Positions 1 through 64,000 of a stretch of 64,000 bases of DNA are shown here, piece after piece. The stretch is from Novosphingobium marinum (GTDB lineage: Bacteria > Pseudomonadota > Alphaproteobacteria > Sphingomonadales > Sphingomonadaceae). Positions within the stretch are counted from its first letter, which is position 1. Every line of letters begins with the position of its first letter. The DNA is taken from assembly GCF_013408095.1 (NCBI RefSeq), contig NZ_JACBZF010000003.1, positions 248,001-312,000 of the forward strand, given 5' to 3'. The notes under the pieces were generated by a model that was given only the letters and a program-made list of their open reading frames with translations, was not told the origin of the DNA and ran no database searches. Made by a program: the position numbers and the translations under genes.

Positions 1-701
1 ATGGTCGGCTCGCCGGGGATGGCGCCGGTGAATTCGGCGAAGAGCGTCGAACCGATGCCGATGATGACGGCGAGAACGAGCACCTTGATTCCCGACGAGA
101 CCACATTGCCGAGCACGCGTTCAGCGAGGAATGCGGTCTTGCCAAACAAGCCAAAGGGAATGAGCACGAAACCCGCCAAGGTCGTCAGTTTGAACTCGAT
201 CAGGGTGACGAACAGCTGGATAGAGAGAATGAAGAAGGCGATGATGACAATCGCCCAGGCGACCAGCAGAATGATGATCTGCAGAAAATTCTCGAAGAAG
301 CCGACATAGCCCATCAGATCGGCAATCGATTCGAGGAGCGGCCAGGCGGCATCGATGCCGACCTGCGCCACCCTTCCCGGTTGCAACAGATCGCCTGCGC
401 CGAGCCCCGAGCCACTCGCCTTCAGGCCTAGCCCGGCGAAACTGTTGAACACGATATTGGCGAGCGCGCTCCAGTTGCCGATGATGTAGGCAAAGATGCC
501 GACGAAGAGCGTCTTCTTGACGAGCCGGGCGATGATGTCGTCGTTCGCGCCCCAGCTCCAGAAAAGGGCGGCGAGCGTGACATCGATCACGATCAGCGTG
601 GTCGCGATGAACGCCACCTCGCCAGAAAGCAGCCCGAAGCCGCTGTCGATATATTGCGAGAAGATCGCGAGGAAGCGATCGACAACACCGGTGCCACCCA
701 T
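1..701 (-). CDS. trbL: TrbL, conjugal transfer inner-membrane protein (partial, cut by window edge)
   Basis: Polytopic inner-membrane component of the P-type (trb) type IV secretion system, VirB6-like, thought to form part of the mating channel. The readable 233 residues start at the ATG at 701 and run off the left edge, so the C-terminus is missing. Several long hydrophobic helices are visible (for example around the run IIILLVAWAIVIIAFF), separated by short loops, as in TrbL. It lies directly downstream of trbK and trbJ on the same strand, which is the usual trbJ-trbK-trbL order. The frame is open throughout with no sign of damage. Confidence 0.88.
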   Translation of the reverse strand, partial: MGGTGVVDRFLAIFSQYIDSGFGLLSGEVAFIATTLIVIDVTLAALFWSWGANDDIIARLVKKTLFVGIFAYIIGNWSALANIVFNSFAGLGLKASGSGLGAGDLLQPGRVAQVGIDAAWPLLESIADLMGYVGFFENFLQIIILLVAWAIVIIAFFILSIQLFVTLIEFKLTTLAGFVLIPFGLFGKTAFLAERVLGNVVSSGIKVLVLAVIIGIGSTLFAEFTGAIPGEPT

Positions 702-702
702 G

Positions 703-1029
703 TCAGTTCTCCCTTCGCGCTTCACTGGGCAAGGACTCAGGCAGCGCCTTGTCGCCGATCCCGGAATAAGCCTCGGGGTGATCGACGCCAAAGAAGCGGC
801 GGCGCTTCTCGGCCCAGGCGGCGCGGCAATCGGGCGAGGACAGCGCCAGTTCGCCGATTTGAGCGCAAACCCTCAGCTGTGCCGGCAGCGGATCGCCGTC
901 GGGCACCCATATGCGCCGGTCGGCTTGCCGCACCGGCGCGGGCTCCTCGCGCAGCTGGACGATCGTCGTCGCGATGGCGAGACCGACGAACACAGCGGCA
1001 CCGGTGCGCGCGAGGAGCTTGGTGTCCAT
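703..1029 (-). CDS. TrbK-alt, putative entry-exclusion protein
   Basis: Small protein (108 aa) in the position normally held by the entry-exclusion protein TrbK, between trbJ and trbL. It has an N-terminal hydrophobic anchor (AAVFVGLAIATTIVQL, about residues 11-26) followed by a soluble part with two cysteines (in LRVCAQIG and SPDCRAAW), the architecture of the alphaproteobacterial TrbK-alt family. Role by family: reduces redundant transfer between cells already carrying the element, acting at the envelope. Its stop is one base from the trbL start and it follows trbJ by six bases, so it is almost certainly co-transcribed and translationally coupled. Confidence 0.75.
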   Translation of the reverse strand: MDTKLLARTGAAVFVGLAIATTIVQLREEPAPVRQADRRIWVPDGDPLPAQLRVCAQIGELALSSPDCRAAWAEKRRRFFGVDHPEAYSGIGDKALPESLPSEARREN

Positions 1030-1035
1030 CGCGGA

Positions 1036-1782
1036 TCAGTCCGATCCGCCGGGCAGATAGCGCGGACGAATAGCGAGAAACCGCCCCAACTGCTCGCGCG
1101 CCTGTGCCTTGGCCGCCGCGCGTTCGGCGGCATCGAGCGCCTGCGCCCTGCCAGTAGCGGCGATCGTGGCGGTCAGGTCGGCCAGCTGGCGGGCCTGCAA
1201 TGCCAGCAGCTGGTTGCCAGCCTGTGCTGCCTGCAAGGCGCCCGTGGCGGACTGGCTTGCGGAAACGAGGCTGCCGAGCGCATCGCGCGAACCTTCGATA
1301 TTGGCAACCGTGCCCGCCTGGACCTTGAGGGCATCTTCGAAGGCCGCCACGCTGTTTTGCCAGCGCGCCTCGGCGCCTTCGACCATCGCCCGCTGCGAGG
1401 CACCGAGCGGTACGTTCTTGTAATGCTGGTCGAAAGCGCCCTCGATGGTGCGGACATCGTAGGCGATGCGCTGGGCTTCGTTCAGCAGTTGCTGGGTCTG
1501 CCGGATCTGGTCCTGCAGGGGCTGCACGATCGTCAGCGGCAGGCTCTGAAGGTTCTTCGCCTCGTTGATGAGCGACGTCGCCTGGTTCTGCAGCATGCGG
1601 ATCTGGTTGTTGATCTGCTCAAGCGTGCGCGCGGCAGTCAGCACGTTTTGCGCGTAATTGGACGGATCGTAAACGATCCCGCCGAACTGGGCGTGTGCAG
1701 GCGTTGATACCAAGGTGCTCGTACTCGCCAAGGCGAGCGCGGTGCCCATGGCCATGCTGCGGACGATTTTTCGAGAGGTCAC
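1036..1782 (-). CDS. trbJ: TrbJ, conjugal transfer protein (VirB5-like)
   Basis: Periplasmic or pilus-associated component of the trb mating apparatus, the counterpart of VirB5. The 248-residue protein has a clear signal peptide with a likely cleavage after the AHA of TPAHA-QFGG (about residue 31), followed by FGGIVYDPSNYAQN, a typical start of mature TrbJ. The rest is mostly helical and Gln/Ala rich (NQIRMLQNQATSLINEAKNL), as expected for a coiled-coil VirB5 fold. The start overlaps the trbE stop by four bases, so translation is probably coupled within the trb operon. Confidence 0.9.
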   Translation of the reverse strand: MTSRKIVRSMAMGTALALASTSTLVSTPAHAQFGGIVYDPSNYAQNVLTAARTLEQINNQIRMLQNQATSLINEAKNLQSLPLTIVQPLQDQIRQTQQLLNEAQRIAYDVRTIEGAFDQHYKNVPLGASQRAMVEGAEARWQNSVAAFEDALKVQAGTVANIEGSRDALGSLVSASQSATGALQAAQAGNQLLALQARQLADLTATIAATGRAQALDAAERAAAKAQAREQLGRFLAIRPRYLPGGSD

Positions 1783-4241
1783 TTCAGGTCTCCTTCTGGT
1801 GGGTTTGGGGGGTCGGAAGAGTGCGCATCGCTGCCGAGCAATTCGGCGGCCCAGTGGAGGCCGCGATACCTCAGCCAGTGGACGGCAAAGCCGCTCCGAC
1901 CATGCTTTTCGATGATGCGGGACATAGCGAGCTGGTCGCTCTTGGAAGAAGCGGCGGCAAAGGCGAGCGCCACTTCGCCAAGGCCAAGTTCGAACAGGCG
2001 ATTACCGCGAGAGGACTGACAGTAATGATCGCGCTTGGCCGTTGCCCGGCTGAGGATTTCAATCTGGCGGTCGTTCAGTCCGAAGCGGCGATAGATGCCC
2101 AAAATCTGGGGTTCGACCGCCCGGTCATTGGGCAGGAAGATTCGCGTCGGACAGCTTTCGATAATCGCCGGCGCGATCGCCGAGGTCTCGATATCGGCAA
2201 GGCTTTGAGTGGCGAAAACGACGCTCGCATTCTTCTTGCGCAGGGTCTTGAGCCATTCGCGCAGCTGCGCGGCGAAGGCCGGACTGTCGAGCACCAGCCA
2301 GCCTTCGTCGATAATGATGAGTGTGGGCGAGCCGTCGAGGCGACCTTCGATACTGTGAAACAAATAGGACAGCACGGCGGGCGCAGCCGCCGATCCGGTC
2401 AGCCCTTCGGTCTCGAACGCCTGGAAACTCGCTTCGCCCAGCCGTTCGCTTTCGGCATCGAGGAGCCGTCCGAACGGCCCACCGACGCAGTAGGGGGCAA
2501 GCGCCTGCTTCAATGCCTGCGATTGCAAAAGGACAGCAAGTCCGGTGAGCGTGCGCTCAGCGACCGGGGCGCTCGCCAGCGAGCTCAGCGCCGACCACAG
2601 ATGATCCTTGGTCTCCGGATCGATTGCGACACCCTCCGCAGCGAGGATCGCCTGGAGCCACTCCGAAGCCCAGTTGCGCTGTGCCGGCTCATCGATCCGC
2701 GCCAGCGGTTGCAGCAGGACCGCCTCGTCGCTGTCCTCGGAAAGACCCGACCCCAGATCCTGCCAATCGCCGCCGCACGCGAGCGCGGCCGCACGGATCG
2801 AGCCGCCGAAATCGAAAGCGAAAATTTGCGACCCGGCATAGCGGCGAAACTGCAGCGCCATCATTGCCAGCAAGACCGATTTGCCCGCCCCGGTCGGACC
2901 GACGACGAGGCTGTGTCCGACATCGCCGACATGAAGCGAAAATCGGAACGGGGTCGAGCCTTCGGTCTTGGCGTAAAACAACGGCGGCGCGTCAAAATGC
3001 GTATCGCTTTCCGGTCCGGCCCAGACGGCCGAAAGCGGCATCATATGCGCAAGGTTCAGCGTCGAGATCGGGGGCTGGCGAACATTGGCGTAGACATGGC
3101 CGGGCAGCGATCCGAGCCAGGCCTCGATCGCATTCATGCCTTCGGTCACGCAGGTAAAATCGCGTCCCTGGATGACCTTCTCGACCAGCCGCAGCTTCTC
3201 GGCGGCAAGCGCTGGCTCTTCGTCCCACACCGTAACGGTCGCGGTGACCAGCGCGAGCCCGACATGGTCAGCGCCCAGCTCCTGTAGCGCGGCATCGGCA
3301 TCCTCGGCCTTGTTGGCCGCATCGCTGTCGACCAGCACCGAGGCCTCGTTGGTCATCACTTCCTTGAGGATCGCGGCGACCGATTTGCGCTTCGCAAACC
3401 ACTGCCGGCGGATTTTCGAGAGCAGCTTCGTCGCATCGCTCTTGTCGAGCATGATCGCCCGCGTCGCCCAGCGATAGGCAAAGCCCTGCGCATTGAGATC
3501 ATCAAGCAGCCCGGGGAATGTCGCGCTCGGAAAGCCGATCACGGTCAGTGTCCGCAGATGGGCCGAACCCAGGCGCGGTTCGAGACCGCCGGTCAGCGGC
3601 TCGTCGGCAAGCAGCGCATCGAGATGCATCGGGGTTTCGGGAACGCGTACATCGTGCATCCGCGTCGAGATGCAGCTGTGAAGATAGCTCAGGGTCTCGC
3701 CATCATCGAGCCATTGGACCTCGGGAAAGAACCCTTCGAACAGGCGCAGCAGCCGGTCGGTCCGATCGGCGAAGCCCTCGAGAAGCTCGCGCGGATCCAC
3801 GCCTTTCTCGGCCTTTCCTTCGTAGAGCCAGCTTTCAGCCCGCGCGGCATCCTCGACAGGCGGCATCCATAGGAAGGTCAGAAAATAGCGGCTCTCGAAA
3901 TGCGCGCCCTCCTCTGCGAACTGCGCGGCGCGCTCTCGTTCGACCAGTGCCGAGGCCGGATCGGGAAATGCGCAGACGGGATAATCCAGTGCCGGACGGC
4001 GCACGGCCTCGACGAAGATCGACCAGCCCGAACCGAGCCGGCGCAGCGCACTGTTCAGGCGCGCCGTCGTTGCAACCAGTTCGGCAGGGGTCGCGCTGTC
4101 GAGATCCGGCCCGCGAAAGCGAGACGTGCGCTGGAAGCTGCCGTCCTTGTTGAGCACGACGCCGGGGGCGACGAGCGCCGCCCATGGCAGGAAGTCCGCA
4201 AGCCGGTCGGCCTTGTTCCGATATTCGCGCAGGGACAGCAT
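1779..4241 (-). CDS. trbE: TrbE, type IV secretion ATPase (VirB4 family)
   Basis: Large cytoplasmic ATPase that powers pilus assembly and DNA transfer in the trb system. At 820 aa it has the expected full TrbE length. Walker A (GPTGAGKS) lies near residues 446-453 and Walker B (TLIIIDEGWLVL) near residues 636-647; the C-terminal segment FATQSLADI is typical of VirB4 proteins. The N-terminal part, starting MLSLREYRNKADRLAD, carries the CagE/TrbE domain. It is separated from trbD by three bases and overlaps trbJ. No frame damage was seen. Confidence 0.95.
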   Translation of the reverse strand: MLSLREYRNKADRLADFLPWAALVAPGVVLNKDGSFQRTSRFRGPDLDSATPAELVATTARLNSALRRLGSGWSIFVEAVRRPALDYPVCAFPDPASALVERERAAQFAEEGAHFESRYFLTFLWMPPVEDAARAESWLYEGKAEKGVDPRELLEGFADRTDRLLRLFEGFFPEVQWLDDGETLSYLHSCISTRMHDVRVPETPMHLDALLADEPLTGGLEPRLGSAHLRTLTVIGFPSATFPGLLDDLNAQGFAYRWATRAIMLDKSDATKLLSKIRRQWFAKRKSVAAILKEVMTNEASVLVDSDAANKAEDADAALQELGADHVGLALVTATVTVWDEEPALAAEKLRLVEKVIQGRDFTCVTEGMNAIEAWLGSLPGHVYANVRQPPISTLNLAHMMPLSAVWAGPESDTHFDAPPLFYAKTEGSTPFRFSLHVGDVGHSLVVGPTGAGKSVLLAMMALQFRRYAGSQIFAFDFGGSIRAAALACGGDWQDLGSGLSEDSDEAVLLQPLARIDEPAQRNWASEWLQAILAAEGVAIDPETKDHLWSALSSLASAPVAERTLTGLAVLLQSQALKQALAPYCVGGPFGRLLDAESERLGEASFQAFETEGLTGSAAAPAVLSYLFHSIEGRLDGSPTLIIIDEGWLVLDSPAFAAQLREWLKTLRKKNASVVFATQSLADIETSAIAPAIIESCPTRIFLPNDRAVEPQILGIYRRFGLNDRQIEILSRATAKRDHYCQSSRGNRLFELGLGEVALAFAAASSKSDQLAMSRIIEKHGRSGFAVHWLRYRGLHWAAELLGSDAHSSDPPNPPEGDLK

Positions 4242-4244
4242 GGC

Positions 4245-4523
4245 TCAGACCTGCAGATCCGCGGGGAACCGCAGATGCCGCCGCGCGACATCGACGAATT
4301 GAGGATCGTGCCGGGCGGCCCAGACCGCGACCATGTGGCCGAGCGCGAAAAACGCGACGCCTGCGATCCACAGCTGCAGACCCAGTCCGATCGCACCCGC
4401 CAGCGTCGCGTTGGCGATGGCAAGTCCGCGCGGCGCACCGCCGAGCAGGATATGCTCGGTCAGCGCCCGGTGGACAGGGACGGCAAAGCCGTTCGGCAGA
4501 GAAGATTGACCGCTATCCATCAC
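4245..4523 (-). CDS. trbD: TrbD, conjugal transfer protein (VirB3-like)
   Basis: Short inner-membrane protein (92 aa) matching the VirB3/TrbD family: N-terminal charged stretch, one hydrophobic hairpin (ATLAGAIGLGLQLWIAGVAFFALGHMVAVW, residues about 39-68 when read in pieces), and a basic C-terminus. VirB3-like proteins associate with the VirB4/TrbE ATPase at the membrane. It sits exactly between trbC and trbE, overlapping the former by four bases and preceding the latter by three, which fixes its identity by context. Confidence 0.88.
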   Translation of the reverse strand: MMDSGQSSLPNGFAVPVHRALTEHILLGGAPRGLAIANATLAGAIGLGLQLWIAGVAFFALGHMVAVWAARHDPQFVDVARRHLRFPADLQV

Positions 4524-4852
4524 ACCAGCGCTCCGCCGCCGAAGGAGAAGAACGAAAGGAAGAAAGAGGACGCGGCAAAGGCGATCGAAAGCCCGAAGAC
4601 GATCTGGATCAGGCGCCGGAAACCTCCCGAGGTATCCCCGAAAGCAAGTGCCAGCCCGGTGGCGATGATGATGATCACCGCGACGATCTTAGCGACCGGG
4701 CCCTGGATGGATTCGAGGATCGCCTGGAGCGGCGCTTCCCACGGCATCGACGAGCCGGCGGCATGGGCGGGCGCCGCAAATGCCAGCGCAATGACGCTGC
4801 CAACGATCAAAGCGGACAGGCGCGGGTGCGCTCGCGACAAGATATGGGTCAC
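4520..4852 (-). CDS. trbC: TrbC, conjugative pilin precursor (VirB2-like)
   Basis: Prepilin of the trb conjugation system (110 aa). It has a long signal peptide ending near AAPAHA (about residue 31), then two hydrophobic helices (VAKIVAVIIIIATGLALAF and IVFGLSIAFAASSFFLSF) separated by a short polar loop, the VirB2/TrbC layout. In RP4 the pilin is cyclised by the TraF peptidase; a TraF-like S26 protein is encoded at 49.6-50.2 kb here, which fits. Overlaps trbD and trbB by four bases each. Confidence 0.9.
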   Translation of the reverse strand: MTHILSRAHPRLSALIVGSVIALAFAAPAHAAGSSMPWEAPLQAILESIQGPVAKIVAVIIIIATGLALAFGDTSGGFRRLIQIVFGLSIAFAASSFFLSFFSFGGGALV

Positions 4853-5829
4853 GAATGGTCTCCTGTTGTGGATGGAAGGGGTGCGAGGACGTATTCGCCG
4901 GCGGCATCGAGTCCGCGCACTTCGGCGAGTTCGGCAAGGCGCCGCCCGGTGCCGTCGCGCACGAGCACGGCGATGATATCGATGGTTTCGGCGATCAGCG
5001 CGCGCGGCACGGTGACCACGCTTTCCTGGATCAGCTGTTCAAGCCGCCGCAGCGTGCCAAGCGCCGAGCCGGCGTGGAGCGTGCCGACCCCGCCTGGATG
5101 ACCGGTGCCCCAGGCTTTCAGCAGATCGAGCGCCTCGGCACCGCGCACCTCGCCGATGGGAATGCGGTCGGGCCGCAGGCGCAGCGCCGACCGGACAAGA
5201 TCGGACAAGGTGGCAACGCCGTCCTTGGTCCGCAGCGACACCAGATTGGGCGCTGCACATTGCAGCTCCAGCGTATCCTCGATGAGGACGACACGGTCGG
5301 ACGTGGCTGCGACCTCGGCGAGCAACGCATTGGTGAGCGTCGTTTTGCCGGTCGAGGTGCCGCCAACCACCAGAATGTTCTTTTTCGCAGCGACTGCACC
5401 GGCAAGCGCTGTGGCCTGCCATTTGCTCATGATCCCGGTCGTCACGTAATCGGCCAGCGAGAACACCGCGATGGCTGGTTTGCGAATGGCAAAGCTGGGA
5501 GCGGCAACCACCGGGGGCAGCAGACCTTCGAAGCGCTCGCCGCCTTCCGGCAGTTCGGCGGACACACGCGGTGCGCTAGCATGCACCTCGGCGCCGACAT
5601 GATGGGCGACCAGCCGGATGATCCGCTCGCCATCGGCTGCGCTCATCAGACATTCGGTCGCCGCGAGACCCTCGCCCAACCGGTCCACCCAGAGACGCCC
5701 GTCGGGGTTGAGCATGACTTCGATGACATCGGGCTCGTCGAGCCAGCGGGCGATGTCGCCGCCAAGCGCAGTGCGCAGCATGCGCGCGCCGCGCGATGAG
5801 ACTTCGGATCGAAGGGGGATGACCCTCAT
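4849..5829 (-). CDS. trbB: TrbB, type IV secretion ATPase (VirB11 family)
   Basis: Hexameric secretion ATPase of the VirB11/TrbB family (326 aa from the chosen start), acting at the inner membrane with TrbE. Walker A GGTSTGKT is near residues 156-163; the Asp box [12 protein letters not shown] and the Walker B/His region ([28 protein letters not shown]) follow in the expected order. The frame is open for 18 more codons upstream, but the ATG at 5829 is preceded by a GAGG motif about 7 bases away and gives the usual family length. First gene of this trb block; the neighbouring ssp genes diverge from it. Confidence 0.92.
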
Positions 5830-6039
5830 GGACTGCCTCGGATGCGGCAACCGACCATCGGCTGCATTCGCGAGGCAGATCAAAAAGACATTACTTTGCC
5901 CTCAGGCAATAGCGATCTGCGATGAGGGTAGAAGAGCGAAGAATAAGAAAGAAAGGAAAAGGCCAAATCGGAAGGTCGCCGCCGTCCAAGCTCCAACGCC
6001 GCGCGATCATGGTTGCTTTGCATGGCCAGGTTTGGTCTT

Positions 6040-6053
6040 ATCGGTGCACCGAT
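6040..6053. promoter_or_regulatory. Perfect 14-bp palindrome before sspA (candidate operator)
   Basis: ATCGGTGCACCGAT is a perfect inverted repeat that ends six bases before the Shine-Dalgarno sequence of sspA (GAAGG, 6060-6064), inside the 242-bp divergent region between trbB and sspA. Position and symmetry suit a dimeric repressor site controlling the defence operon. No regulator gene lies in or next to the ssp genes, so the protein that would bind is unknown. The rest of 5830-6039 holds a purine-rich stretch (about 5935-5975) and no convincing consensus promoter. Confidence 0.45.
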
Positions 6054-6071
6054 TTCAATGAAGGTTGTTCC

Positions 6072-7229
6072 TTGCGCAGACCCGGCCCCGCCTATCTCGA
6101 TTTCATGGCCTCAACTCCGGTCGATCCCTCGGTGATCGATGCGATGGCGGATGCGATGAGCAATGACTGGGGCAATCCGCATTCGGATCATGCGCATGGC
6201 CTGCAGGCCTCGAAAATTGTCGAACGATCGCGCGAAGCGCTCGCAACGCTGCTCGGTGCCGGAGAGGACGAAATCCTCTTCACCAGCGGAGCAACCGAGG
6301 CGAACAACCTCGCCATCAAAGGTGTCATGAGCTCAGCGGAACGACGCGGAAACCATCTGGTGGTGTCGTCGATCGAGCACAAATGCGTGCTGGAAGCCGC
6401 CCGTTCGCTCGTGAAAACCGGGATCGAGGTCACCGAAGTCAAACCGGGGGCAGATTGCCGCGTTCGCGCAGAAGCCATCGCGCAGGCCCTGAGGCCCGAC
6501 ACGGCGCTCGTATCGGTCATGCACGCCAACAACGAAACCGGCGTCATTCAACCCGTGCGCGAGATTGCCGAAATCTGTCATCGCCAAGGTGTCCTGTTTC
6601 ACACAGACGCGGCGCAGACCGTCGGAAAGATCGATGTCGATTTCACTTATATCGGTGCCGATCTGCTGAGTTTCTCCGGTCACAAGTTCTACGGTCCAAA
6701 AGGCATCGGCGGGCTTGCCGTGTCGCGCGCCGAGCGGTTACGGCTCGTTCCGCAGCTTGATGGCGGTGGACAGCAGCCTCTCGGACGCAGCGGTACAGTG
6801 CCGGTTCCGCTTTGCGCCGGGCTTGCAGCGGCGGCGCGGCTTTACGAGCGCCACGGCCAGTCGGCACGCACACATATTCAATCATTACAAAGACTTTTCG
6901 AAGATCGGATCACCAGGAAGGGATGCCCTTTTACTATCAATCCGCATGCCGAGCGCATCCCGGGTTGCACAAGCCTCAGGGCCGAGGGAGTGAATGCGGA
7001 AGACATCCTCTTGCATGCCCGCGGCGAACTATCGGCATCGACAGGCTCAGCCTGCAACTCAGGCAGCATCGAGCCGTCTTACGTCCTGTTGGCGCAAGGG
7101 CTTTCCTTTGACGAGGCTTCGTCGTCCGTTCGCATCGGGATTGGCCGAACCACTTCCGAGGCGGACATTGACCGTGCCGTCACTGCGCTCTTGGCTGCGT
7201 ACGAGAAAGCCTACCGCGCCGCTGCCTGA
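6072..7229 (+). CDS. sspA: SspA-type cysteine desulfurase
   Basis: PLP-dependent cysteine desulfurase (NifS/IscS/DndA fold) that supplies sulfur for DNA phosphorothioation. Counting from the TTG at 6072, the PLP lysine is Lys205 (SGHKFYGPKG) and the sulfur-carrying cysteine is Cys328 (TGSACNSG). The N-terminal YLDFMASTPVDP and GNPHSDHAHG segments are typical. Start choice: the frame is open upstream to 5922, but only the TTG at 6072 has a well-placed GAAGG (7 bases away), and it gives a normal 385-aa protein. Cys desulfurases also serve Fe-S assembly or Dnd systems; the DUF4007, PP-loop and DUF262 genes that follow point to Ssp. First gene of the module, followed after 70 bases by sspB. Confidence 0.9.
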   Translation: MRRPGPAYLDFMASTPVDPSVIDAMADAMSNDWGNPHSDHAHGLQASKIVERSREALATLLGAGEDEILFTSGATEANNLAIKGVMSSAERRGNHLVVSSIEHKCVLEAARSLVKTGIEVTEVKPGADCRVRAEAIAQALRPDTALVSVMHANNETGVIQPVREIAEICHRQGVLFHTDAAQTVGKIDVDFTYIGADLLSFSGHKFYGPKGIGGLAVSRAERLRLVPQLDGGGQQPLGRSGTVPVPLCAGLAAAARLYERHGQSARTHIQSLQRLFEDRITRKGCPFTINPHAERIPGCTSLRAEGVNAEDILLHARGELSASTGSACNSGSIEPSYVLLAQGLSFDEASSSVRIGIGRTTSEADIDRAVTALLAAYEKAYRAAA

Positions 7230-7269
7230 AGCCTAAAACTTCGTACAAGAGGCGCGGGCAGGGTTGCCA

Positions 7270-7288
7270 ACTGGGGGAAATCCCCAGT
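7270..7288 (+). promoter_or_regulatory. Inverted repeat between sspA and sspB, next to the sspB ribosome binding site
   Basis: ACTGGGG-GAAAT-CCCCAGT: seven-base perfect arms with a five-base loop, ending directly before the AGGA of the sspB ribosome binding site. No T-run follows, so it is not a classic terminator. It could be an operator or an RNA hairpin that modulates sspB translation or protects the message. Function is inferred from position only. Confidence 0.4.
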
Positions 7289-7299
7289 AGGAACAAATC

Positions 7300-8256
7300 A
7301 TGCTCAGAGGACCCCTTGGACAGCCCGGCGTCAAGACGCGCTTCGCGGGACATGAAACCTTCCCGCTGAGGCGGCTGTGGCTGCGCAAGGCTTACGATGC
7401 CGTCTGCGAGGATTCGGAAGCTCCGGCCCCCAATACCTTCGACAAGGACGAAGGGATCATCCGGTTCGGGGTCGGCAAGAATATGGTTGCGGCGATCAAG
7501 CATTGGGCGCTCGCGTGCCGAATCATTGAAGAAGACCCGGAGAGGGGTGTCGGTGCCTTGAAGGCAACGCCCTTCGGAGATCTCATCTTTGACCGCGATT
7601 CAGGTCTCGATCCGTTCATGGAAAGCCTCGCGACCACATGGCTGCTCCATTGGCAGATCGCCAGCAATTTCGAGCGCGCCACGACGTGGTATTATGCGTT
7701 CAACCATCTGAATGCACATGGGTTCGACCGCGACGGCATTGCCGAGCCGATCCGGCTGCTGTGTGCCCAACTCGACCGGTCGCGGGCCTCCTCCACAACG
7801 ATCAAGCGCGACGTGGAATGCTTTGTCAGATCCTATGTCGCCAAGGTCGGCGCGGGCGCGGTTGACGATCAGGTGGAAACCGTACTTGGCGAACTTGGCC
7901 TTATGCGCGAAGTGTCATCGCGATCGTTCGCTTTCCGCCATGGGCCCAAGCCCGGCTTGCCCGACGGTATCTTCCTTTTTGCGCTTGCAGATTTCTGGGC
8001 GAGGCGTGCGCCCGAGCAAGCAACGCTCGCCATCGATACGCTGGTATACGAGCCCGGATCGCCGGGGCGGATCTTCAAGCTAGACGAGGATGCGCTGATC
8101 GACCGGCTTGTCGATATCGAAAGGGTCGCCAAGGGCGCCTTTCTGTGGACCGACAGCGCAGGTGTGCGCGCGATTGCCAGGCGGGGAGAAGGCCTGCCTG
8201 ATCCGGCCTCCTTCATCGCCAGCGCCTATCCGCACACCAAGGCGCTCGCGGCATGA
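7300..8256 (+). CDS. sspB: SspB-like DUF4007 protein
   Basis: DUF4007 protein (318 aa). The family signature is visible: FAGHETFPLRRLWLRKAY near residues 15-32 and IIRFGVGKNMVAAIKHWA near residues 53-70. In the characterised Vibrio system SspB is a DUF4007 protein with DNA nicking activity needed for single-strand phosphorothioation; that role is taken from the family, not seen here. The ATG at 7300 has an AGGA eight bases upstream. The stop overlaps the sspC start by four bases (ATGA), so sspB and sspC are probably translated together. Confidence 0.88.
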   Translation: MLRGPLGQPGVKTRFAGHETFPLRRLWLRKAYDAVCEDSEAPAPNTFDKDEGIIRFGVGKNMVAAIKHWALACRIIEEDPERGVGALKATPFGDLIFDRDSGLDPFMESLATTWLLHWQIASNFERATTWYYAFNHLNAHGFDRDGIAEPIRLLCAQLDRSRASSTTIKRDVECFVRSYVAKVGAGAVDDQVETVLGELGLMREVSSRSFAFRHGPKPGLPDGIFLFALADFWARRAPEQATLAIDTLVYEPGSPGRIFKLDEDALIDRLVDIERVAKGAFLWTDSAGVRAIARRGEGLPDPASFIASAYPHTKALAA

Positions 8257-11200
8257 CGCAGGCCTATCTCTCAGACCATGTTTCGGTCGCCCCGCGCTAC
8301 CAAAGATCGATCAGGATCGATGCCGATTTTGGCCAGGCCGATCCCCTCTCCGGCTATGTACTTCAAGGATCGGCGCGCGATGCGTTGACCACCACGCTCC
8401 GCCTCGCGACAAACGGCCAGGGCGCGTTCACCTGGACGGGCCCTTACGGCGGCGGCAAGTCGAGCCTCGCGCTTGCGCTTGCCTCCTACTCGCTCGGGCG
8501 CGGGCCCGCCTACAGGGAAGCGAAGCAACTGCTTGGCGATGTGCCCGAAGTGGCCGACGTTTTCGGGCGTGCGCCCAAAGACTGGCTCTGCGTGCCGGTG
8601 AGCGGTCGGCGGGGCAACCCGGTGGCGGACCTGCGCGAAGCGGTCGCATCCGCAATCGCTGGCGAGCCGGGCCACGCTCGGACCAAGCGGTCCAGGATGG
8701 AAGCCGCTGACGGGCGCGATATCGTCGAGCGGCTGCAACGCGAGGTTGAAGCGCGTCCCAAGGGCGGGGTTCTCGTCGTTGTCGACGAACTGGGCAAATA
8801 TCTGGAAGGTGCTGCCGATCACGCCGTCGACATCCATTTCTTCCAGGATCTCGCAGAGGCGGCCAATCGCAGCGAGGGAAGACTTATCGTTGTGGGCGTG
8901 CTGCACCAGGCTTTCGAGCGCTATGCGGATCGCCTCGGGCAAAGCGTCCAGGACGAATGGCGCAAGGTTCAGGGCCGCTTTGCGGATGTCCCGATCATTA
9001 CGGCGGTCGACGAGGTCATCGAATTGGTCGGTCGTGCCGTCACGACAGAGCGTTCGCACCCTCAGTCGCATCAAATTGCCGCTATTGTTGCCAGCGAGAT
9101 TGCCGAACGGCGACCAGGTGTGCCCAAGGATCTTGCGGAAAGGCTCGACGATTGCTGGCCTCTCAACCCTGCGGCGGCAGCGCTGCTCGGGCCGATCACC
9201 CGGCGGCGCTTCAGCCAGAACGAACGCAGCCTGTTCGGTTTTCTTGCCTCGGCGGAACCCAGCGGCTTCACCGAATTCCTTCAGCGCACGACACTCGCCT
9301 CGGGAAGAACCTTCGGACCGGCAGAACTTTGGGATTATCTGCAGGTCAATCTGGAGCCTGCGATCATGGCTTCGCCCGACGGCCATCGATGGGCACAGGC
9401 CGCAGAGGCCATAGCGAGGGCGGGCCGCGACGGCACCCACCTGCGCTTGCAGATCGCGAAGACCGTGGCGGTCATCGATCTGTTCAGCAATGGATCGGGT
9501 CTGGCAGCCTCATCCCGGACGATTGCGGCAAGCCTCGGTCATTCCGATGCGGACGTCGAAGAGCAGCTTGCCGATCTCGTGAAGATTTCGGCGCTGGTCT
9601 ACCGTCGCCATCTCGGCGCCTATGCAATCTATGCCGGCAGCGATTTCGACATTGAGGGCGAAATCGAGGCCCGCATCGCCGAACGCGGGCGGCTCGAGAT
9701 AGCGTCTCTGAACGATCTCGCCTCGCTGCAGCCGATTCTGGCCAAGCGGCATTACGCCGAATATGGCACGCCGCGCTGGTTCGACGCACAAATCGGCGAA
9801 CTGGCGCCGCAAGGGCTTGGTCCGAAAGACGTTCGGGTTAGCGCCGGGGCTGCTGGCAAGTTCCTGCTGCTTCTGCCTGGGATCGACGTCGATCCCGGCC
9901 AAGCGGAGGCGAGTCTGATCGAAGTCTCGCGCACGGAGCATCGGCACGGTCTGCCCGTAATTGTTGGTCTTGCATCGAACAGTGCGGACATTCGCAAAAC
10001 AGCGATCGAGCTCGAAGCCGCGCGAGACGTGCGCAACGAAAGCCCCGAACTGGCCGGAGATGCAGCCGCCAGGCGCGAGATCGATGCCCGCATTGCCCAT
10101 TTGTCCGCGCAGCTGGAAGGTCTCCTGAGAGAGGGTTTCGAGCGCGCGCACTGGTTCGACACTGGTAAGCCGCTCGATTTGCAGTCGCTTTCCTATGGCC
10201 TGTCGCAAGCAGCAAGCGATATCGCCCGGCGGACTTTCCGGCAGGCTCCGATCGTGCATTCCGAACTCATCAATCGTCGGCGGCCTTCGAGCAATTCCAA
10301 TGCGGCGTTGCGAGCCCTGTTGCATGCTATTGTAGTGGGCCGCGGCGAGCAGCACTTCGGGATCAAGGGCTATCCGGCCGAGAAGGGCCTAGCGGTTACC
10401 GTTCTGGAACGCGCGGGTCTCTATGTCCGGCAAGGCGAGCGGTGGGACTTCGTTCCGCCCGGCGAAACCAGCACGTTCGCCCCTCTCTGGTCGCTAACCG
10501 ATGGCCTGCTCGAAGCCGGCGAGCAGGTTGGTGTTGCCGACATCTACCGGGCTTGGGGCGAGCCGCCTTACGGCGTGCAGCAAGGCGTGATGCCCCTATT
10601 GCTCGTGACCTATCTTTTCTCGCGCCGTCACAGCACTGCGATCTATGCGAAAGAGGCCTTCCAGCCGGCAATATCCGATCTGGTCATGGATCTTCTGCTG
10701 CAGGACCCCGACCATATTGCGCTGAGATCGGTTCCGACCGATGCCGCGAATGCGGTCGCGCTGAAGGAGTTTGCAGCCGTCGCGAGCGAATTCGTCGAAG
10801 AGGCGCCGTCGGAGGAGCCGCTCGAGATAGCACAGGCGCTCGTGCAGTTTGCGTACAGCCTTCCCAACTGGTCGCGCAAGGCGCAAGCCACGCTCTCCAA
10901 GCAAGCAATCGATGTGCGTCGCTTGTTGCTAGATGCGGACGATCCCTACCAGCTCCTCTTCGTCGACATCCCCGAAGCGCTCGAGGCTTCGGGCGAAGGC
11001 ACCGCACCTGCGCTGCGCACGGTCCTGAGCGAACTTGATCACGCTTACCCAGACATGATCGAGGATCTGAAAACCCGGATGCTGGAGGGCCTGAAACACC
11101 GCGATGCAGGAAATCTCTCCGAGTTGGTGGAACGAGCCAAGCGAATAGCGGGTCACGGGGGAGACGACCTCAAGCTTCGAGGCTTCATCACGAGGCTGGC

Positions 11201-11621
11201 CGAGTTCGATGGGTCGACGGAAAGCATGGCGGAAATTTGCGGTCTCGTGATGGGTAAGCCGGTGACGACGTGGCACGATCTCGAGCCGAGTCGGGCGGGG
11301 ATGCAGCTGTCGGAATACGCCTACCGGTTCCGCCGCGTGGAACTGTTCGGCGACAGCGACCAGCAACCGACCCAGACCGCGGTGATGGTGATGGCGGGTG
11401 TCGGGTCGACCGAACGAAGCGTCGTCCGCAGAGCACAGATTGCAACCGAGGCGCAGAAGCGCCTCGGGCCACTCCTCGACGAGATCGGCAAGACGCTCGA
11501 CGCCGCACAGCTCGAGCCCGATATGGTGCTCGCCGTGATCGCGGAGCTCGCACAGCGTTATATCGAGGATGACGGCGAGCGCGATGTCACTGTGCCCATC
11601 AGCGCGGAGAAGGAAGCGTGA
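8253..11621 (+). CDS. sspC: SspC-like large P-loop ATPase
   Basis: 1122-residue ATP-binding protein, the largest gene in the window. Walker A is at residues 63-71 (GPYGGGKSS) and a Walker B (VVVDEL) at about 175-180, inside an N-terminal ATPase domain; the remaining 700 residues are helical with no motif I can name. In known Ssp operons the gene between the DUF4007 and PP-loop genes is the ATPase SspC. Overlaps sspB (ATGA) and sspD (GTGA), so sspBCD form one translationally coupled unit. BREX BrxC and Dpt proteins are also large P-loop ATPases, but the neighbours exclude those systems. Confidence 0.85.
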   Translation: MTQAYLSDHVSVAPRYQRSIRIDADFGQADPLSGYVLQGSARDALTTTLRLATNGQGAFTWTGPYGGGKSSLALALASYSLGRGPAYREAKQLLGDVPEVADVFGRAPKDWLCVPVSGRRGNPVADLREAVASAIAGEPGHARTKRSRMEAADGRDIVERLQREVEARPKGGVLVVVDELGKYLEGAADHAVDIHFFQDLAEAANRSEGRLIVVGVLHQAFERYADRLGQSVQDEWRKVQGRFADVPIITAVDEVIELVGRAVTTERSHPQSHQIAAIVASEIAERRPGVPKDLAERLDDCWPLNPAAAALLGPITRRRFSQNERSLFGFLASAEPSGFTEFLQRTTLASGRTFGPAELWDYLQVNLEPAIMASPDGHRWAQAAEAIARAGRDGTHLRLQIAKTVAVIDLFSNGSGLAASSRTIAASLGHSDADVEEQLADLVKISALVYRRHLGAYAIYAGSDFDIEGEIEARIAERGRLEIASLNDLASLQPILAKRHYAEYGTPRWFDAQIGELAPQGLGPKDVRVSAGAAGKFLLLLPGIDVDPGQAEASLIEVSRTEHRHGLPVIVGLASNSADIRKTAIELEAARDVRNESPELAGDAAARREIDARIAHLSAQLEGLLREGFERAHWFDTGKPLDLQSLSYGLSQAASDIARRTFRQAPIVHSELINRRRPSSNSNAALRALLHAIVVGRGEQHFGIKGYPAEKGLAVTVLERAGLYVRQGERWDFVPPGETSTFAPLWSLTDGLLEAGEQVGVADIYRAWGEPPYGVQQGVMPLLLVTYLFSRRHSTAIYAKEAFQPAISDLVMDLLLQDPDHIALRSVPTDAANAVALKEFAAVASEFVEEAPSEEPLEIAQALVQFAYSLPNWSRKAQATLSKQAIDVRRLLLDADDPYQLLFVDIPEALEASGEGTAPALRTVLSELDHAYPDMIEDLKTRMLEGLKHRDAGNLSELVERAKRIAGHGGDDLKLRGFITRLAEFDGSTESMAEICGLVMGKPVTTWHDLEPSRAGMQLSEYAYRFRRVELFGDSDQQPTQTAVMVMAGVGSTERSVVRRAQIATEAQKRLGPLLDEIGKTLDAAQLEPDMVLAVIAELAQRYIEDDGERDVTVPISAEKEA

Positions 11622-12457
11622 CCGGCGAGGCGATGCATGTTCTGGGTCTGTCCGGTGGACGAGACAGCGCTGCCCTCGCGGTCTGGATGCGCGATCACCG
11701 CCCGGACATCGATGTGCGGTATTTCTTCACCGACACCGGCAAGGAGCTACCCGAGGTCTACGATTATCTCGGCCGCCTTGAGGGCTTCCTTGGCAAGCCC
11801 ATTGAAATGCTCAACCCTGGTCGGGACTTCGATTTCTGGCTAGCCGAATACGGCCATTTTCTGCCTTCCCCGCGGACACGCTGGTGCACCCGGCAGTTGA
11901 AAATTCAGCCATTCCAGAAGTGGCTCAAACCGCATCTCGACGCAGGCGTGGAGGTGCATTCCTATGTCGCGATCCGCGCCGACGAACCGAGCCGTTCGGG
12001 GATGATCGCAACCCACCCCAACATGCACGTCCATTTCCCATTGAGGGAGGCCGGTCTTGACAAGGCATCGGTCATCGGCCTGCTGGAAAACTCCGGACTC
12101 GGCCTGCCGGACTATTACCGCTGGCGCTCTCGCAGCGGTTGCACATTCTGCTTTTACCAGCAGAAAATCGAATGGGTGCGGCTGATGCGCGAGCACCCGG
12201 ACGCCTTCGAGGAAGCCAAGCGCTACGAAAAATCAGCCATCGAGCACGGTTCGCCGTTCACCTGGACCCAGAACGAAAGTCTCGAAGAACTGGCGCGGCC
12301 GGAGCGGGTTTCCGAGATCGAGCGTAATCATGAAGAGCGCAAGGCACAGGCGCTCGCTCGCAGAATGCCAAATCCGCTGCGAGCACGGATCACCGATGAG
12401 ACGGTGGAACAGATGCTGGCCGACGAGGAGAGCGGCTGCCTCGTCTGCCACAAATAG
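11618..12457 (+). CDS. sspD: SspD-type ATP pyrophosphatase (PAPS-reductase/DndC family)
   Basis: Adenylating enzyme of phosphorothioation: PAPS-reductase-like PP-loop protein (279 aa) that would activate DNA for sulfur transfer from SspA. The PP-loop SGGRDS is at residues 12-17. Five cysteines fit an Fe-S or sulfur-relay role: Cys90 (TRWCTRQ), Cys175 and Cys178 (SGCTFCFYQ), Cys274 and Cys277 (CLVCHK at the very end). DndC is the homologue in Dnd systems. The GTG at 11618 overlaps the sspC stop; an ATG five codons later is a possible alternative. Confidence 0.9.
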   Translation: MTGEAMHVLGLSGGRDSAALAVWMRDHRPDIDVRYFFTDTGKELPEVYDYLGRLEGFLGKPIEMLNPGRDFDFWLAEYGHFLPSPRTRWCTRQLKIQPFQKWLKPHLDAGVEVHSYVAIRADEPSRSGMIATHPNMHVHFPLREAGLDKASVIGLLENSGLGLPDYYRWRSRSGCTFCFYQQKIEWVRLMREHPDAFEEAKRYEKSAIEHGSPFTWTQNESLEELARPERVSEIERNHEERKAQALARRMPNPLRARITDETVEQMLADEESGCLVCHK

Positions 12458-12510
12458 CCAGCCGCCAGCTTTCTGCTCAACGAAGGCGCGAACCCGCACC
12501 CAGTATATGC

Positions 12511-12532
12511 CTCGGAGTGTCCCGGGTCCGAG
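12511..12532 (+). terminator. Weak hairpin after sspD (candidate terminator or attenuator)
   Basis: CTCGGA and TCCGAG are perfect six-base arms around a ten-base loop, followed by AATTCTTCTATC rather than a clean T-run. It lies in the 186-bp gap between sspD and sspE and might partly separate expression of the effector gene from sspABCD. Weak by sequence alone. Confidence 0.28.
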
Positions 12533-12643
12533 AATTCTTCTATCACAATTCTGTTGCCTCTTGCCCGAGCATGCTTTTCTTACCAGCCGAAATATCGCTA
12601 GGTAATCAAAGCACATGGATACAACCGCTGGGGGTAGGGTCTC

Positions 12644-14971
12644 TTGACCATCGATGTAGAAAAGGCCTTTCGGGCAAATCCAAGAAGCGTCTTACAATTC
12701 CTGCAGGTCCCGGGGCAGGGTTGCTACATTCCCGCATATCAACGGGAATACCGGTGGGATAAAGAAAACGTCAATCGACTGTTCGAGGATGCGCTTCACG
12801 GCCTGAGCCTGCTCCCTGAGCGCGAGGAAACGATCAGCTTCCTCGGTACGATCATCGCGATCCACGACACCCAGTATGTGACCGTGAAGCCGCATTTCCG
12901 GAACGAGATGCCACGGCCGGTGATGACGATCATCGATGGCCAGCAGCGCATCTCGACGTTCATTCTGCTTTTTGTTGCAATTCACAATCTTCTGGCGACC
13001 TGCCTGCCCTCGGTCGAGAAAGATGACGAAGAAGGCAGCGCCTGGCTGCTTGAAGAAATTCAGAAGATGATGGCGGAACTTCGCGATTGTTTCATTCTCG
13101 ACAAACGCAGCGGAAAGGCGCTCAACAGGTACTATCCACGTCTCATCAGATCCTTCGACGATGTGTGGTCTTCAAAACCGGAAGCCCGGTATTCGAGCGC
13201 GATCGCCCGCCTGATTTGGGACTACCTCAAGCATATCGAGAACGAGGAGACCGAGGCCAAGCAGTTTCGTCCGAGCGAGCCCGATGGCGAAAAAGCTTCG
13301 ACGCACAAGAATGTGGCCGCCGTCTTCCGGCATATGAACAAACGCCTTCGCGACCTCGTGCAACCGCAGGAGGAGATGCCCAGCCTGATCGAGCACGCGC
13401 TCAAAGCGGGCTTCGGCGAAGCACTCTTTGGTTTCGAAGTCCCATCCGAAGTCGCCGAAAGGCTCCGCAAGGATGACGAGACGACCACGGGCAAGCGTTT
13501 CCGGCTTGCCTTTGCCGCGATCATTTTTGCTCACTATTTGCAAAGGCGAATGGCCTTCACAGTTGTCGAAAGCGAAGGCGAAGATGACGCTTTCGATATG
13601 TTCGAGGCTCTCAATACGACCGGCGAACCGCTCACCGCCTTCGAAACCTTTCGGCCCCGGGTGATCGACGCGGAAGGGCTAGAGGATTATCAATCCACCC
13701 CTTCGCACGCGGACATGCTGCGGACCGAGAAATACGTCGATCGCTACGCCAAGGACGCGAGCAAGCTGCAGCGCACGACCTCCGAACTTCTTGTCGCTTT
13801 CGCGCTCGCAGAAACGGGCCAGAAGCTGGGTAAGAAGCTCAACGAGCAACGGCGTTACTTGCGCGCACAATACGGCGATCCGGACGACAAGACCCGGACG
13901 GAATTTCGGCGGGGCTTCGTAAAGCGTTTGGGCGATGTGTCCGATCTCATGTCGACTTCGTGGGATCCTGCAGAAACCCTTAATCCCAGCTTCGGCGGCC
14001 TCTCGAACATCGACGAGCCGGCGAAGGTCGCGTTCGAGTTTCTGCGTGGACTTAAGCATACGGTCACGATTCCACCGCTCAGCAGATTTTTCGGGGCCGC
14101 ATTATCCGCCGATCCGGAAGAGCGCCTTCAGAAATCGGTGGCCTTTGCCGATGCAATCAAGGCGAGCGCTGCCTTCACTGCGATCTGGCGCGGAGCATTC
14201 GGCACGACGTCGGGCATCGATGCGGTGTATCGCGATGTCATGCTTTCCGGCGACGGGCAGGCTGCCCTTGCGGCACGGCCCTTCTCAGGAAACCCATCCA
14301 CCAAACGCAAGAGCGCGCTCGACATCGCACTTTACAAACGCGTCCTGTGCGATGCGCTGGAAAAGGCCGGCATTTCGGAGAAAGGGAGCTGGTCCGGTAA
14401 AGTCGAAACGAGCCTGTTAGCCAAGCACGCGACCGAGGTTGCGAAATTCCTTCTGATAGCTTCGGCGCACGACGTAGAACCCGACCTCAAGAATCCGGGT
14501 TTGGTCGTGTCAGGCAGGAAAGGTGTTCATCCAACCCTGACGCTGGACGCGTGGAACCTGCTTTCGCCCATGCAGGTCGAGCACATTGCTCCACAGCAAG
14601 GGGCTAGCACTGACTGGCCCGCTGACCTCTACGACGAGCGAGAGCTGTTCCAGACTCTGGGCAACCTCACGCTGCTGCATCGCGACCACAACATCGTGGT
14701 GTCAAATCATCCCCAACCGAAAAAGATGGCAAGCTACCGCGCCTTGGCATCGCGAACGCCCGAAGCGTTCGAGGCCGCGCGCGAAGAAGCCAGAAAGTTG
14801 GGGTATGACTTGCCCGAAAGATCGGAAGCGATCCTCGCCGAAGCAACCCACGCGAGATTGTTGATCCCGCTCGTCGAATGTCCGTCCGACTGGGACGGGG
14901 AATTTGTGCGTCAACGCTCGCGAAGGTTGGCGGAAATTGCATGGGATCGCTTACGGCCGTGGCTAGATTAA
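12644..14971 (+). CDS. sspE: SspE-like phosphorothioation-sensing effector (DUF262-DUF1524)
   Basis: Restriction effector of Ssp systems (775 aa). The N-terminal DUF262 domain shows the VPGQGCYIPAYQREYRW entry (about residues 22-38) and the nucleotide-hydrolysis motif DGQQR at residues 98-102. The C-terminal DUF1524 HNH-like nuclease shows VEHIAPQ near residues 644-650 and GNLTLLHRDHN near 672-682. In characterised SspE, phosphorothioate sensing stimulates NTP hydrolysis and DNA nicking of unmodified phage DNA. The start is a TTG with AGGG five bases upstream; no ATG or GTG is better placed. GmrSD enzymes share both domains, but the sspABCD context supports SspE. Confidence 0.88.
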   Translation: MTIDVEKAFRANPRSVLQFLQVPGQGCYIPAYQREYRWDKENVNRLFEDALHGLSLLPEREETISFLGTIIAIHDTQYVTVKPHFRNEMPRPVMTIIDGQQRISTFILLFVAIHNLLATCLPSVEKDDEEGSAWLLEEIQKMMAELRDCFILDKRSGKALNRYYPRLIRSFDDVWSSKPEARYSSAIARLIWDYLKHIENEETEAKQFRPSEPDGEKASTHKNVAAVFRHMNKRLRDLVQPQEEMPSLIEHALKAGFGEALFGFEVPSEVAERLRKDDETTTGKRFRLAFAAIIFAHYLQRRMAFTVVESEGEDDAFDMFEALNTTGEPLTAFETFRPRVIDAEGLEDYQSTPSHADMLRTEKYVDRYAKDASKLQRTTSELLVAFALAETGQKLGKKLNEQRRYLRAQYGDPDDKTRTEFRRGFVKRLGDVSDLMSTSWDPAETLNPSFGGLSNIDEPAKVAFEFLRGLKHTVTIPPLSRFFGAALSADPEERLQKSVAFADAIKASAAFTAIWRGAFGTTSGIDAVYRDVMLSGDGQAALAARPFSGNPSTKRKSALDIALYKRVLCDALEKAGISEKGSWSGKVETSLLAKHATEVAKFLLIASAHDVEPDLKNPGLVVSGRKGVHPTLTLDAWNLLSPMQVEHIAPQQGASTDWPADLYDERELFQTLGNLTLLHRDHNIVVSNHPQPKKMASYRALASRTPEAFEAAREEARKLGYDLPERSEAILAEATHARLLIPLVECPSDWDGEFVRQRSRRLAEIAWDRLRPWLD

Positions 14972-15310
14972 GAGACTCAAACAGCGAACTGTTTGGTCAG
15001 TGCGCTACAGCCGCGCTATGAGATAGGTGCGGTGGTCTCTTTTGACCCTCTACAAAAACAAATGATGAAAGACACGAACTGGGCCGATAGCGGTCCGTCC
15101 GGTTTTAGGCACCGGGCTGGGGAAACTGCCTTTCCGCTGACTCCCCCAATTCAGACCAGCCGCCATGGTTGCGAAGGCAAAACTTCCACTTGGAGCGCCT
15201 CTAGATGACGCGGTTTTTGCGAGATCATTTTCCGACCGCAGCGTGTTAACGAACCCCGCATGTTGCTTCCCGTGCATGGCACTGAGTACGGATAGGCGAA
15301 CCTGTTGCGG
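14972..15310. other. Convergent intergenic stretch after sspE
   Basis: 339 bases between the sspE stop and the stop of the lipoprotein gene on the other strand. Short ORFs here have no recognisable content, and I see no strong hairpin with a T-run. Probably a boundary between two independently acquired cargo blocks. Confidence 0.4.
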
Positions 15311-16276
15311 CTACCGGGAGCTTCCAGGCGGCGAAGGGGCCGGGGGCGGAATGTGACCTTCCGGCATTGGCGGGGGCGGCGGGGGCTCGAGAACGCTCTC
15401 CTCTGATCGTAAATCGAGCCGACGGCCCTCTTCGCCCGATCCATCTACCAGCACGATGCTGTCTGCTCCGGTGCGGATCACTGCAGGGTTGGCGGACAGC
15501 ATCATCATTACCGCTCCCGGTCCATTGCTTGTCGTGCGACCGACGGCGGGGCACGCGCTTACATCGATATCATCTGTCGCTGCCAGCCGTGCGTCTGCAG
15601 TCCATCGTATAGGAATCTGCAGATTGGGACACCGCGACCACAAAAGGCGCTCCCGCCCGATCGTTAGAACACCTGGGTCATCTCCAATCCCAAACCCGGC
15701 CGACCCCCAACCGTCGTAGGTTGTCGACATTTGCGGCACCCACCGCCCTTCAATCTCGCGGAAATCGGGCTTATGCGCCTGGCGCCAGAAATCTGGCTCA
15801 ATGAGCACCAACTCACCTGTCTCGCTTCTTAGGGAAACGCGCCCCGGTCCGATGCTGCGAACTTCGGGGTTACTGCCGAAGAAAGCGAAGAAGCGCTTGT
15901 CGCGCGCTTCTCGAGCAGGTCCGCAACCTTGCAGCGTCTGCAGGCGTGTTCCGTCGCCGCTATCACGCAGGATGCCATCCGGACCGAGGGAAGCTGAATT
16001 ACCAGACTGATTGCAGCCGACGTTGTAGGTTATCCTGTCATCGTCGATCTGGAGATATGCGCTGCGCCATGACGTGCCGTTTCGCCATGAGGGTGTGAAA
16101 TTCTCGAACCGCTCAATGAGCCAGAACCCTTCAATCTCACGCAGAGATGTCAGCAGCCGCCCGTGCTCCGCGCCCGAGTTCTCAGCATTGCTCTCTTCGT
16201 GATCTGTAGTGCCGCAGGCCGCTAAAGAAGCGCAGCATGCGCAAGCGAGTAGAGAATTACGAATAGAGTGGGTCAT
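15311..16276 (-). CDS. Lipoprotein with META/HslJ-like repeats
   Basis: Secreted lipoprotein of 321 aa from the ATG at 16276: MTHSIRNSLLACACCASLAAC contains a lipobox (LAAC) about 22 residues in. The frame is open 34 codons further upstream, but those residues would precede the signal peptide. The segment with NVGCNQSGN and LQGCGPAREARDKRFFAFF has the layout of META (HslJ-like) domains, in which a GCN motif is followed by a Cys-containing helix; a second, weaker copy may follow. The C-terminus is proline-rich (EPPPPPPMPEG). Exact function unknown. It lies alone between sspE and an insertion sequence. Confidence 0.55.
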   Translation of the reverse strand: MTHSIRNSLLACACCASLAACGTTDHEESNAENSGAEHGRLLTSLREIEGFWLIERFENFTPSWRNGTSWRSAYLQIDDDRITYNVGCNQSGNSASLGPDGILRDSGDGTRLQTLQGCGPAREARDKRFFAFFGSNPEVRSIGPGRVSLRSETGELVLIEPDFWRQAHKPDFREIEGRWVPQMSTTYDGWGSAGFGIGDDPGVLTIGRERLLWSRCPNLQIPIRWTADARLAATDDIDVSACPAVGRTTSNGPGAVMMMLSANPAVIRTGADSIVLVDGSGEEGRRLDLRSEESVLEPPPPPPMPEGHIPPPAPSPPGSSR

Positions 16277-16542
16277 TCCAACACCAACGGTTAATGGGTC
16301 GTCTGGCTCCGACATGTGGAAAATGCCGTCCCCATCCCTGTCCTCCATCGCGCTCTGCTCGTCTGGACAGAAAGCCACCTGCCATGAACAACCCCATTAT
16401 CTGAGATTGACCGGGCGGGCCTTCGAGCCTGAAATTTGCCGCGAGCACTGATGCGGTGTGTCAGCAACTTCGGGGCCACTAGCGGTCCGGCTACTTTTGA
16501 CCAAATTTTTCTAAAAGTGGAACTTCCGCTTCCGACCCCTGT

Positions 16543-17887
16543 GTGGACGGCTCTCCGTTGGCAAGGGTTAGTTTGAACTTAGCGTAGCGTGTTGAGGCGC
16601 CCATGTGTCCGGCCTTTGTGTGCGGTTCACATGGACCGCTGGCCTTGATGCCTTTCGCGCGGTTCAGGTCCCTGTCCAATTGCACGCACTTCAAAGTGCT
16701 CGGGTCGTTCGGGTTGTCCTGCTCCGGCGGTTTCAACCGGCTTGTTGCATCAGTTCATTCATGCCCCTTCCAACTCTGTTAGCGCCGCAAGGCGCGTGTC
16801 TTCAGGCGGCCTGCATCTCGCGGTAGCTCTCGCCTCTTGTCATCATCGCCCAGATGATCCGGGCGTTCTTGTTCGCCAGCGCCACCGCGGCCACCTTGGG
16901 CTTCTTGCGTTCGAGCAACTGGGCCAGCCAGGGGCGCTTCGCGCTGCTGCGCTGCGCATGGCGCACGACCGCCATCGCGCCCATCACCAGCAGCTCACGC
17001 AGATAGCCGTTGCCCGCCTTGGTGATCGAGCCGAGCCGCTCCTTGCCGCCGCTCGAGTTCTGGCGCGGGGTCAGCCCGATCCACGCCGACAGGCTCCTGC
17101 CATTGGAGAACATCGCCGGGTCCGCGACCGAGGCGACGATCGCGCTGGCGAGCAGCGGTCCGATCCCAGGGATCTTCATCAAGCGGCGACCCGCCTCGCT
17201 CCTGCGGGCATCGGCCATGATCCGCCGGTCGTTGTCGAGGATCTGCTCCTTCACCATCTCCAGCTGGCTGGCGAGCACAGCCAAGCTCTCGCGTGCCTGT
17301 GTAGGCAGGCGGTCATCGTTGGGATCGGCCACTACAGCGAGCAGGCGATCGAGGCCCAGCCTTCCGACACGCGCGGTGATCCCGAACTCGGCAAGGTGCG
17401 CGCGCAGGGCATTGGTCAGCTGGGTGCGCTGGCGGGTCAAGATCTTCCTCACCCGGTGCAGCATCATCACTGCCTGCTGCTCGGGCGACTTCACGCCAAC
17501 GAAGCGCATGGTGGGCCGGGTTACCGCCTCGCAGATCGCCTCGGCATCGGCGGCATCGTTCTTGCCGCGCTTGAGATAGGGCTTCACGTACTGGGCCGGC
17601 ATGAGCTTCACCTCGTGGCCCAGCGCCATCAGCTGTCTGGCCCAGTGATGCGAGGAGGAACACGCCTCCATCCCCACCAGACACGGCGGCAGCTTTGCAA
17701 ACAGCTTCACGAACTGACCCCGCGAGACGCGCCTGCGCAGTACCACCGCGCCGCTCTCGTCTACCCCGTGCATCTGGAAAACCGACTTCGCCAGGTCCAC
17801 GCCTACTACCGCAACTGTCTCCATCTTCGCTCTCCTTTTCCGACTCACTCGAGGGAATTATCCCCCAAGGGATGGAGAGCCGTCCAC
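16543..17887 (-). mobile_element. IS110-family element, IS1111-type, with 14-bp inverted repeats
   Basis: 1345-bp unit bounded by GTGGACGGCTCTCC at 16543-16556 and its exact reverse complement at 17874-17887, enclosing one DEDD transposase gene. About 245 non-coding bases lie 3' of the transposase and only about 50 on its 5' side. Subterminal inverted repeats and a long 3' non-coding end are features of the IS1111 group; true ends may lie a few bases outside the repeats. IS110-family insertions need not leave target duplications and none is obvious. Confidence 0.7.
16802..17824 (-). CDS. IS110-family transposase
   Basis: DEDD recombinase of 340 aa. The N-terminal RuvC-like domain shows GVDLAKSVF (first Asp), VGMEACSSSHHWA (Glu) and KNDAADAEAI (Asp pair); the C-terminal Transposase_20 part shows PGIGPLLASAIVA and ends near ARIIWAMMTRGESYR. 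The ATG at 17824 has AAGGAGA six bases upstream, so it is preferred over the in-frame codon at 17848. Appears intact. Located between the lipoprotein gene and a small membrane-protein ORF. Confidence 0.9.
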   Translation of the reverse strand: METVAVVGVDLAKSVFQMHGVDESGAVVLRRRVSRGQFVKLFAKLPPCLVGMEACSSSHHWARQLMALGHEVKLMPAQYVKPYLKRGKNDAADAEAICEAVTRPTMRFVGVKSPEQQAVMMLHRVRKILTRQRTQLTNALRAHLAEFGITARVGRLGLDRLLAVVADPNDDRLPTQARESLAVLASQLEMVKEQILDNDRRIMADARRSEAGRRLMKIPGIGPLLASAIVASVADPAMFSNGRSLSAWIGLTPRQNSSGGKERLGSITKAGNGYLRELLVMGAMAVVRHAQRSSAKRPWLAQLLERKKPKVAAVALANKNARIIWAMMTRGESYREMQAA

Positions 17888-17931
17888 GGCAACAATTGCG
17901 GACGTTCGCTTGCCGTGAGAGGCTTGCCGGG

Positions 17932-18198
17932 ATGCGCCTGTTTCTAGTCCTCGCCGTTGTTTCTCTTATAGCGTCTGCCAGCCTTGTTGCGGTTCCGCTC
18001 GTTTCACGCGAAGCTGTTTTGGCTCCGTTGCTAATCATCAATTGGCTCGGGTTTGTTGGCTCGGTGGCTCGTCTGGAACGGGGCGGCAAAGTGACATCTC
18101 AACAGTGTCGCGCTTGGCGCCCTTTGTTGGTCTTCGAAGTGTTGGCATTCATAGGAGCTGCCTGGTTCGCATTATCTTCAGGCAGCCCGGTGCTGTAA
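17932..18198 (+). CDS. Small hypothetical membrane protein
   Basis: 88-residue ORF just outside the right inverted repeat of the insertion sequence. Three hydrophobic segments are visible: LFLVLAVVSLIASASLVAV, APLLIINWLGFVGSVA and LLVFEVLAFIGAAWFAL. No family recognised and no strong ribosome binding site. Hydrophobic periodicity and a basic loop (ARLERGGK) favour a real protein, but it could be a chance frame or a gene whose 5' region was displaced by the insertion. Confidence 0.35.
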   Translation: MRLFLVLAVVSLIASASLVAVPLVSREAVLAPLLIINWLGFVGSVARLERGGKVTSQQCRAWRPLLVFEVLAFIGAAWFALSSGSPVL

Positions 18199-18554
18199 GT
18201 TCAAGTGTCAGCTTTCCACCCCGTTCTCGCCGTTAAGACCAAGTGTGGATTGTGCCAGAAGCGGACCAGCAGATTGCGACGCCAAAGCGGCCATGTGAGA
18301 CAGCCTCCTGCTTCCCGATATCTGCCGTCGACTCAGCTTATGCGCTTCAGCCATTTTGGGGCCGCTTCGAGACAGTCTGGTTTCGGGCGTTTTCCTAAGG
18401 AAACGGACAATCCGTTCGCAACCCAAATCGCATTCAAAGGCAACCCCGTAAAGTTAACGACATAACTCACGTCCCGGCCATTTCGAAGACAATGCCTGTC
18501 GCAATGAGGTGCAAGCGATCGCTGCCTTACTGATTTTTATCGGAATGGTTGCGC
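18199..18554. other. Intergenic stretch between small ORF and DUF1259 gene
   Basis: 356 bases with no supported gene. Both flanking genes end here (convergent). No clear terminator hairpin with T-run was seen. Confidence 0.4.
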
Positions 18555-19472
18555 CTATCCGGTTTCGGCCTGTTCGTTACGGGCAGCAGCAATCGCCGCT
18601 GCAAGCTCTTTTGCTGGACCCACTCCCCAGTAGTGGAGGAAGTAAAACATCGGTTCACCGCCGATCATGTGGTTATGCAATGCTACGATATGGATATCCC
18701 GCTCGCGCAGTGCGCGGAGCACGGGCTGGACTTCGTCCTCGGTCATGATGAAGTCACCATCCACGGCGGCAAGGTCGTTGGTGCCCGAGAACGCCGCCCA
18801 GGTCGTAAGCCCCATCGAACCACCGATCTCAACGCCGTGCATGCGGCCTTGGCGAGCGAAGGTGTATTTCACGACACCATCGGCGATGCTTGGCTCGGTG
18901 CCCAAGATTTCGCTCAGCGCCAGGGCTTCGATCGTGCCGTTTGCATCCGGCGTCATGCCACCGAAACTGCGCTGCGGCGTCGGCGAGGCGGCGCGCACTT
19001 CCTTGATGGCATCCCAGACGGCTTTTACACCCGCTGCCAACTTGGCGGTTTCCCCATGCCCGCCGATATGCATAAAATAGACCGGCGGATCGTCGAATAT
19101 GAAGTGATTGTGCAGCGCGGTGACGGTCAACCCGTTGGCGAGGGCAGCGTCCATCGCGGCTGTTATCTCATCCTCGAATACGACCGTGTCGCCCATGACC
19201 ATCACTCCGCCATCGACGGGTTTGAAGGCAGCCCATGAGCCGAGACCTGCCGGGGGATCGAGGCGCATGCCGTCGACCATCACCGGCACGTCGGCGCGCG
19301 TCCAACCGATGCGTGCGACCCCATCGTCGGTCATGGTGACCTCCGAGTGCGATGCCTCGAAAATTAGCGCCTCGAGATTGCCGAGATTATCCTGCGCGTG
19401 AAGAGCCGCCGACATCGCTGATAGCGATAGAGCCAAGCCGCCGACGAACAATGTTCTGCGTAATTGCTTCAT
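18555..19472 (-). CDS. DUF1259 (LppY/LpqO-like) secreted protein
   Basis: Exported protein of 305 aa with an N-terminal signal peptide ending near AALHAQD (about residue 26). Two internal repeats each carry an ALHNH motif: TALHNHFIFDDPPVYFMH near residues 118-135 and VALHNHMIGGEPMFYFLH near 262-279, the mark of the DUF1259 (LppY/LpqO) family. The histidines could bind a metal, but the biochemical role is not known. DUF1259 genes often accompany chrA, as here: it follows chrA by 23 bases on the same strand and is probably co-transcribed. Confidence 0.82.
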   Translation of the reverse strand: MKQLRRTLFVGGLALSLSAMSAALHAQDNLGNLEALIFEASHSEVTMTDDGVARIGWTRADVPVMVDGMRLDPPAGLGSWAAFKPVDGGVMVMGDTVVFEDEITAAMDAALANGLTVTALHNHFIFDDPPVYFMHIGGHGETAKLAAGVKAVWDAIKEVRAASPTPQRSFGGMTPDANGTIEALALSEILGTEPSIADGVVKYTFARQGRMHGVEIGGSMGLTTWAAFSGTNDLAAVDGDFIMTEDEVQPVLRALRERDIHIVALHNHMIGGEPMFYFLHYWGVGPAKELAAAIAAARNEQAETG

Positions 19473-19495
19473 CTTAGTTCTCCTTGGATGTGATT

Positions 19496-20893
19496 TCAGG
19501 TGCCAGCCATCGTTGCGAGGTAATACAGCGACCCAATGAGTGCGCTCACGAAGAGAACGAGCAACATCCCGATCTTGAAGCGCAGCATGGCGATCAGGGC
19601 CGCAGCGGCAATGACGACGGAGGCGACGTCGATCGTGGCGAAGTCCGGCACGAGCAGGCGTGCGCCGTAACCTCGAACCTCGTCAAGCCGTGCGAAGGCA
19701 ACGTGCAGCGCAAACCAGATGGCAAGGTTTAGGATCACACCGACGACTGCTGCCGTCACCGCCGAAAGCGCCGCTGTCAGAAGCTTCACGCCGCGCAGTT
19801 TTTCGATAAATGGCGCACCAAGGAAAATCCATAGGAAGCACGGCACGAACGTGACCCACGTGACGATGACCGAAGCCGCGATGCCCGAAGCCACCGGGCC
19901 TAACATGTCTGCTTCGCGATATCCCCCCATGAACCCCACGAATTGGACGACCTGGATCAGTGGACCCGGCGTGGTCTCCGCCATGCCCAACCCATCGAGC
20001 ATTTCACCGGGGGCAAGCCAGCCATGCGTCTGCACGGCTTCCTGCGCCATATAGGCCAGCACGGAATACGCGCCCCCGAATGTCACGACCGCGAGCTTGG
20101 AGAAGAAAACCGCCAGTTCCGTGAACACGTGATTTGGGCCAACAAGAAGGATCAGCGCAATTATGGGAGCTGCCCAGATGCTGCCCCAGATCAAGGCCGT
20201 GCGGACTGCTCCGCGCCATGTAGGCTGCGCTTTCGCCATGCCACCTGTATGAAGCACGGCTTCCGGCTCGCTCTCCCCGTCCTCGGTCGTTTCACGGGCG
20301 CGAATGACCAGAAACCGTGCAGGATCGAAATGCCCTCCAAGAAAACCGACCAGCGCGGCGGCCGCGATAATCAGCGGGAAAGGTGCATCGAATGCGAATA
20401 TCGCCACGAAGGCTGCGGCGGCAATCAGATACATGGGCCAAGTTTTCAATGCCCTTTTCCCGATGCGCAGCAGGGCCTCGATGACTATGGCGAGCACCGC
20501 CGCCTTAATGCCGAAGAAAATCGCCTGGACGAAGCTGGCCTCCTGAAAACTGGCATAGAGCACGCTAAGCGCCATAATGCTGAGGAAGCCGGGAAGGACG
20601 AACAGGCATCCTGCGACGAGGCCACCGCGAACGCCGTGGAGCAACCAGCCAATATAGGTGGCAAGCTGCATGGCTTCCGGTCCGGGCAGGAGCATGCAGT
20701 AATTGAGCGCATGCAGGAACCGGTTCTCCCCGATCCAGCGCTCTTCATCGACTAGAATGCGGTGCATCACCGCGATCTGGCCCGCTGGTCCACCAAAGCT
20801 CAACGCGGCCACGCGCGCCCAGACACGCACCCCTTCGGAAAACGGGATCGGAGTTTGTTCTACGGAACCTGAATTAGCGGGAGAATTCATCAA
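19496..20893 (-). CDS. chrA: ChrA chromate efflux transporter
   Basis: CHR-family membrane transporter (465 aa, the long two-domain form) that exports chromate from the cytoplasm. Each half carries the family signature: ALSFGGPAGQIAVMH near residues 31-45 and VVTFGGAYSVLAYMAQEA in the second half, and each has a Pro-Gly motif (LPGPEAMQLATYIG; TTPGPLIQVVQFVG). About ten or more hydrophobic helices are visible. It is the first gene of a two-gene unit with the DUF1259 gene; no chrB or chrF regulator is nearby. Confidence 0.92.
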   Translation of the reverse strand: MMNSPANSGSVEQTPIPFSEGVRVWARVAALSFGGPAGQIAVMHRILVDEERWIGENRFLHALNYCMLLPGPEAMQLATYIGWLLHGVRGGLVAGCLFVLPGFLSIMALSVLYASFQEASFVQAIFFGIKAAVLAIVIEALLRIGKRALKTWPMYLIAAAAFVAIFAFDAPFPLIIAAAALVGFLGGHFDPARFLVIRARETTEDGESEPEAVLHTGGMAKAQPTWRGAVRTALIWGSIWAAPIIALILLVGPNHVFTELAVFFSKLAVVTFGGAYSVLAYMAQEAVQTHGWLAPGEMLDGLGMAETTPGPLIQVVQFVGFMGGYREADMLGPVASGIAASVIVTWVTFVPCFLWIFLGAPFIEKLRGVKLLTAALSAVTAAVVGVILNLAIWFALHVAFARLDEVRGYGARLLVPDFATIDVASVVIAAAALIAMLRFKIGMLLVLFVSALIGSLYYLATMAGT

Positions 20894-21385
20894 CGCGTCC
20901 TTCGCACACAGCTCATCGAGCCGGACTTGGGCGCATTGCCTTACCGGGCGCCGGAATAAGTGCCCGAAGTCAAACTGCTAGATCATTGATCTGGTGTTGT
21001 CAAAAGCCTTACGCGAACAGTCTGCCTTGCACTTGGAGAATGTCGGCTTTCGAGATCGGCATTTGTATCTCCGATTTCCGGAATGGGGGCGCGAAGCGGA
21101 CATTATCGGGGTAGGGGAACTGAAATTCCCCAATGATTACAGTGCCCATCATATTCATGCCGGGCGCGCCAGTGTTTGTGAAGGGGCAACCCGCAAGTTC
21201 CTGGAATTCGCCACACCAACTGTGGAGAATTTCCAATAATAGGCTTTGCCCGTGTGTCCGGATTGCGCCCCCGTCCGGCCGTTCGGCCTTGTCGCCGACG
21301 ATCCCGAAAGCCGCCATTCTTTCCGCCAGCGCTAAACCGGTTCAGACCCGACATTGCGCTGACGGCCGAGCAGGCGTGGCCACAA
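20894..21385. other. Region upstream of chrA, no supported gene
   Basis: 492 bases between the chrA start and the LysR gene stop. Overlapping ORFs of about 80-100 codons occur on both strands (one at 21009-21317 minus contains a moderately hydrophobic stretch), but none has a good ribosome binding site or recognisable content. The chrA promoter must lie near 20900-20990; I could not assign its elements. Confidence 0.35.
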
Positions 21386-22264
21386 TTATATTCGGAGTGC
21401 AGCAATCAGGGCGTCCCGAGCCATGGCCACGCGCGGGTGTCGCAGCGATGAGCGTGCCCACACGAGGTAGTAAGCGTTGAGCGGCACCGTGACCGGGGCG
21501 GGTATCTCGATCAGCGTGCAGGCTGCGCGTTCGCTGCGGGTGAGATAGCCGGGCAGTACCGTCCAGCCGAGGTCCGCGCACAATCCGGATCGCAACACTC
21601 TCAAATCTGGCGCGGTCAAGGCAGGCTGGCTGGTCAGCTCGATCTGGTTCGCCTCGAGCCAGGTCCGCAGCAGCGGCCGGTCAAGATCGTAGGCGAGGTG
21701 GGCTGTTTGATTAAGCCCTTCGACCAGCGGCAATTCGGCAATCCGGCTCGCCACGGCGGGCGAGGCTATGGCGCGCAGGTGTTCCTCGCCCAGCGCATGG
21801 AAGGCCAACCGCGGCTCTTCGGGTTGCGAGGCGGTGACGGCCAGATGCACCTTGTCTTCGAGGAGCATGGCATAAAGCGCCTCGCGCCCGCCGATATGCA
21901 GGCGCAGGTCCAGCCCTGCTTCCAGCAGCGGAGCCAGTCGAGGCGTGATCATCTCTCCCAGCAGGTCCGACGGCGCGGCGATGTGGACCGTGCCCGAGAT
22001 GCGCGACGATCGGGCCCGCGCGCTGGCCAGTGCCGATTCCGCCGTGTCGAGGCTGCTTCCGATCGAAGCCGCGAGATCGTCGGCAATTACTGTTGGTCGA
22101 ACACCCCGTGAATGGCGATCAAACAAGGGACGGCCCAGTTGCGCCTCGAGCGATGCGATGTGCTGCGAAGCAGCCGGTTGGGTGATGCCGATTGCCCGGG
22201 CCGCCTCGCTCAGTGAACGACGGCGGTAGACTTCGACGAAGGTGCGCAACTGCAGGAGGGACAT
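21386..22264 (-). CDS. LysR-family transcriptional regulator
   Basis: 292-aa LysR regulator with the N-terminal winged HTH (LRTFVEVYRRRSLSEAARAIGITQPAASQHIASLEAQLG in pieces, residues 5-43) and a periplasmic-binding-like effector domain. The start at 22264 is chosen because LysR proteins begin a few residues before LQLRTF, and because the 12-codon extension would run over a perfect inverted repeat. It is divergent from the DJ-1-like gene at 22361 and probably controls the 22.4-25.9 kb gene string. The inducer is unknown; neighbours suggest an electrophile or aldehyde. Confidence 0.88.
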   Translation of the reverse strand: MSLLQLRTFVEVYRRRSLSEAARAIGITQPAASQHIASLEAQLGRPLFDRHSRGVRPTVIADDLAASIGSSLDTAESALASARARSSRISGTVHIAAPSDLLGEMITPRLAPLLEAGLDLRLHIGGREALYAMLLEDKVHLAVTASQPEEPRLAFHALGEEHLRAIASPAVASRIAELPLVEGLNQTAHLAYDLDRPLLRTWLEANQIELTSQPALTAPDLRVLRSGLCADLGWTVLPGYLTRSERAACTLIEIPAPVTVPLNAYYLVWARSSLRHPRVAMARDALIAALRI

Positions 22265-22271
22265 TCCGGTT

Positions 22272-22289
22272 CCATAAGCGAATTTATGG
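22272..22289. promoter_or_regulatory. CCATAA-N6-TTATGG, candidate LysR binding site
   Basis: Perfect six-base arms with a six-base spacer, lying eight bases upstream of the lysR start in the divergent lysR / DJ-1 region. Dyads of this size in the divergent promoter are the usual recognition sites of LysR regulators, which repress themselves and activate the opposite gene. Confidence 0.5.
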
Positions 22290-22360
22290 CCGTCCACCAT
22301 TCCCGCTGGATTTCATGATGCCGTTCCCTGCCTATCTAGGCCGCCGAAAGGAACGAGCGA

Positions 22361-23170
22361 ATGCAAAATCGCCTCCAACTGCTGAAAGCTTTCACCGCTG
22401 CCCTTGTGGCGGGTGCGGCTGCGCCGGTTGCGTTTGCTCGTGCCCCCGACATCAATGGAAAAGGACAATTGACGATGACCCGCATTCTCATGGTGGCCAC
22501 ATCCGCCGACCGCATGACTCCCGGCACCGAACCGACGGGTGTCTGGCTCGAGGAACTTACCACCCCGTACTATGCCTTCCGCGATGCGGGCGCCGAGGTG
22601 ACGCTGGCCTCCATCAAGGGTGGCGCCATCCCCGTCGACCAGCGCAGCGTCAACGCCGACGGTGAGAACGACGCTTCGGTCGAGCGCTATCTGAAGGACG
22701 ACGCCCTGAAGACCGAGGTTGCCAGCACCCCTGTATTCACAAGCATCGATCCCGCCGGCTACGACGCGCTGTTCCTGCCCGGCGGCCACGGCACCATGTT
22801 CGATTACCCCGGCAGCGACGAACTGGCCCGCCTGGTCGAACGCTTCGACCGCGAAGGCAAGATCGTTGCCGCCGTCTGCCATGGACCGGCAGGGCTGGTC
22901 TCGGCGAAGAAGGCCGATGGCACTCCCCTCGTGGCTGGCCGCCGTGTCGCGGGCTTCACCGACAGCGAGGAACGCGCGGTCGGCCTCGATCAGGCGGTGC
23001 CGTTCCTGCTCGAAACGCGCCTCAAGGAACTTGGGGGCAAGCACGAGGGCGGCCCCGATTTTGCCCCTTTCGCCCTGCGCGACGGCAATCTGGTGACCGG
23101 CCAGAACCCCGCCAGCGCTACCCGCACCGCGGAGCTCGTGATGGAAGCCCTCAAGGACAAGGTTGCCTGA
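22361..23170 (+). CDS. DJ-1/PfpI-family class I glutamine amidotransferase-like protein (HchA/Hsp31-like)
   Basis: 269-aa DJ-1/PfpI protein. The nucleophile-elbow cysteine is in [11 protein letters not shown], preceded by [14 protein letters not shown]. Relatives act as glutathione-independent glyoxalases or protein/nucleotide deglycases, which fits the glyoxalase gene next door. The N-terminus looks like a signal peptide ([20 protein letters not shown]), unusual for this family. A second in-frame ATG at 22475 has its own AAGGA nine bases upstream and would give the cytoplasmic form, so both forms may be made. The next gene starts two bases after the stop. Confidence 0.8.
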
Positions 23171-23172
23171 TC

Positions 23173-23628
23173 ATGCGCTATCTCCACACCATGGTGCGCG
23201 TCGCCGATCCCGAGGCGGCGATCCGGTTCTTCACGCTGCTGGGTCTCAAGGAGACCCGGCGCATGGAGAACCAGGCCGGGCGTTATACGCTGATCTACCT
23301 TGCCGCCGACGAGGATTTCCGCGGCGGTGGCGAGCAGGGCGATGCCGAGGTCGAGCTGACGTACAACTGGCCGCCGGAGGACGGCAGCCCTGCCGAGACT
23401 TATACCGGGGGCCGCAACTTCGGCCATCTCGCCTACGGGGTCGACGACATCTACGAAACGTGCGCGCGGCTGCAGGCGGGCGGCGTGACGATCAATCGCC
23501 CCCCGCGTGACGGATACATGGCGTTCGTCCGCTCGCCGGACGGGATCTCGATCGAACTGCTGCAGAAGGGCGAACCCAAGGCTCCGGCCGAACCCTGGGC
23601 CTCCATGCCCAACACGGGCGAATGGTGA
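23173..23628 (+). CDS. Glyoxalase I-like VOC protein
   Basis: 151-aa vicinal-oxygen-chelate protein of the lactoylglutathione lyase type. The beta-alpha-beta-beta-beta modules are visible: [20 protein letters not shown] at the start, then [15 protein letters not shown], and [11 protein letters not shown] near the end, supplying His and Glu metal ligands. It would convert the methylglyoxal-glutathione adduct to lactoylglutathione. Tightly packed between the DJ-1-like gene and the OYE gene, so likely one operon for aldehyde detoxification. Confidence 0.82.
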
Positions 23629-24734
23629 TGGCGAAATTGTTCGATCCGATTGAGGTTGGCGGGCTGCGGCTCGCCAACCGCATCGTCATCGCGCCGATGT
23701 GCCAGTATTCGGCAGTCGACGGCGCGATGACCGACTGGCACCGGATGCATCTCGGCCAGTTGGCGCTCTCGGGCGCGGGCGCGCTGACGATAGAGGCGAC
23801 GGCGGTCAGCCCGGAAGGGCGCATCACCTACGGTGACGTCGGCCTGTACGATGACCGTACCGAAGCGGCGATGCGAAGCGTGCTCGAAAGTGTGCGCCGT
23901 TGGTCGGACATGCCGCTAATCATCCAGCTGGCCCATGCCGGGCGCAAGGCGAGCTGCGCCAAGCCGTGGCACGGCGGAACGCAGATCGCTTCCGATTCGG
24001 AGAATGGCTGGCAGACCGTGGCACCCAGCGCCATTCCCTTCGCTCCGGACGACCATCCCCCTGTCGAACTGGACAAGTCAGGGCTTGCCCGCATCCGGGA
24101 GGCGTTCGCGGATGCCGCGCGGCGCGCCGGCAGGCTCGGCATCGAAGCCATCCAGATCCACGCCGCGCATGGCTATCTGCTCCACGAGTTTCTTTCGCCG
24201 ATCTCCAACCGGCGCGGCGACGACTACGGCGGCAGCTTCGACAACCGGATGCGGTTCCCGCTCGAAGTGTTCGATGCCGTGCGCGAAGTGTTTCCGGCCG
24301 ACCGCCCGGTGACCGTCCGCGTTTCCGGGACCGACTGGGTTGAAGGCGGCTGGACAGCGGAGGAAACCGCATTGTTTGCACAGGAGCTGGAGCGGCGCGG
24401 TTGTTCGGCAATCCACGTTTCCAGCGGCGGGCTCGACCCGCGCCAGCAGATCCCGGTCGGTCCCGGCTATCAGGTGCCGCTGGCCCGGACGGTCAAGGAC
24501 GCGGTCGCCATGCCTGTCGTGGCGGTCGGAATGATCACCGATCCGCACCAGGCGGAGCGCATCCTCGAAGACGGGCAGGCCGACGCCATAGCGATAGCCC
24601 GCGCTGCGCTGTGGGATCCGCGCTGGCCCTGGCACGCCGCTGCGGCGCTTGGCGCATCGGTAAAGGCGCCCCCGCAATATCTCCGGTCCGAGCCCCACGA
24701 AGCGGGCCGCATCCTCAAGGAAATGATCCCATGA
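23628..24734 (+). CDS. Old Yellow Enzyme family NADH:flavin oxidoreductase (YqjM-like)
   Basis: FMN-dependent ene-reductase of 368 aa. APMCQYSAVDG near the N-terminus and IQIHAAHGYLLHEFLSP with SNRRGDDYGGS mark the YqjM-like class; the His pair binds the substrate oxygen and the Cys tunes the flavin. Such enzymes reduce alpha,beta-unsaturated carbonyls, nitro compounds and quinones. The ATG at 23628 overlaps the preceding stop by one base (TGATG); an ATG two codons upstream is also possible. The stop overlaps the next gene by four bases. Confidence 0.9.
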   Translation: MAKLFDPIEVGGLRLANRIVIAPMCQYSAVDGAMTDWHRMHLGQLALSGAGALTIEATAVSPEGRITYGDVGLYDDRTEAAMRSVLESVRRWSDMPLIIQLAHAGRKASCAKPWHGGTQIASDSENGWQTVAPSAIPFAPDDHPPVELDKSGLARIREAFADAARRAGRLGIEAIQIHAAHGYLLHEFLSPISNRRGDDYGGSFDNRMRFPLEVFDAVREVFPADRPVTVRVSGTDWVEGGWTAEETALFAQELERRGCSAIHVSSGGLDPRQQIPVGPGYQVPLARTVKDAVAMPVVAVGMITDPHQAERILEDGQADAIAIARAALWDPRWPWHAAAALGASVKAPPQYLRSEPHEAGRILKEMIP

Positions 24735-25882
24735 AAATCTCCGTCAAACTGCTTCTGGCCGCTGGCGCTGCCCTCTCGCTTGCTGCCTGCTCGACGACCC
24801 GCGAGGGTGCATCCGCGCCCCAGATCGAACAGGTCGCGACCTTCGATGGCGCGATGCCGACTGGCGTGACCGTCGCCCCCAACGGGCGCATCTTCGTCAA
24901 CTTCCCGCAATGGGGCGACAACGCGCCGTTCACGGTTGCCGAGCTGGTCGACGGCAAGGCGGTGCCTTATCCCGACGCCGCGACCAACCGGCCCGATCCG
25001 GCCGACCCGGCGGGGCACTTCATCTCGGTGCAGAGCGTGGTGGCCGATGGCGCCAACCGCCTCTGGGTGCTCGACACGGCCGCGCCTAAATTCTCTCAGC
25101 CGCAGGCCGGCGGGGCAAAGCTGGTGGCGATCGATCTTGCGACCAACCGGGTGGTGAAGACGATCGTCCTGCCGCCCAGCGTGGTGCTGCCCACGACCTA
25201 CCTCAACGACGTGCGCTTTGATCTGCGTCAGGGCGCCGAGGGCGTCGCCTACATCACCGACAGCAGCAACGCCGGTGTCGGCGGCATCATCGTCGTCGAT
25301 ATCGCCAGCGGACGTGCGATCCGGCGCCTGTCGAACCATGTGACGACCAACCCGGAGCCCGGCTTCACCCCGGTTGTCGACGGTGTGGTGCTGATGAACC
25401 GTCCCGCTGGTGGACCCGTGACGCCGCTAGCAATCGCGAGCGACGCAATCGGGCTTAGCGCCGACGGCAGCTTGCTCTACTACGGGCCACTATCGGGTCG
25501 CACGCTGCACGCGGTCCCCACGGCCATGCTGCGTGACCCCGCGGTGTCCGAGGAGGAACTGGCCCGCGCGGTACGCAGCCTGGGGCGCAAAGGCGCCTCG
25601 GACGGGATTGCCGAAGACGACCGGGGCCGCGTGTTCGCCGGCGATTACGAGAACAACGCGATCCGCGTGCTCGACCAGGGCCGCTGGACGACGGTAGTCA
25701 GCGACCCCCGCATCAGCTGGCCCGACACACTGTCGATCGGCACCGACGGCTATCTCTACTTTACTGCCAACCAGCTCCACCGCCAGCCCGGCTTTCACGG
25801 CGGACGGGATTTACGCCGCAAGCCTTACGAGCTGCTCCGCATCCGGGTGGGCGCCGGGCCCGTCCTCTTGCGCTCACAGTGA
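24731..25882 (+). CDS. Lipoprotein of the major royal jelly/SMP-30-like beta-propeller type
   Basis: 383-aa exported lipoprotein: LLLAAGAALSLAAC-S is a lipobox at about residues 7-21. The mature part is a predicted beta-propeller similar to the yellow/major royal jelly protein family (SVVADGANRLWVLDTAAP; PTTYLNDVRFDL; VAYITDSS; DGIAEDDRGRVFAGD; SIGTDGYLYFTANQLHR). Related bacterial proteins are often called gluconolactonase-like or L-dopachrome tautomerase-like; the substrate is unknown. The start overlaps the OYE stop (ATGA). Last gene of the tightly packed 22.4-25.9 kb unit. Confidence 0.78.
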   Translation: MKISVKLLLAAGAALSLAACSTTREGASAPQIEQVATFDGAMPTGVTVAPNGRIFVNFPQWGDNAPFTVAELVDGKAVPYPDAATNRPDPADPAGHFISVQSVVADGANRLWVLDTAAPKFSQPQAGGAKLVAIDLATNRVVKTIVLPPSVVLPTTYLNDVRFDLRQGAEGVAYITDSSNAGVGGIIVVDIASGRAIRRLSNHVTTNPEPGFTPVVDGVVLMNRPAGGPVTPLAIASDAIGLSADGSLLYYGPLSGRTLHAVPTAMLRDPAVSEEELARAVRSLGRKGASDGIAEDDRGRVFAGDYENNAIRVLDQGRWTTVVSDPRISWPDTLSIGTDGYLYFTANQLHRQPGFHGGRDLRRKPYELLRIRVGAGPVLLRSQ

Positions 25883-25958
25883 TCCCATCAGGCCGGGCAG
25901 GCTCGCGCGGGGCCGCGATCCGGCAAAAAATCAACAACTGACTTGAAGGAATGCAATC

Positions 25959-26699
25959 ATGACAAAGGGTATCGAAGGCAAGGTCGTTCTCATTACCGGC
26001 GGCAGCAGCGGCATCGGCGCGGAAACTGCGCGTCTTCTCGCGGAACGCGGCGCGAAGGTGGCGATCGCCGCGCGTCGCAAGGACAGGCTCGACGAGGTCG
26101 TCGCTGACATCGCCGCAAACGGTGGCACGGCACGTAGCTACGCGCTGGACGTGACCGACAAATCGGCGGTCCAGTCCGTCGTCGCCGCAATCATTGCCGA
26201 CTTCGGCCGCCTCGACGTGCTGATCAACAATGCTGGGCTGATGCCGATCCGTCCGATGGCCGAGGTCAACACCGACGAGTGGGACCAGATGATCGACGTC
26301 AATCTGAAGGGTACGCTCTACGGCATCGCGGCGGCCCTTCCCGGTTTTCTCGAGCAGGGCAGCGGTCACATCATCAACCTGAGCTCGGTTGCGGGTATCA
26401 AGGTCTTCGCACCGGGCGGCACGGTCTACTCCGGCACCAAGTTTGCCGTCAGCGCGATCAGCGAAGGCTTGCGCCACGAGGTGGGGGAAAAGGTCCGGGT
26501 CACGTCAATCGAGCCTGGAGCTGTCGAAAGCGATTTGAAGTTCACGACATCAGGCACGGCTGCCGAAACGGTGCTCGACTTCTATAAGCAGGCCATCCCG
26601 ACGGCATCGGTGGCGCGTGCTATCGCGTTCGCTGTCGAACAACCTGATGACGTCGACATCAACGCGATCGTCATCCGGCCGACCGCACAGGAGTTCTGA
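25959..26699 (+). CDS. Short-chain dehydrogenase/reductase
   Basis: Classical SDR oxidoreductase (246 aa). Cofactor motif TGGSSGIG is at residues 13-20, NNAG near 86-89 and the catalytic YSGTK near 154-158 with the preceding Ser in INLSSVAG. The Arg-rich end of the second strand (AARRKDR) favours NADP. Substrate cannot be told from sequence. It stands 76 bases after the lipoprotein gene with an AAGGAATG-like ribosome binding region. Confidence 0.9.
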   Translation: MTKGIEGKVVLITGGSSGIGAETARLLAERGAKVAIAARRKDRLDEVVADIAANGGTARSYALDVTDKSAVQSVVAAIIADFGRLDVLINNAGLMPIRPMAEVNTDEWDQMIDVNLKGTLYGIAAALPGFLEQGSGHIINLSSVAGIKVFAPGGTVYSGTKFAVSAISEGLRHEVGEKVRVTSIEPGAVESDLKFTTSGTAAETVLDFYKQAIPTASVARAIAFAVEQPDDVDINAIVIRPTAQEF

Positions 26700-26810
26700 T
26701 TTCGACGAGGAGGCGGGGCTGCGTGTGCTCCGCCTCTTGGGGAACGTACCGGCCCGCTCGTCTGTTAGATTGCCAAACAATATCTGTCCGTTTCACTTGA
26801 GGAGTAAATT

Positions 26811-27104
26811 ATGCCCAAACTTGCCCTGTATGTACCGCTGAAGGCCAAGCCCGGAAAAGAGCGCGATGTCGCCGATTTCCTGACCTCGGCATTGCCGCTC
26901 GTTCAAGCTGAGCCGGGCACTCAGACCTGGTACGCGATCGAGGAAGGTCCCGGTGCGTACGCGATCTTCGATACGTTCGAGACAGAGGAGGATCGGCAGG
27001 CCCATCTTGACGGCAAGGTTGCCGCCGCACTGATGGACAAGGCAGACGAACTGTTTTCCGAACCGCCGCAGATTCACAAGTTCACCCTGCTGGCCGCGAA
27101 ATAG
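26811..27104 (+). CDS. Antibiotic-biosynthesis-monooxygenase (ABM) fold protein
   Basis: 97-aa single-domain ferredoxin-like protein: MPKLALYVPLKAKPGKERDVADFL and TWYAIEEGPGAYAIFDTFETEEDRQAHL in the usual ABM order. Relatives include YgiN-type quinol monooxygenases. Good Shine-Dalgarno (TTGAGGAG) six bases before the ATG. Role in quinone or electrophile handling is inferred from the neighbours. Confidence 0.75.
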   Translation: MPKLALYVPLKAKPGKERDVADFLTSALPLVQAEPGTQTWYAIEEGPGAYAIFDTFETEEDRQAHLDGKVAAALMDKADELFSEPPQIHKFTLLAAK

Positions 27105-27207
27105 CGGAGCGGTCGGCACCCTAGCACGTCGCTCTCGCCCGCGGGGCGACCCGCGCGCGGCGGCGTGCGCTGAACAGCTTTCCCCGAACTGGCCAAGGAG
27201 AGACGCC

Positions 27208-27627
27208 ATGCACACCATCCAGACACTCGACCTGAACGACACGCGGACCATCATCGATGCGGGCATCGCGGAGGCCGAGCGGATCGGCAGCCCGTCGAAC
27301 ATCGCGGTGGTGGACGCGGGCGGCTGCCTCCTGGCGTTTGCGCGGATGGACGATGCGTGGCGCGGCAGCGTCGACATCGCGATAAGCAAGGCGTGGACGG
27401 CGCGCGCGTTCGACGTCGAGACCAAGGCGCTGGCCAAGCTCTCCCAACCGGGCGCCGACTTCTACGGCATCCATGCCTCCAACGACGGCAAGGTGATGAT
27501 CTTCGCCGGGGGCGTGCCGATGAAGAAGGGCGAGACGGTGATCGGCGCGGTGGGCGTGTCGGGCGGCACCGGCAAGCAGGACCAGGGCGTGGCCGAGGCG
27601 GCGGCGAAGGCTTTCGCGCACGGCTAA
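27208..27627 (+). CDS. GlcG/HbpS-family heme-degrading-like protein
   Basis: 139-aa GlcG/HbpS-like (DUF336) protein: SNIAVVDAGGCLLAFARMDDA and AISKAWTARAF near the N-terminus and the glycine-rich GAVGVSGGTGKQDQGVAEAA near the end. The family is found beside dehydrogenases and stress genes; some members bind heme or cobalamin. Function here is unproven. Preceded by a GGAGAGACGCC leader with a good ribosome binding site. Confidence 0.8.
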   Translation: MHTIQTLDLNDTRTIIDAGIAEAERIGSPSNIAVVDAGGCLLAFARMDDAWRGSVDIAISKAWTARAFDVETKALAKLSQPGADFYGIHASNDGKVMIFAGGVPMKKGETVIGAVGVSGGTGKQDQGVAEAAAKAFAHG

Positions 27628-27683
27628 GCTTTAAAAGCGCGGCGGCGCCGGCTCAGTCGACAGCGGTGGGCCCGGGCACCGGC

Positions 27684-27860
27684 CAGTGCAATGTAAAGCA
27701 ATACAGCCGGCGGCTGATGAAGCTTATCGAGCAAAACCGGGCCAATCCTGCCCAAATCATCTCGCACCGACTGCCGCTTGATCAGGCACCAGACGCCTTC
27801 AAGCATTTCGACGAGCGCGATGCCGGTTGGACCAAGGTCGTGCTCAAGCCGGGCATCTGA
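27684..27860 (+). pseudogene. C-terminal fragment of a zinc-dependent alcohol dehydrogenase
   Basis: An open stretch encoding VKQYSRRLMKLIEQNRANP, then HRLPLDQAPDAFKHF and GWTKVVLKPGI. This matches the last 50-60 residues of zinc-dependent alcohol/formaldehyde dehydrogenases, with no N-terminal catalytic or Rossmann part upstream. No start codon with a ribosome binding site is present. It looks like the scar of a deletion that fused sequence after the glcG-like gene to the tail of an adh gene. Confidence 0.65.
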
Positions 27861-27891
27861 CCTTAATCTTGGACGCAATAGGAGATAAATT

Positions 27892-28437
27892 ATGACTTTA
27901 GAAGGCAAATCAGTTGCCATTCTGATCGCACCCCGCGGGACGGAAGAACCAGAATTCTCGAAGCCCAAGCAAGCTGTCGAGGACGCTGGTGGCAAAGTGA
28001 CCGTGGTCAGTTTTGAACCGGGCAAGGCTCGCACAGTCAATGGCGATCTTGACGAGGGCGGCAGCTATACTATCGACAAGACGTTTTCCGATGTCAAAGC
28101 CGACGATTTCGACGGACTTGTCGTGCCCGGAGGGACCGTCGGTGCCGACAAGCTGCGCGGCAGCGACGAGGCAATCGGTTTCATCCGGGCATTCTTCGAT
28201 CAGAAAAAACCTGTCGCGGCTATATGCCATGCACCCTGGACATTGATCGAGGCGGACGTGCTCAAGGGTCGCACCTTGACGTCCTACCCGACGCTGAAGG
28301 TCGATATCGAGAACGCCGGCGGTACATGGACCGATGAGGAAGTCGTGGTCGACAACGGGCTTGTTACCAGCCGCGATCCCGATGATTTGCCCGCCTTCTG
28401 TGCCAAACTCGTCGAGGAAATCGCAGCAGGGAATTAA
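27892..28437 (+). CDS. DJ-1/PfpI-family protein (YhbO/PfpI type)
   Basis: 181-aa type 1 glutamine amidotransferase domain protein, the short PfpI/YhbO form. The nucleophile cysteine is in AAICHAPWTLIEA, preceded by DGLVVPGGTVGADKLR; the glutamate near the N-terminus (GTEEPEFSKP) completes the usual site. Relatives are stress proteins with deglycase or protease-like activity. AGGAGAT lies six bases before the ATG. Second DJ-1-like protein in the window, distinct from the one at 22.4 kb. Confidence 0.87.
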   Translation: MTLEGKSVAILIAPRGTEEPEFSKPKQAVEDAGGKVTVVSFEPGKARTVNGDLDEGGSYTIDKTFSDVKADDFDGLVVPGGTVGADKLRGSDEAIGFIRAFFDQKKPVAAICHAPWTLIEADVLKGRTLTSYPTLKVDIENAGGTWTDEEVVVDNGLVTSRDPDDLPAFCAKLVEEIAAGN

Positions 28438-28693
28438 GACGGGGCGTTTCGACGAACCACGTGAGGGCCATCTCCATGGATAAGGTCTGCACAAAGCAAG
28501 CGTGGCGGATGGCCAGCGATTGGCCGTCCGCCACGCCGCGTATCACACGAACATGGCCCACCTCACGGGCAATCGAACCCTGAGCCGCGTCAATCCGCGG
28601 TGACACCTCGCCGGCTCTCGCATCCAGAATCGACCCATTCCAGCGTGGGTTTGAGGTGCACCTGATCGACGTGCCTTCGACCAGATTTACGAC

Positions 28694-31354
28694 CTACAGC
28701 GCCGACTTGAGATAGCGGGCGGTGAGGCTGCCTTCCGCTTCCGCAACGACGTCAGGGACGCCGCTGGCAACGATACGGCCCCCATCTTCCCCGGCCCCCG
28801 GTCCAAGGTCGATGATCCAGTCCACCTGTGTGATGGCGCGCATGTCATGTTCGACGACCACGACGGTATTGCCGGCGTCTACGAGGCCCTGCAGGTGTTG
28901 CATCAGCCGGTCGCTGTCGGAGGGATGAAGCCCCGAAGTTGGCTCGTCGAGGATGTAGATGGTGTTGCCGCGTTGAGCGCGTTGCAGTTCAGTCGCCAGC
29001 TTGATGCGCTGCGCCTCCCCCCCAGACAGCTCGGTCGCCGGCTGACCGAGCCTCAGATAGCCAAGACCGATCTCTCGCAACACATCGAGGGAGCGCATCA
29101 CAGATGCCTCGCCAGCGAAGAAATCGCACGCATCGTCGACCGTCAGTTCGAGCACCTGGGCGATATTGCGCCCGTTCCATTCGACTTCGAGCGTTTGCGG
29201 GTTGTAGCGAGAGCCATGACAGGTCGAGCACGGGGCAAAAACGCTCGGCAGGAACAGCAGCTCCACCATGACGTATCCCTCGCCCTCGCACACAGGGCAG
29301 CGGCCTTGCGCAACGTTGAACGAGAACCTTCCCGGGCTGTAGTGCCGCCGGCGGGCGAGCGGCGTATCAGCGAAGATCCGTCGCACATGGTCGAACATGC
29401 CGCTGTAGGTGGCCAGGTTCGAGCGCGGCGTGCGACCGATCGGTTTCTGATCGACCCGCACCAGCCTGCGAACATGCTCCATGCCTGCGACAATGCGTCC
29501 TTCAGTGTCGTTCTGCGCAACATCGAGCAGCGGATCGATAGCCTCCTCCTCGGCCACGGGGGAGCCGCCGAGGTGTTCCGTGACGAGCTCGGGCAGCGCC
29601 TGACTGACAAGACTGGATTTGCCCGATCCCGAGACGCCGGTGACAGCGGTGAAGCAGCCGATGGGAAACTTTACGTCGAGACCATGGAGATTGTTCCGCC
29701 TGATCCCTTCCAAGCGTAGCCATGCCTTGGGATCGCGCGGTGTGCGCTCACTGCGGAGCGGCTCTGCGAACAGGTAGCGGCGGGTGATCGAAGTCTCGAC
29801 GTCGGCAAGCCCCTCTATCGGCCCGCTGTAGAGGACTTCACCGCCCTTTTCCCCGGCTCCTGGCCCGACATCGACAAGCCATTCCGCGCGGCGGATCACG
29901 TCGAGATCATGTTCGACGACGAACAGGGAGTTACCCGCCGCCTTGAGACGCTCGAGGATGGTGAGCAAGGCTTCGCCATCTGCCGGGTGCAACCCTGCCG
30001 AAGGCTCGTCAAGCACATAGACCACGCCGAAAAGCTGTGACGACAATTGCGTGGCAAGCCGCAAGCGCTGCAGCTCTCCGGAGGAGAGCGTCGGCGTGCT
30101 GCGGTCGAGCGAAATGTAGCCAAGGCCAAGATCGATCAGCGGATCCAGCCGCTCGATCAATTCGCAGGCAAGGCGTTGGGCGGCGACCCGCTTCTCGTCG
30201 GAGAGATTGGGCGTGCGGCGTACGTCGGGCGCAGCCTTGTGCGCCGAACCTCCTGCCGCGACTCGCCGTTCGACCGCCGCATCGCGGGCCGCCTTGCCGA
30301 GGACATGGCCCTTCGGGACCGCCGCGGCGCCCCCGTATTCGCCATGCGCGACGGGCGTGAGCAAATCCCGGAGTTTCAACACCGTCAGGTCGCCGAGCTC
30401 GGCAATGTCAAGGCCCGCGAACTTCACGGACAGGGCTTCGCGCTTCAGGCGCTTGCCGTCGCAGGTCGGGCAATCGCGGCCGATGATATATTGCGAGACG
30501 CGCTTCTTCATCAGCGCGCTTTTAGTGTTGGCGAAGGTTTCCAGCACATAACGGCGCGCGCCGGTGAAGGTGCCCTGGTAGCTCGGCTCCATGCCGCGCT
30601 TGAGCGCCGTCCGGGTCTGTGCGGGCGTCAGGCCCGCATAGACCGGCACCGTCGGTGCCTCTTCAGTGAAGAGGATCCAGTCGCGATCCTTTTTCGGCAG
30701 GTCGCGCCACGGCGTATCGACGTCATAGCCGAGCGAAACGAGGATATCGCGCAGGTTCTGGCCATGCCAGGCGGTCGGCCAGGCGGCGATCGCCCGGTCG
30801 CGAATGGTGAGGCTGTCGTCAGGAACCATGGTCTCTTCGGTCGCGTCATAGACGCGCCCGATGCCGTGACAGGTCGGGCAGGCGCCGGCGACCGTGTTGG
30901 GGGAGAAATCCTCCGCATAGAGCATGGGTTGATGGCGCGGATATTCGCCGACGCGGGAATAAAGCATCCGCACCAGGCTGGAGATCGTCGTCACGCTGCC
31001 GACCGAGGATCGCGCGTTGGCCGAGCCGCGCTGCTGCTGCAACGCGACCGCAGGCGGCAAACCGTCGATCGCGTCGACCTCCGGCACGCCGGCCTGGTCG
31101 ATCAGGCGACGGGCATAGGGCGCAACCGATTCCAGATAACGTCGCTGGGCTTCGGCATAAAGGGTGCCGAATGCGAGCGATGACTTGCCCGAGCCCGATA
31201 TGCCGGTGAACACCACGAAGGCGTCGTGCGGTACATCGACGTCAATATTTTTGAGATTATTCTGGCGCGCGCCGCGAACCTGCACGCAATCGGGCGGCCC
31301 TGCATGCCTATGATCGGTGGCCGGCGTCGTCGCGTGAATATCCTTGCTCTTCAC
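28694..31354 (-). CDS. UvrA-like (UvrA2-type) ABC ATPase
   Basis: Two-ABC-domain DNA-binding ATPase of 886 aa, shorter than housekeeping UvrA (about 940). Walker A motifs are GISGSGKSS near residue 51 and GVSGSGKSS near residue 576; ABC signatures are [15 protein letters not shown] and [15 protein letters not shown]. Zinc-binding CxxC pairs occur in [26 protein letters not shown] and CSTCHG. UvrA2-type proteins have reduced or absent UvrB contacts and are linked to tolerance of DNA-damaging drugs. Stand-alone gene, convergent with the PfpI gene; not the genome's only uvrA, presumably. Confidence 0.85.
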
Positions 31355-31531
31355 TTCAGTCTTCCTGCCTTATTCGCCCGTGGGCCCGTGGTTCATCACG
31401 GTCGGGCAAAAGATGAATGCATCGCGACGCGTTGCCCATTTGCCAGAGGGCGCGTCATCATGGCCGGGGTCGGGCCATGATGACGGCTGAGTTGTCGATC
31501 CGAGCGCTTCGCGCCGCTTCGGATCGGTGGG

Positions 31532-32692
<1,161 letters not shown>

Positions 32693-32710
32693 TCAGCGCC
32701 GCTATGCCGG

Positions 32711-33700
32711 TCAGACCGTAACGACGACCTTGCCGATCTGGTCGTTCGATTCAAGGAAGCGGTGCGCGTCCTGGATGGCGTCGAGCGGGAAGGTGCGCGC
32801 GATCCGCGGCTTGAGCGCGCCCGATTCCAGACCCGCCACGATGAACGCCTTGGCGCGATCGAGGGCGGCATCGTCCGAGACGATCTCGCTGTAGAGATAC
32901 CCCTTGAGCGTGAGGCTCTTGCCCAGCACGGAGAACAACGGGAACGGCGTCGGCTCGTCGCTGAGCGCGCCATATTGGAGCAGGATGCCGCCGCGTGCCA
33001 TGCTCTCGGTCAGTGGCTCGAACGACGGTCCTCCGACCGGATCGAGCACCACGCGCGCACCCTGACCATCGGTTATCTCCATCACCCTCGCTACCAGGTC
33101 CTCTTCCTCGGTCGCGACGACATGATGTGCGCCGGCATCGATCAGGGCCTGGCGCTTGGCGCCGGTACGCGTCGTCGCGATTACCGTCGCGCCGACCATC
33201 CGCGCAATCTGGAAGGCAGCAAGGCCGACGCTGCTGGAAGCAGCTATGACGATGACGAAATCGCCCTCGCCGAGCTTCGCCTGCTCCACCAGTGCACCCC
33301 AGGCGGTGACATATTGCATCCACACGGCCGCCGCTTCCTCGAACGACAGCGCCGCCGGATGCTTGACGACGAGGCGGGCGGGCACGTTGGCGACTTCGCC
33401 ATAAGTGCCCCAGCGCGCGATATCGAGCGGGGGGATGACGCTGACGGCGTCGCCTTCCGCAAACCCGGTCACGTCCGCGCCGACCGCAGCGACAGTGCCG
33501 GCAGCCTCATAGCCAAGGCGGCTCGGGAACTCGGCTTCCTGAAGGTAGGCATGGTTGCGGAACATTACCTCGGCGCGGTTTATGCCAATCGCCTTCACCG
33601 CGATCTGCACCTCGTCGGCCGCGGGCGCGGGTACTGCCACATCTTCAATTTTGAGGACGTTGGCGTCGCCATATTCGTGGATACGGACGATACGGCTCAT
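32711..33700 (-). CDS. Zinc-independent MDR oxidoreductase (quinone oxidoreductase-like)
   Basis: 329-aa medium-chain dehydrogenase/reductase of the NADPH:quinone oxidoreductase type. It lacks the zinc-binding cysteines of alcohol dehydrogenases; the GroES-like N-terminus (GINRAEVMFRNHAY) and a nucleotide fold with AASSSVGLAAFQIARMVGA are visible. Likely substrates are quinones or enones. Divergently transcribed from the TetR gene at 33797, and therefore the probable main target of that repressor. Confidence 0.88.
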   Translation of the reverse strand: MSRIVRIHEYGDANVLKIEDVAVPAPAADEVQIAVKAIGINRAEVMFRNHAYLQEAEFPSRLGYEAAGTVAAVGADVTGFAEGDAVSVIPPLDIARWGTYGEVANVPARLVVKHPAALSFEEAAAVWMQYVTAWGALVEQAKLGEGDFVIVIAASSSVGLAAFQIARMVGATVIATTRTGAKRQALIDAGAHHVVATEEEDLVARVMEITDGQGARVVLDPVGGPSFEPLTESMARGGILLQYGALSDEPTPFPLFSVLGKSLTLKGYLYSEIVSDDAALDRAKAFIVAGLESGALKPRIARTFPLDAIQDAHRFLESNDQIGKVVVTV

Positions 33701-33719
33701 TGGAGACTCCTTGATTATT

Positions 33720-33779
33720 GAATGATCGTTCTGTAAGCGGGTAGACCACCAGTTTCAAGATATTATTTATCGATCGTTC
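33720..33779. promoter_or_regulatory. Divergent operator region with repeated GATCGTTC
   Basis: The 96-bp gap between the MDR oxidoreductase and tetR starts contains GATCGTTC twice in direct orientation, at 33724-33731 and 33772-33779. The first is the right half of the imperfect palindrome GAATGATCGTTC (33720-33731, GAA-N-GATC-N-TTC). One copy lies near each gene start, as expected for a TetR operator pair controlling both directions. Confidence 0.45.
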
Positions 33780-33796
33780 CATATCGTGCACCAGAG

Positions 33797-34417
33797 ATGA
33801 CAGAGACGAAAGCCCGTCGCCGCGCAGGTCGCCCTCGAGTGTTCGACACTGACGCTGCGCTCGACAAGGCGGTGCGGCTGTTCTGGCAGCGCGGCTACGA
33901 GGCGACATCGATGGCCGATCTGGTGGCGGAGACTGGCGTCGCCGCTGCCAGTCTCTATGCAGCGTTTGACAACAAGGCGGGGCTGTTTGCGGCGGTGATC
34001 GAGCGCTACGCCGCAACGTTCAGCGTCCACCTCTATGCACCCATCAACGATCCGGCGTTGTCCACTTACGAGGCCGTCAAGGGCCTGCTGGAACGAGCGG
34101 CGTCATCATTCTCGGAACCTGGAACGCCGGCCGGCTGCTTCATGTATTCGGCAGCGGCAGCCGTTTCGCCGGCGTCCGCCGCCATCGAATGCCTGCTGCG
34201 CGACAAGCGTATCGCGGCGGAGGCCCTCCTGATCGAGCGTCTGCGACGCGGCGCCGCACAGGGCGAGCTTGCGGCCAACACCGATCCGGCCGTGCTAGGC
34301 AAATTCATCAATACGGTCATGGAAGGCATGTCCGTTCAGGCGCGCGACGGCGCTACGATCGACGAACTGCTCTCCATTGCCAAAATGGCACTCGATCGAT
34401 GGCCGGCCGCGATATGA
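33797..34417 (+). CDS. TetR/AcrR-family repressor
   Basis: 206-aa TetR regulator. The N-terminal HTH is GRPRVFDTDAALDKAVRLFWQRGYEATSMADLVAETGVAAASLYAAFDNKAGLF (residues about 11-64, shown in pieces), a form common to NemR/DhaR-like repressors that sense electrophiles. The C-terminal domain has one cysteine in PAGCFMYSA and another in IECLLRD, which could react with electrophiles; that is inference. Divergent from the quinone-oxidoreductase gene, followed by an aldo-keto reductase gene after 75 bases. Confidence 0.9.
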   Translation: MTETKARRRAGRPRVFDTDAALDKAVRLFWQRGYEATSMADLVAETGVAAASLYAAFDNKAGLFAAVIERYAATFSVHLYAPINDPALSTYEAVKGLLERAASSFSEPGTPAGCFMYSAAAAVSPASAAIECLLRDKRIAAEALLIERLRRGAAQGELAANTDPAVLGKFINTVMEGMSVQARDGATIDELLSIAKMALDRWPAAI

Positions 34418-34492
34418 TCGTTACATGGTGGTCATCTGCCAATCCGCCTTCCGCGACTGAACAATCGAACTCATCTCATAGGACGAAAGCAC

Positions 34493-35323
34493 ATGAAACA
34501 CGTGACATTGCCCGGCGGGGAAGTGGTTCCTTCAATGGGTCAAGGCACCTGGAAGATGGGCGAACGTCTCGAGCGCCGATCCGATGAGATCGCCGCGCTG
34601 CGCGCCGGTGTCGAACTGGGAATGACGCTCATCGATACGGCCGAAATGTACGGCGATGGTGCGGCGGAAACGCTGATATCCGAGGCCCTGGGCAGCGTTC
34701 GCGACCAGTTGTTCCTCGTCAGCAAGGCATATCCGCAGAACGCATCGCGCTCCCGCCTTGCCGGTGCGTGCGAGGCGAGCCTGAAGCGGCTCGGCACCGA
34801 CCGGCTGGACCTCTACCTTCTCCATTGGCGGGGATCGGTGCCGCTCGCTGAGACAGTGGAGGCATTGGAGGCGCTCAAATCGGCAGGAAAGATCCGACAC
34901 TGGGGTGTCAGCAATCTCGATACCGACGATATGGAAGAACTTGTCGCTGCGGGCGGGAATGGCTGCGTGACCGATCAGATCCTCTACAATCTGGTCCGGC
35001 GAGGCCCCGAATTGGACCTGCTGCCGTGGCTCGCCGAGCATAACATACCGGTTATGGCGTATAGTCCAGTCGAGCAGGGACGACTTTCTACCCACCCCGC
35101 TCTCGACAAAATTGCAGCCGAGGTTGGCGCAACCCCCGTGCAGGTCGCACTTTCGTGGACGTTGCGGCAAGATGGTCTCATCGCAATCCCGAAAGCGAGT
35201 TCAGTCGCCCATGTGCGCGAGAACCGCGCGGCCGCCGATATCGTTCTTTCCGACGCTCAGCTTGCGACACTCGACGCGGCATTTCCCAGGCCACGCGACC
35301 GCCGTCCACTCGAGATGCTTTAG
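34493..35323 (+). CDS. Aldo-keto reductase
   Basis: NADPH-dependent carbonyl reductase of the AKR superfamily (276 aa). The catalytic tetrad is visible: Asp and Tyr in DTAEMYGDG, Lys in LVSKAYP and His in YLLHWRG. GQGTWKMGE is the usual entry of the barrel and IPKASS binds the cofactor phosphate. Probably reduces aldehydes or keto-aldehydes such as methylglyoxal. Same direction as tetR and possibly co-regulated with it. Confidence 0.9.
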   Translation: MKHVTLPGGEVVPSMGQGTWKMGERLERRSDEIAALRAGVELGMTLIDTAEMYGDGAAETLISEALGSVRDQLFLVSKAYPQNASRSRLAGACEASLKRLGTDRLDLYLLHWRGSVPLAETVEALEALKSAGKIRHWGVSNLDTDDMEELVAAGGNGCVTDQILYNLVRRGPELDLLPWLAEHNIPVMAYSPVEQGRLSTHPALDKIAAEVGATPVQVALSWTLRQDGLIAIPKASSVAHVRENRAAADIVLSDAQLATLDAAFPRPRDRRPLEML

Positions 35324-35473
35324 CGTCAGATGACGATATTATCGCTCGAAGGAACAGAACCCAAACCGGATCGGCGGTGGAAGCCGAATTTAAACTCGTT
35401 GAGCCTGCCACTGGCGCGTGAAGTATCCTTCGCAAGCCTTCGCGCAGCAAGGTGAACCACTAGGAGTCTTTTT

Positions 35474-36325
35474 ATGGATCGGATGCCCGCACTCTTTATC
35501 GGCCACGGAAGCCCGATGAACACGCTCGAGAGCAATGGCTACACCTCGGCCTGGCGGGCATTGGGGCCTGAGTTGCCCCGCCCCAAGGCGATCCTCGTGG
35601 TTTCTGCACATTGGTATTTCGGTGCCACGGCGGTGACGGCCATGGCACGCCCTCGCACAATCCACGATTTCTACGGTTTCCCACAGGAGCTGTTCGACTT
35701 TGAATATCCGGCCAAGGGCGATCCGGACCTCGCGAAAGAGATCGTTGAGCTGGTGAAGCCCGAGTGGGTGGGTCTCGACCAGGATCAGTGGGGTCTCGAT
35801 CACGGAACGTGGTCGGTGCTCGCCCACCTCTACCCTGAGGCCGACATCCCGGTGGTGCAGCTCTCGATCAACGCGCTCAAGCCGCTGAGCTATCATCTTG
35901 ACCTTGGCGCAAGACTGGCAGCCTTGCAGGACCGCGGCGTCCTGGTGGTCGCTAGCGGAAATGTCGTTCACAACCTCCGAGCCGTGCGCTGGAACCAGCC
36001 CGATTTTGCGTTCGACTGGGCAGAGCGTTTCGACGAAGCAGCGGTTAACCAACTGGCAAAAAACCCGGGCGATCTGCTGCGCCTCGTGGAGCATCCCGAT
36101 TATGCCGCGGCGGTTCCCACTCCCGACCATTTCGTTCCGATGCTTTATCTTGCCGGAATGGCGGTTGCCCGCAACGAAACCCTTGATCCGCTGGTGCGCG
36201 GCTATTCGATGGGTTCAGTGTCCATGACCTGTTACGGTCTTGGCACTGAAGGTTTGGCATGCTCCGAAAAAACGGGCGCGGCCAACTTGCCGAGTGATGT
36301 GCCGGCCGACCAGACGAATACATGA
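35474..36325 (+). CDS. DODA-type extradiol aromatic ring-opening dioxygenase (YgiD-like)
   Basis: 283-aa LigB-superfamily protein of the 4,5-DOPA dioxygenase type. Metal ligands are in FIGHGSPMN (His), SAHWYF (His) and SGNVVHNLRAV (His), and WGLDHGTWSVL supplies further active-site residues. It would cleave catechol-like rings; the physiological substrate is unknown. AGGAG seven bases before the ATG. Last gene of the 21.4-36.3 kb stress island. Confidence 0.88.
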   Translation: MDRMPALFIGHGSPMNTLESNGYTSAWRALGPELPRPKAILVVSAHWYFGATAVTAMARPRTIHDFYGFPQELFDFEYPAKGDPDLAKEIVELVKPEWVGLDQDQWGLDHGTWSVLAHLYPEADIPVVQLSINALKPLSYHLDLGARLAALQDRGVLVVASGNVVHNLRAVRWNQPDFAFDWAERFDEAAVNQLAKNPGDLLRLVEHPDYAAAVPTPDHFVPMLYLAGMAVARNETLDPLVRGYSMGSVSMTCYGLGTEGLACSEKTGAANLPSDVPADQTNT

Positions 36326-36474
36326 TCCCTCGGCACACGGGGGACAGGCATGATGAAGTCAGGACGGAAGATACGAAACGTCGGAGTTCGTCTTGATCCT
36401 CGAAGACGGGAACATGTCGGAATCCTGGCTCTGCCCTCTCGGCTCGCGAAGTCGCGCCTAATGATTTTGCCTTC

Positions 36475-36699
36475 CTAAAGGGCGTGTTCAACCGAACTGA
36501 CGAGGATCATGCCGCGGGTTTTCTCGATCATCAGCTGTGGGCGCTGCGCACAAGCCTCGACCAAGACGCAATAATCGTCCCCCTCTTTGTCGATGACGGT
36601 ACGATAGACAGTTACACCCTGTAGCGACATGAGGTCGAGCACACGCAAAGGCATGTCGAGCGAGCCGACCCCGCGAATAAGAAATCGGTCCACGGTCAC
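36475..36699 (-). CDS. Small ACT-domain-like protein
   Basis: 74-residue ORF whose GTG start overlaps the stop of the leucine-dehydrogenase-like pseudogene (GTGA). The pattern FLIRGVGSLDMPLRVLDLMSLQGVTV, read as beta-alpha-beta, resembles an ACT regulatory domain such as that of small acetolactate synthase subunits. Translational coupling to a now broken upstream gene means it may no longer be expressed. Family assignment is tentative. Confidence 0.5.
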   Translation of the reverse strand: MTVDRFLIRGVGSLDMPLRVLDLMSLQGVTVYRTVIDKEGDDYCVLVEACAQRPQLMIEKTRGMILVSSVEHAL

Positions 36700-37529
36700 G
36701 CAGCGACAGCGAGTTCGTCAGGCGCGTCCAGCGAGGCTTTGGCGATCCGCTGCCGAGCCAATTGATCTGCAGCGGTTTGTGGCGCGACTCCGTGCGTTTT
36801 TCCGTGGGTGAACACGTCTGCCAGACGATCTGCGGTCGCTTCCACCCGTGCGTTCGAATCTGCTTGGGGCCAGCCCAGATATTTCGCGGCGACGTTGATG
36901 ATTCCTCCTGCGTTCACGACGTAGTCAGGCGCGTAAAGAATATCGCGCTCGGCAAGACGGTCGCCGTCCTCCGTAGTGGCCAGCTGATTGTTGGCAGCCC
37001 CGCGGACCACCTTCGCCCGCAATTTGCCCGCCGCCACTTCGTCGATCACGCCGCCCAGCGCACAGGGAGCGAATATGTCCGCCTTGGCCGAGAGAATGTC
37101 GGCGGCACCAACGACGGTGCCGCCGGTTGCGATGGCAAAGCGCGCTGCCGCGGCGGCGTTGACATCGGACACCAGCAATTGCGCCACTGCCTGATGCAGC
37201 ATCTGCGCGAGTGCGGCGCCAAGGTGACCGACGCCTCGAATGGGGATCGGGCAGTCGGACAGTGGCCGATGCAGCCTTCTGTGGGCGGCAAGCTACATCG
37301 AAGGAAAGACCCCCCGTGCGGTCCATGGCGATGGATCGCCGCCGACGCTATCAGCTTCCAGCGGTAACCCGGCGACATGGGCCGTATGTGTTCGCACCAG
37401 CGCCATGTCTTGGGGGGTCGTACCGACATCCTCTGCCGTGACGTACTGCCCATTCGCCGCCGCTGCCTGTTACCCTTTTCATCCTTTTACGATGCCGAAG
37501 GACCAAAGGACGCTAAAGGCCGTATCTGG
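36696..37529 (-). pseudogene. Leucine/glutamate/phenylalanine dehydrogenase-like pseudogene
   Basis: Amino-acid dehydrogenase remnant. In one frame the reverse strand reads ...YVTAEDVGTTPQDMALV..., GGDPSPWTARGVFPSM, then an in-frame TAG (37293-37295), then PIPIRGVGHLGAALAQMLH, LLVSDVN and YAPDYVVNAGGIIN. These are the core and NAD-binding motifs of leucine-dehydrogenase-type enzymes in order. A further TAA lies at 37470-37472 and about 100 N-terminal residues are missing where the IS3 element begins at 37530. The 3' half still forms a 168-codon open frame from 37202. Confidence 0.8.
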
Positions 37530-37614
37530 TGTTCCCCGTCAGCACCAATGGCACAGATTTGAGGTTGTGATTTAAGGAGGATTTGGGTCTCGTCGTAGTG
37601 ACGAAGGAACGAAG

Positions 37615-38001
37615 ATGAGACCCAAATCCTCCAATGCAAAATCGCGCACCAAGGCCTCTGCGGAAGCGGTGGTGAAGGACATCCGCCGGGCCACCCGGCG
37701 GCACTTCTCGGCCGAGGACAAGATCCGCATTGTGCTCGATGGACTGCGCGGCGATGACAGCATTGCCGAGCTGTGCCGCAAGGAAGGCATCGCCCAGAGC
37801 CTCTATTACACCTGGTCGAAGGAGTTCATGGAAGCGGGCAAGCGGCGCTTGGCCGGCGATACTGCCCGTGCCGCGACCACAGATGAGGTGAAGGATCTGC
37901 GCCGGGAGACCGGCGCGCTGAAGGAGTGCGTCGCCGACCTGACGCTCGAGAACCGTCTGCTCAAAAAAAGCATTCTCGCGGATGGGGGCGACGACGAATG
38001 A
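37615..38001 (+). CDS. IS3-family transposase OrfA
   Basis: 128-aa HTH protein of the transposase_8 type: RRHFSAEDKIRIVLDGL and IAELCRKEGIAQSLYYTWSKEF form the helix-turn-helix, followed by a leucine-rich coiled coil (LRRETGALKECVADLTLENRLLKKSIL in pieces). An A-rich slippery site AAAAAAG at 37964-37970 sits where the OrfB frame (open from 37926) is in the -1 frame, so a -1 frameshift would make the OrfAB fusion transposase. Confidence 0.9.
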   Translation: MRPKSSNAKSRTKASAEAVVKDIRRATRRHFSAEDKIRIVLDGLRGDDSIAELCRKEGIAQSLYYTWSKEFMEAGKRRLAGDTARAATTDEVKDLRRETGALKECVADLTLENRLLKKSILADGGDDE

Positions 38002-38978
38002 GGTATCCTGCATCCGAGAAGCTGGAGATCATCAGCATCGTCGAGCAGTCGCACCTGTCCGCCAAGCGCACGCTGGACCAGCTCGGCATCGCCCGCCGGA
38101 CGTTCTATCGCTGGTATGACCGCTACCTCCAAGGCGGGCCGGAAGCGCTGGAGGATCGGCCATCGGCACCGAGCCGGGTGTGGAACCGCATCGGCGAGGA
38201 CATCCAGGACCAGATCGTCGAGATGGCGCTGGATCACAGTGAGCTGTCCCCGCGCGAGCTAGCCGTGCGCTTCACTGACGAGAAGCGCTACTTCGTGTCC
38301 GAAGCCACGGTTTACCGCCTGCTCAAGGCCCACGATCTGATCACCAGCCCGGCCTATGTCGTGATCAAGGCCGCCGATCAGTTCCACACCAAGACCACCC
38401 GGCCGAACGAGATGTGGCAGACCGACTTTACCTACTTCAAGATCATCGGTTGGGGCTGGATGTATCTGTCGACCGTGCTCGACGACTTCTCGCGCTACAT
38501 CATCGCCTGGAAGCTTTGCACCAATATGCGGGCCGAGGACGTGACCGACACGCTGGACCTCGCTCTTGCGGCTTCCGGCTGCGACAGCGCCACGGTGCTG
38601 CACAAGCCCAGGCTGCTGTCGGATAATGGTCCCAGTTATATCGCGGGCGAACTGGCTGAATACATCGAGGCCCGGAAGATGAGCCATGTTCGCGGCGCCC
38701 CATGCCACCCGCAGACCCAGGGCAAGATCGAGCGCTGGCATCAGACCCTGAAGAACCGCATCCTGCTGGAAAACTACTTCCTGCCCGGCGACCTCGAGGC
38801 CCGGATCGAGGCGTTCGTCGAGCACTACAACCACCAGCGATACCACGAGAGCCTGAACAACGTGACGCCCGCCGATGCCTACTTCGGCAGAGCCCCAACC
38901 ATCATCAAACAGCGTGAAAGGATCAAGCGACAGACCATCGAACATCGGCGCTTGCAACACCGCAGGCTCGCCGCCTAA
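37998..38978 (+). CDS. IS3-family transposase OrfB (integrase catalytic domain)
   Basis: 326-aa rve-type DDE protein. Catalytic residues: Asp in WQTDFTYFK, Asp in LLSDNGPSY and Glu in GKIERWHQTLKNR, in the DD(35)E arrangement; the end HYNHQRYHESLNNVTPADAYFG is typical of IS3 OrfB. The ATG at 37998 overlaps the OrfA stop, and the same frame can also be reached by frameshift at the upstream A-run. Appears intact, so the element may still be active. Confidence 0.92.
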   Translation: MRYPASEKLEIISIVEQSHLSAKRTLDQLGIARRTFYRWYDRYLQGGPEALEDRPSAPSRVWNRIGEDIQDQIVEMALDHSELSPRELAVRFTDEKRYFVSEATVYRLLKAHDLITSPAYVVIKAADQFHTKTTRPNEMWQTDFTYFKIIGWGWMYLSTVLDDFSRYIIAWKLCTNMRAEDVTDTLDLALAASGCDSATVLHKPRLLSDNGPSYIAGELAEYIEARKMSHVRGAPCHPQTQGKIERWHQTLKNRILLENYFLPGDLEARIEAFVEHYNHQRYHESLNNVTPADAYFGRAPTIIKQRERIKRQTIEHRRLQHRRLAA

Positions 38979-39013
38979 CATCAATCCCCAGACGAGGCCG
39001 ACACTCCGCTAAT

Positions 39014-39610
39014 CTACGCCGCGAGTTGCGCCAAATGTTCTGACGACGGACAATCGAACTTCGCGATTTCGTAGCGCTTTAGCGCTGCGGAATACCAGTC
39101 GTCGAAATACTCCTGCGACATCGCCAGCGCCTCACCGGCAGTCTTGGGCTTGGGCGTGTGGAGCTCGGTGTCATCGGATTGGTAAAGCGCGATACCGTCC
39201 TTCGCGACGTCCATGAAGAAATAGCGTCCGTGCGCGAGACCGTCGTTCACCTCCTGCAGGGTATGAACGATAAAGTTGACCGGCGTCTTGAGCGATTTGG
39301 TCACGCCGTACTCGCGCATCAGCCGGTCATCGAGCTTCGACCAGTACTTGACCCGGTCGACCAGCCGCTTGTCGTTGACGATGATGAGCAAATCGTAGTC
39401 CGACTGGTAGCCCTTGGCCGTATGCGGCTCGTCGACCCAAGTGCCGCGGGCATAGCTGCCGTAGAGAATGACCTTGAGAATGCGACCGGCCTTCTTCCAC
39501 TCGTGCTTCGCCAGCGCAAAGGCATCATCGAATTCTTCGAAGATCAGCTGCACCACGCGCTCAAGTTCGCGTTGCTTTTGCGGAGGCAGATGATCTAGTT
39601 CGGTGCGCAT
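39014..39610 (-). pseudogene. MNT-HEPN-type nucleotidyltransferase, truncated by IS3
   Basis: 198-codon remnant of a nucleotidyltransferase with a C-terminal HEPN domain. The catalytic motif GSYARGTW with SDYDLLIIV lies near residues 55-85. The HEPN part begins with AMSQEYFDDWYSAALKRYEIAKF, but the frame then enters the IS3 right end at 39052 and the last 13 residues are IS sequence. Most of the HEPN domain, including the expected R-x4-6-H RNase motif, is lost. Start ATG at 39610 preferred over an upstream in-frame codon. Such fusions act as toxin-antitoxin or regulatory proteins; this copy is probably dead. Confidence 0.72.
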
Positions 39611-39744
39611 TACTGGACCTTTAGCAAGCACTTGGAATGGTTGCACCCTCGCATTCCTGCAGGTGCGCCGGCGCATGAAAGAAAGCGTTCCTCTGCTCTA
39701 TTCATGTGGGTTTCCTGCCGGACTATCGAAGGTCTTTGTCAGGG

Positions 39745-40215
39745 CTACGCCGGAGGCTCTGGGCCGTCTCCGTCCGGATTTTCAATCTCACCCCGCCTTG
39801 GTTCTGAAGCCGCGCGAATGAGATCGTCAGCGAGATGCCTGCCTGTTTCCATGCGCCGCGCGAGCGCTTCGACGAAGAAGTCGAACCGCTTTTCTGCATC
39901 GGCACGCGCAGCGGCATTGGCTTCAAACGGCATGGCCGGGGTCACCGCCAGCCATCGCCTGAGGTAGAGCGCGAATGCCTCGTTCCCGACCTCGATATGA
40001 TAGTCGAGCTTGCCGATCTGTCGGCCTATGCGATCAAGGCGTCGGCTGAAGGCCGCTTCCATGCGTTCCGATCCATCGGGAGAGAGAAAAGAGCCGACGG
40101 CGGCCTCTACCACCGAAGCCTGGGAAACGCGCTTTCGACCCGCATAGTCTGCAAGCTGCCTGGAAAGGGCTGGCGGCAGGCGGAAGGTATGCTTGATACG
40201 GTTGCCCTTTCTCAT
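39745..40215 (-). CDS. CopG-like ribbon-helix-helix protein next to traG
   Basis: 156-aa protein with an N-terminal RHH-like segment (KHTFRLPPALSRQLADYAGRKRVSQASVVEAAV, in pieces) and a helical C-terminal half. CopG-family proteins at this place beside traG are thought to be relaxosome accessory or regulatory factors. Its ATG overlaps the traG stop by four bases (ATGA), so it is co-translated with traG. Last backbone gene before the cargo region. Confidence 0.75.
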   Translation of the reverse strand: MRKGNRIKHTFRLPPALSRQLADYAGRKRVSQASVVEAAVGSFLSPDGSERMEAAFSRRLDRIGRQIGKLDYHIEVGNEAFALYLRRWLAVTPAMPFEANAAARADAEKRFDFFVEALARRMETGRHLADDLIRAASEPRRGEIENPDGDGPEPPA

Positions 40216-42206
40216 AGCTCGATCCCGTCGCCGGGATCGAGCGCAGCGCGCCGCGCATTGGCCTGCATCCGCTCGGCCATTCTGCGATTGCGGTTTGCCT
40301 GATCGTCGTCCGTTCGGTCGGCAAACTCAAATTCGTTGGGGATCTCGACTGGCGGCGGCGCCACATCTTCGTATTCCGGCAATTCAGGGGATTGGCGGAT
40401 CCCGCCATCGGACTGGCGATCATCGACCTGAAACTCTTCAGACGCGGTCGGCGATTTCTCCAATTGCGAAGGCGCGGTCACATGTCTCCCGTGCCATTCG
40501 CTCTCGTCCGCTGCGAACTCCGGCTTTTCAACCGTCGGTGGACACTCCACCCGTTTGCTGAGCCGCGGATCGCGGTAGTAGCGCGCTTTCCTGGCACGGA
40601 TCGGATGCACGCCTGCGAGCATCACGATTTCGTCGGTATCGGGAAGCTGCATGATCTCGCCCTGGGTCAGAAGAGCGCGCGCCGTCTCCGAGCGCGAGAC
40701 CATCAAATGACCGAGCCACGGGGAGAGGCGGTGCCCGGCATAATTGCGCATTGCCCGGGTTTCGGTGGCGGTCCCGAGCGATTCCGAAACGCGCTTTGCG
40801 GTTCGCTCGTCATTGGTCGCGAAGCACACCCGCACATGGCAATTGTCGAGAATGGCATTGTTCTGTCCGTAGGCCTTCTCGATCTGATTCAATGACTGGG
40901 CGATCAGAAAGGCCTTGATGCCGTAGCCCGCCATGAAGGCGAGCGCGCTTTCGAAGAAGTCGAGCCTGCCCAAAGCCGGGAACTCGTCGAGCATAAGGAG
41001 AAGCCGCTCGCGACCGGCACCTTCCTGCAGGTCCTCGGTCAGGCGTCTTCCGAGCTGATTGAGGATGAGCCGGATAAGCGGCTTGGTGCGGCTGATGTCT
41101 GACGGCGGGACGACGAGATAGAGCGTGACCGGCCGGCCCTGTGCCACGAGGTCCGCGATGCGCCATTCGCAATGCCGCGTGACGCTGGCGATGACCGGAT
41201 CGCGGTAAAGCCCGAGGAACGACATGGCGGTCGAGAGCACGCCCGAGCGTTCGTTTTCCGACTTGTTGAGCAATTCTCTCGCCGCGCTCGCAACCACCGG
41301 ATGGACGCCGTCTTCCCCCAGATGCGGCGTGCGCATCATTGCGGTCAGTGTCGCCTCGATCGATCGGCGCGGATCGGACAGGAAGTTCGCCACCCCGGCA
41401 AGCGTCTTGTCAGGCTCGGCATAAAGCACATGCAGAATGGCCCCGACGAGCAGCGCATGGCTGGTCTTCTCCCAGTGGTTGCGCCGTTCAAGCGAGCCTT
41501 CGGGATCGACCAGCACATCGGCGATGTTCTGCACGTCGCGCACCTCGTTGATGCCGCGTCGCACTTCCATCAGCGGGTTATAGGCTGCCGACGCCTCATT
41601 GGTCGGATCAAACAGAAGCGTGCGACTGAACCGGGAGCGGAAGCCTGCGGTCAGCTCCCAGTTCTCGCCCTTGATATCATGCACGATCGCCGAGTGGGGC
41701 CAGGTCAGCAGCGTCGGGACGACAAGGCCTACACCTTTGCCGCTGCGGGTCGGTGCGAAGCAGAGCACATGTTCGGGCCCGTCGTGACGAAGATAGAGAT
41801 TGGCATGCTGGCCGATAATGACGCCCTTGCCTGCCAGAAGGCCCACGCGTGATATTTCGGAACGGGTCGCCCAGCGCGCCGAGCCATAAGTCGCGCTGTT
41901 CCTGATCTCTCGGGCGCGCCAGACCGACATGCCGATCGCGACCGCCACCGACACGAGACCGCCCGATGCGGCAATCATTCCGCCGATCTCGAAGATGCGC
42001 GGCGCATAGGCTTCGTAGCTGAACCACCACCAGAAGATGGCATAAGGCGGATAGACGGGCGCTCCGGAGACACTGAACCACGGCGCGCCCAATTGTGCTT
42101 GATAGCCGAGCGCGTGCGCCGTCCATTGAGTACCCGCCCACACACCTGCGAGCGTGAGAGCAAAGACGACGAGTATCTGACCCCACAATATCCGGGTTGC
42201 CGACAA
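40212..42206 (-). CDS. traG: TraG, type IV coupling protein (VirD4 family)
   Basis: Coupling ATPase of 664 aa that brings the relaxosome to the mating channel. Two N-terminal membrane segments (ILVVFALTLAGVWAG and a helix pair near residues 55-95) anchor it; Walker A APTRSGKG is near residues 150-157 and Walker B LLMLDEFPALG near residues 399-409. The order traG then trbB expected in trb-type elements is interrupted here by 34 kb of cargo. Confidence 0.94.
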   Translation of the reverse strand: MSATRILWGQILVVFALTLAGVWAGTQWTAHALGYQAQLGAPWFSVSGAPVYPPYAIFWWWFSYEAYAPRIFEIGGMIAASGGLVSVAVAIGMSVWRAREIRNSATYGSARWATRSEISRVGLLAGKGVIIGQHANLYLRHDGPEHVLCFAPTRSGKGVGLVVPTLLTWPHSAIVHDIKGENWELTAGFRSRFSRTLLFDPTNEASAAYNPLMEVRRGINEVRDVQNIADVLVDPEGSLERRNHWEKTSHALLVGAILHVLYAEPDKTLAGVANFLSDPRRSIEATLTAMMRTPHLGEDGVHPVVASAARELLNKSENERSGVLSTAMSFLGLYRDPVIASVTRHCEWRIADLVAQGRPVTLYLVVPPSDISRTKPLIRLILNQLGRRLTEDLQEGAGRERLLLMLDEFPALGRLDFFESALAFMAGYGIKAFLIAQSLNQIEKAYGQNNAILDNCHVRVCFATNDERTAKRVSESLGTATETRAMRNYAGHRLSPWLGHLMVSRSETARALLTQGEIMQLPDTDEIVMLAGVHPIRARKARYYRDPRLSKRVECPPTVEKPEFAADESEWHGRHVTAPSQLEKSPTASEEFQVDDRQSDGGIRQSPELPEYEDVAPPPVEIPNEFEFADRTDDDQANRNRRMAERMQANARRAALDPGDGIEL

Positions 42207-42306
42207 GGCTGGCTCCTTTCGTGAAGGACAGCACGGCGGCTTTGCATTGCATATTCAAGTCGGAAGCTGCGTGATCGCAGGTTGGCGTAGCAAAAGCGGC
42301 GTACGG

Positions 42307-43008
42307 CTAGATTGCTTCCCGACTATAGTCCGGGTTACCGGACCAGGTCAGGCGGTACATCGCCCCTTGCGCGACCGATTGCACGACGTTGGGCCACAGG
42401 GCCGCGATGCAAGTTCCATCCGCATGGCGCACAGAGGGATAGATAATGCCGTTATGACCGGCTGCGCGTGCCTGCGCCGCTAGAGCATTGCCGACAGGAT
42501 AGCCTTTCGTCTTGTCCGGATCGAGGGCCGGGTGTCCGGGCTGCTCGCGCAAATCGATGAAGACGCCCGCCATGCTGGCAATCATCTCGCCATATTCGAC
42601 AACGGCATCGAAATCGCCGGCATCGGCGAGCGCCTGTGTCAGGTGATGGCCGACCTCGGCAATACAGGTCTCGACATCGAGCGCGGCATACCATGCGCCG
42701 CGGTTCGCGGGGTTGAAGCGATTGGGCTCGCGCGGTTTGGCGTAGGCAAAGCTCGCATTGATGAACCTGGCATGCGGCACGCCGTGAACCAGTTCGTCGG
42801 CTGTCAGCCCGCCAAACCCGCGCTCTTCGGCGATCAGGCGCGAACTCGTCGCCCCCTCGATTTCAGCGAGCAGCGCAAGCTCGGCATCACTGTCGGCAAG
42901 TGGAGCCATGACCGCTTCGCGCAAGCGCGCGCTGGAAACGAGCCGGACAGTCCGCTCGAACGCTTCGCGGATCTGCGGCGGCTCGCCTGCCTCCTCAGAG
43001 CCCGCCAC
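42307..43008 (-). CDS. RES-domain toxin
   Basis: 233-aa RES protein: ARFINASFAYAKPREPNRFN, then AWYAALDVETCIAEVGHHL, carry the conserved Arg, Tyr and Glu of the NAD-handling active site. RES toxins degrade NAD or ADP-ribosylate a target. The paired Xre/MbcA-type antitoxin gene lies immediately upstream and overlaps by 14 bases. Sits between traG and the relaxase gene, where it would stabilise the element. Confidence 0.88.
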   Translation of the reverse strand: MAGSEEAGEPPQIREAFERTVRLVSSARLREAVMAPLADSDAELALLAEIEGATSSRLIAEERGFGGLTADELVHGVPHARFINASFAYAKPREPNRFNPANRGAWYAALDVETCIAEVGHHLTQALADAGDFDAVVEYGEMIASMAGVFIDLREQPGHPALDPDKTKGYPVGNALAAQARAAGHNGIIYPSVRHADGTCIAALWPNVVQSVAQGAMYRLTWSGNPDYSREAI

Positions 43009-43426
43009 GAAGCGCGTCGATATATTGTCTGGTCTCCAGCATGCGCGGAATGCCGCCTTCGATCATCGCCCCGATGGGCGAGCGGCGATCAAACAACGGG
43101 GCCCTGTTTTCGAGCTTTGGCCAGCGATCGGCCATGTCGTTGGCGAACAGCAGATGCAGTCCCTTGAACAGACCGATCAGCGCCGACGCGCGGGTCAGCT
43201 GGTCCTGACCGAGCGAGCCCTCCCAGGTTCCGGCTTTCATCCGGTCCCAGGTGCTTTCGGACACGCCGAGCAGCGCAGCGCCCTCAGCGTTGCTCGCACC
43301 CCAGGCCCCAATGAGGCGCAGCACGGCCTTTACCGCAGCGCTGGTGAGGCGGCTGCGATCACCGTCGCTTGCAAAGGTCTGAAGCCCCGGGGGAGCTTCG
43401 GCATGCTGAATCGCTGCACTTACCAT
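42995..43426 (-). CDS. Xre/MbcA/ParS-type antitoxin (DUF2384)
   Basis: 143-aa antitoxin of the RES-Xre class from the ATG at 43426, which has AGGAG six bases upstream. An HTH-like part (LGVSESTWDRMKAGTWEG) is followed by the toxin-binding DUF2384 domain ending LFDRRSPIGAMIEGGIPRM and YIDALRGGL. The longer frame to 43504 would cross the promoter. Antitoxin first, toxin second is the usual gene order. Confidence 0.87.
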   Translation of the reverse strand: MVSAAIQHAEAPPGLQTFASDGDRSRLTSAAVKAVLRLIGAWGASNAEGAALLGVSESTWDRMKAGTWEGSLGQDQLTRASALIGLFKGLHLLFANDMADRWPKLENRAPLFDRRSPIGAMIEGGIPRMLETRQYIDALRGGL

Positions 43427-43438
43427 ATCGCATCTCCT

Positions 43439-43474
43439 GATGCGTTTATAAGCATCATATGGTGCGTTTGTCAA
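43439..43474 (-). promoter_or_regulatory. Consensus-like promoter of the RES-Xre operon with overlapping palindromes
   Basis: On the minus strand TTGACA (43469-43474) and TTATAA (43446-43451) are 17 bases apart, a near-consensus sigma-70 promoter, unusual for this GC-rich window. Two dyads overlap it: GATGC-N8-GCATC (43439-43456) over the -10, and GCACCATATGATGC (43452-43465) in the spacer. They are good candidates for autoregulation by the antitoxin complex. Confidence 0.7.
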
Positions 43475-43500
43475 GATTTCCGTTATGATGCCGGTGCTCC

Positions 43501-45243
43501 TCAAACCGCCGGACCGTGCGAACGCGCAAAGTTCCAGTCGACACCGCCTCGCACATGGACCTTGCCAGCGACTTCTTTTCCAAGATGCCGCTCGAGGTCT
43601 TGCCTCCAGGGCACGAGCTGCAAACCCACTCCGTCATCGATCATGGCGAAGCGACCCGACGCCAGCGAAATGCGCTCGCGGTAGATGCCGGAAATGTGAT
43701 CACCTTGCGTTACCGGATTTGCCAGACGACCATGACGCGCAGCCAGCGCTTTACCTGCCGCGTCCAGTTCCTGCTTGCGGAGCGTTCCGAGCAGGTTGCG
43801 CACCAAGGTCACGCTCCTACCATGTCGCTTCGCAAGACCTTGATCGACGAGCCAGTCACGGCGCTCGTCAAGAGCCTTCCGGACTTCATTGCCGAAGCCG
43901 CCTCCCAGCGACGCGGCTCGTGCCGACAGCAGCTGCCGGTCGAGCCAGGTCGCCCCGCGCGCGTCAATCTGCCGCTCGAGCGGCAGGTCCGAACGCACCA
44001 GCAGGCTGCTGCGCCGTCGCCCGTTGCGGTCGGTCCATTCGCCTGTCTCGACGATTGCGCCGGGTGCTGCATCGCTTGTCTGGTCCAGATCGGGAAAACG
44101 CAGATAATGCGTACGCCCGTCCACTCCTTCGACGATCGCATAAGCCTCGCCTGTCAGCTCGTTATGGAAACCGCGCTCGACCAACCTGCCGATGACTCGG
44201 CGGTTCTCGTCTTCGCCATGCAGCGCGAAGGCTGCAGGGGCAACTTGTACGCCCCGTTCACTCATCGCCTTGTGCAAGGTCTTGATGATGTCGCCGCGCT
44301 CGCCAAGCGCGCGCAAGGTCGGTTCGAGATCTGCGGCCAAGGTCCAGCGCGCCGCCCCGATCCGCTCGGCCAATCCCATGCGTTCGAGCGTTCGTGCGCG
44401 GCCGATAAGGAATGCGCGGTTGCTGCGGCGTGTCGCATCGACTTCGGGGGACAAATCGACCACGCCGAGATCGTCGCGTTGCTTTTGCAGCCGGCGGTCG
44501 AGTGAGGTCCAGCGCTCGGCATCGACCTCGCGGCGAAGCGCTAGCTGAATATCGCGCTCGCTGCGCGGCCCGAGTTCGATAGTGACGCGCTCCTGGGCAC
44601 GGGCACGCATGCCTTCGCTGATATAAGAGCGATCGATCACCAGATCCCTGCCGTCCGAGGCAACTCCGCGGACCAGAACATGGACGTGCGGGTTATCGGT
44701 ATTCCAGTGATCGACCGCTACCCAGTCGAGGCTGGTGTCGAGGTCGCTCGCCATATCTTCAAGCAGTTCGCGCGTGAAAGCGCGCAGGTCAGCCATCTCG
44801 CTCGCGTCTTCCGGCGACACGATGAAGCGGAAGTGATGCCGGTCGTCTTCGCAGCGCGCGGCGAAGGCATCGCCATCGACCTCATCCGACGAGGCATCGA
44901 ACATCTGGGCATCCGATCCGTCACGGGTGACGCCGTCGCGTTCGAGATAGGCGATGTGGCGAGCGAGCGGTGCAGAGCGGAAGCGGCTGCCGCCATGACG
45001 AACGACGCGCGCCTTGATGATGACCCGCCGCTGGAAAGCATGGGGGCTGCCTCTGAACGCAGCATGTTTGCCGCGCCCCAGGTGACCGGCTCCGCCACCT
45101 GCCCGGCCTCGCCCGAGCGGTGTATAGCCTGACCGGCGTGAGGCCTGCAGCACGCGTCCCACCAGCGAACCGGCCTTGCGATAGGCGCGCGCATCGCTGT
45201 CTCTCGACCGACCCGGCCTGATGTCGAATTCGTCGTCAGCCAC
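43501..45243 (-). CDS. DUF3363-type relaxase (VirD2-like)
   Basis: DNA relaxase of about 580 aa that nicks oriT and pilots the transferred strand. The metal-binding HxH motif is NPHVHVLVRG near residue 185; the N-terminal basic region (GSPHAFQRRVIIKARVVRH) and C-terminal DUF3363 part are as in Tn4371/ICE relaxases of this type. The start is taken as the GTG at 45243 (VADDEFDIRPGR); a TTG two codons upstream is also possible. No strong ribosome binding site. Downstream is the RES-Xre pair; upstream is the tandem insertion sequence. Confidence 0.88.
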   Translation of the reverse strand: MADDEFDIRPGRSRDSDARAYRKAGSLVGRVLQASRRSGYTPLGRGRAGGGAGHLGRGKHAAFRGSPHAFQRRVIIKARVVRHGGSRFRSAPLARHIAYLERDGVTRDGSDAQMFDASSDEVDGDAFAARCEDDRHHFRFIVSPEDASEMADLRAFTRELLEDMASDLDTSLDWVAVDHWNTDNPHVHVLVRGVASDGRDLVIDRSYISEGMRARAQERVTIELGPRSERDIQLALRREVDAERWTSLDRRLQKQRDDLGVVDLSPEVDATRRSNRAFLIGRARTLERMGLAERIGAARWTLAADLEPTLRALGERGDIIKTLHKAMSERGVQVAPAAFALHGEDENRRVIGRLVERGFHNELTGEAYAIVEGVDGRTHYLRFPDLDQTSDAAPGAIVETGEWTDRNGRRRSSLLVRSDLPLERQIDARGATWLDRQLLSARAASLGGGFGNEVRKALDERRDWLVDQGLAKRHGRSVTLVRNLLGTLRKQELDAAGKALAARHGRLANPVTQGDHISGIYRERISLASGRFAMIDDGVGLQLVPWRQDLERHLGKEVAGKVHVRGGVDWNFARSHGPAV

Positions 45244-45253
45244 AGACAAGAAA

Positions 45254-45316
45254 ATCGGAAGACGGCGCTTTCAGCATTGAAAAGCCTAAGGATTCCGATC
45301 CAAGCGCCTGCAGGCG
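45254..45316. other. Dyad-rich stretch upstream of the relaxase gene (possible oriT remnant)
   Basis: ATCGGAA (45254-45260) and TTCCGAT (45293-45299) form an inverted pair, and CGCCTGCAGGCG (45305-45316) is a perfect 12-bp palindrome. The stretch lies between the relaxase start and the insertion-sequence dimer. oriT often lies next to the relaxase gene, but no nick-site consensus was recognised. Confidence 0.25.
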
Positions 45317-45767
45317 TACAGCAGAGACGGCGCATATTCTCCCGCAAAACCAACCACCTGCAGCCCGGCCGACGGCGCTGCTTTTATCTCGCCATCTTAT
45401 TTGGCTTCGTTTTTGAGCAAGTATTCGCCATCGTCGTTTCCTCTCTTTAGCACTAAAAGACCAACTATTCGACGCCAATGTAGGCTGGTCTGCGAAGTAG
45501 CGGTTGAGGTCTGATACGCCGCGCAATCTTCCGTGCTCATCGAAGCCGGTATCGCTCTGCATCGAGGCGATACTTGGGCGCTCGCGGCACATGTCGCTAT
45601 CGGAGTTACGGGGCATCGTCACAGGCAATCAAGCGTGGTCAGTCTGCACTGCCACAGGCGAGATATCGTGCTTCCCGTTGTCCTGGTCTGTATCATTCCT
45701 TCTGCCGCTTGCGCGGACCTCCGTATGTTGTCGAGCCGTCAGTCGGCTGCGTTCTTCGTGTTCGTCA

Positions 45768-46856
45768 TCATGACCGCGCGTAGCTCAGCCGCTGCATCTT
45801 GGCGGCGTAGGCGCTGTCGAACTCGTGCGCTTCGGCGTCGGGATCGCCGACATAGAACGTGCCGTCGCGCCACATCGCATGCATCACGATGGCGAGCTTG
45901 CGGGCGACCGCGACACGCGCCTTGGCGTGGCACTTGGTCTTCGCGAGCTTCAGTCCCCACGTCTTGATCGTGTCGCGCCCCTTGAACCGGGTGAGCATCG
46001 CGGATGCAGCCTCGTAGAGCGCGCGGCGCATATCGGGATCACCCGCCTTGCTGATGCGGCCCTTCACGTCGATCGACGAGCCCGACTGCCAGCGGCGCGA
46101 GGTAAGCCCGAAGTATGCTGCGACGTTGCGCGAGCGGCGGAAGCGGGTGGGATCATCGATCGCGCTCTTGAAGCTCAGCGCGGTCACCGGGCCGACGCCC
46201 GGGATCGCCATGAACCGGCGGCACAGCTCGTCGCGCATGGCGAGCTGGGTGACGAGCTTGTGCAGGATCAGATACTCTTCCCACAGCGCCGCGCGGGCTC
46301 TGAGCATGCAGTCCATCAGCCCTGCGGTCATCGCATCGCCTGCGACCGCCTCGCGCACGGCCTTCGCCATCGATCCGCGTCCGACCTTGCCAAGCCGGAT
46401 CCCGAACACCTTCAGCGAGTGGCGGATGGCGTTCTCGATATCGAGGAACTTGCGCTTGAGGTTGCGCCGCTGGACCAGCAGCAGGCGTATCCGGTAGCAC
46501 TCCTCGGTCTTGATATGCGCCTGCCGGAACCACCCGGTGCGCATGATATGGGCGATACCGAGCGCATCGGCGGCGTCGGTCTTGTTGCGCTGGGCCGACA
46601 GCGCGGCGCGCACATGGCGCGTCTCCAGACAGACGGCGGGCAAGCCCAGCTCGATCAATCCGGCATGCAGCCACGGCGATACCGATCCCGCCTCATGGCC
46701 GACCCGGCGCAGCCGTCCCGCAAACCGCTCCAGCGCCTCAGCGATCAGCTCCGGCTCGGTCGGGACCTCGGTCTCCAGTACCACCTTCCCGTCATCGCCC
46801 ACCACACAGATCGCGGTCTCCTCGATCGATACATCGAGCCCTGCAAAGTACTCCAT
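45768..46856 (-). CDS. IS110-family transposase, copy 1
   Basis: DEDD recombinase of 362 aa: FAGLDVSIEETAICVV (Asp), GHEAGSVSPWL (Glu) and KTDAADALGIAHIM (Asp pair) in the RuvC-like domain, PGVGPVTALSFKSAI and AAYFGLTSRRWQSG in the C-terminal half. The ATG at 46856 has AGGAG seven bases upstream. At the dimer junction the frame extends upstream into the other copy to 46997, adding 46 residues from an ATG that itself has a GAGAGGAAA leader. Confidence 0.92.
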   Translation of the reverse strand: MEYFAGLDVSIEETAICVVGDDGKVVLETEVPTEPELIAEALERFAGRLRRVGHEAGSVSPWLHAGLIELGLPAVCLETRHVRAALSAQRNKTDAADALGIAHIMRTGWFRQAHIKTEECYRIRLLLVQRRNLKRKFLDIENAIRHSLKVFGIRLGKVGRGSMAKAVREAVAGDAMTAGLMDCMLRARAALWEEYLILHKLVTQLAMRDELCRRFMAIPGVGPVTALSFKSAIDDPTRFRRSRNVAAYFGLTSRRWQSGSSIDVKGRISKAGDPDMRRALYEAASAMLTRFKGRDTIKTWGLKLAKTKCHAKARVAVARKLAIVMHAMWRDGTFYVGDPDAEAHEFDSAYAAKMQRLSYARS

Positions 46857-47333
46857 CATCCGACTCCTACGCTTCCGTTTAACCGGAGCGAGGGAAGCGC
46901 CTGATGCAGCCGCTGTGCAAGACTTGGCCGCAGCCAAGTCCTCCCCAAATACAGCGGCAATCTTATTTGGCTTCGTTTTTGAGCAAGTATTCGCCATCGT
47001 CGTTTCCTCTCTTTAGCACTAAAAGACCAACTATTCGACGCCAATGTAGGCTGGTCTGCGAAGTAGCGGTTGAGGTCTGATACGCCGCGCAATCTTCCGT
47101 GCTCATCGAAGCCGGTATCGCTCTGCATCGAGGCGATACTTGGGCGCTCGCGGCACATGTCGCTATCGGAGTTACGGGGCATCGTCACAGGCAATCAAGC
47201 GTGGTCAGTCTGCACTGCCACAGGCGAGATATCGTGCTTCCCGTTGTCCTGGTCTGTATCATTCCTTCTGCCGCTTGCGCGGACCTCCGTATGTTGTCGA
47301 GCCGTCAGTCGGCTGCGTTCTTCGTGTTCGTCA

Positions 47334-48422
47334 TCATGACCGCGCGTAGCTCAGCCGCTGCATCTTGGCGGCGTAGGCGCTGTCGAACTCGTGCGCTTCG
47401 GCGTCGGGATCGCCGACATAGAACGTGCCGTCGCGCCACATCGCATGCATCACGATGGCGAGCTTGCGGGCGACCGCGACACGCGCCTTGGCGTGGCACT
47501 TGGTCTTCGCGAGCTTCAGTCCCCACGTCTTGATCGTGTCGCGCCCCTTGAACCGGGTGAGCATCGCGGATGCAGCCTCGTAGAGCGCGCGGCGCATATC
47601 GGGATCACCCGCCTTGCTGATGCGGCCCTTCACGTCGATCGACGAGCCCGACTGCCAGCGGCGCGAGGTAAGCCCGAAGTATGCTGCGACGTTGCGCGAG
47701 CGGCGGAAGCGGGTGGGATCATCGATCGCGCTCTTGAAGCTCAGCGCGGTCACCGGGCCGACGCCCGGGATCGCCATGAACCGGCGGCACAGCTCGTCGC
47801 GCATGGCGAGCTGGGTGACGAGCTTGTGCAGGATCAGATACTCTTCCCACAGCGCCGCGCGGGCTCTGAGCATGCAGTCCATCAGCCCTGCGGTCATCGC
47901 ATCGCCTGCGACCGCCTCGCGCACGGCCTTCGCCATCGATCCGCGTCCGACCTTGCCAAGCCGGATCCCGAACACCTTCAGCGAGTGGCGGATGGCGTTC
48001 TCGATATCGAGGAACTTGCGCTTGAGGTTGCGCCGCTGGACCAGCAGCAGGCGTATCCGGTAGCACTCCTCGGTCTTGATATGCGCCTGCCGGAACCACC
48101 CGGTGCGCATGATATGGGCGATACCGAGCGCATCGGCGGCGTCGGTCTTGTTGCGCTGGGCCGACAGCGCGGCGCGCACATGGCGCGTCTCCAGACAGAC
48201 GGCGGGCAAGCCCAGCTCGATCAATCCGGCATGCAGCCACGGCGATACCGATCCCGCCTCATGGCCGACCCGGCGCAGCCGTCCCGCAAACCGCTCCAGC
48301 GCCTCAGCGATCAGCTCCGGCTCGGTCGGGACCTCGGTCTCCAGTACCACCTTCCCGTCATCGCCCACCACACAGATCGCGGTCTCCTCGATCGATACAT
48401 CGAGCCCTGCAAAGTACTCCAT
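47334..48422 (-). CDS. IS110-family transposase, copy 2
   Basis: Same 362-residue protein as copy 1, offset by exactly 1566 bases. The open frame continues upstream to 49106 by chance through the transglycosylase region; that extension is not credible because it leaves the element. The natural ATG is at 48422 with AGGAG upstream. Identity of the two copies points to a recent event. Confidence 0.92.
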   Translation of the reverse strand: MEYFAGLDVSIEETAICVVGDDGKVVLETEVPTEPELIAEALERFAGRLRRVGHEAGSVSPWLHAGLIELGLPAVCLETRHVRAALSAQRNKTDAADALGIAHIMRTGWFRQAHIKTEECYRIRLLLVQRRNLKRKFLDIENAIRHSLKVFGIRLGKVGRGSMAKAVREAVAGDAMTAGLMDCMLRARAALWEEYLILHKLVTQLAMRDELCRRFMAIPGVGPVTALSFKSAIDDPTRFRRSRNVAAYFGLTSRRWQSGSSIDVKGRISKAGDPDMRRALYEAASAMLTRFKGRDTIKTWGLKLAKTKCHAKARVAVARKLAIVMHAMWRDGTFYVGDPDAEAHEFDSAYAAKMQRLSYARS

Positions 48423-48615
48423 CATCCGACTCCTACGCTTCCGTTTAACCGGAGCGAGGGAAGCGCCTGATGCAGCCGCTGTGCAAGACTTGGCCGCAGC
48501 CAAGTCCTCCCCAAATACAGCGGCAATCCCTCCCTTCCTTTGGTGCGCAAGCCTCCCGTCCTTCGCCCGCTTTCGCCAGGGAACGCATGGCTGCGCGAAG
48601 GTGCGAGGCTCGCTT

Positions 48616-49296
48616 TCATTGGGAGGAAGCCGTCGAGACGGGCGCGAATAGATCGTGCGCGGCTTGTTCCGGTCGCGCGAAGGGGTTCGCCGCGGGGCCG
48701 GGCATAGCCACCTCGTCCAACTCTTTTCGCGCTGCGCCGGGAGGCTGCAAGGCGCCAACCGGAACATTCCTGGCTTGTAGAGGCGCCGCCGCAAACATGC
48801 GCTCGGACTGCAACAGCGGCGCAATCCGGGCGACATAGCGGCGCGTTTCGAGTGGCAGCGAACGCCGTCCGGCAAGCCAGTCTTCGTAGCGTCCCGGACC
48901 TGCATTGTATGCAGCGAGGAAGCCTTGCGCGCCGTAGCGATCGTACATTTCGCGCAGGTAAGACGTGCCGGCCAGAACGTTGTCGCGCGGGTCGAACGGG
49001 TCTTGCCCGAGGGAGAACCGGGCGCGCTGCCGCGACCAGGTTCCGGGCATGAGCTGCATGAGACCCATCGCTCCTGCTCTGGAAACCGCCCGCACCCGGC
49101 CCGCACTTTCGGCGCGGATCACCGCGTAGATCCAGTGCTCGGGAATGCCGAATTGCTGCGATGCTTCGCTGACATGCGCTGCAATCTCGACGCCCTGGGA
49201 AGCTCGGACAAACTGCTCCGATTGCGCAAAAACCTGTGCCGGACTCGCCGCCACCATGGCCGCCAGGAGTCCCGGCAGAAGATACAGGCGGAGCAC
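48616..49296 (-). CDS. Conjugation-associated lytic transglycosylase
   Basis: Periplasmic peptidoglycan hydrolase of the SLT/VirB1 type that opens the wall for the mating channel. The catalytic Glu is in AVIRAESAGRVRAVSRAGAMGLMQLMPGTW (shown to identify the motif ES-x-AGLMQ-like), followed by AAYNAGPGRYEDW. Start: the GTG at 49296 lies four bases after the DUF736 stop with AGGA eight bases upstream and gives 226 aa with signal peptide LYLLPGLLAAMVAASPAQVFA. Longer in-frame starts up to 49491 would overlap the DUF736 gene deeply. Confidence 0.85.
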   Translation of the reverse strand: MLRLYLLPGLLAAMVAASPAQVFAQSEQFVRASQGVEIAAHVSEASQQFGIPEHWIYAVIRAESAGRVRAVSRAGAMGLMQLMPGTWSRQRARFSLGQDPFDPRDNVLAGTSYLREMYDRYGAQGFLAAYNAGPGRYEDWLAGRRSLPLETRRYVARIAPLLQSERMFAAAPLQARNVPVGALQPPGAARKELDEVAMPGPAANPFARPEQAAHDLFAPVSTASSQ

Positions 49297-49300
49297 GGAA

Positions 49301-49633
49301 TCAATCCTTTGCCGGGCGGCGCGCACCGCGCGACCATATAAGGACATGGCTCTGGCCGTCAGAACTGAACAGATTGGCGCGCAGAGGCCGCGGCAATACC
49401 GGATCGTCGATGACGAGCGTGACAAAACTGCCTGCCTTGTCGCCGACATGTTTCCAGCCTGCACCCACCTCGTAGGTTTCCTCGCCTTCACCTGCCATGA
49501 TGCGATAGTCAGGGGCGTTCTCGGTGTCGCCGGGGTCGGCGGCCACCAGGGTCAGCGGTGCGTCGATGGTCAGGGTTTGCAGGCGCCCTTCAAAGCCGTC
49601 GGGTGTGGCTGCAAAAGTGCCGATACAGGTCAT
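49301..49633 (-). CDS. DUF736 protein
   Basis: 110-aa DUF736 family protein, small, acidic and all-beta in appearance: IGTFAATPDGFEGRLQTLTI at the start and AGWKHVGDKAGSFVTLVIDDP in the middle. The family is almost confined to alphaproteobacterial conjugative elements, next to traF and the transglycosylase as here. Function unknown. Overlaps the traF stop by four bases. Confidence 0.85.
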   Translation of the reverse strand: MTCIGTFAATPDGFEGRLQTLTIDAPLTLVAADPGDTENAPDYRIMAGEGEETYEVGAGWKHVGDKAGSFVTLVIDDPVLPRPLRANLFSSDGQSHVLIWSRGARRPAKD

Positions 49634-50211
49634 TGTGCGTCTCCTTCAGTGGTGTTTTGGATGGGAAAGTCGGCGGGCGAGGCGAGCAGCACATAGTCCC
49701 CGTCGCCCGATTCGTTGGTCCAGACGGGCCGCGCGCGCCCGATGACATCGGCGCGTGCGACCGGGCCGAAATAACGCCCGTCAAAGCTGCCGGGGGCGCG
49801 CCTGTTCATCACGAACAGTTCATCCGCAGCGATAGTCCGGCATCCTTTCCAGACGGGCAGTTCGCGTCCAAGGCTGTCGCGCCGACGCGCCGATCCCGCA
49901 GGTGTCCCATTGATCTCGATGAGCAGGTCGCGCCGGCAGACCGTATCCCCGCCAAGCGCCGCAACCTCCTTGATGAGCGGAACGCCCGCAGGAAGATAGC
50001 CGCGCGAGGCGAGGTATTTCTGCAGCCTGAAAGCAGGATCGATCGCGACGCGGTCGCCCCTCTGGAGACCGGTCTTTCCGCCGATTGAGTACAGTCCAAC
50101 CGGCACGCTGGCCGTCACGTTCCAGACCAAAAGTCGCGAGAGCGGGATTGCGATGCTGGCCAGTGTCGCTGCCGCGACCATGCCTGCCAGAAAGGCGGTG
50201 CGCCGCCTCAT
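49630..50211 (-). CDS. traF: TraF-like S26 signal peptidase
   Basis: Membrane-bound serine peptidase (193 aa) of the TraF type, needed in RP4 to process and cyclise the TrbC pilin. N-terminal anchor LAGMVAATLASIAIPL-like, then the nucleophile serine in VTASVPVGLYSIGG and the general-base lysine in PLIKEVAALGGDTVCR; GRYFGPVARADVIGRARPVW is the usual C-terminal box. Start ATG at 50211; the long frame upstream lies within the DUF2840 gene and is not used. Overlaps neighbours by four bases on both sides. Confidence 0.88.
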   Translation of the reverse strand: MRRRTAFLAGMVAAATLASIAIPLSRLLVWNVTASVPVGLYSIGGKTGLQRGDRVAIDPAFRLQKYLASRGYLPAGVPLIKEVAALGGDTVCRRDLLIEINGTPAGSARRRDSLGRELPVWKGCRTIAADELFVMNRRAPGSFDGRYFGPVARADVIGRARPVWTNESGDGDYVLLASPADFPIQNTTEGDAQ

Positions 50212-50900
50212 GATTGCAGCTTTCGCCGCCGCAGCCAGTCGCGATGGCGCGCAGGGGAATAGGAACGTACTTGCATGCCCCCTGCCAGCCTGTTGTGGAC
50301 ATGATGCCAGTGGTCGGGAGCTACATCGCAGGGATGGATGCCAACGTCCTCGATCGCATCGATCAGCGCAAAGACCTGGCGAACCTTTGGCCAGCTTCGC
50401 ACCGAGAGCAGGATTTGCGCGCCAGGATCGACCTGCGGCAGAGTGGTGAACGGCTCGCCGAAACCGGCGGCTTGGGCGATCGTGAGCGTGGAGCCAACGG
50501 TCCCGTAGTCGTTCGAAGCCCACCGAACCAAGGCAAAGACCTGTCCCGGAGCATAGCTTTCGATACGCGTCCGGCGGTCGAGGATGCGCTCTGCAACGGG
50601 CTTGCCGAACCGAAGCCAGTCTTCCTGCACGCCGCCGCGCCACACCAGCGTGACATGCGTGAGTGGCGGATCACCGGAACCTGCGTCGACCGGTTCCGGA
50701 GGCGGAAGCGAAGCGCGCGCTGCGCTTTTGCACAGGCGTGGCTGTGTTAGCAGGAATCTGAAAGATTCCTTGTTAGCATTGTTAAGGGCTTCGCAGGCGC
50801 CGCGTTTCCGGCGAGTCGCGCAGGCTCCCGGTTCCCGATAGTCCGGGAATAGGGTTCCCGATCGTCCGAACATCACGGTTCCCGATAGTCCGAACATCAC
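50208..50900 (-). CDS. DUF2840 protein (start unclear)
   Basis: DUF2840 family protein recognised by THVTLVWRGGVQEDWLRFGK, then LVRWASNDYGTVGSTLTIAQA and DHWHHVHNRLAGG. The family core begins near 50670, but no ATG, GTG or TTG exists in frame between there and 50873. The only standard starts (50873-50900) lie inside the iteron-like repeats, giving an unusual 70-residue extension. Either a CTG start is used, or the gene begins inside the repeats. Function unknown; the family travels with traF and repA in these elements. Confidence 0.7.
   Translation of the reverse strand: MMFGLSGTVMFGRSGTLFPDYREPGACATRRKRGACEALNNANKESFRFLLTQPRLCKSAARASLPPPEPVDAGSGDPPLTHVTLVWRGGVQEDWLRFGKPVAERILDRRTRIESYAPGQVFALVRWASNDYGTVGSTLTIAQAAGFGEPFTTLPQVDPGAQILLSVRSWPKVRQVFALIDAIEDVGIHPCDVAPDHWHHVHNRLAGGMQVRSYSPARHRDWLRRRKLQS
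50830..50892. repeat. Three iteron-like repeats next to repA (candidate oriV)
   Basis: GGTTCCCGATAGTCCG occurs at 50830-50845 and 50877-50892, with a one-base variant GGTTCCCGATCGTCCG at 50853-50868. Spacing is 23 and 24 bases, about two helical turns, so all copies face the same side of the helix. They sit directly after the repA coding region, as iterons bound by plasmid initiators often do. Confidence 0.68.
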
Positions 50901-51778
50901 GCACCCTTTTCCACAGGGGGCAGCCCGATACGGCGCCGCGCGGACGCGAAGGGATCGACAGGCGCTGCAACGAACAGGAGCCGCTCGCGGCCGAACTGGT
51001 GCTCAAGAGCGAGATTGTAGCCGGGGAGCGACTGGCGGCGAACGATGGCCCGCACTTCGAAAGCGAAACGCTTCAATGGCGAGAGCGCGCCGGACTTCAC
51101 ATGCAAGTGCGAAATGTCGAAACTCCACCCGCCCTTCTGCTTCCCGCCATGCTTGCGTACGATGCGATAGAGCCAGCGCTCGAGACCGCCGGTAAGCGCA
51201 AAATAGGCCGGGTCGATGGTCAGAACGAGCGCACGATCGAGCACGCCCTCGTAAAGCCAGTCCGGTACGATCATTTCGATGCCGAGCGCGCGCCCGTTGT
51301 CATCGAGCCGTTCGCGCCATTCGTTGATCCAGGAAAATCGTCGGCGGCGTCGCGCCCCGGCCTGCCGGATGGAGGTGGCAATGCTGGTCGACTGCAAGCG
51401 GTCGAGCGCCGCCTTCAGGCGCTCGTAGCCAGCCTTTCCGGTTCCGCGCCGGGTGAAGGTAAGGATTTCATGGGGCGTCGCCGCGATAAGGCGCGAGGTG
51501 GCTTTGCCGGCATCGCGCGCCTCGACGATCTGGCTCGCTACCCAGATCAGCACATCGGCGTCCCAGATGGTGGCCATGCCATGTTCGGCGGTCGCTTCGA
51601 CCAGAATGGCGACCTCGCCCATGCGAAAGTCGATCGGCTTCACGCGCTTCGACTTGGCGAGGCTGAAGAAAGGCCAGGCCATCAGATCCTGTGCATCGCG
51701 CGCGGCGATGTCGCTGCCGGCGCCAACGAAAAGGTCGAGCTGCCCGGCCTCGCCGTCCGATGTCCTCAAGGAGCGCAT
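50897..51778 (-). CDS. repA: RepA, plasmid-type replication initiator (RPA family)
   Basis: 293-aa replication initiator protein A of the RPA family: MAWPFFSLAKSKRVKPIDF, then ATIWDADVLIWVASQI, GYERLKAALDRLQSTSI and the C-terminal VLTIDPAYFALTGGLERWLYRI are in the order typical for the family. Present in Tn4371-type ICEs, where it may support limited autonomous replication. The stop is five bases from the last iteron-like repeat. Preceded by a small HTH gene nine bases upstream. Confidence 0.9.
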   Translation of the reverse strand: MRSLRTSDGEAGQLDLFVGAGSDIAARDAQDLMAWPFFSLAKSKRVKPIDFRMGEVAILVEATAEHGMATIWDADVLIWVASQIVEARDAGKATSRLIAATPHEILTFTRRGTGKAGYERLKAALDRLQSTSIATSIRQAGARRRRRFSWINEWRERLDDNGRALGIEMIVPDWLYEGVLDRALVLTIDPAYFALTGGLERWLYRIVRKHGGKQKGGWSFDISHLHVKSGALSPLKRFAFEVRAIVRRQSLPGYNLALEHQFGRERLLFVAAPVDPFASARRRIGLPPVEKGA

Positions 51779-51787
51779 CGTACCGCC

Positions 51788-52060
51788 TCAGCGCCGGACC
51801 GGACCGGTGTAGCCGTCGATCCGCTTGGCAGGATGAACGATGCCCCTGCCCGGATCGCTGGTCGAACGCCGGAGACCCTGCTCGGCCCAGGCGTCGAGAT
51901 CTTCGCACCGGTAAACGATGCGGCCGCCGAGCTTGTGGTAGACCGGCCCTGTTCCATAGCATCTGTGCTTTTCGAGCGTGCGCGGCGAAAGCCCCAGATG
52001 CACCGCGGCATCGGGGGTGCGCAGGTAACGGGGACGGACCGGATCGGGAACGGCGGACAT
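51788..52060 (-). CDS. AlpA/MerR-like helix-turn-helix protein
   Basis: 90-aa DNA-binding protein with a winged-helix/excisionase fold: YLRTPDAAVHLGLSPRTLEKHRCYGTGP, then YHKLGGRIVYRCEDLDAWAEQG (residues about 12-62). Such proteins sit directly before repA in these elements and probably regulate it, or act in element excision. Co-transcribed with repA (gap of nine bases). Confidence 0.85.
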   Translation of the reverse strand: MSAVPDPVRPRYLRTPDAAVHLGLSPRTLEKHRCYGTGPVYHKLGGRIVYRCEDLDAWAEQGLRRSTSDPGRGIVHPAKRIDGYTGPVRR

Positions 52061-52589
52061 ATTCTGAGCTCCACAAGGCTTGGGTAGCTGCGGCTAACTG
52101 CCGCTGATTGCAGAGGGTGATGGAGCATGCTTTGGCAATGGGGGGAGCGACACAATGGTGCGTTCGGATTTGTCGCCCCTACCGGTCGTGGGCTCGGCAA
52201 GATTGAGGGGGGGCGACAACCGTGCAGAGCCCGACGCTATTGCGCCGCCCGGCAGGCTTTCGGCTGCAATGCCGAAAGGCCCGAAAGAGTAGGCGCACCT
52301 GCGAGAGAGGCAGCGGCCAAGGGCCTGTGGGAAGCAAGGCAAGCGGGGCATGTCGCGGTCGTAGCTTCCCGCTCGCCCGACCCGCTGCCGGTTCGCAAGT
52401 GCGTGCGGGGCCCCGGAACGCATAATGCCGCACCCTCAGGAGCGCATCGCCGGATGCGCGGGACAGAGTGCGTCCCCAGCCCCGCTCCAAACACCCACGA
52501 AGGCCAGTGGTCCAAGATGATATTTGGAGAAACACCGGCTTCCCCGGGATCGACATCTTGACCCTGAAGCCCGGCCACCGAGACACACG
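52061..52589. other. Long non-coding stretch upstream of the HTH-repA unit
   Basis: 529 bases without a supported gene. It must hold the promoter of the HTH-repA-DUF2840-traF string near 52070-52130; GCGGCTAACTGCCGC at about 52089-52103 is a short dyad there. ORFs on either strand are arginine-rich shadows. Nothing else recognised. Confidence 0.4.
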
Positions 52590-52622
52590 AAAAAGGGCAG
52601 GAACCGCTGCTGGTCCCTGCCC
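52590..52622 (-). terminator. Rho-independent terminator after the small hypothetical gene
   Basis: On the minus strand GGGCAGG-G-ACC pairs with GGT-T-CCTGCCC (one internal mismatch, six-base loop) and is followed by TTTTT. It lies 11 bases after the stop of the 73-aa gene. Good stem and T-run make this one of the clearest terminators in the window. Confidence 0.75.
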
Positions 52623-52633
52623 TGCCGGATGAC

Positions 52634-52855
52634 TCAGAATTCGTCGAGCATTCCGCCATGGACGGTATGAACGACCCGGATCGCAAGATGCGGGGGCAGC
52701 GCATTGTAGTCGCCTTCGTCGACCGCGCGATATCCGATCTCGTCATCCTCGATGACATGCTGGTCGAAGAAGCTGTGCAAGGCCCGTTGCTCAGCTGTTT
52801 CCAGAGCCTCGAAATAGTTGCGCGAAGGCAGTGTGCATTTCGTGAAATAGGTCAT
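52634..52855 (-). CDS. Small conserved-looking hypothetical protein
   Basis: 73-aa acidic protein (MTYFTKCTLPSRNYFEALE..., ending VHTVHGGMLDEF). The ATG at 52855 has a near-perfect AGGAGG seven bases upstream and a terminator follows, so it is a real monocistronic gene. The 235-codon frame extending to 53341 is not credible upstream of this start. No family recognised; small acidic proteins in this backbone region can be anti-restriction or DNA-mimic factors, but there is no direct evidence. Confidence 0.65.
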   Translation of the reverse strand: MTYFTKCTLPSRNYFEALETAEQRALHSFFDQHVIEDDEIGYRAVDEGDYNALPPHLAIRVVHTVHGGMLDEF

Positions 52856-53202
52856 GATAATCCTCCTGAAATCTGTCGCGAGACGACAGGAGGTTGGCCG
52901 ATGGGCCCGGGCAGACCGGGTCACAGGATCGCCTGACAGGGCGACCGCGAAGCGGCGCAGGGGGAAACGGTTTTGTCCGGTGCCGGATGCAATCCGGCGG
53001 CGGACAAAATGGTGGGGCCCCTGCCGTCCTTGATGCGGGCGGCGCGGGACCATCATGCTGGAAATGCGGTAAGCCAGGCCAATCCAGTCCACCTCAAACG
53101 ACCGTTTCAGATGATCGCTGCCATAATGGGTCGGGCCCTCCGGGCAGCGCCTGGCTATTCCCCGGAGAAAAGACCGAGCGAAAGGACGTGTGAACAGCGA
53201 AA
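52856..53202. other. Non-coding stretch between SSB terminator and small gene
   Basis: 347 bases with no supported gene. It should hold the promoter of the 73-aa gene, which I could not assign with confidence. Confidence 0.4.
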
Positions 53203-53230
53203 GAGGCCCTGCCGTTTCCGGCAGAGCCTC
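53203..53230 (-). terminator. Terminator hairpin after ssb
   Basis: GAGGC-C-CTGCCG and CGGCAG-A-GCCTC pair with one mismatch and a four-base loop; on the minus strand the stem is followed by TTTCG. It lies 25 bases after the ssb stop. Confidence 0.65.
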
Positions 53231-53255
53231 CTTTGGCTGGTTCGATGGCGCCGGA

Positions 53256-53642
53256 TCAGTCGATCGGAGGGGCGTCCTGGTTGTCGCCGCCATTGGCCCG
53301 CGAGAGGAAATCGACCTTGTCGGCAAGGATCTCCGAGCCATACCGCGTCACACCGTCCTGGTCTTCCCACTGCGTGTAGTGGATACGGCCCTGGACCGAG
53401 ACCAGCTGGCCTTTCGAGCAATACTGACCGACGGTCTTGGCGAGGCCGTTGAAGCAGGTCACACGGTGGAATTCGCTGTCCTTGGCGGTGTAGCCGTTCT
53501 CGTCCTTGTAGGTCTTGCCGTCCTTGTCGCGTGCAGGACGATCGGTGACGACAGTGATCCCGGTGACGCTGGTGCCGCCCTTGGTCTCGCGGGTGTCGGG
53601 ATCGCGGGCGATGCGGCCGGTGAGGATTGCGATATTGGTCAT
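53256..53642 (-). CDS. ssb: Single-stranded DNA-binding protein
   Basis: 128-aa SSB with an OB fold: NIAILTGRIARDPDTRETKGG, then FHRVTCFNGLAKTVGQYCSKGQLVSVQGRIHY. The usual acidic tail ending in DIPF is shortened to DAPPID. Start at the ATG 53642 with AAGGAA nine bases upstream; a TTG two codons earlier is possible. Element-encoded SSBs protect incoming single-stranded DNA and suppress the SOS response in the recipient. Followed by its own terminator. Confidence 0.9.
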   Translation of the reverse strand: MTNIAILTGRIARDPDTRETKGGTSVTGITVVTDRPARDKDGKTYKDENGYTAKDSEFHRVTCFNGLAKTVGQYCSKGQLVSVQGRIHYTQWEDQDGVTRYGSEILADKVDFLSRANGGDNQDAPPID

Positions 53643-53910
53643 GATCAAATTCCTTCAGTTCCTCAAACCGGAGACCATCTCCGGCTTGCGAACATCCAGA
53701 AGAAGCAGGGCATGGGAGGACTGCACCGCAGGCCTGAAGGGCCGAAGGGAAACCTGTTCATGACGGGTGGTGCGGGCAGGCGGCGAAGCCGCCAACACGG
53801 CCGGAAAGGAACGGGTTGCGGCTCCTCAGCTGACCTGGTTCAGGACTGTTCGCGAAGAAAGCCGGATGGGTATCGGGTGCGGGTCTGAAGGTGCCAGGAC
53901 CCTGCTGCAA

Positions 53911-54180
53911 TCAGCTTACCTCATTGCCTTCCGATGCCGCCAGGAGATCCATGAAGTTGCGGGCTGCTTCCCGGTCTTCCTCGTTCTCGAAGGCCACGTC
54001 GAGGTCGGGGGCAGACCCGAGCAGGTAGAGCATGGCCCACAGGGCAAAGCGTTTTCCCCGGTCCTGCTCCAGACCGAGATCGACCTGGCATCGCTCGATC
54101 CCCGAGGCCAAGGTTTCTGCGCCAATCGCTCCAGGATCGGCAGTGCCAAAATAGCGGATGAGAAGCGTATCAAGGTCCAT
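53911..54180 (-). CDS. Hypothetical protein, 89 aa
   Basis: Acidic, mainly helical protein (MDLDTLLIRYFGTADPGAIG..., ALWAMLYLLGSAPDLDVAFENEEDREAARNFMDLL). No family recognised. A 24-codon frame starting at ATG 54244 overlaps its start and may be a leader or another small gene. It follows the 117-aa gene on the same strand with a 71-base gap. Confidence 0.55.
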   Translation of the reverse strand: MDLDTLLIRYFGTADPGAIGAETLASGIERCQVDLGLEQDRGKRFALWAMLYLLGSAPDLDVAFENEEDREAARNFMDLLAASEGNEVS

Positions 54181-54251
54181 CGCACTCTTTTCGGATCATC
54201 GGTCGGGCCGCGGCGAGGAAGGCCAGCATTCGTGGCCCGGTCATGCGTCGC

Positions 54252-54605
54252 TCAATCAGCGGTGGGTTGCTCGCGAAGCCGCCGGGCGCGCTCGACGAAG
54301 TGCTCCATCTGGGTGGCGGCATGCAGGGTAAGCGGATGCGGCTTCGCATCGGCACGCGGGGATATGAATTCCGCGATTTCTTCGATTGCTGCAAGCTGAT
54401 CGGCGCTGGCCTTCGACAGAAGGCCGAGCACCATGTTCTCAAGGGCGATCACCCTGATGCGCAATTGGATGATCTCGGCATCGGAAAGTGGCGGAATATC
54501 CCATTTCTCGCAATCGGCAGCGAGCGCTTCCTGCGGCCCGCAGGGCAATGCCCCGCCTTCGTCTTCCCAGCGCGACAGCGCCCCGGCTTTTCCCGTTTCC
54601 GACAT
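54252..54605 (-). CDS. Hypothetical protein, 117 aa
   Basis: Soluble protein starting MSETGKAGALSRWEDEGGALPCG, with a heptad-like helix LSDAEIIQLRIRVIALENMVLGLL in the middle and ending RRLREQPTAD. AAAGGAACC precedes the ATG at 54605. No family recognised; it belongs to the backbone block upstream of ssb and probably co-transcribes with the 89-aa gene. Confidence 0.6.
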   Translation of the reverse strand: MSETGKAGALSRWEDEGGALPCGPQEALAADCEKWDIPPLSDAEIIQLRIRVIALENMVLGLLSKASADQLAAIEEIAEFISPRADAKPHPLTLHAATQMEHFVERARRLREQPTAD

Positions 54606-54711
54606 ATGCGGTTCCTTTCATAACCAACGAGGCGATCGTCTGCACGCTGCTCACATAGCACAAAGCCCTACCGGGATGCGCCTGGCACGGCGACAGCGAA
54701 GCCGGGCAAAC

Positions 54712-54747
54712 GGAACCCCGCGCGGGTTGGTCTTCACGCGGGGTTCC
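54712..54747. terminator. Perfect 11-bp inverted repeat between backbone and copper cluster
   Basis: GGAACCCCGCG (54712-54722) and CGCGGGGTTCC (54737-54747) with a 14-base loop. No strong T-run on either side. It lies 141 bases after the last copper-cluster gene and before the 117-aa gene, so it may end copper-operon transcription or mark an insertion boundary. Confidence 0.45.
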
Positions 54748-54888
54748 TGAACGACCCCTTGGGGGCACCTGCGACCCGCAGGGCTTCGGGGGGAGGCGGG
54801 GCCGTCCTTTCCTGATCTTGCGTTGTTCGTTGCGATTTCTTGCCGAGGGTCTCTCCTGAATAACTGTGTCACCGGGAAACGCGTCCGA

Positions 54889-55296
54889 TCACATGCCTTC
54901 CATGTCGTGATCGGCCATCGAGGACATGTCATGGCCCGCATGGGGATCGGCGGGTTGGGTCGCTTCGCTCGCGGGTTGTGTGCCCGCTGCTGGCGCTGCG
55001 GGTTTGGCAGTTGCGCGTGATGCGGGAGAGGCAGCAGGCCGTGAGGCGGTCGGCGCGGCGCCATTTGTCGAAAGAGCGTCCTGCCGCGCAGTCGCTGCCT
55101 CATCTTCGGAGGGAGAGGCTGCCGGATCGGCGAGGCCCGGCTCGGGTGCCGTGCCAGCCACCACCGCAGCTTCGCCCATAGGCGAAACCTCGGTGATCGG
55201 TGTGCTCTCCTGCGCCTCGTCGCAAGCAGCAAGAGCGGACATCAAGGGCGCGATCGCGAGAAACCCGATCGCTACATTCAATCTGGAAGTACGCAT
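54889..55296 (-). CDS. Met/His-rich lipoprotein of the copper cluster
   Basis: 135-aa lipoprotein: FLAIAPLMSALAAC-D is a lipobox at about residues 12-25, followed by an Ala/Pro-rich linker and the tail DPHAGHDMSSMADHDMEGM, rich in Met, His and Asp as in periplasmic copper-binding proteins. Start ATG at 55296. Lies 14 bases after the DUF2231 gene, in one transcript with it. Likely a periplasmic copper sponge or chaperone; inferred from composition and neighbours. Confidence 0.65.
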   Translation of the reverse strand: MRTSRLNVAIGFLAIAPLMSALAACDEAQESTPITEVSPMGEAAVVAGTAPEPGLADPAASPSEDEAATARQDALSTNGAAPTASRPAASPASRATAKPAAPAAGTQPASEATQPADPHAGHDMSSMADHDMEGM

Positions 55297-55310
55297 GCTT
55301 TTCAACTCCT

Positions 55311-55982
55311 TCAGAGCCAGGAAATACCGAGGTGGTTCGGTCCATGCGCGAGCTCGCCGCCAAGGAAGCCCTGGATGAGAACGAGTGCCGCCATGGAGAA
55401 GATCGAGGCGCGCAACCATGCACGGCTCTGGCTCGGCCTGCTCGCGAGATACGCCATCGCAATACCGAGAACCGCGATCAGCATACCGTTCCATCGATGC
55501 ACCTGCATGACAGTGTCGCCGCCGAACCACAGCCCGGTGTGAATCCATCCGAACAGGACTGCGACCACCGCGCCGATGGCTCCGCCGTAGACAAGCACGC
55601 GCACCGCACTTTCCAGGCCCGCTCCTTTCCGGCGCATCACGAACAATTCGGTGGCCGCAGCCATGAGAAACAAGGCGATCGGGAAATGGATCGTTGCCGG
55701 ATGCAGCTTCTTCATTACGGCCATGAGTCCGGCCTCGCCCACATCCGCATGGCCACCGGCCTCGTCATGGCCTCCGCCCGCTTCGTCGTGCGCGCCGGAC
55801 GACTCGCCAGCATCGGCAGTCTCGCCCATCTGCGCCATGGCCGCCTGGTCGTGCGCATCGCCATTGGTGGCAGCAGGCGCGGCGCTCGCCTGTTCGCCGT
55901 GCTTTTCGTCGCCATGAGCCTGAACGGGTCCGACGAAGAGCAGGCTTGCGGCGAGCAGCGCCAGAAATGAGGGGGCTTTCAT
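55311..55982 (-). CDS. DUF2231 membrane protein with His-rich periplasmic segment
   Basis: 223-aa protein: signal peptide MKAPSFLALLAASLLFVGPVQA, then a loop with repeated HDEAGG and other His/Asp/Glu clusters (about residues 24-85), then four membrane helices starting KLHPATIHFPIALFLM, the DUF2231 signature. Start ATG at 55982; upstream in-frame codons would precede the signal peptide. Expression probably starts at the ECF-like promoter at 56032-56056. Presumed role in copper or heme handling at the membrane. Confidence 0.75.
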   Translation of the reverse strand: MKAPSFLALLAASLLFVGPVQAHGDEKHGEQASAAPAATNGDAHDQAAMAQMGETADAGESSGAHDEAGGGHDEAGGHADVGEAGLMAVMKKLHPATIHFPIALFLMAAATELFVMRRKGAGLESAVRVLVYGGAIGAVVAVLFGWIHTGLWFGGDTVMQVHRWNGMLIAVLGIAMAYLASRPSQSRAWLRASIFSMAALVLIQGFLGGELAHGPNHLGISWL

Positions 55983-56031
55983 GTCTCGTATATCTCCCGA
56001 CCCTGCAGTTAAAGTGCGACCTATGTGCCTG

Positions 56032-56056
56032 ATACGCACCGCAGCCGCATGCCCCT
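56032..56056 (-). promoter_or_regulatory. AGGG-N15-GCGTAT, candidate ECF promoter of the DUF2231-lipoprotein unit
   Basis: Minus strand: AGGG (56053-56056), exactly 15 bases, GCGTAT (56032-56037), 50 bases before the DUF2231 start. The same motif with the same spacing lies upstream of the cnrY-like gene, and a close variant upstream of the divergent methyltransferase, which supports recognition by the ECF sigma factor encoded at 60690-61250. Confidence 0.55.
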
Positions 56057-56213
56057 CGCATTAATTTGATGGTATTGGCGCGACAGATGTGCGTCCGCCG
56101 TATCACGTCTGATGGCGGCACCATCGCGATCGTCGAACGCATTCGGCTCCTGGCCGCGTTCGGCCTGGCGAACGAGGGTAAGGCGTTCGCCCACGCGCAT
56201 TAGCCCCATGGGC

Positions 56214-56945
56214 TCAGGCGAGCTTGCTCTTCTTTGCGCGGCGGCGCAGCCTCGGCATCCGGTTCGCAAGCAGGACGAAACCCGACAGGGCTATGATCGT
56301 ACCGCCAATGCCGAACAGCAGAAGCCACCAACTGTTGATGCGATCACGCTCGGTCCAGTCCATGATGTGCAGGCCCCAGATGAAATCGAACAGGCGCCAA
56401 GTATCACTACGCGCCGCCCCGAGGGTACCGCTGCTGGCATCGATGTAGAGGCGCGTCGAAGCCTCGTCAGCATAGGTGACCTGCCAGGCCGGAAAAGGGC
56501 CGCGAAACTCGGTCCCCACCGGTTCGTGAACGAGCCGCGCGCCTTCGATCGTCGTGCGCGGTCCGGTCCATGCGCGCAAGGCGATGGATCTTGCCGTCGC
56601 AGCCGAGATGGGGGAGAGTTTGCGCCCTGTCACCGGATCGTGAAGGCTCACGCTACCGTCAACCTTTCGGACCTCGGTCACGGCATCGCCGTCGAGCGAA
56701 CGCGTCGTCACCGCTGCAAGAGTACCGTCATTTGCGACCCAGGCCGGGAGCGGGGCATCGGCGGGCAGCGCCTCTTGTTCACGCGAAACGACATGTTCGG
56801 AGCGAACTTCTTCCAGGTCGAGAAACGACATGAGGGCGCCGGTTCCCATCCACAAGAGAACCTGGACACCGACGAAAATCGCCAGCCATTTGTGGATCTT
56901 GCTGCCGAGCACATGCAGGCGCAGCTTCAGCGACGGCGTTGCCAA
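56214..56945 (-). CDS. PepSY-associated membrane protein
   Basis: 243-aa protein of the PepSY/PiuB-like type: an N-terminal helix with the conserved HKWLAIFVGVQVLLWMGTGALM (in pieces), a periplasmic PepSY-like domain (VTYADEASTRLYIDASSGTL) and C-terminal helices with GLHIMDWTERDRINSWWLLLFG. Such proteins occur with metal uptake or reduction systems. Last gene of the cnrYXH-copAB string, 27 bases after the preceding gene. Confidence 0.78.
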   Translation of the reverse strand: MATPSLKLRLHVLGSKIHKWLAIFVGVQVLLWMGTGALMSFLDLEEVRSEHVVSREQEALPADAPLPAWVANDGTLAAVTTRSLDGDAVTEVRKVDGSVSLHDPVTGRKLSPISAATARSIALRAWTGPRTTIEGARLVHEPVGTEFRGPFPAWQVTYADEASTRLYIDASSGTLGAARSDTWRLFDFIWGLHIMDWTERDRINSWWLLLFGIGGTIIALSGFVLLANRMPRLRRRAKKSKLA

Positions 56946-56972
56946 CCGGTGCTACCTCTTCGAAAGCCGTAA

Positions 56973-57491
56973 TCAGTTGCGCGGCGCGCGCGACGAGGAA
57001 TGGTACTGGACGATTCTCCACCCGTCCGCATCGTGAGCAAGCACCGATGTCGCCACGCCGTCGCGCTCGATCACCCGGCCATCGGTAAGTTCGATACGAT
57101 ATCCATACGTCTCATTAGCATGGGCCATGTGCCCCATCCGGGTGACGGTCAGCGTGGGGTCGGTAAAGGTGAAGCTCACGATCGCGTCGAGCTCGGGTCC
57201 GAGATGATGCTCCATGTAATTCGCGAAACTTCCTTCGGCCTTGCCATTCTCGAAGATGGCCGAGTCCTCGGTGAAGAGCGCGCGCATTGCCTGCGCGTCG
57301 CGCGCTTCAAGAGCGGTCCGATAGGCCTTGAGAGTTTCTTCCGCGCCCGTGACATCCTCCGCCGTAGCGTCCATCGCGTGCATCTGATGGTTCGCATGGG
57401 AAGAGTGGTCCATCTGCTGCGCGAAGGCTGGCAGCGGTATCAGCGTGGCAACAAGCGCAGTCGCCGCGATGCGTGTCAGAGTCTTGGTCAT
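56973..57491 (-). CDS. Exported SnoaL/DUF4440-like (NTF2-fold) protein with His/Met motif
   Basis: 172-aa periplasmic protein: signal peptide ending LPAFAQ (about residue 25), a short metal-binding-like stretch MDHSSHANHQMHAMD, then an NTF2-like fold (LKAYRTALEARDAQAMRALFTEDSAIFENGK; WRIVQYHSSSR at the end). Probably a copper-binding accessory factor; no catalytic assignment possible. In line with copB (24-base gap). Confidence 0.72.
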   Translation of the reverse strand: MTKTLTRIAATALVATLIPLPAFAQQMDHSSHANHQMHAMDATAEDVTGAEETLKAYRTALEARDAQAMRALFTEDSAIFENGKAEGSFANYMEHHLGPELDAIVSFTFTDPTLTVTRMGHMAHANETYGYRIELTDGRVIERDGVATSVLAHDADGWRIVQYHSSSRAPRN

Positions 57492-57515
57492 AGGAGTTCT
57501 ATCCTTTTTGAGATT

Positions 57516-58829
57516 TCAGAACCAGAATCGCACACCGACGACATAATTGGTGACGCTCGGATCCTCTCCCGCGGCCCGCGCAAAATCCGCGCTGTCGCCG
57601 ATGCGCCATTCCTGCGAAACGCCGACATAGGGTGCGAATTCGCGTGCGAACTCGTAGCGAAGACGCAGGCCCGCCTCGATCCGATCGAGCCCGGCACCGA
57701 TGCCCAGCTCGGGAATGTCCTGCGCAGAAAGCGCGACCTCGGCTCTCGGTTGGAGGATCAACCGCTGCGTGATGCGCTGGTCGAGTTCGCCCTCGATCCG
57801 CGCGGTCACATCGCCCTTGGTGGACACGAAGGCCGCAGCATCGACCTCGAAACGGTACGGCATGAGGCCCTGGATCCCGATAACCGCGTGCGTGCGCTCC
57901 GGACCGGTGAGGTCCTGGCGAACACCCGCCTGGAAATCGAAGAAGGGCGCAATGGCGCGGCTCCAGAGCGCCTGAACCTCGGCGCCTTCTATGGGTTCGC
58001 CGAAGCTGCCCTCCCCCTCTGACTTGAACCAGAATTTGTCGATGTCGCCGCCATAATAGCCCTGGATGTCCCACAGATATCCATCCTTCCCCTCGCGGGC
58101 GCGGTATTCGAACCGATCGCCCTGAAACCAGAAGCGCATTCCTCCGTCGGTCTCGCGGACAAGCTCGCGGCGCGCTTCGTTCATGGCTTCCTCGCCCCAG
58201 ATGGCGACCGCCGCGCGCGCGGGGCCGCTCCCGGCTTCTGGAGGAGGCGGCAGCAGCGGGATATCATCGTCCGCGCCCATCTGCATCGCCGAATGGTCCA
58301 TGCCCTGCATGTCCTGCGAAGGCGTCTCCCCATGGTTCATCTGGCTGTGATCCATCTGCCCATGGTCCATCGACGAACTGGCTTCCGCCTGTCCCATCTC
58401 GCCGTGATTCATCTGCGAATGATCCATCGCGCCTTCGGCAGGCTTGCCCTGCGGCACCGAGCCGTGATCCATTCCGTCATGACTTTCGGGCGATGCCTGT
58501 GGACGGGCAGCGTCCATCGGCATTGTCATGCCAGAATGACCGTCCCGAGCGGTCATCGAACCATGATCCATGGTTGAATGATCCATCTCGGAGTGGTCCA
58601 TGGCGGCTTCAGGCTGAGCAGCCGGTTCGCATGCTCCATCTGCTACGGGATGCCCCATTGCGCGATGGCGCTCGGCTTCTAGTTCGCACTTTGTCTTCGC
58701 GTCAGACTGCGCCTCGACACTCTGCTGCGGTTCCGTCGGCGAATGACCGGCATGCTGCGCCGCCGCGGGGGAGGCGAGAACTGAGCCGGCTGCGACCGAT
58801 GCGAGCAGGCTGGCAATACGAATTTTCAT
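57516..58829 (-). CDS. copB: CopB/PcoB copper-resistance outer-membrane protein
   Basis: 437-aa outer-membrane protein. After the signal peptide (AGSVLASPAAAQ) comes a long Met/His/Asp-rich region with many MDHS/MDHG repeats (about residues 25-180), then the CopB barrel domain (WDIQGYYGGDIDKFWFKSEGEG; EWRIGDSADFARAAGEDPSV) ending in Phe, as outer-membrane barrels do. Binds copper at the outer membrane together with CopA. The start overlaps the copA stop by four bases. Confidence 0.92.
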   Translation of the reverse strand: MKIRIASLLASVAAGSVLASPAAAQHAGHSPTEPQQSVEAQSDAKTKCELEAERHRAMGHPVADGACEPAAQPEAAMDHSEMDHSTMDHGSMTARDGHSGMTMPMDAARPQASPESHDGMDHGSVPQGKPAEGAMDHSQMNHGEMGQAEASSSMDHGQMDHSQMNHGETPSQDMQGMDHSAMQMGADDDIPLLPPPPEAGSGPARAAVAIWGEEAMNEARRELVRETDGGMRFWFQGDRFEYRAREGKDGYLWDIQGYYGGDIDKFWFKSEGEGSFGEPIEGAEVQALWSRAIAPFFDFQAGVRQDLTGPERTHAVIGIQGLMPYRFEVDAAAFVSTKGDVTARIEGELDQRITQRLILQPRAEVALSAQDIPELGIGAGLDRIEAGLRLRYEFAREFAPYVGVSQEWRIGDSADFARAAGEDPSVTNYVVGVRFWF

Positions 58830-60634
58830 GCTTCGCTCCCGTCGGGATTGGCGACCGTGACGATCTGAAACATCCCGGCATGCATGTGGTAGAGAAGGTG
58901 ACAGTGGAAGGCCCAGTCGCCCGGCTCGTCCGCCGTCAGGTCGAACTGCGCGCTGCCACCCGGCTGCAGGATTACCGTGTGCTTGAGCGGTTGACGATCG
59001 GCCGGCGCGCCATTGACCAGCTCGAAGAAATGACCGTGCAGGTGAATGGGGTGCGCCATCATCGTGTCGTTGATAAGTTTCACGCGCACGCGCTCGTTAT
59101 AGGCGAAACGGATCGGCTCGTCTGAGACGGCGGAGAACTTCTTGCCGTCGAACGACCACATGTAGCGCTCCATATTGCCGGTCAGATGAATTTCCATTCG
59201 CCGGGACGGCGTGCGGCCCTCGCGGTGCGGCGTCAGAGCGCGCAGCTTGCGATAGTCGAGCGTACGATGCGGCACATCGGCGAGACCGATGCCGGGATCG
59301 CCCATGCGGTCGACCGGGTTCATCGAGACCATGTCGAGACCGGGCCCGACCTTCACATCGGGCGGCAGAAGCGACGTGTCGCGCATCTGCATCCCCGACA
59401 TGCCGGCCATGCCTGCCATCTCGGATTGGCCGGACGAACCATGATCCATCCCCGCCATGTCGCCGCCACTTCCGTGGTCCATGCCCGACATGCCGGCATC
59501 GCCAGACGAGCCGTGGTCCATGCCGCTCATGCCCATGTCGGCCATGGTCAGAAGCGGCGGATCGCGCAGCGGCGGAATGGCGGCGCGAGCGCCGGGTGTG
59601 CTCGCGAGTGTGGCAATACCCATGCCCGAGCGGTCCATCGACTCCGCGACCAGCGTGTAGGCCTGTTGCGCGCCCGGCGTCACGACGACGTCATAGGTCT
59701 CGGCCACACCGATCTGGAACTCGTCGACCTCAACCGGCTCGACGTTCTGCCCGTCTGCCTGAACGATGGTCATCGGCAGGCCGGGAATGCGAATATTGAA
59801 GAAGGTCATGGCGCCGGCATTGATGAAGCGCAGTCGCACGCGTTCGCCCGGGCGGAAGAGGTATTCCAGATTGTCGAGCGGGCCATGGCCGTTCAGAAGA
59901 TAGGTATAAGCCGCGCTCGACACGTCGAGGATGTCCGTCGGCATCATGCGCATTTTCGCCCACATCCGGCGATCCTCGCCCGAAAGCGGGTAATCGTCGG
60001 TCCATGTATTCTGGTTGTAGTTGAAGTAGCCTTCGCCCTTCTTGAGCTTGTCGAAAATCGTGTGAGGCGACATTTCGCTGAATTCGCTCAGCACCACGAT
60101 ATATTCGCGGTCGGCCTGAACCGGATCGGGTCCGGCGGGATCGACCACGATCGCGCCGTAATGCCCGGCCTGCTCCTGCAGGCCGCTATGCGAGTGCCAC
60201 CAGTAGGTACCTGACTGGCGAACCGGAAATTCTGCGGTGAAGGTCTCTCCCGGTTTGACACCGGGGAAGCTGACGCCGGGCACTCCATCGAGCTGAAACG
60301 GCACGAGCAGACCGTGCCAGTGGATCGAGGTATCTTCCTCGAGCTGGTTATGGACATTGAGCCGGACGGTCGTGCCTTCCTGCAATCGCAACAGCGGACC
60401 AGGGATAGTGCCGTTGACGGCGATCGCTCCCCCGCGCCTGTTACCGGTCGCGAAAGCCGATCGGGCAACGTTGAGGTCGATATTGGGGCCAGATACCTCG
60501 TCCAGCCCCTTGCGGGCGTTACCTGCGAGGATGTCCGCGCCGCGTGCCCAGGCAGGCATCGCCCCGGCAAGGCCGAGCAGGCCCATTCCTCCTGCTCCGG
60601 CTCCGAGAAACTTGCGTCGATTGACGGCGATCAT
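58826..60634 (-). CDS. copA: CopA/PcoA multicopper oxidase
   Basis: 602-aa periplasmic multicopper oxidase that oxidises Cu(I) and protects the periplasm. A Tat signal (NRRKFLGAGAGGMG) is at the N-terminus. Copper ligands: HWHGLLVP and WWHSHSGLQEQ in the first domain, HPIHLHGHFFE and HCHLLYHMHAGMF near the C-terminus. A Met/His-rich insert with repeated GMSGMDHGS and MAGMDHGSSG lies before the last domain, typical of CopA. Follows the sigma-factor gene by 55 bases with no terminator, so it is probably in the cnrYXH transcript. Confidence 0.94.
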   Translation of the reverse strand: MIAVNRRKFLGAGAGGMGLLGLAGAMPAWARGADILAGNARKGLDEVSGPNIDLNVARSAFATGNRRGGAIAVNGTIPGPLLRLQEGTTVRLNVHNQLEEDTSIHWHGLLVPFQLDGVPGVSFPGVKPGETFTAEFPVRQSGTYWWHSHSGLQEQAGHYGAIVVDPAGPDPVQADREYIVVLSEFSEMSPHTIFDKLKKGEGYFNYNQNTWTDDYPLSGEDRRMWAKMRMMPTDILDVSSAAYTYLLNGHGPLDNLEYLFRPGERVRLRFINAGAMTFFNIRIPGLPMTIVQADGQNVEPVEVDEFQIGVAETYDVVVTPGAQQAYTLVAESMDRSGMGIATLASTPGARAAIPPLRDPPLLTMADMGMSGMDHGSSGDAGMSGMDHGSGGDMAGMDHGSSGQSEMAGMAGMSGMQMRDTSLLPPDVKVGPGLDMVSMNPVDRMGDPGIGLADVPHRTLDYRKLRALTPHREGRTPSRRMEIHLTGNMERYMWSFDGKKFSAVSDEPIRFAYNERVRVKLINDTMMAHPIHLHGHFFELVNGAPADRQPLKHTVILQPGGSAQFDLTADEPGDWAFHCHLLYHMHAGMFQIVTVANPDGSEA

Positions 60635-60689
60635 AAAGGGCTCCTGACTTGGCGTTTACCGTTACTTACGCGCGCGCCCATCCAACCCC

Positions 60690-61250
60690 TCAAAGTTTTT
60701 CGAAGCGCTCCTTTAGCCTGTTGCGCGCGCGGTATACGCGGGTTTCGATCGCCTTTTCGGTCGTTCCGAGAAGATCGGCCGCCTCGGCCTGGCTACGCCC
60801 CTCGATGGTCACGAGCACGAGGGCTTCGCGCAGCCTTACGGGCATTCGCGCGATCTCCGCCTGAACGAGATTGAGCTCTTCCCTGGAAACGGCCGACGTT
60901 TCAGGACCCGGCAAATCGTCGGCGATGGAATGGAGTTCGTCATCACCCGACAGTCCGAAAAAGCCCGCGACCTTGCGCCTGCGCAGACGGTCCCGGCAGC
61001 GGTTGAGGACGACGGTTGTCAGATAGGGTCCGATCGGCTTGTCCGGATCGAGCCGATGGCGCGTCAGCCACACCGAAGCAAGGCTGTCCTGAACAACGTC
61101 CTCTGCCTGAGAAGGAGAGGAAAGCATGCGTGTCGCGAGCGCGAGAAGCCGGCCCGTTTCATGCTCGATGAGCTGGGTAAAAGCCCGCTTGCTTCCGGCC
61201 CTTGCCTGCGAAACAAGGGCCTCGTCCGGATTGTCGCCCGCCCCCGACAT
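60690..61250 (-). CDS. CnrH-like ECF sigma factor
   Basis: 186-aa sigma-70 family factor of the ECF type. Region 2 shows AFTQLIEHETGRLLALATRML and SQAEDVVQDSLASVWLTRHRL; region 4 shows LREALVLVTIEGRSQAEAADLLGTTEKAIETRVYRARNRL (in pieces). Gene order cnrY-cnrX-cnrH is kept, with a six-base gap to the cnrX-like gene. In Cupriavidus CnrH drives cobalt-nickel efflux; here no cnrCBA efflux genes are present and copA follows, so copper is the likelier signal. Confidence 0.9.
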   Translation of the reverse strand: MSGAGDNPDEALVSQARAGSKRAFTQLIEHETGRLLALATRMLSSPSQAEDVVQDSLASVWLTRHRLDPDKPIGPYLTTVVLNRCRDRLRRRKVAGFFGLSGDDELHSIADDLPGPETSAVSREELNLVQAEIARMPVRLREALVLVTIEGRSQAEAADLLGTTEKAIETRVYRARNRLKERFEKL

Positions 61251-61256
61251 GGCGCT

Positions 61257-61691
61257 TCAGTCGCGCGGGTCGCGGGTCAGGGCGTCGGAGACCTTGCGGT
61301 CGAACTGGCGTTGCTGCTCGGGTTCGAGAATTTCGCGCATGTCGAAGACATGCCGCACCGTTGCCTTCTGCAGATCGCCCATACGCGCATGCACCTCGTC
61401 GATCGCGGCCGAAACCTCGGGACCGTACTCGTGCTCATTTTCCATCGCCTGGGCGAGCCGGGCATTGGCTGCGCGCGCCGATCCTTCGAGCCGTGCCCTT
61501 TCGACAGCGAAACGAGCCTCGAGCGCATCGAGACGCTGCTCCTGGTCGGCCGTCAGGGTGAGTTCGTCGTGCACGAAATCGTGGAGGCCGGAGCCAGCCT
61601 CGTGATTGGCCCAGCGGTCCGCGGCAATCGCGCCGAGGCATCCTGCAAGTGCTGCGAGAAGCACCGCGAGAACGATATGCGTCGTCTTCAA
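61257..61691 (-). CDS. CnrX/ZraP-like periplasmic metal sensor
   Basis: 144-aa protein with an N-terminal membrane anchor (HIVLAVLLAALAGCLGAIAADRW) and a helical periplasmic domain (LTLTADQEQRLDALEARFAVERARLEG; MREILEPEQQRQFDRKVSD), the CnrX/RcnR-like heavy-metal sensor layout. His and Met residues near the C-terminal half (HVFDM) may bind the metal. It would relay metal to the CnrY-like anti-sigma factor. Four bases from the upstream gene and six from the downstream one. Confidence 0.82.
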   Translation of the reverse strand: MKTTHIVLAVLLAALAGCLGAIAADRWANHEAGSGLHDFVHDELTLTADQEQRLDALEARFAVERARLEGSARAANARLAQAMENEHEYGPEVSAAIDEVHARMGDLQKATVRHVFDMREILEPEQQRQFDRKVSDALTRDPRD

Positions 61692-61694
61692 ACC

Positions 61695-61991
61695 CTATTG
61701 CTCCACATGGAGGAGCGCCGATGGGGACAGCTGTTCGCCGAGGATAAGACTCTCGCCAAATGACGCGGAAGACGTGCCATAGCCGCCGGGCCAACCGCTC
61801 GTTCCGGCGCCAGCTCCAAGCCCGACGACGAACAGACCGACGAACAGAGCCGTCCGGCGGCGTCGGTCGGCGATTTCGCCAAGCTGTCCGGCGCGCTGCC
61901 AAACGCCATCCATGAAGTCGGCGGGGACCTCGCTGGTGCCGGTGGCGGAAAGGGTTCCGAGCACCGCATCAAGAGAGTGATTGTCACGCAT
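61695..61991 (-). CDS. CnrY-like membrane anti-sigma factor
   Basis: 98-aa protein with a short cytoplasmic head (MRDNHSLDAVLGTLSATGTSEVPADFMDGVWQRAG in pieces), one membrane helix (ALFVGLFVVGLGAGAG) and a small periplasmic tail, the CnrY arrangement in which the head holds the sigma factor. Start ATG at 61991 with AGGAG eight bases upstream; 17 codons of open frame further upstream are not used. First gene of the operon; the ECF-like promoter lies at 62023-62047. Confidence 0.75.
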   Translation of the reverse strand: MRDNHSLDAVLGTLSATGTSEVPADFMDGVWQRAGQLGEIADRRRRTALFVGLFVVGLGAGAGTSGWPGGYGTSSASFGESLILGEQLSPSALLHVEQ

Positions 61992-62022
61992 CCGAAAAAC
62001 TCCTGTGGGTTGCACGTGTCCT

Positions 62023-62047
62023 ATACGCGCTCGCCTGCACAATCCCT
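62023..62047 (-). promoter_or_regulatory. AGGG-N15-GCGTAT, candidate autoregulated ECF promoter of cnrYXH-copAB
   Basis: Minus strand: AGGG (62044-62047), exactly 15 bases, GCGTAT (62023-62028), 32 bases before the cnrY-like start. Identical elements and spacing to the site at 56032-56056. Position fits transcription starting about 25 bases before the ATG. Confidence 0.6.
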
Positions 62048-62063
62048 TAAACTTCTTTTTTTG

Positions 62064-62088
62064 AGGGAATGTCCACCACCATACGTAA
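62064..62088 (+). promoter_or_regulatory. AGGG-N15-ACGTAA, divergent ECF-like promoter
   Basis: Plus strand: AGGG (62064-62067), exactly 15 bases, ACGTAA (62083-62088), 36 bases before the methyltransferase start. Differs from the other two sites at the first and last base of the second element. Together with the minus-strand site it makes a compact divergent control region. Confidence 0.45.
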
Positions 62089-62124
62089 TCGAGACGGGTC
62101 TGTCAGAATCGGGTCGAACCCGGG

Positions 62125-62829
62125 ATGAATGGAAACCAACTCGTGAGCAATATCACCGCACCTGAAGATCACGGCGAATTTACGCCTCTTCTTGGCAAGA
62201 GCTTTCTGACGCCGCTTTACGACCGGGCGATCGGTCTGTTCACCCGCGAACATCTCTGGCGCCAAAGGATTGTCGAAGAGCTGCACCTTGTCCCCGGCGA
62301 CCGGGTGATCGATGTTGGCAGCGGAACCGGCACTCTTCTCAAGGCCTTGATGACGGATTGTCCGGAAGCGGGTCTGATCGGTGTCGAACCCGACCCGGAT
62401 GCGCTCGCGCTTGCGCGGCGCAAGTTTGGCACGGGAGCCGATCTCGTGAAATGGCACAATGGCTTTCTCGAAAGCCTCAAGCTACCCGCAGGGTGGCAGC
62501 CGAACAAGATCGTCAGCAGCCTCGTCCTGCACCAGGTCCCCTTGCGCAAGAAGCAGACAATCCTGGAAACCATCGAAAGCTTGCTCGTGCCAGGCGGAAC
62601 CGTGTTGATCTCCGATTATATGAAGCAGGATAGCCCACTCATGCGGAGCCTCTTCCGGGCGACCGTCCAGTCTCTTGACGGCATAAGCGACACGCAGCCC
62701 AGCGCCGACGGCGAAGTCGAAAAACTGTTCGCCGAAATCTTCACCGAGCCATGCCTGCTCCAACGGTTCCCGACGGCAACCGGGACGATCTCGCTATGGC
62801 GCGGATACAAGAAAGGAATTGCACAATGA
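62125..62829 (+). CDS. Class I SAM-dependent methyltransferase
   Basis: 234-aa methyltransferase with the SAM-binding motif VIDVGSGTGTLLKAL near residues 60-74, acidic end of strand 2 in GVEPDPDALALARRKF and SSLVLHQVPLRKKQTIL after it. Similar genes accompany metal-resistance operons, but the methyl acceptor is unknown. Its stop overlaps the DUF411 gene start (ATGA), so both are co-translated. Start chosen as ATG 62125; a GTG at 62143 is possible. Confidence 0.85.
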   Translation: MNGNQLVSNITAPEDHGEFTPLLGKSFLTPLYDRAIGLFTREHLWRQRIVEELHLVPGDRVIDVGSGTGTLLKALMTDCPEAGLIGVEPDPDALALARRKFGTGADLVKWHNGFLESLKLPAGWQPNKIVSSLVLHQVPLRKKQTILETIESLLVPGGTVLISDYMKQDSPLMRSLFRATVQSLDGISDTQPSADGEVEKLFAEIFTEPCLLQRFPTATGTISLWRGYKKGIAQ

Positions 62830-63290
62830 ATTTGAAAAAGCCTTCGCTGCTCCGGCGATCGATTAGCGGCGCGGCCTTGCTCGTGCTGGCAGCCTGTTCG
62901 AACGTGGCTCAGGCAGCGACCTATACGATGTTCCGGGATCCAGGATGTGGGTGCTGTCTCAACTGGGCAGGCCATGTCGAAGACGGGATGAACACGAAGG
63001 TGGCATCGGTCGACAGCAACGACATGGCGGCGATCAAGACCGCGCGGGGCGTACCCCAAGAGTTATGGTCATGCCATACGATGGAGGTCGATGGATACAT
63101 CATCGAAGGTCACGTGCCTGCAGAAGCCGTCGCCAAGCTTTTGCGCGAACGGCCCGCCGGCGTTGCCGGCCTCGCGGTTCCGGGAATGCCTCTGGGATCG
63201 CCCGGCATGGAGGCCGGAAACCGGGTGCAGCCCTTCGAGGTCATCGCCTTTGGTTCAGCCGGACGGAGCGTCTTCGCGTCGTTTCCGTGA
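62826..63290 (+). CDS. DUF411 copper-cluster lipoprotein
   Basis: 154-aa DUF411 protein: signal peptide with a lipobox-like LAAC (about residues 20-23), then YTMFRDPGCGCCLNWAGHVE with the family CxCC motif, and WSCHTMEVDGYIIEGHVPAEAV. DUF411 proteins are common in copper-resistance loci and probably bind copper in the periplasm. The start overlaps the methyltransferase stop. Confidence 0.85.
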   Translation: MNLKKPSLLRRSISGAALLVLAACSNVAQAATYTMFRDPGCGCCLNWAGHVEDGMNTKVASVDSNDMAAIKTARGVPQELWSCHTMEVDGYIIEGHVPAEAVAKLLRERPAGVAGLAVPGMPLGSPGMEAGNRVQPFEVIAFGSAGRSVFASFP

Positions 63291-63413
63291 GTGTGTGGAA
63301 CCACACCATGCGTCACCGTGAAAGGGATGAAGGTGATGAAGATTATTTGCGGGAAGCGACACAGAACCCGGTAAAACCGGGACAGGCGGTAAGAAGCCTA
63401 TCGAATTCTCGCA

Positions 63414-63449
63414 GGGTCCGGGGCTGGCTGCCCCCACCGCCCCGGACCC
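63414..63449. terminator. Perfect 11-bp GC-rich hairpin after the DUF411 gene
   Basis: GGGTCCGGGGC (63414-63424) and GCCCCGGACCC (63439-63449) with a 14-base loop, no T-run. It lies between the DUF411 and DUF5676 genes and probably ends or attenuates the methyltransferase-DUF411 message. Confidence 0.45.
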
Positions 63450-63493
63450 GTCCAATTGTATGATTTAAGCACGCATGAAGTGGGAGAAATGCG

Positions 63494-63775
63494 ATGGTAA
63501 AAGGATCAATCAAGAGCTCGATATTCGCATGGGGCTGGACGCTCAGCGTGTTCCTGCTTGTCAGCTATCTCCTCTGCATTGCCTTCGGAGTCCTCGCACC
63601 AGAGCGCTTTCACATGCACGAAGCCTGGGCTCCCTTACTGCCATGGTTCGAATGGCTAACGCCGCGCGGGTTCCTCGCCGGAGCGGTGGGGAGCTTTCTC
63701 TATGGCTGGTACATCGCACTCATCGCGGTTCCGCTCTATCGGTATTTCCGGAGACGAACTGGTAATTCGGTCTGA
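63494..63775 (+). CDS. DUF5676-like small membrane protein
   Basis: 93-aa protein with two membrane helices (GWTLSVFLLVSYLLCIAFGVL and GFLAGAVGSFLYGWYIALIAVPLY) separated by a loop with RFHMHEAWAPLLPWFEWL. This matches the DUF5676 family found in heavy-metal resistance loci. GGGAGAAATGCG gives a ribosome binding site before the ATG. Function unknown. Confidence 0.75.
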   Translation: MVKGSIKSSIFAWGWTLSVFLLVSYLLCIAFGVLAPERFHMHEAWAPLLPWFEWLTPRGFLAGAVGSFLYGWYIALIAVPLYRYFRRRTGNSV

Positions 63776-63855
63776 TTTCCCGATGCCCTTCGCGGGACAA
63801 GACGTTTTGCATGCGAAGCCATTAGGCCGGTAGCCTGAAAAAACGAAAAAAGGGA

Positions 63856-64000
63856 ATGCGCGATCTACAGGACAAAGCCTTCACAGAGCGCTCGAACGCT
63901 AACCGCCCATGCGGTTCTTGGTGCTGCCCTCGGCATCACGATCCTCCATCCGGTAACCACCCTCGTCTTCTGGTACGAGTTCGGTCCGTCGCACGACACC
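63856..64000 (+). CDS. Start of a further membrane protein, possibly frameshifted (partial)
   Basis: From 63902 one frame reads TAHAVLGAALGITILHPVTT then LVFWYEFGPSHDT to the window edge, a convincing hydrophobic membrane segment. No start codon exists in that frame nearby. An ATG at 63856 with AAGGG upstream is in another frame (MRDLQDKAFTERSNA) and would need a one-base shift near 63900 to reach it. Either a real frameshift, a sequence error, or an unusual start. Confidence 0.3.
   Translation, partial: MRDLQDKAFTERSNANRPCGSWCCPRHHDPPSGNHPRLLVRVRSVARH

What the first reader, a model, noticed from the sequence alone, without database searches (positions are those of the whole stretch)
45394..48525. 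Exact head-to-tail dimer of an IS110-family element
Two 1566-bp units abut without extra bases. At the junction the transposase frame of copy 1 opens 46 codons into the end of copy 2, from an ATG at 46997 with its own GAGAGGAAA leader. Abutted ends are the form expected from a circular intermediate integrating next to a resident copy, and may create a more active transposition unit.
Basis: seen in the sequence. Interest (0 to 1): 0.6.

Follow-up and report, generated by a model that had tools for sequence, protein, structure and literature searches.

The report
RNA-guided IS dimer at conjugation origin
Two identical copies of a jumping gene sit head to tail where a conjugative element is probably nicked to start DNA transfer, and a guide-like RNA segment of the jumping gene matches that site, which is rebuilt after insertion so that copies can stack.

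Summary
Confirmed: two identical, abutting 1566-bp units (45394-46959, 46960-48525), the only copies found in this draft genome. The element is an IS1111-type member of the IS110 family, in a conjugative element between a lytic transglycosylase gene and a DUF3363 (VirD2-like) relaxase gene. Its target is a sharply conserved block beside the relaxase gene; in some relatives it reads TATCCTGC, a known MOBP nick motif. A segment of the IS non-coding region (TATCTCGCC) is complementary to the target, and guide and target change together in relatives. Empty sites show that insertion falls beside the block and the IS end supplies its GA, so the block, and hence the target, is rebuilt. This explains stacking; two decayed stacks occur in relatives. 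The junction ORF is real: right end (ribosome site, ATG) and left end are in phase with the transposase in most relatives, joined only in a circle or dimer; exceptions exist and the extension is predicted disordered. Not shown: nicking at the block, RNA production, transposition, long-read proof of the dimer. My literature searches found no report of an RNA-guided IS aimed at oriT. Verdict: a new variant of a known kind.

The parts
45394..46959 (-). IS copy 1 (next to the putative nick site); border uncertain by 3 bp
46960..48525 (-). IS copy 2 (identical, outer)
45768..46853 (-). transposase gene of copy 1, 361 aa from the usual ATG
   Evidence: Pfam run on the identical copy 2
47334..48419 (-). 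transposase gene of copy 2, 361 aa, DEDD_Tnp_IS110 and Transposase_20
46854..46997 (-). junction-dependent 48-codon extension: ATG 46997 in copy 2 right end, remainder in copy 1 left end
45657..45665 (-). guide segment TATCTCGCC, copy 1
47223..47231 (-). guide segment TATCTCGCC, copy 2
47150..47243 (-). approximate guide-RNA region of copy 2, conserved in 16 aligned sequences, covarying stem (ends not mapped)
45584..45677 (-). approximate guide-RNA region of copy 1 (same sequence)
45385..45393 (-). target stretch GGCGAGATA, complementary to the guide
45381..45396 (+). conserved block CTTTTATCTCGCCATC, putative nick region; nick predicted between 45391 and 45392
   Evidence: motif comparison; nicking itself not tested
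45398..45404 (.). right-end subterminal inverted repeat, copy 1 (46964-46970 in copy 2)
   Evidence: read
46945..46951 (.). left-end subterminal inverted repeat, copy 1 (48511-48517 in copy 2)
   Evidence: read
43501..45249 (-). DUF3363 VirD2-like relaxase gene
48616..49491 (-). lytic transglycosylase (SLT) gene
40212..42206 (-). TraG-type coupling protein gene

Best explanation
An IS1111-type RNA-guided insertion sequence that targets the nick region of the origin of transfer of elements with DUF3363 (MOBP, VirD2-like) relaxases. An RNA from the 3' non-coding region pairs with the conserved block beside the relaxase gene; an excised circle recombines after a GA at the edge of the block. The IS right end itself ends in GA, so the block is complete again after insertion: oriT probably stays usable and the target is rebuilt. 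A second circle can then enter between the resident copy and the block, giving a head-to-tail pair. SHOWN: exact dimer; guide-target complementarity with joint change; empty sites; rebuilt block; junction ORF in phase in most relatives; two other stacks. INFERRED: that the block is the nick site, that the RNA is made and guides, circle formation, the order of insertion, and that the IS is the first DNA to enter a recipient. Least certain: that the junction-completed ORF raises transposase production in circles and, permanently, in the dimer.
For: Of 27 relatives (transposase identity >= 52%, right end in view) 26 have the block directly after the right end and 13 a DUF3363 relaxase within 2.6 kb. 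Empty sites, one (L068) identical to the window's joined flanks over 60 bp each side. Block present upstream of 28 of 30 fetched relaxase loci counting variants and filled sites and of 9 of 10 chosen plasmids. Guide test: 15 of 25 pairs perfect against 7.4 expected on re-pairing; p = 0.0023 on 12 unique combinations. Further stacks L054 and L037. The same site is hit by a different IS110 element, 54% identical in transposase (L008, L009).
Against: No nicking, transfer, RNA or transposition data. No hairpin beside the block is statistically supported. 10 of 25 guide-target pairs have a mismatch or wobble. L035 and L042 sit at sites that do not look like an oriT; 14 of 27 have no relaxase match within reach, 4 of them because the contig ends. 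Both copies in the L054 stack are broken. The dimer may be an assembly product. No sigma-70-like promoter was found at the junction.
Confidence: 0.72

Rival explanations
1. Assembly product: a single chromosomal copy plus excised circles make a loop in the assembly graph that was written out as two copies.
For: 22-contig draft; no 16S match found (weak: 5 of 14 controls also missed); copies identical; in other drafts contigs break at the IS (L033, L034, L044-L047, L064).
Against: Junction is exact and inside a 412,805-bp contig. Stacks exist in other records (L054, L037). Even this rival needs real right-end/left-end junctions in the sample.
Confidence: 0.25
2. The dimer arose by homologous or replicative slippage of one copy, not by a second guided insertion.
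For: Identical copies cannot show the order of events.
Against: Duplication of exactly one IS with perfect ends needs repeats that a single copy lacks; other stacks join two different elements (L054).
Confidence: 0.1
3. The conserved block is not the nick site but another signal of the relaxase gene, such as a regulator or promoter site.
For: It lies upstream of the relaxase gene; no supported hairpin; most copies differ from TATCCTGC by one or two bases.
Against: Versions reading TATCCTGC on the other strand at the same place in L097, L086, L088, L096, L132, L135, L137; 7 of the 10 chosen plasmids are typed MOBP; known nick motifs agree (PMC7755788 tables, passages).
Confidence: 0.15
4. The conserved flank is simply part of the IS end.
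For: Conserved after the right end in 26 of 27 relatives.
Against: Absent from the dimer junction and present in empty sites.
Confidence: 0.02

Closest known systems
IS1111-family elements with a seekRNA (ISEc11, ISPa11, ISKpn4, ISPst6; PMC11187229)
   Same: DEDD transposase with Transposase_20 domain, subterminal inverted repeats, long non-coding region downstream of the gene holding a short match to the target
   Different: Target is a putative oriT nick block that is rebuilt by the IS end; split junction ORF. The main-text passages I searched in that paper mention no conjugation, relaxase or transfer origin
IS621 and other IS110-group elements with bridge RNA (PMC11208160)
   Same: Circular form recombining at a short core, RNA pairing with the target
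   Different: RNA in the left end there; target REP elements; shorter repeats
ISGdi15 on pGDIPal5II (NC_010123), annotated relative
   Same: Transposase 68% identical, same place between transglycosylase and VirD2-family relaxase genes
   Different: Target variant GGCTGGATA with two guide misfits; right-end mini-ORF out of phase
IS30 tandem dimers (PMC9333248, search listing with start of abstract only)
   Same: Abutted IS ends as an intermediate
   Different: Another family; no guided target stated in the part seen
IS4321/IS5075 and attC-targeting IS1111 elements (recalled; not read here apart from mentions in PMC11187229)
   Same: Target a conserved site of another mobile element
   Different: Sites are transposon ends or integron cassettes, not oriT

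Membership tests
IS1111 group of the IS110 family | DEDD catalytic domain and Transposase_20 C-terminal domain | tested here: met
   Pfam PF01548 and PF02371; D55, E102, D141, D144 invariant in 14 sequences
IS1111 group of the IS110 family | GL-P----S(t)G motif in the C-terminal domain (wording from PMC11187229) | tested here: inconclusive
   GLTSRRWQSG here: S in place of P; L008 and L043 have the P
IS1111 group of the IS110 family | subterminal inverted repeats | tested here: met
   TATTTGG/CCAAATA, 7 bp, at the short end of the 7-17 bp range given in PMC11208160
IS1111 group of the IS110 family | longer non-coding region downstream of the transposase gene | tested here: met
   about 374 bp downstream, about 106 bp upstream
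IS1111 group of the IS110 family | RNA with matches to both target strands | tested here: inconclusive
   top-strand match found and covarying; a bottom-strand match was not identified; RNA itself not observed
IS1111 group of the IS110 family | circular intermediate with abutted ends | not testable with these tools
   abutted ends seen in the dimer only
MOBP/VirD2-type oriT (for the target) | nick motif like YATCCTG|C next to the relaxase gene | tested here: met
   block upstream of 28 of 30 relaxase loci with variants and filled sites counted (L076 lacks upstream DNA, L094 is a miss) and 9 of 10 chosen plasmids (L138 a miss); TATCCTGC versions in 7 loci
MOBP/VirD2-type oriT (for the target) | inverted repeat beside the nick site | tested here: inconclusive
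   1 of 57 below p 0.05; p 0.042 for one of 10 settings
MOBP/VirD2-type oriT (for the target) | site-specific cleavage by the relaxase | not testable with these tools
   needs a nicking or transfer assay

The most novel reading that the evidence does not exclude
A lineage of RNA-guided insertion sequences has specialised on the conjugation nick site. Each insertion spares and rebuilds the nick block, places the IS a few bases behind the nick so that it is the first DNA to enter each recipient, and leaves the target open for more copies. Its transposase gene is split across the IS ends, with ribosome site and start codon in the right end and the rest in the left end, so only a circle or a stacked dimer carries the complete long gene; the dimer is a permanently switched-on form.
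Probability: 0.28. Interest if true: 0.85.

Novelty: new variant of a known kind. Interest (0 to 1): 0.66.

Why it matters
Guide RNAs of the IS110/IS1111 family are studied as genome-editing tools. Here would be a natural set of guide-target pairs that changed together at three guide positions, aimed at a highly conserved site of conjugative elements without breaking it. It gives a simple reason why such elements stack, a marker for transfer origins (including sites with no relaxase nearby), and a testable idea that a gene completed only by circularisation works as a switch.

Tried and rejected
Rejected: that the conserved flank belongs to the IS. That IS110 elements in general sit there: of 33 more distant relatives (29-50% identity) 0 had block or relaxase in the scan; but that scan misses variants, since L107 (45%) proved by eye to sit at AAGGCAAGATTAAAG with the guide ATCTTGCCT, and L110 had only 185 bp in view.

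Led nowhere or weak: hairpin beside the block (one search's arm test used a wrong offset, repeated); sigma-70 promoter or terminator at the junction (0); Rfam on the window (0); order in the extension (residues 1-45 below pLDDT 50); coding pressure on the middle of the left end (1292 non-synonymous against 340 synonymous differences, so frame is kept but the peptide is loose); a bottom-strand guide match (not found by eye).

Other dimers: the junction pattern occurred in 2 of 397 family genomes, the window's own and G204, where no IS is present; among fetched loci it also occurs in L037. The pattern would miss diverged junctions such as L054's. A viral-contig scan for right end plus block gave 6 stretches: L128 a full element, L129 a right end, 4 apparently chance.

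Dropped before counts: one search's 27 leaves out re-fetched copies of the same places, elements cut by contig ends (L033, L034, L056) and broken or fragmentary matches (L048, L051, L053, L055, L007/L061); L051 does have the block. The 15 left ends leave out L039 (frame-shifted). The 15 sites were chosen by the core motif, so its core conservation is partly by selection; the GA and the AAAG outside it are not. The 10 plasmids were chosen by me from 291 records. The 25 pairs were compiled by hand, before L042 was seen.

Literature: searches (35 papers, 25 listed; 0; 43, 20 listed; 6 listed) showed no title or abstract start about an IS guided to oriT; these papers were not read through, and most subscription papers are not held.

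Full report
OBSERVATION. Two 1566-bp units, 45394-46959 and 46960-48525, are identical and abut (0 mismatches). A 3-bp ATC is shared by the low flank, the junction and the high flank, so borders are uncertain by 3 bp. The window's own genome (22 contigs, 3.59 Mb) returned only these two copies. The ORF from the ATG at 46997 gives 409 aa instead of 361; 38 nt of the extension lie in copy 2 and 106 nt in copy 1's own left end.

IDENTITY. The protein has the DEDD_Tnp_IS110 and Transposase_20 domains; the four acidic residues are invariant in 14 aligned sequences. The 7-bp subterminal inverted repeats and the long region downstream of the gene place it in the IS1111 group as described in PMC11187229 (abstract, sections 6, 9 and 13, and passages) and PMC11208160 (passages).

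PLACE. The insertion lies between a lytic transglycosylase gene and a DUF3363 relaxase gene. TraG, S26 peptidase, DUF2840, RepA-like, SSB, TrbE-, TrbC- and TrbB-like genes are also in the window. Of 27 relatives with transposase identity of at least 52% and the right end in view (the window counted once; four copies from one Hellea genome kept), 26 have the block directly after the right end, and 13 have a DUF3363 relaxase within 2.6 kb. Of the 14 without a relaxase match, 4 end within 700 bp of the transposase gene (L005, L041, L044, L046). L037 lies beside an integrase gene, L058 beside an OLD-like nuclease gene. L054 has a weak relaxase fragment (E 0.089). The exception to the block, L042, has GACAAGATAA and a guide changed to match. 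In the same scan 0 of 33 relatives at 29-50% identity had block or relaxase, but L107 among them sits at a variant block by eye.

EMPTY SITES. In 30 fetched relaxase loci the block stands upstream of the gene in 24 by a strict pattern (these include the window itself, one site filled by another IS110 and one with an IS-end scar) and in 4 more by a looser one (L074, L086, L088, L096). L076 has no upstream DNA and L094 is a miss. L068 equals the window's two flanks over 60 bp each. Over 15 non-redundant empty sites the stretch GA-n-GGC(A/G)AGATAAAAG has 1.4-2.0 bits at all but two positions (n 0.8, A/G 1.0), and neighbours have at most 1.1 (the core was the selection motif). In 10 plasmids chosen from 291 records the block is found upstream of the relaxase in 9 (L138 is the miss). 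On the other strand the block reads TATC(C/T)TGC or TATCTCGC; TATCCTGC occurs in L097, L086, L088, L096, L132, L135 and L137. Known MOBP nick motifs include TATCCTG|C, CATCCTG|C and TGCTTG|CCA (tables of PMC7755788, passages only). I therefore read the block as the nick region, with the nick between 45391 and 45392 (inference). A hairpin was not demonstrated.

GUIDE. About 100 bp after the gene lies GCACGATATCTCGCCTG; TATCTCGCC is the reverse complement of the target GGCGAGATA. Over 25 element-target pairs 213 of 225 positions pair and 15 of 25 pairs are perfect; re-pairing at random gives 201.8 and 7.4, and the observed values were not reached in 20,000 trials. On 12 unique combinations p = 0.0023. 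Relatedness is only partly removed. Joint changes occur at guide position 5 (C-G or T-A), 9 (C-G; T-A in L041 and Hellea; G-C in L128) and 8 (L042). Not perfect: L038, L039, L009, L060, L050, L098, L107 (mismatch) and L035, L008, L097 (wobble). The RNA region is conserved in 16 sequences and folds with a covarying stem (15 of 37 predicted pairs with a both-sided change in at least one sequence).

WHY IT STACKS. Insertion falls after GA, and the right end itself ends in GA, so the block is complete again beside the right end and remains a target. In L054 (Methylocystis) a truncated outer element abuts a different inner element that lies next to the block; both are broken. In L037 about 70 bp of an outer right end abut the left end of an inner element with an open transposase gene. 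In 397 family genomes the intact junction occurs only in the window's genome; the second match, G204, has no IS. For ISEc11 circles were found without detection of the rejoined target (PMC11187229 passages), so a circle may form while the resident copy stays, which would favour re-entry beside it (inference).

JUNCTION GENE. The right end carries a ribosome-site-like run and an ATG; its phase to the terminal GA is 1 modulo 3 in 26 of 26 loci and in L097, L128 and L129, but 0 in L098; in L042 the border is uncertain. The left end is open in the transposase frame with lengths of 102, 105, 135 or 138 nt in 15 of 15 close relatives, also in L128; L039 is frame-shifted, and L041, L042, L044-L047 and L050 have stops. 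At oriT the small frame ends after a few codons; across a circle or dimer junction it runs into the transposase. The left-end middle evolves loosely and the extension is predicted disordered, so its value, if any, may lie in translation start. No sigma-70-like promoter was found there.

TRANSFER (inference). If the nick is right, the transferred strand begins CCATC and enters the IS at once, followed by the transglycosylase, peptidase and SSB genes. These and the transposase gene lie on the - strand and so would use the transferred strand as template, as PMC11541004 (passages) reports for SSB and anti-defence genes enriched in leading regions. Whether the IS profits is open.

LIMITS. No experiment; draft genome; unnamed G genomes; literature limited to the open library, of which passages rather than whole papers were read.

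Noticed in passing
window 5922-14971: Between trbB-like and traG genes lies a cargo stretch with a class V aminotransferase, DUF4007, a weak DUF6079 match and a GmrSD restriction protein; the mix recalls DNA-phosphorothioation defence (recalled, not tested).
   Followed up: no
window 42307-43504: RES-domain toxin and Xre-like antitoxin pair between the coupling-protein and relaxase genes.
   Followed up: no
window 53256-60634: SSB gene on the putative leading side, then DUF2231, PepSY, CopB and multicopper oxidase genes, a copper-resistance set.
   Followed up: no
L008 and L009: A different IS110 element (54% transposase identity), 1530 bp and identical in two genera, sits at the same block in different conjugative elements.
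   Followed up: partly
L057 (G102) 8499-11668: Left-end fragments (positions 1-147) and transglycosylase pieces repeat every 1205 bp, three times: a tandem amplification not bounded by the IS ends.
   Followed up: no
L089 (second relaxase locus of G102): A short right-end scar (about 16 bp) next to the block with no IS body directly attached.
   Followed up: no
L058 near 7970; L037 near 4460: Block and IS without a relaxase nearby, beside an OLD-like nuclease and a HEPN/nucleotidyltransferase gene (L058) or an integrase gene (L037): possible orphan transfer origins in islands.
   Followed up: partly
L042 1060-1560: Relative with an altered guide (TATCTTGT) beside a terminator-like flank with GACAAGATAA: a possible natural retargeting.
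   Followed up: partly
L107 2700-2850: A more distant IS110 (45%) also sits at a nick-like block (AAGGCAAGATTAAAG) with a matching guide, so the habit is wider than the close clade.
   Followed up: partly
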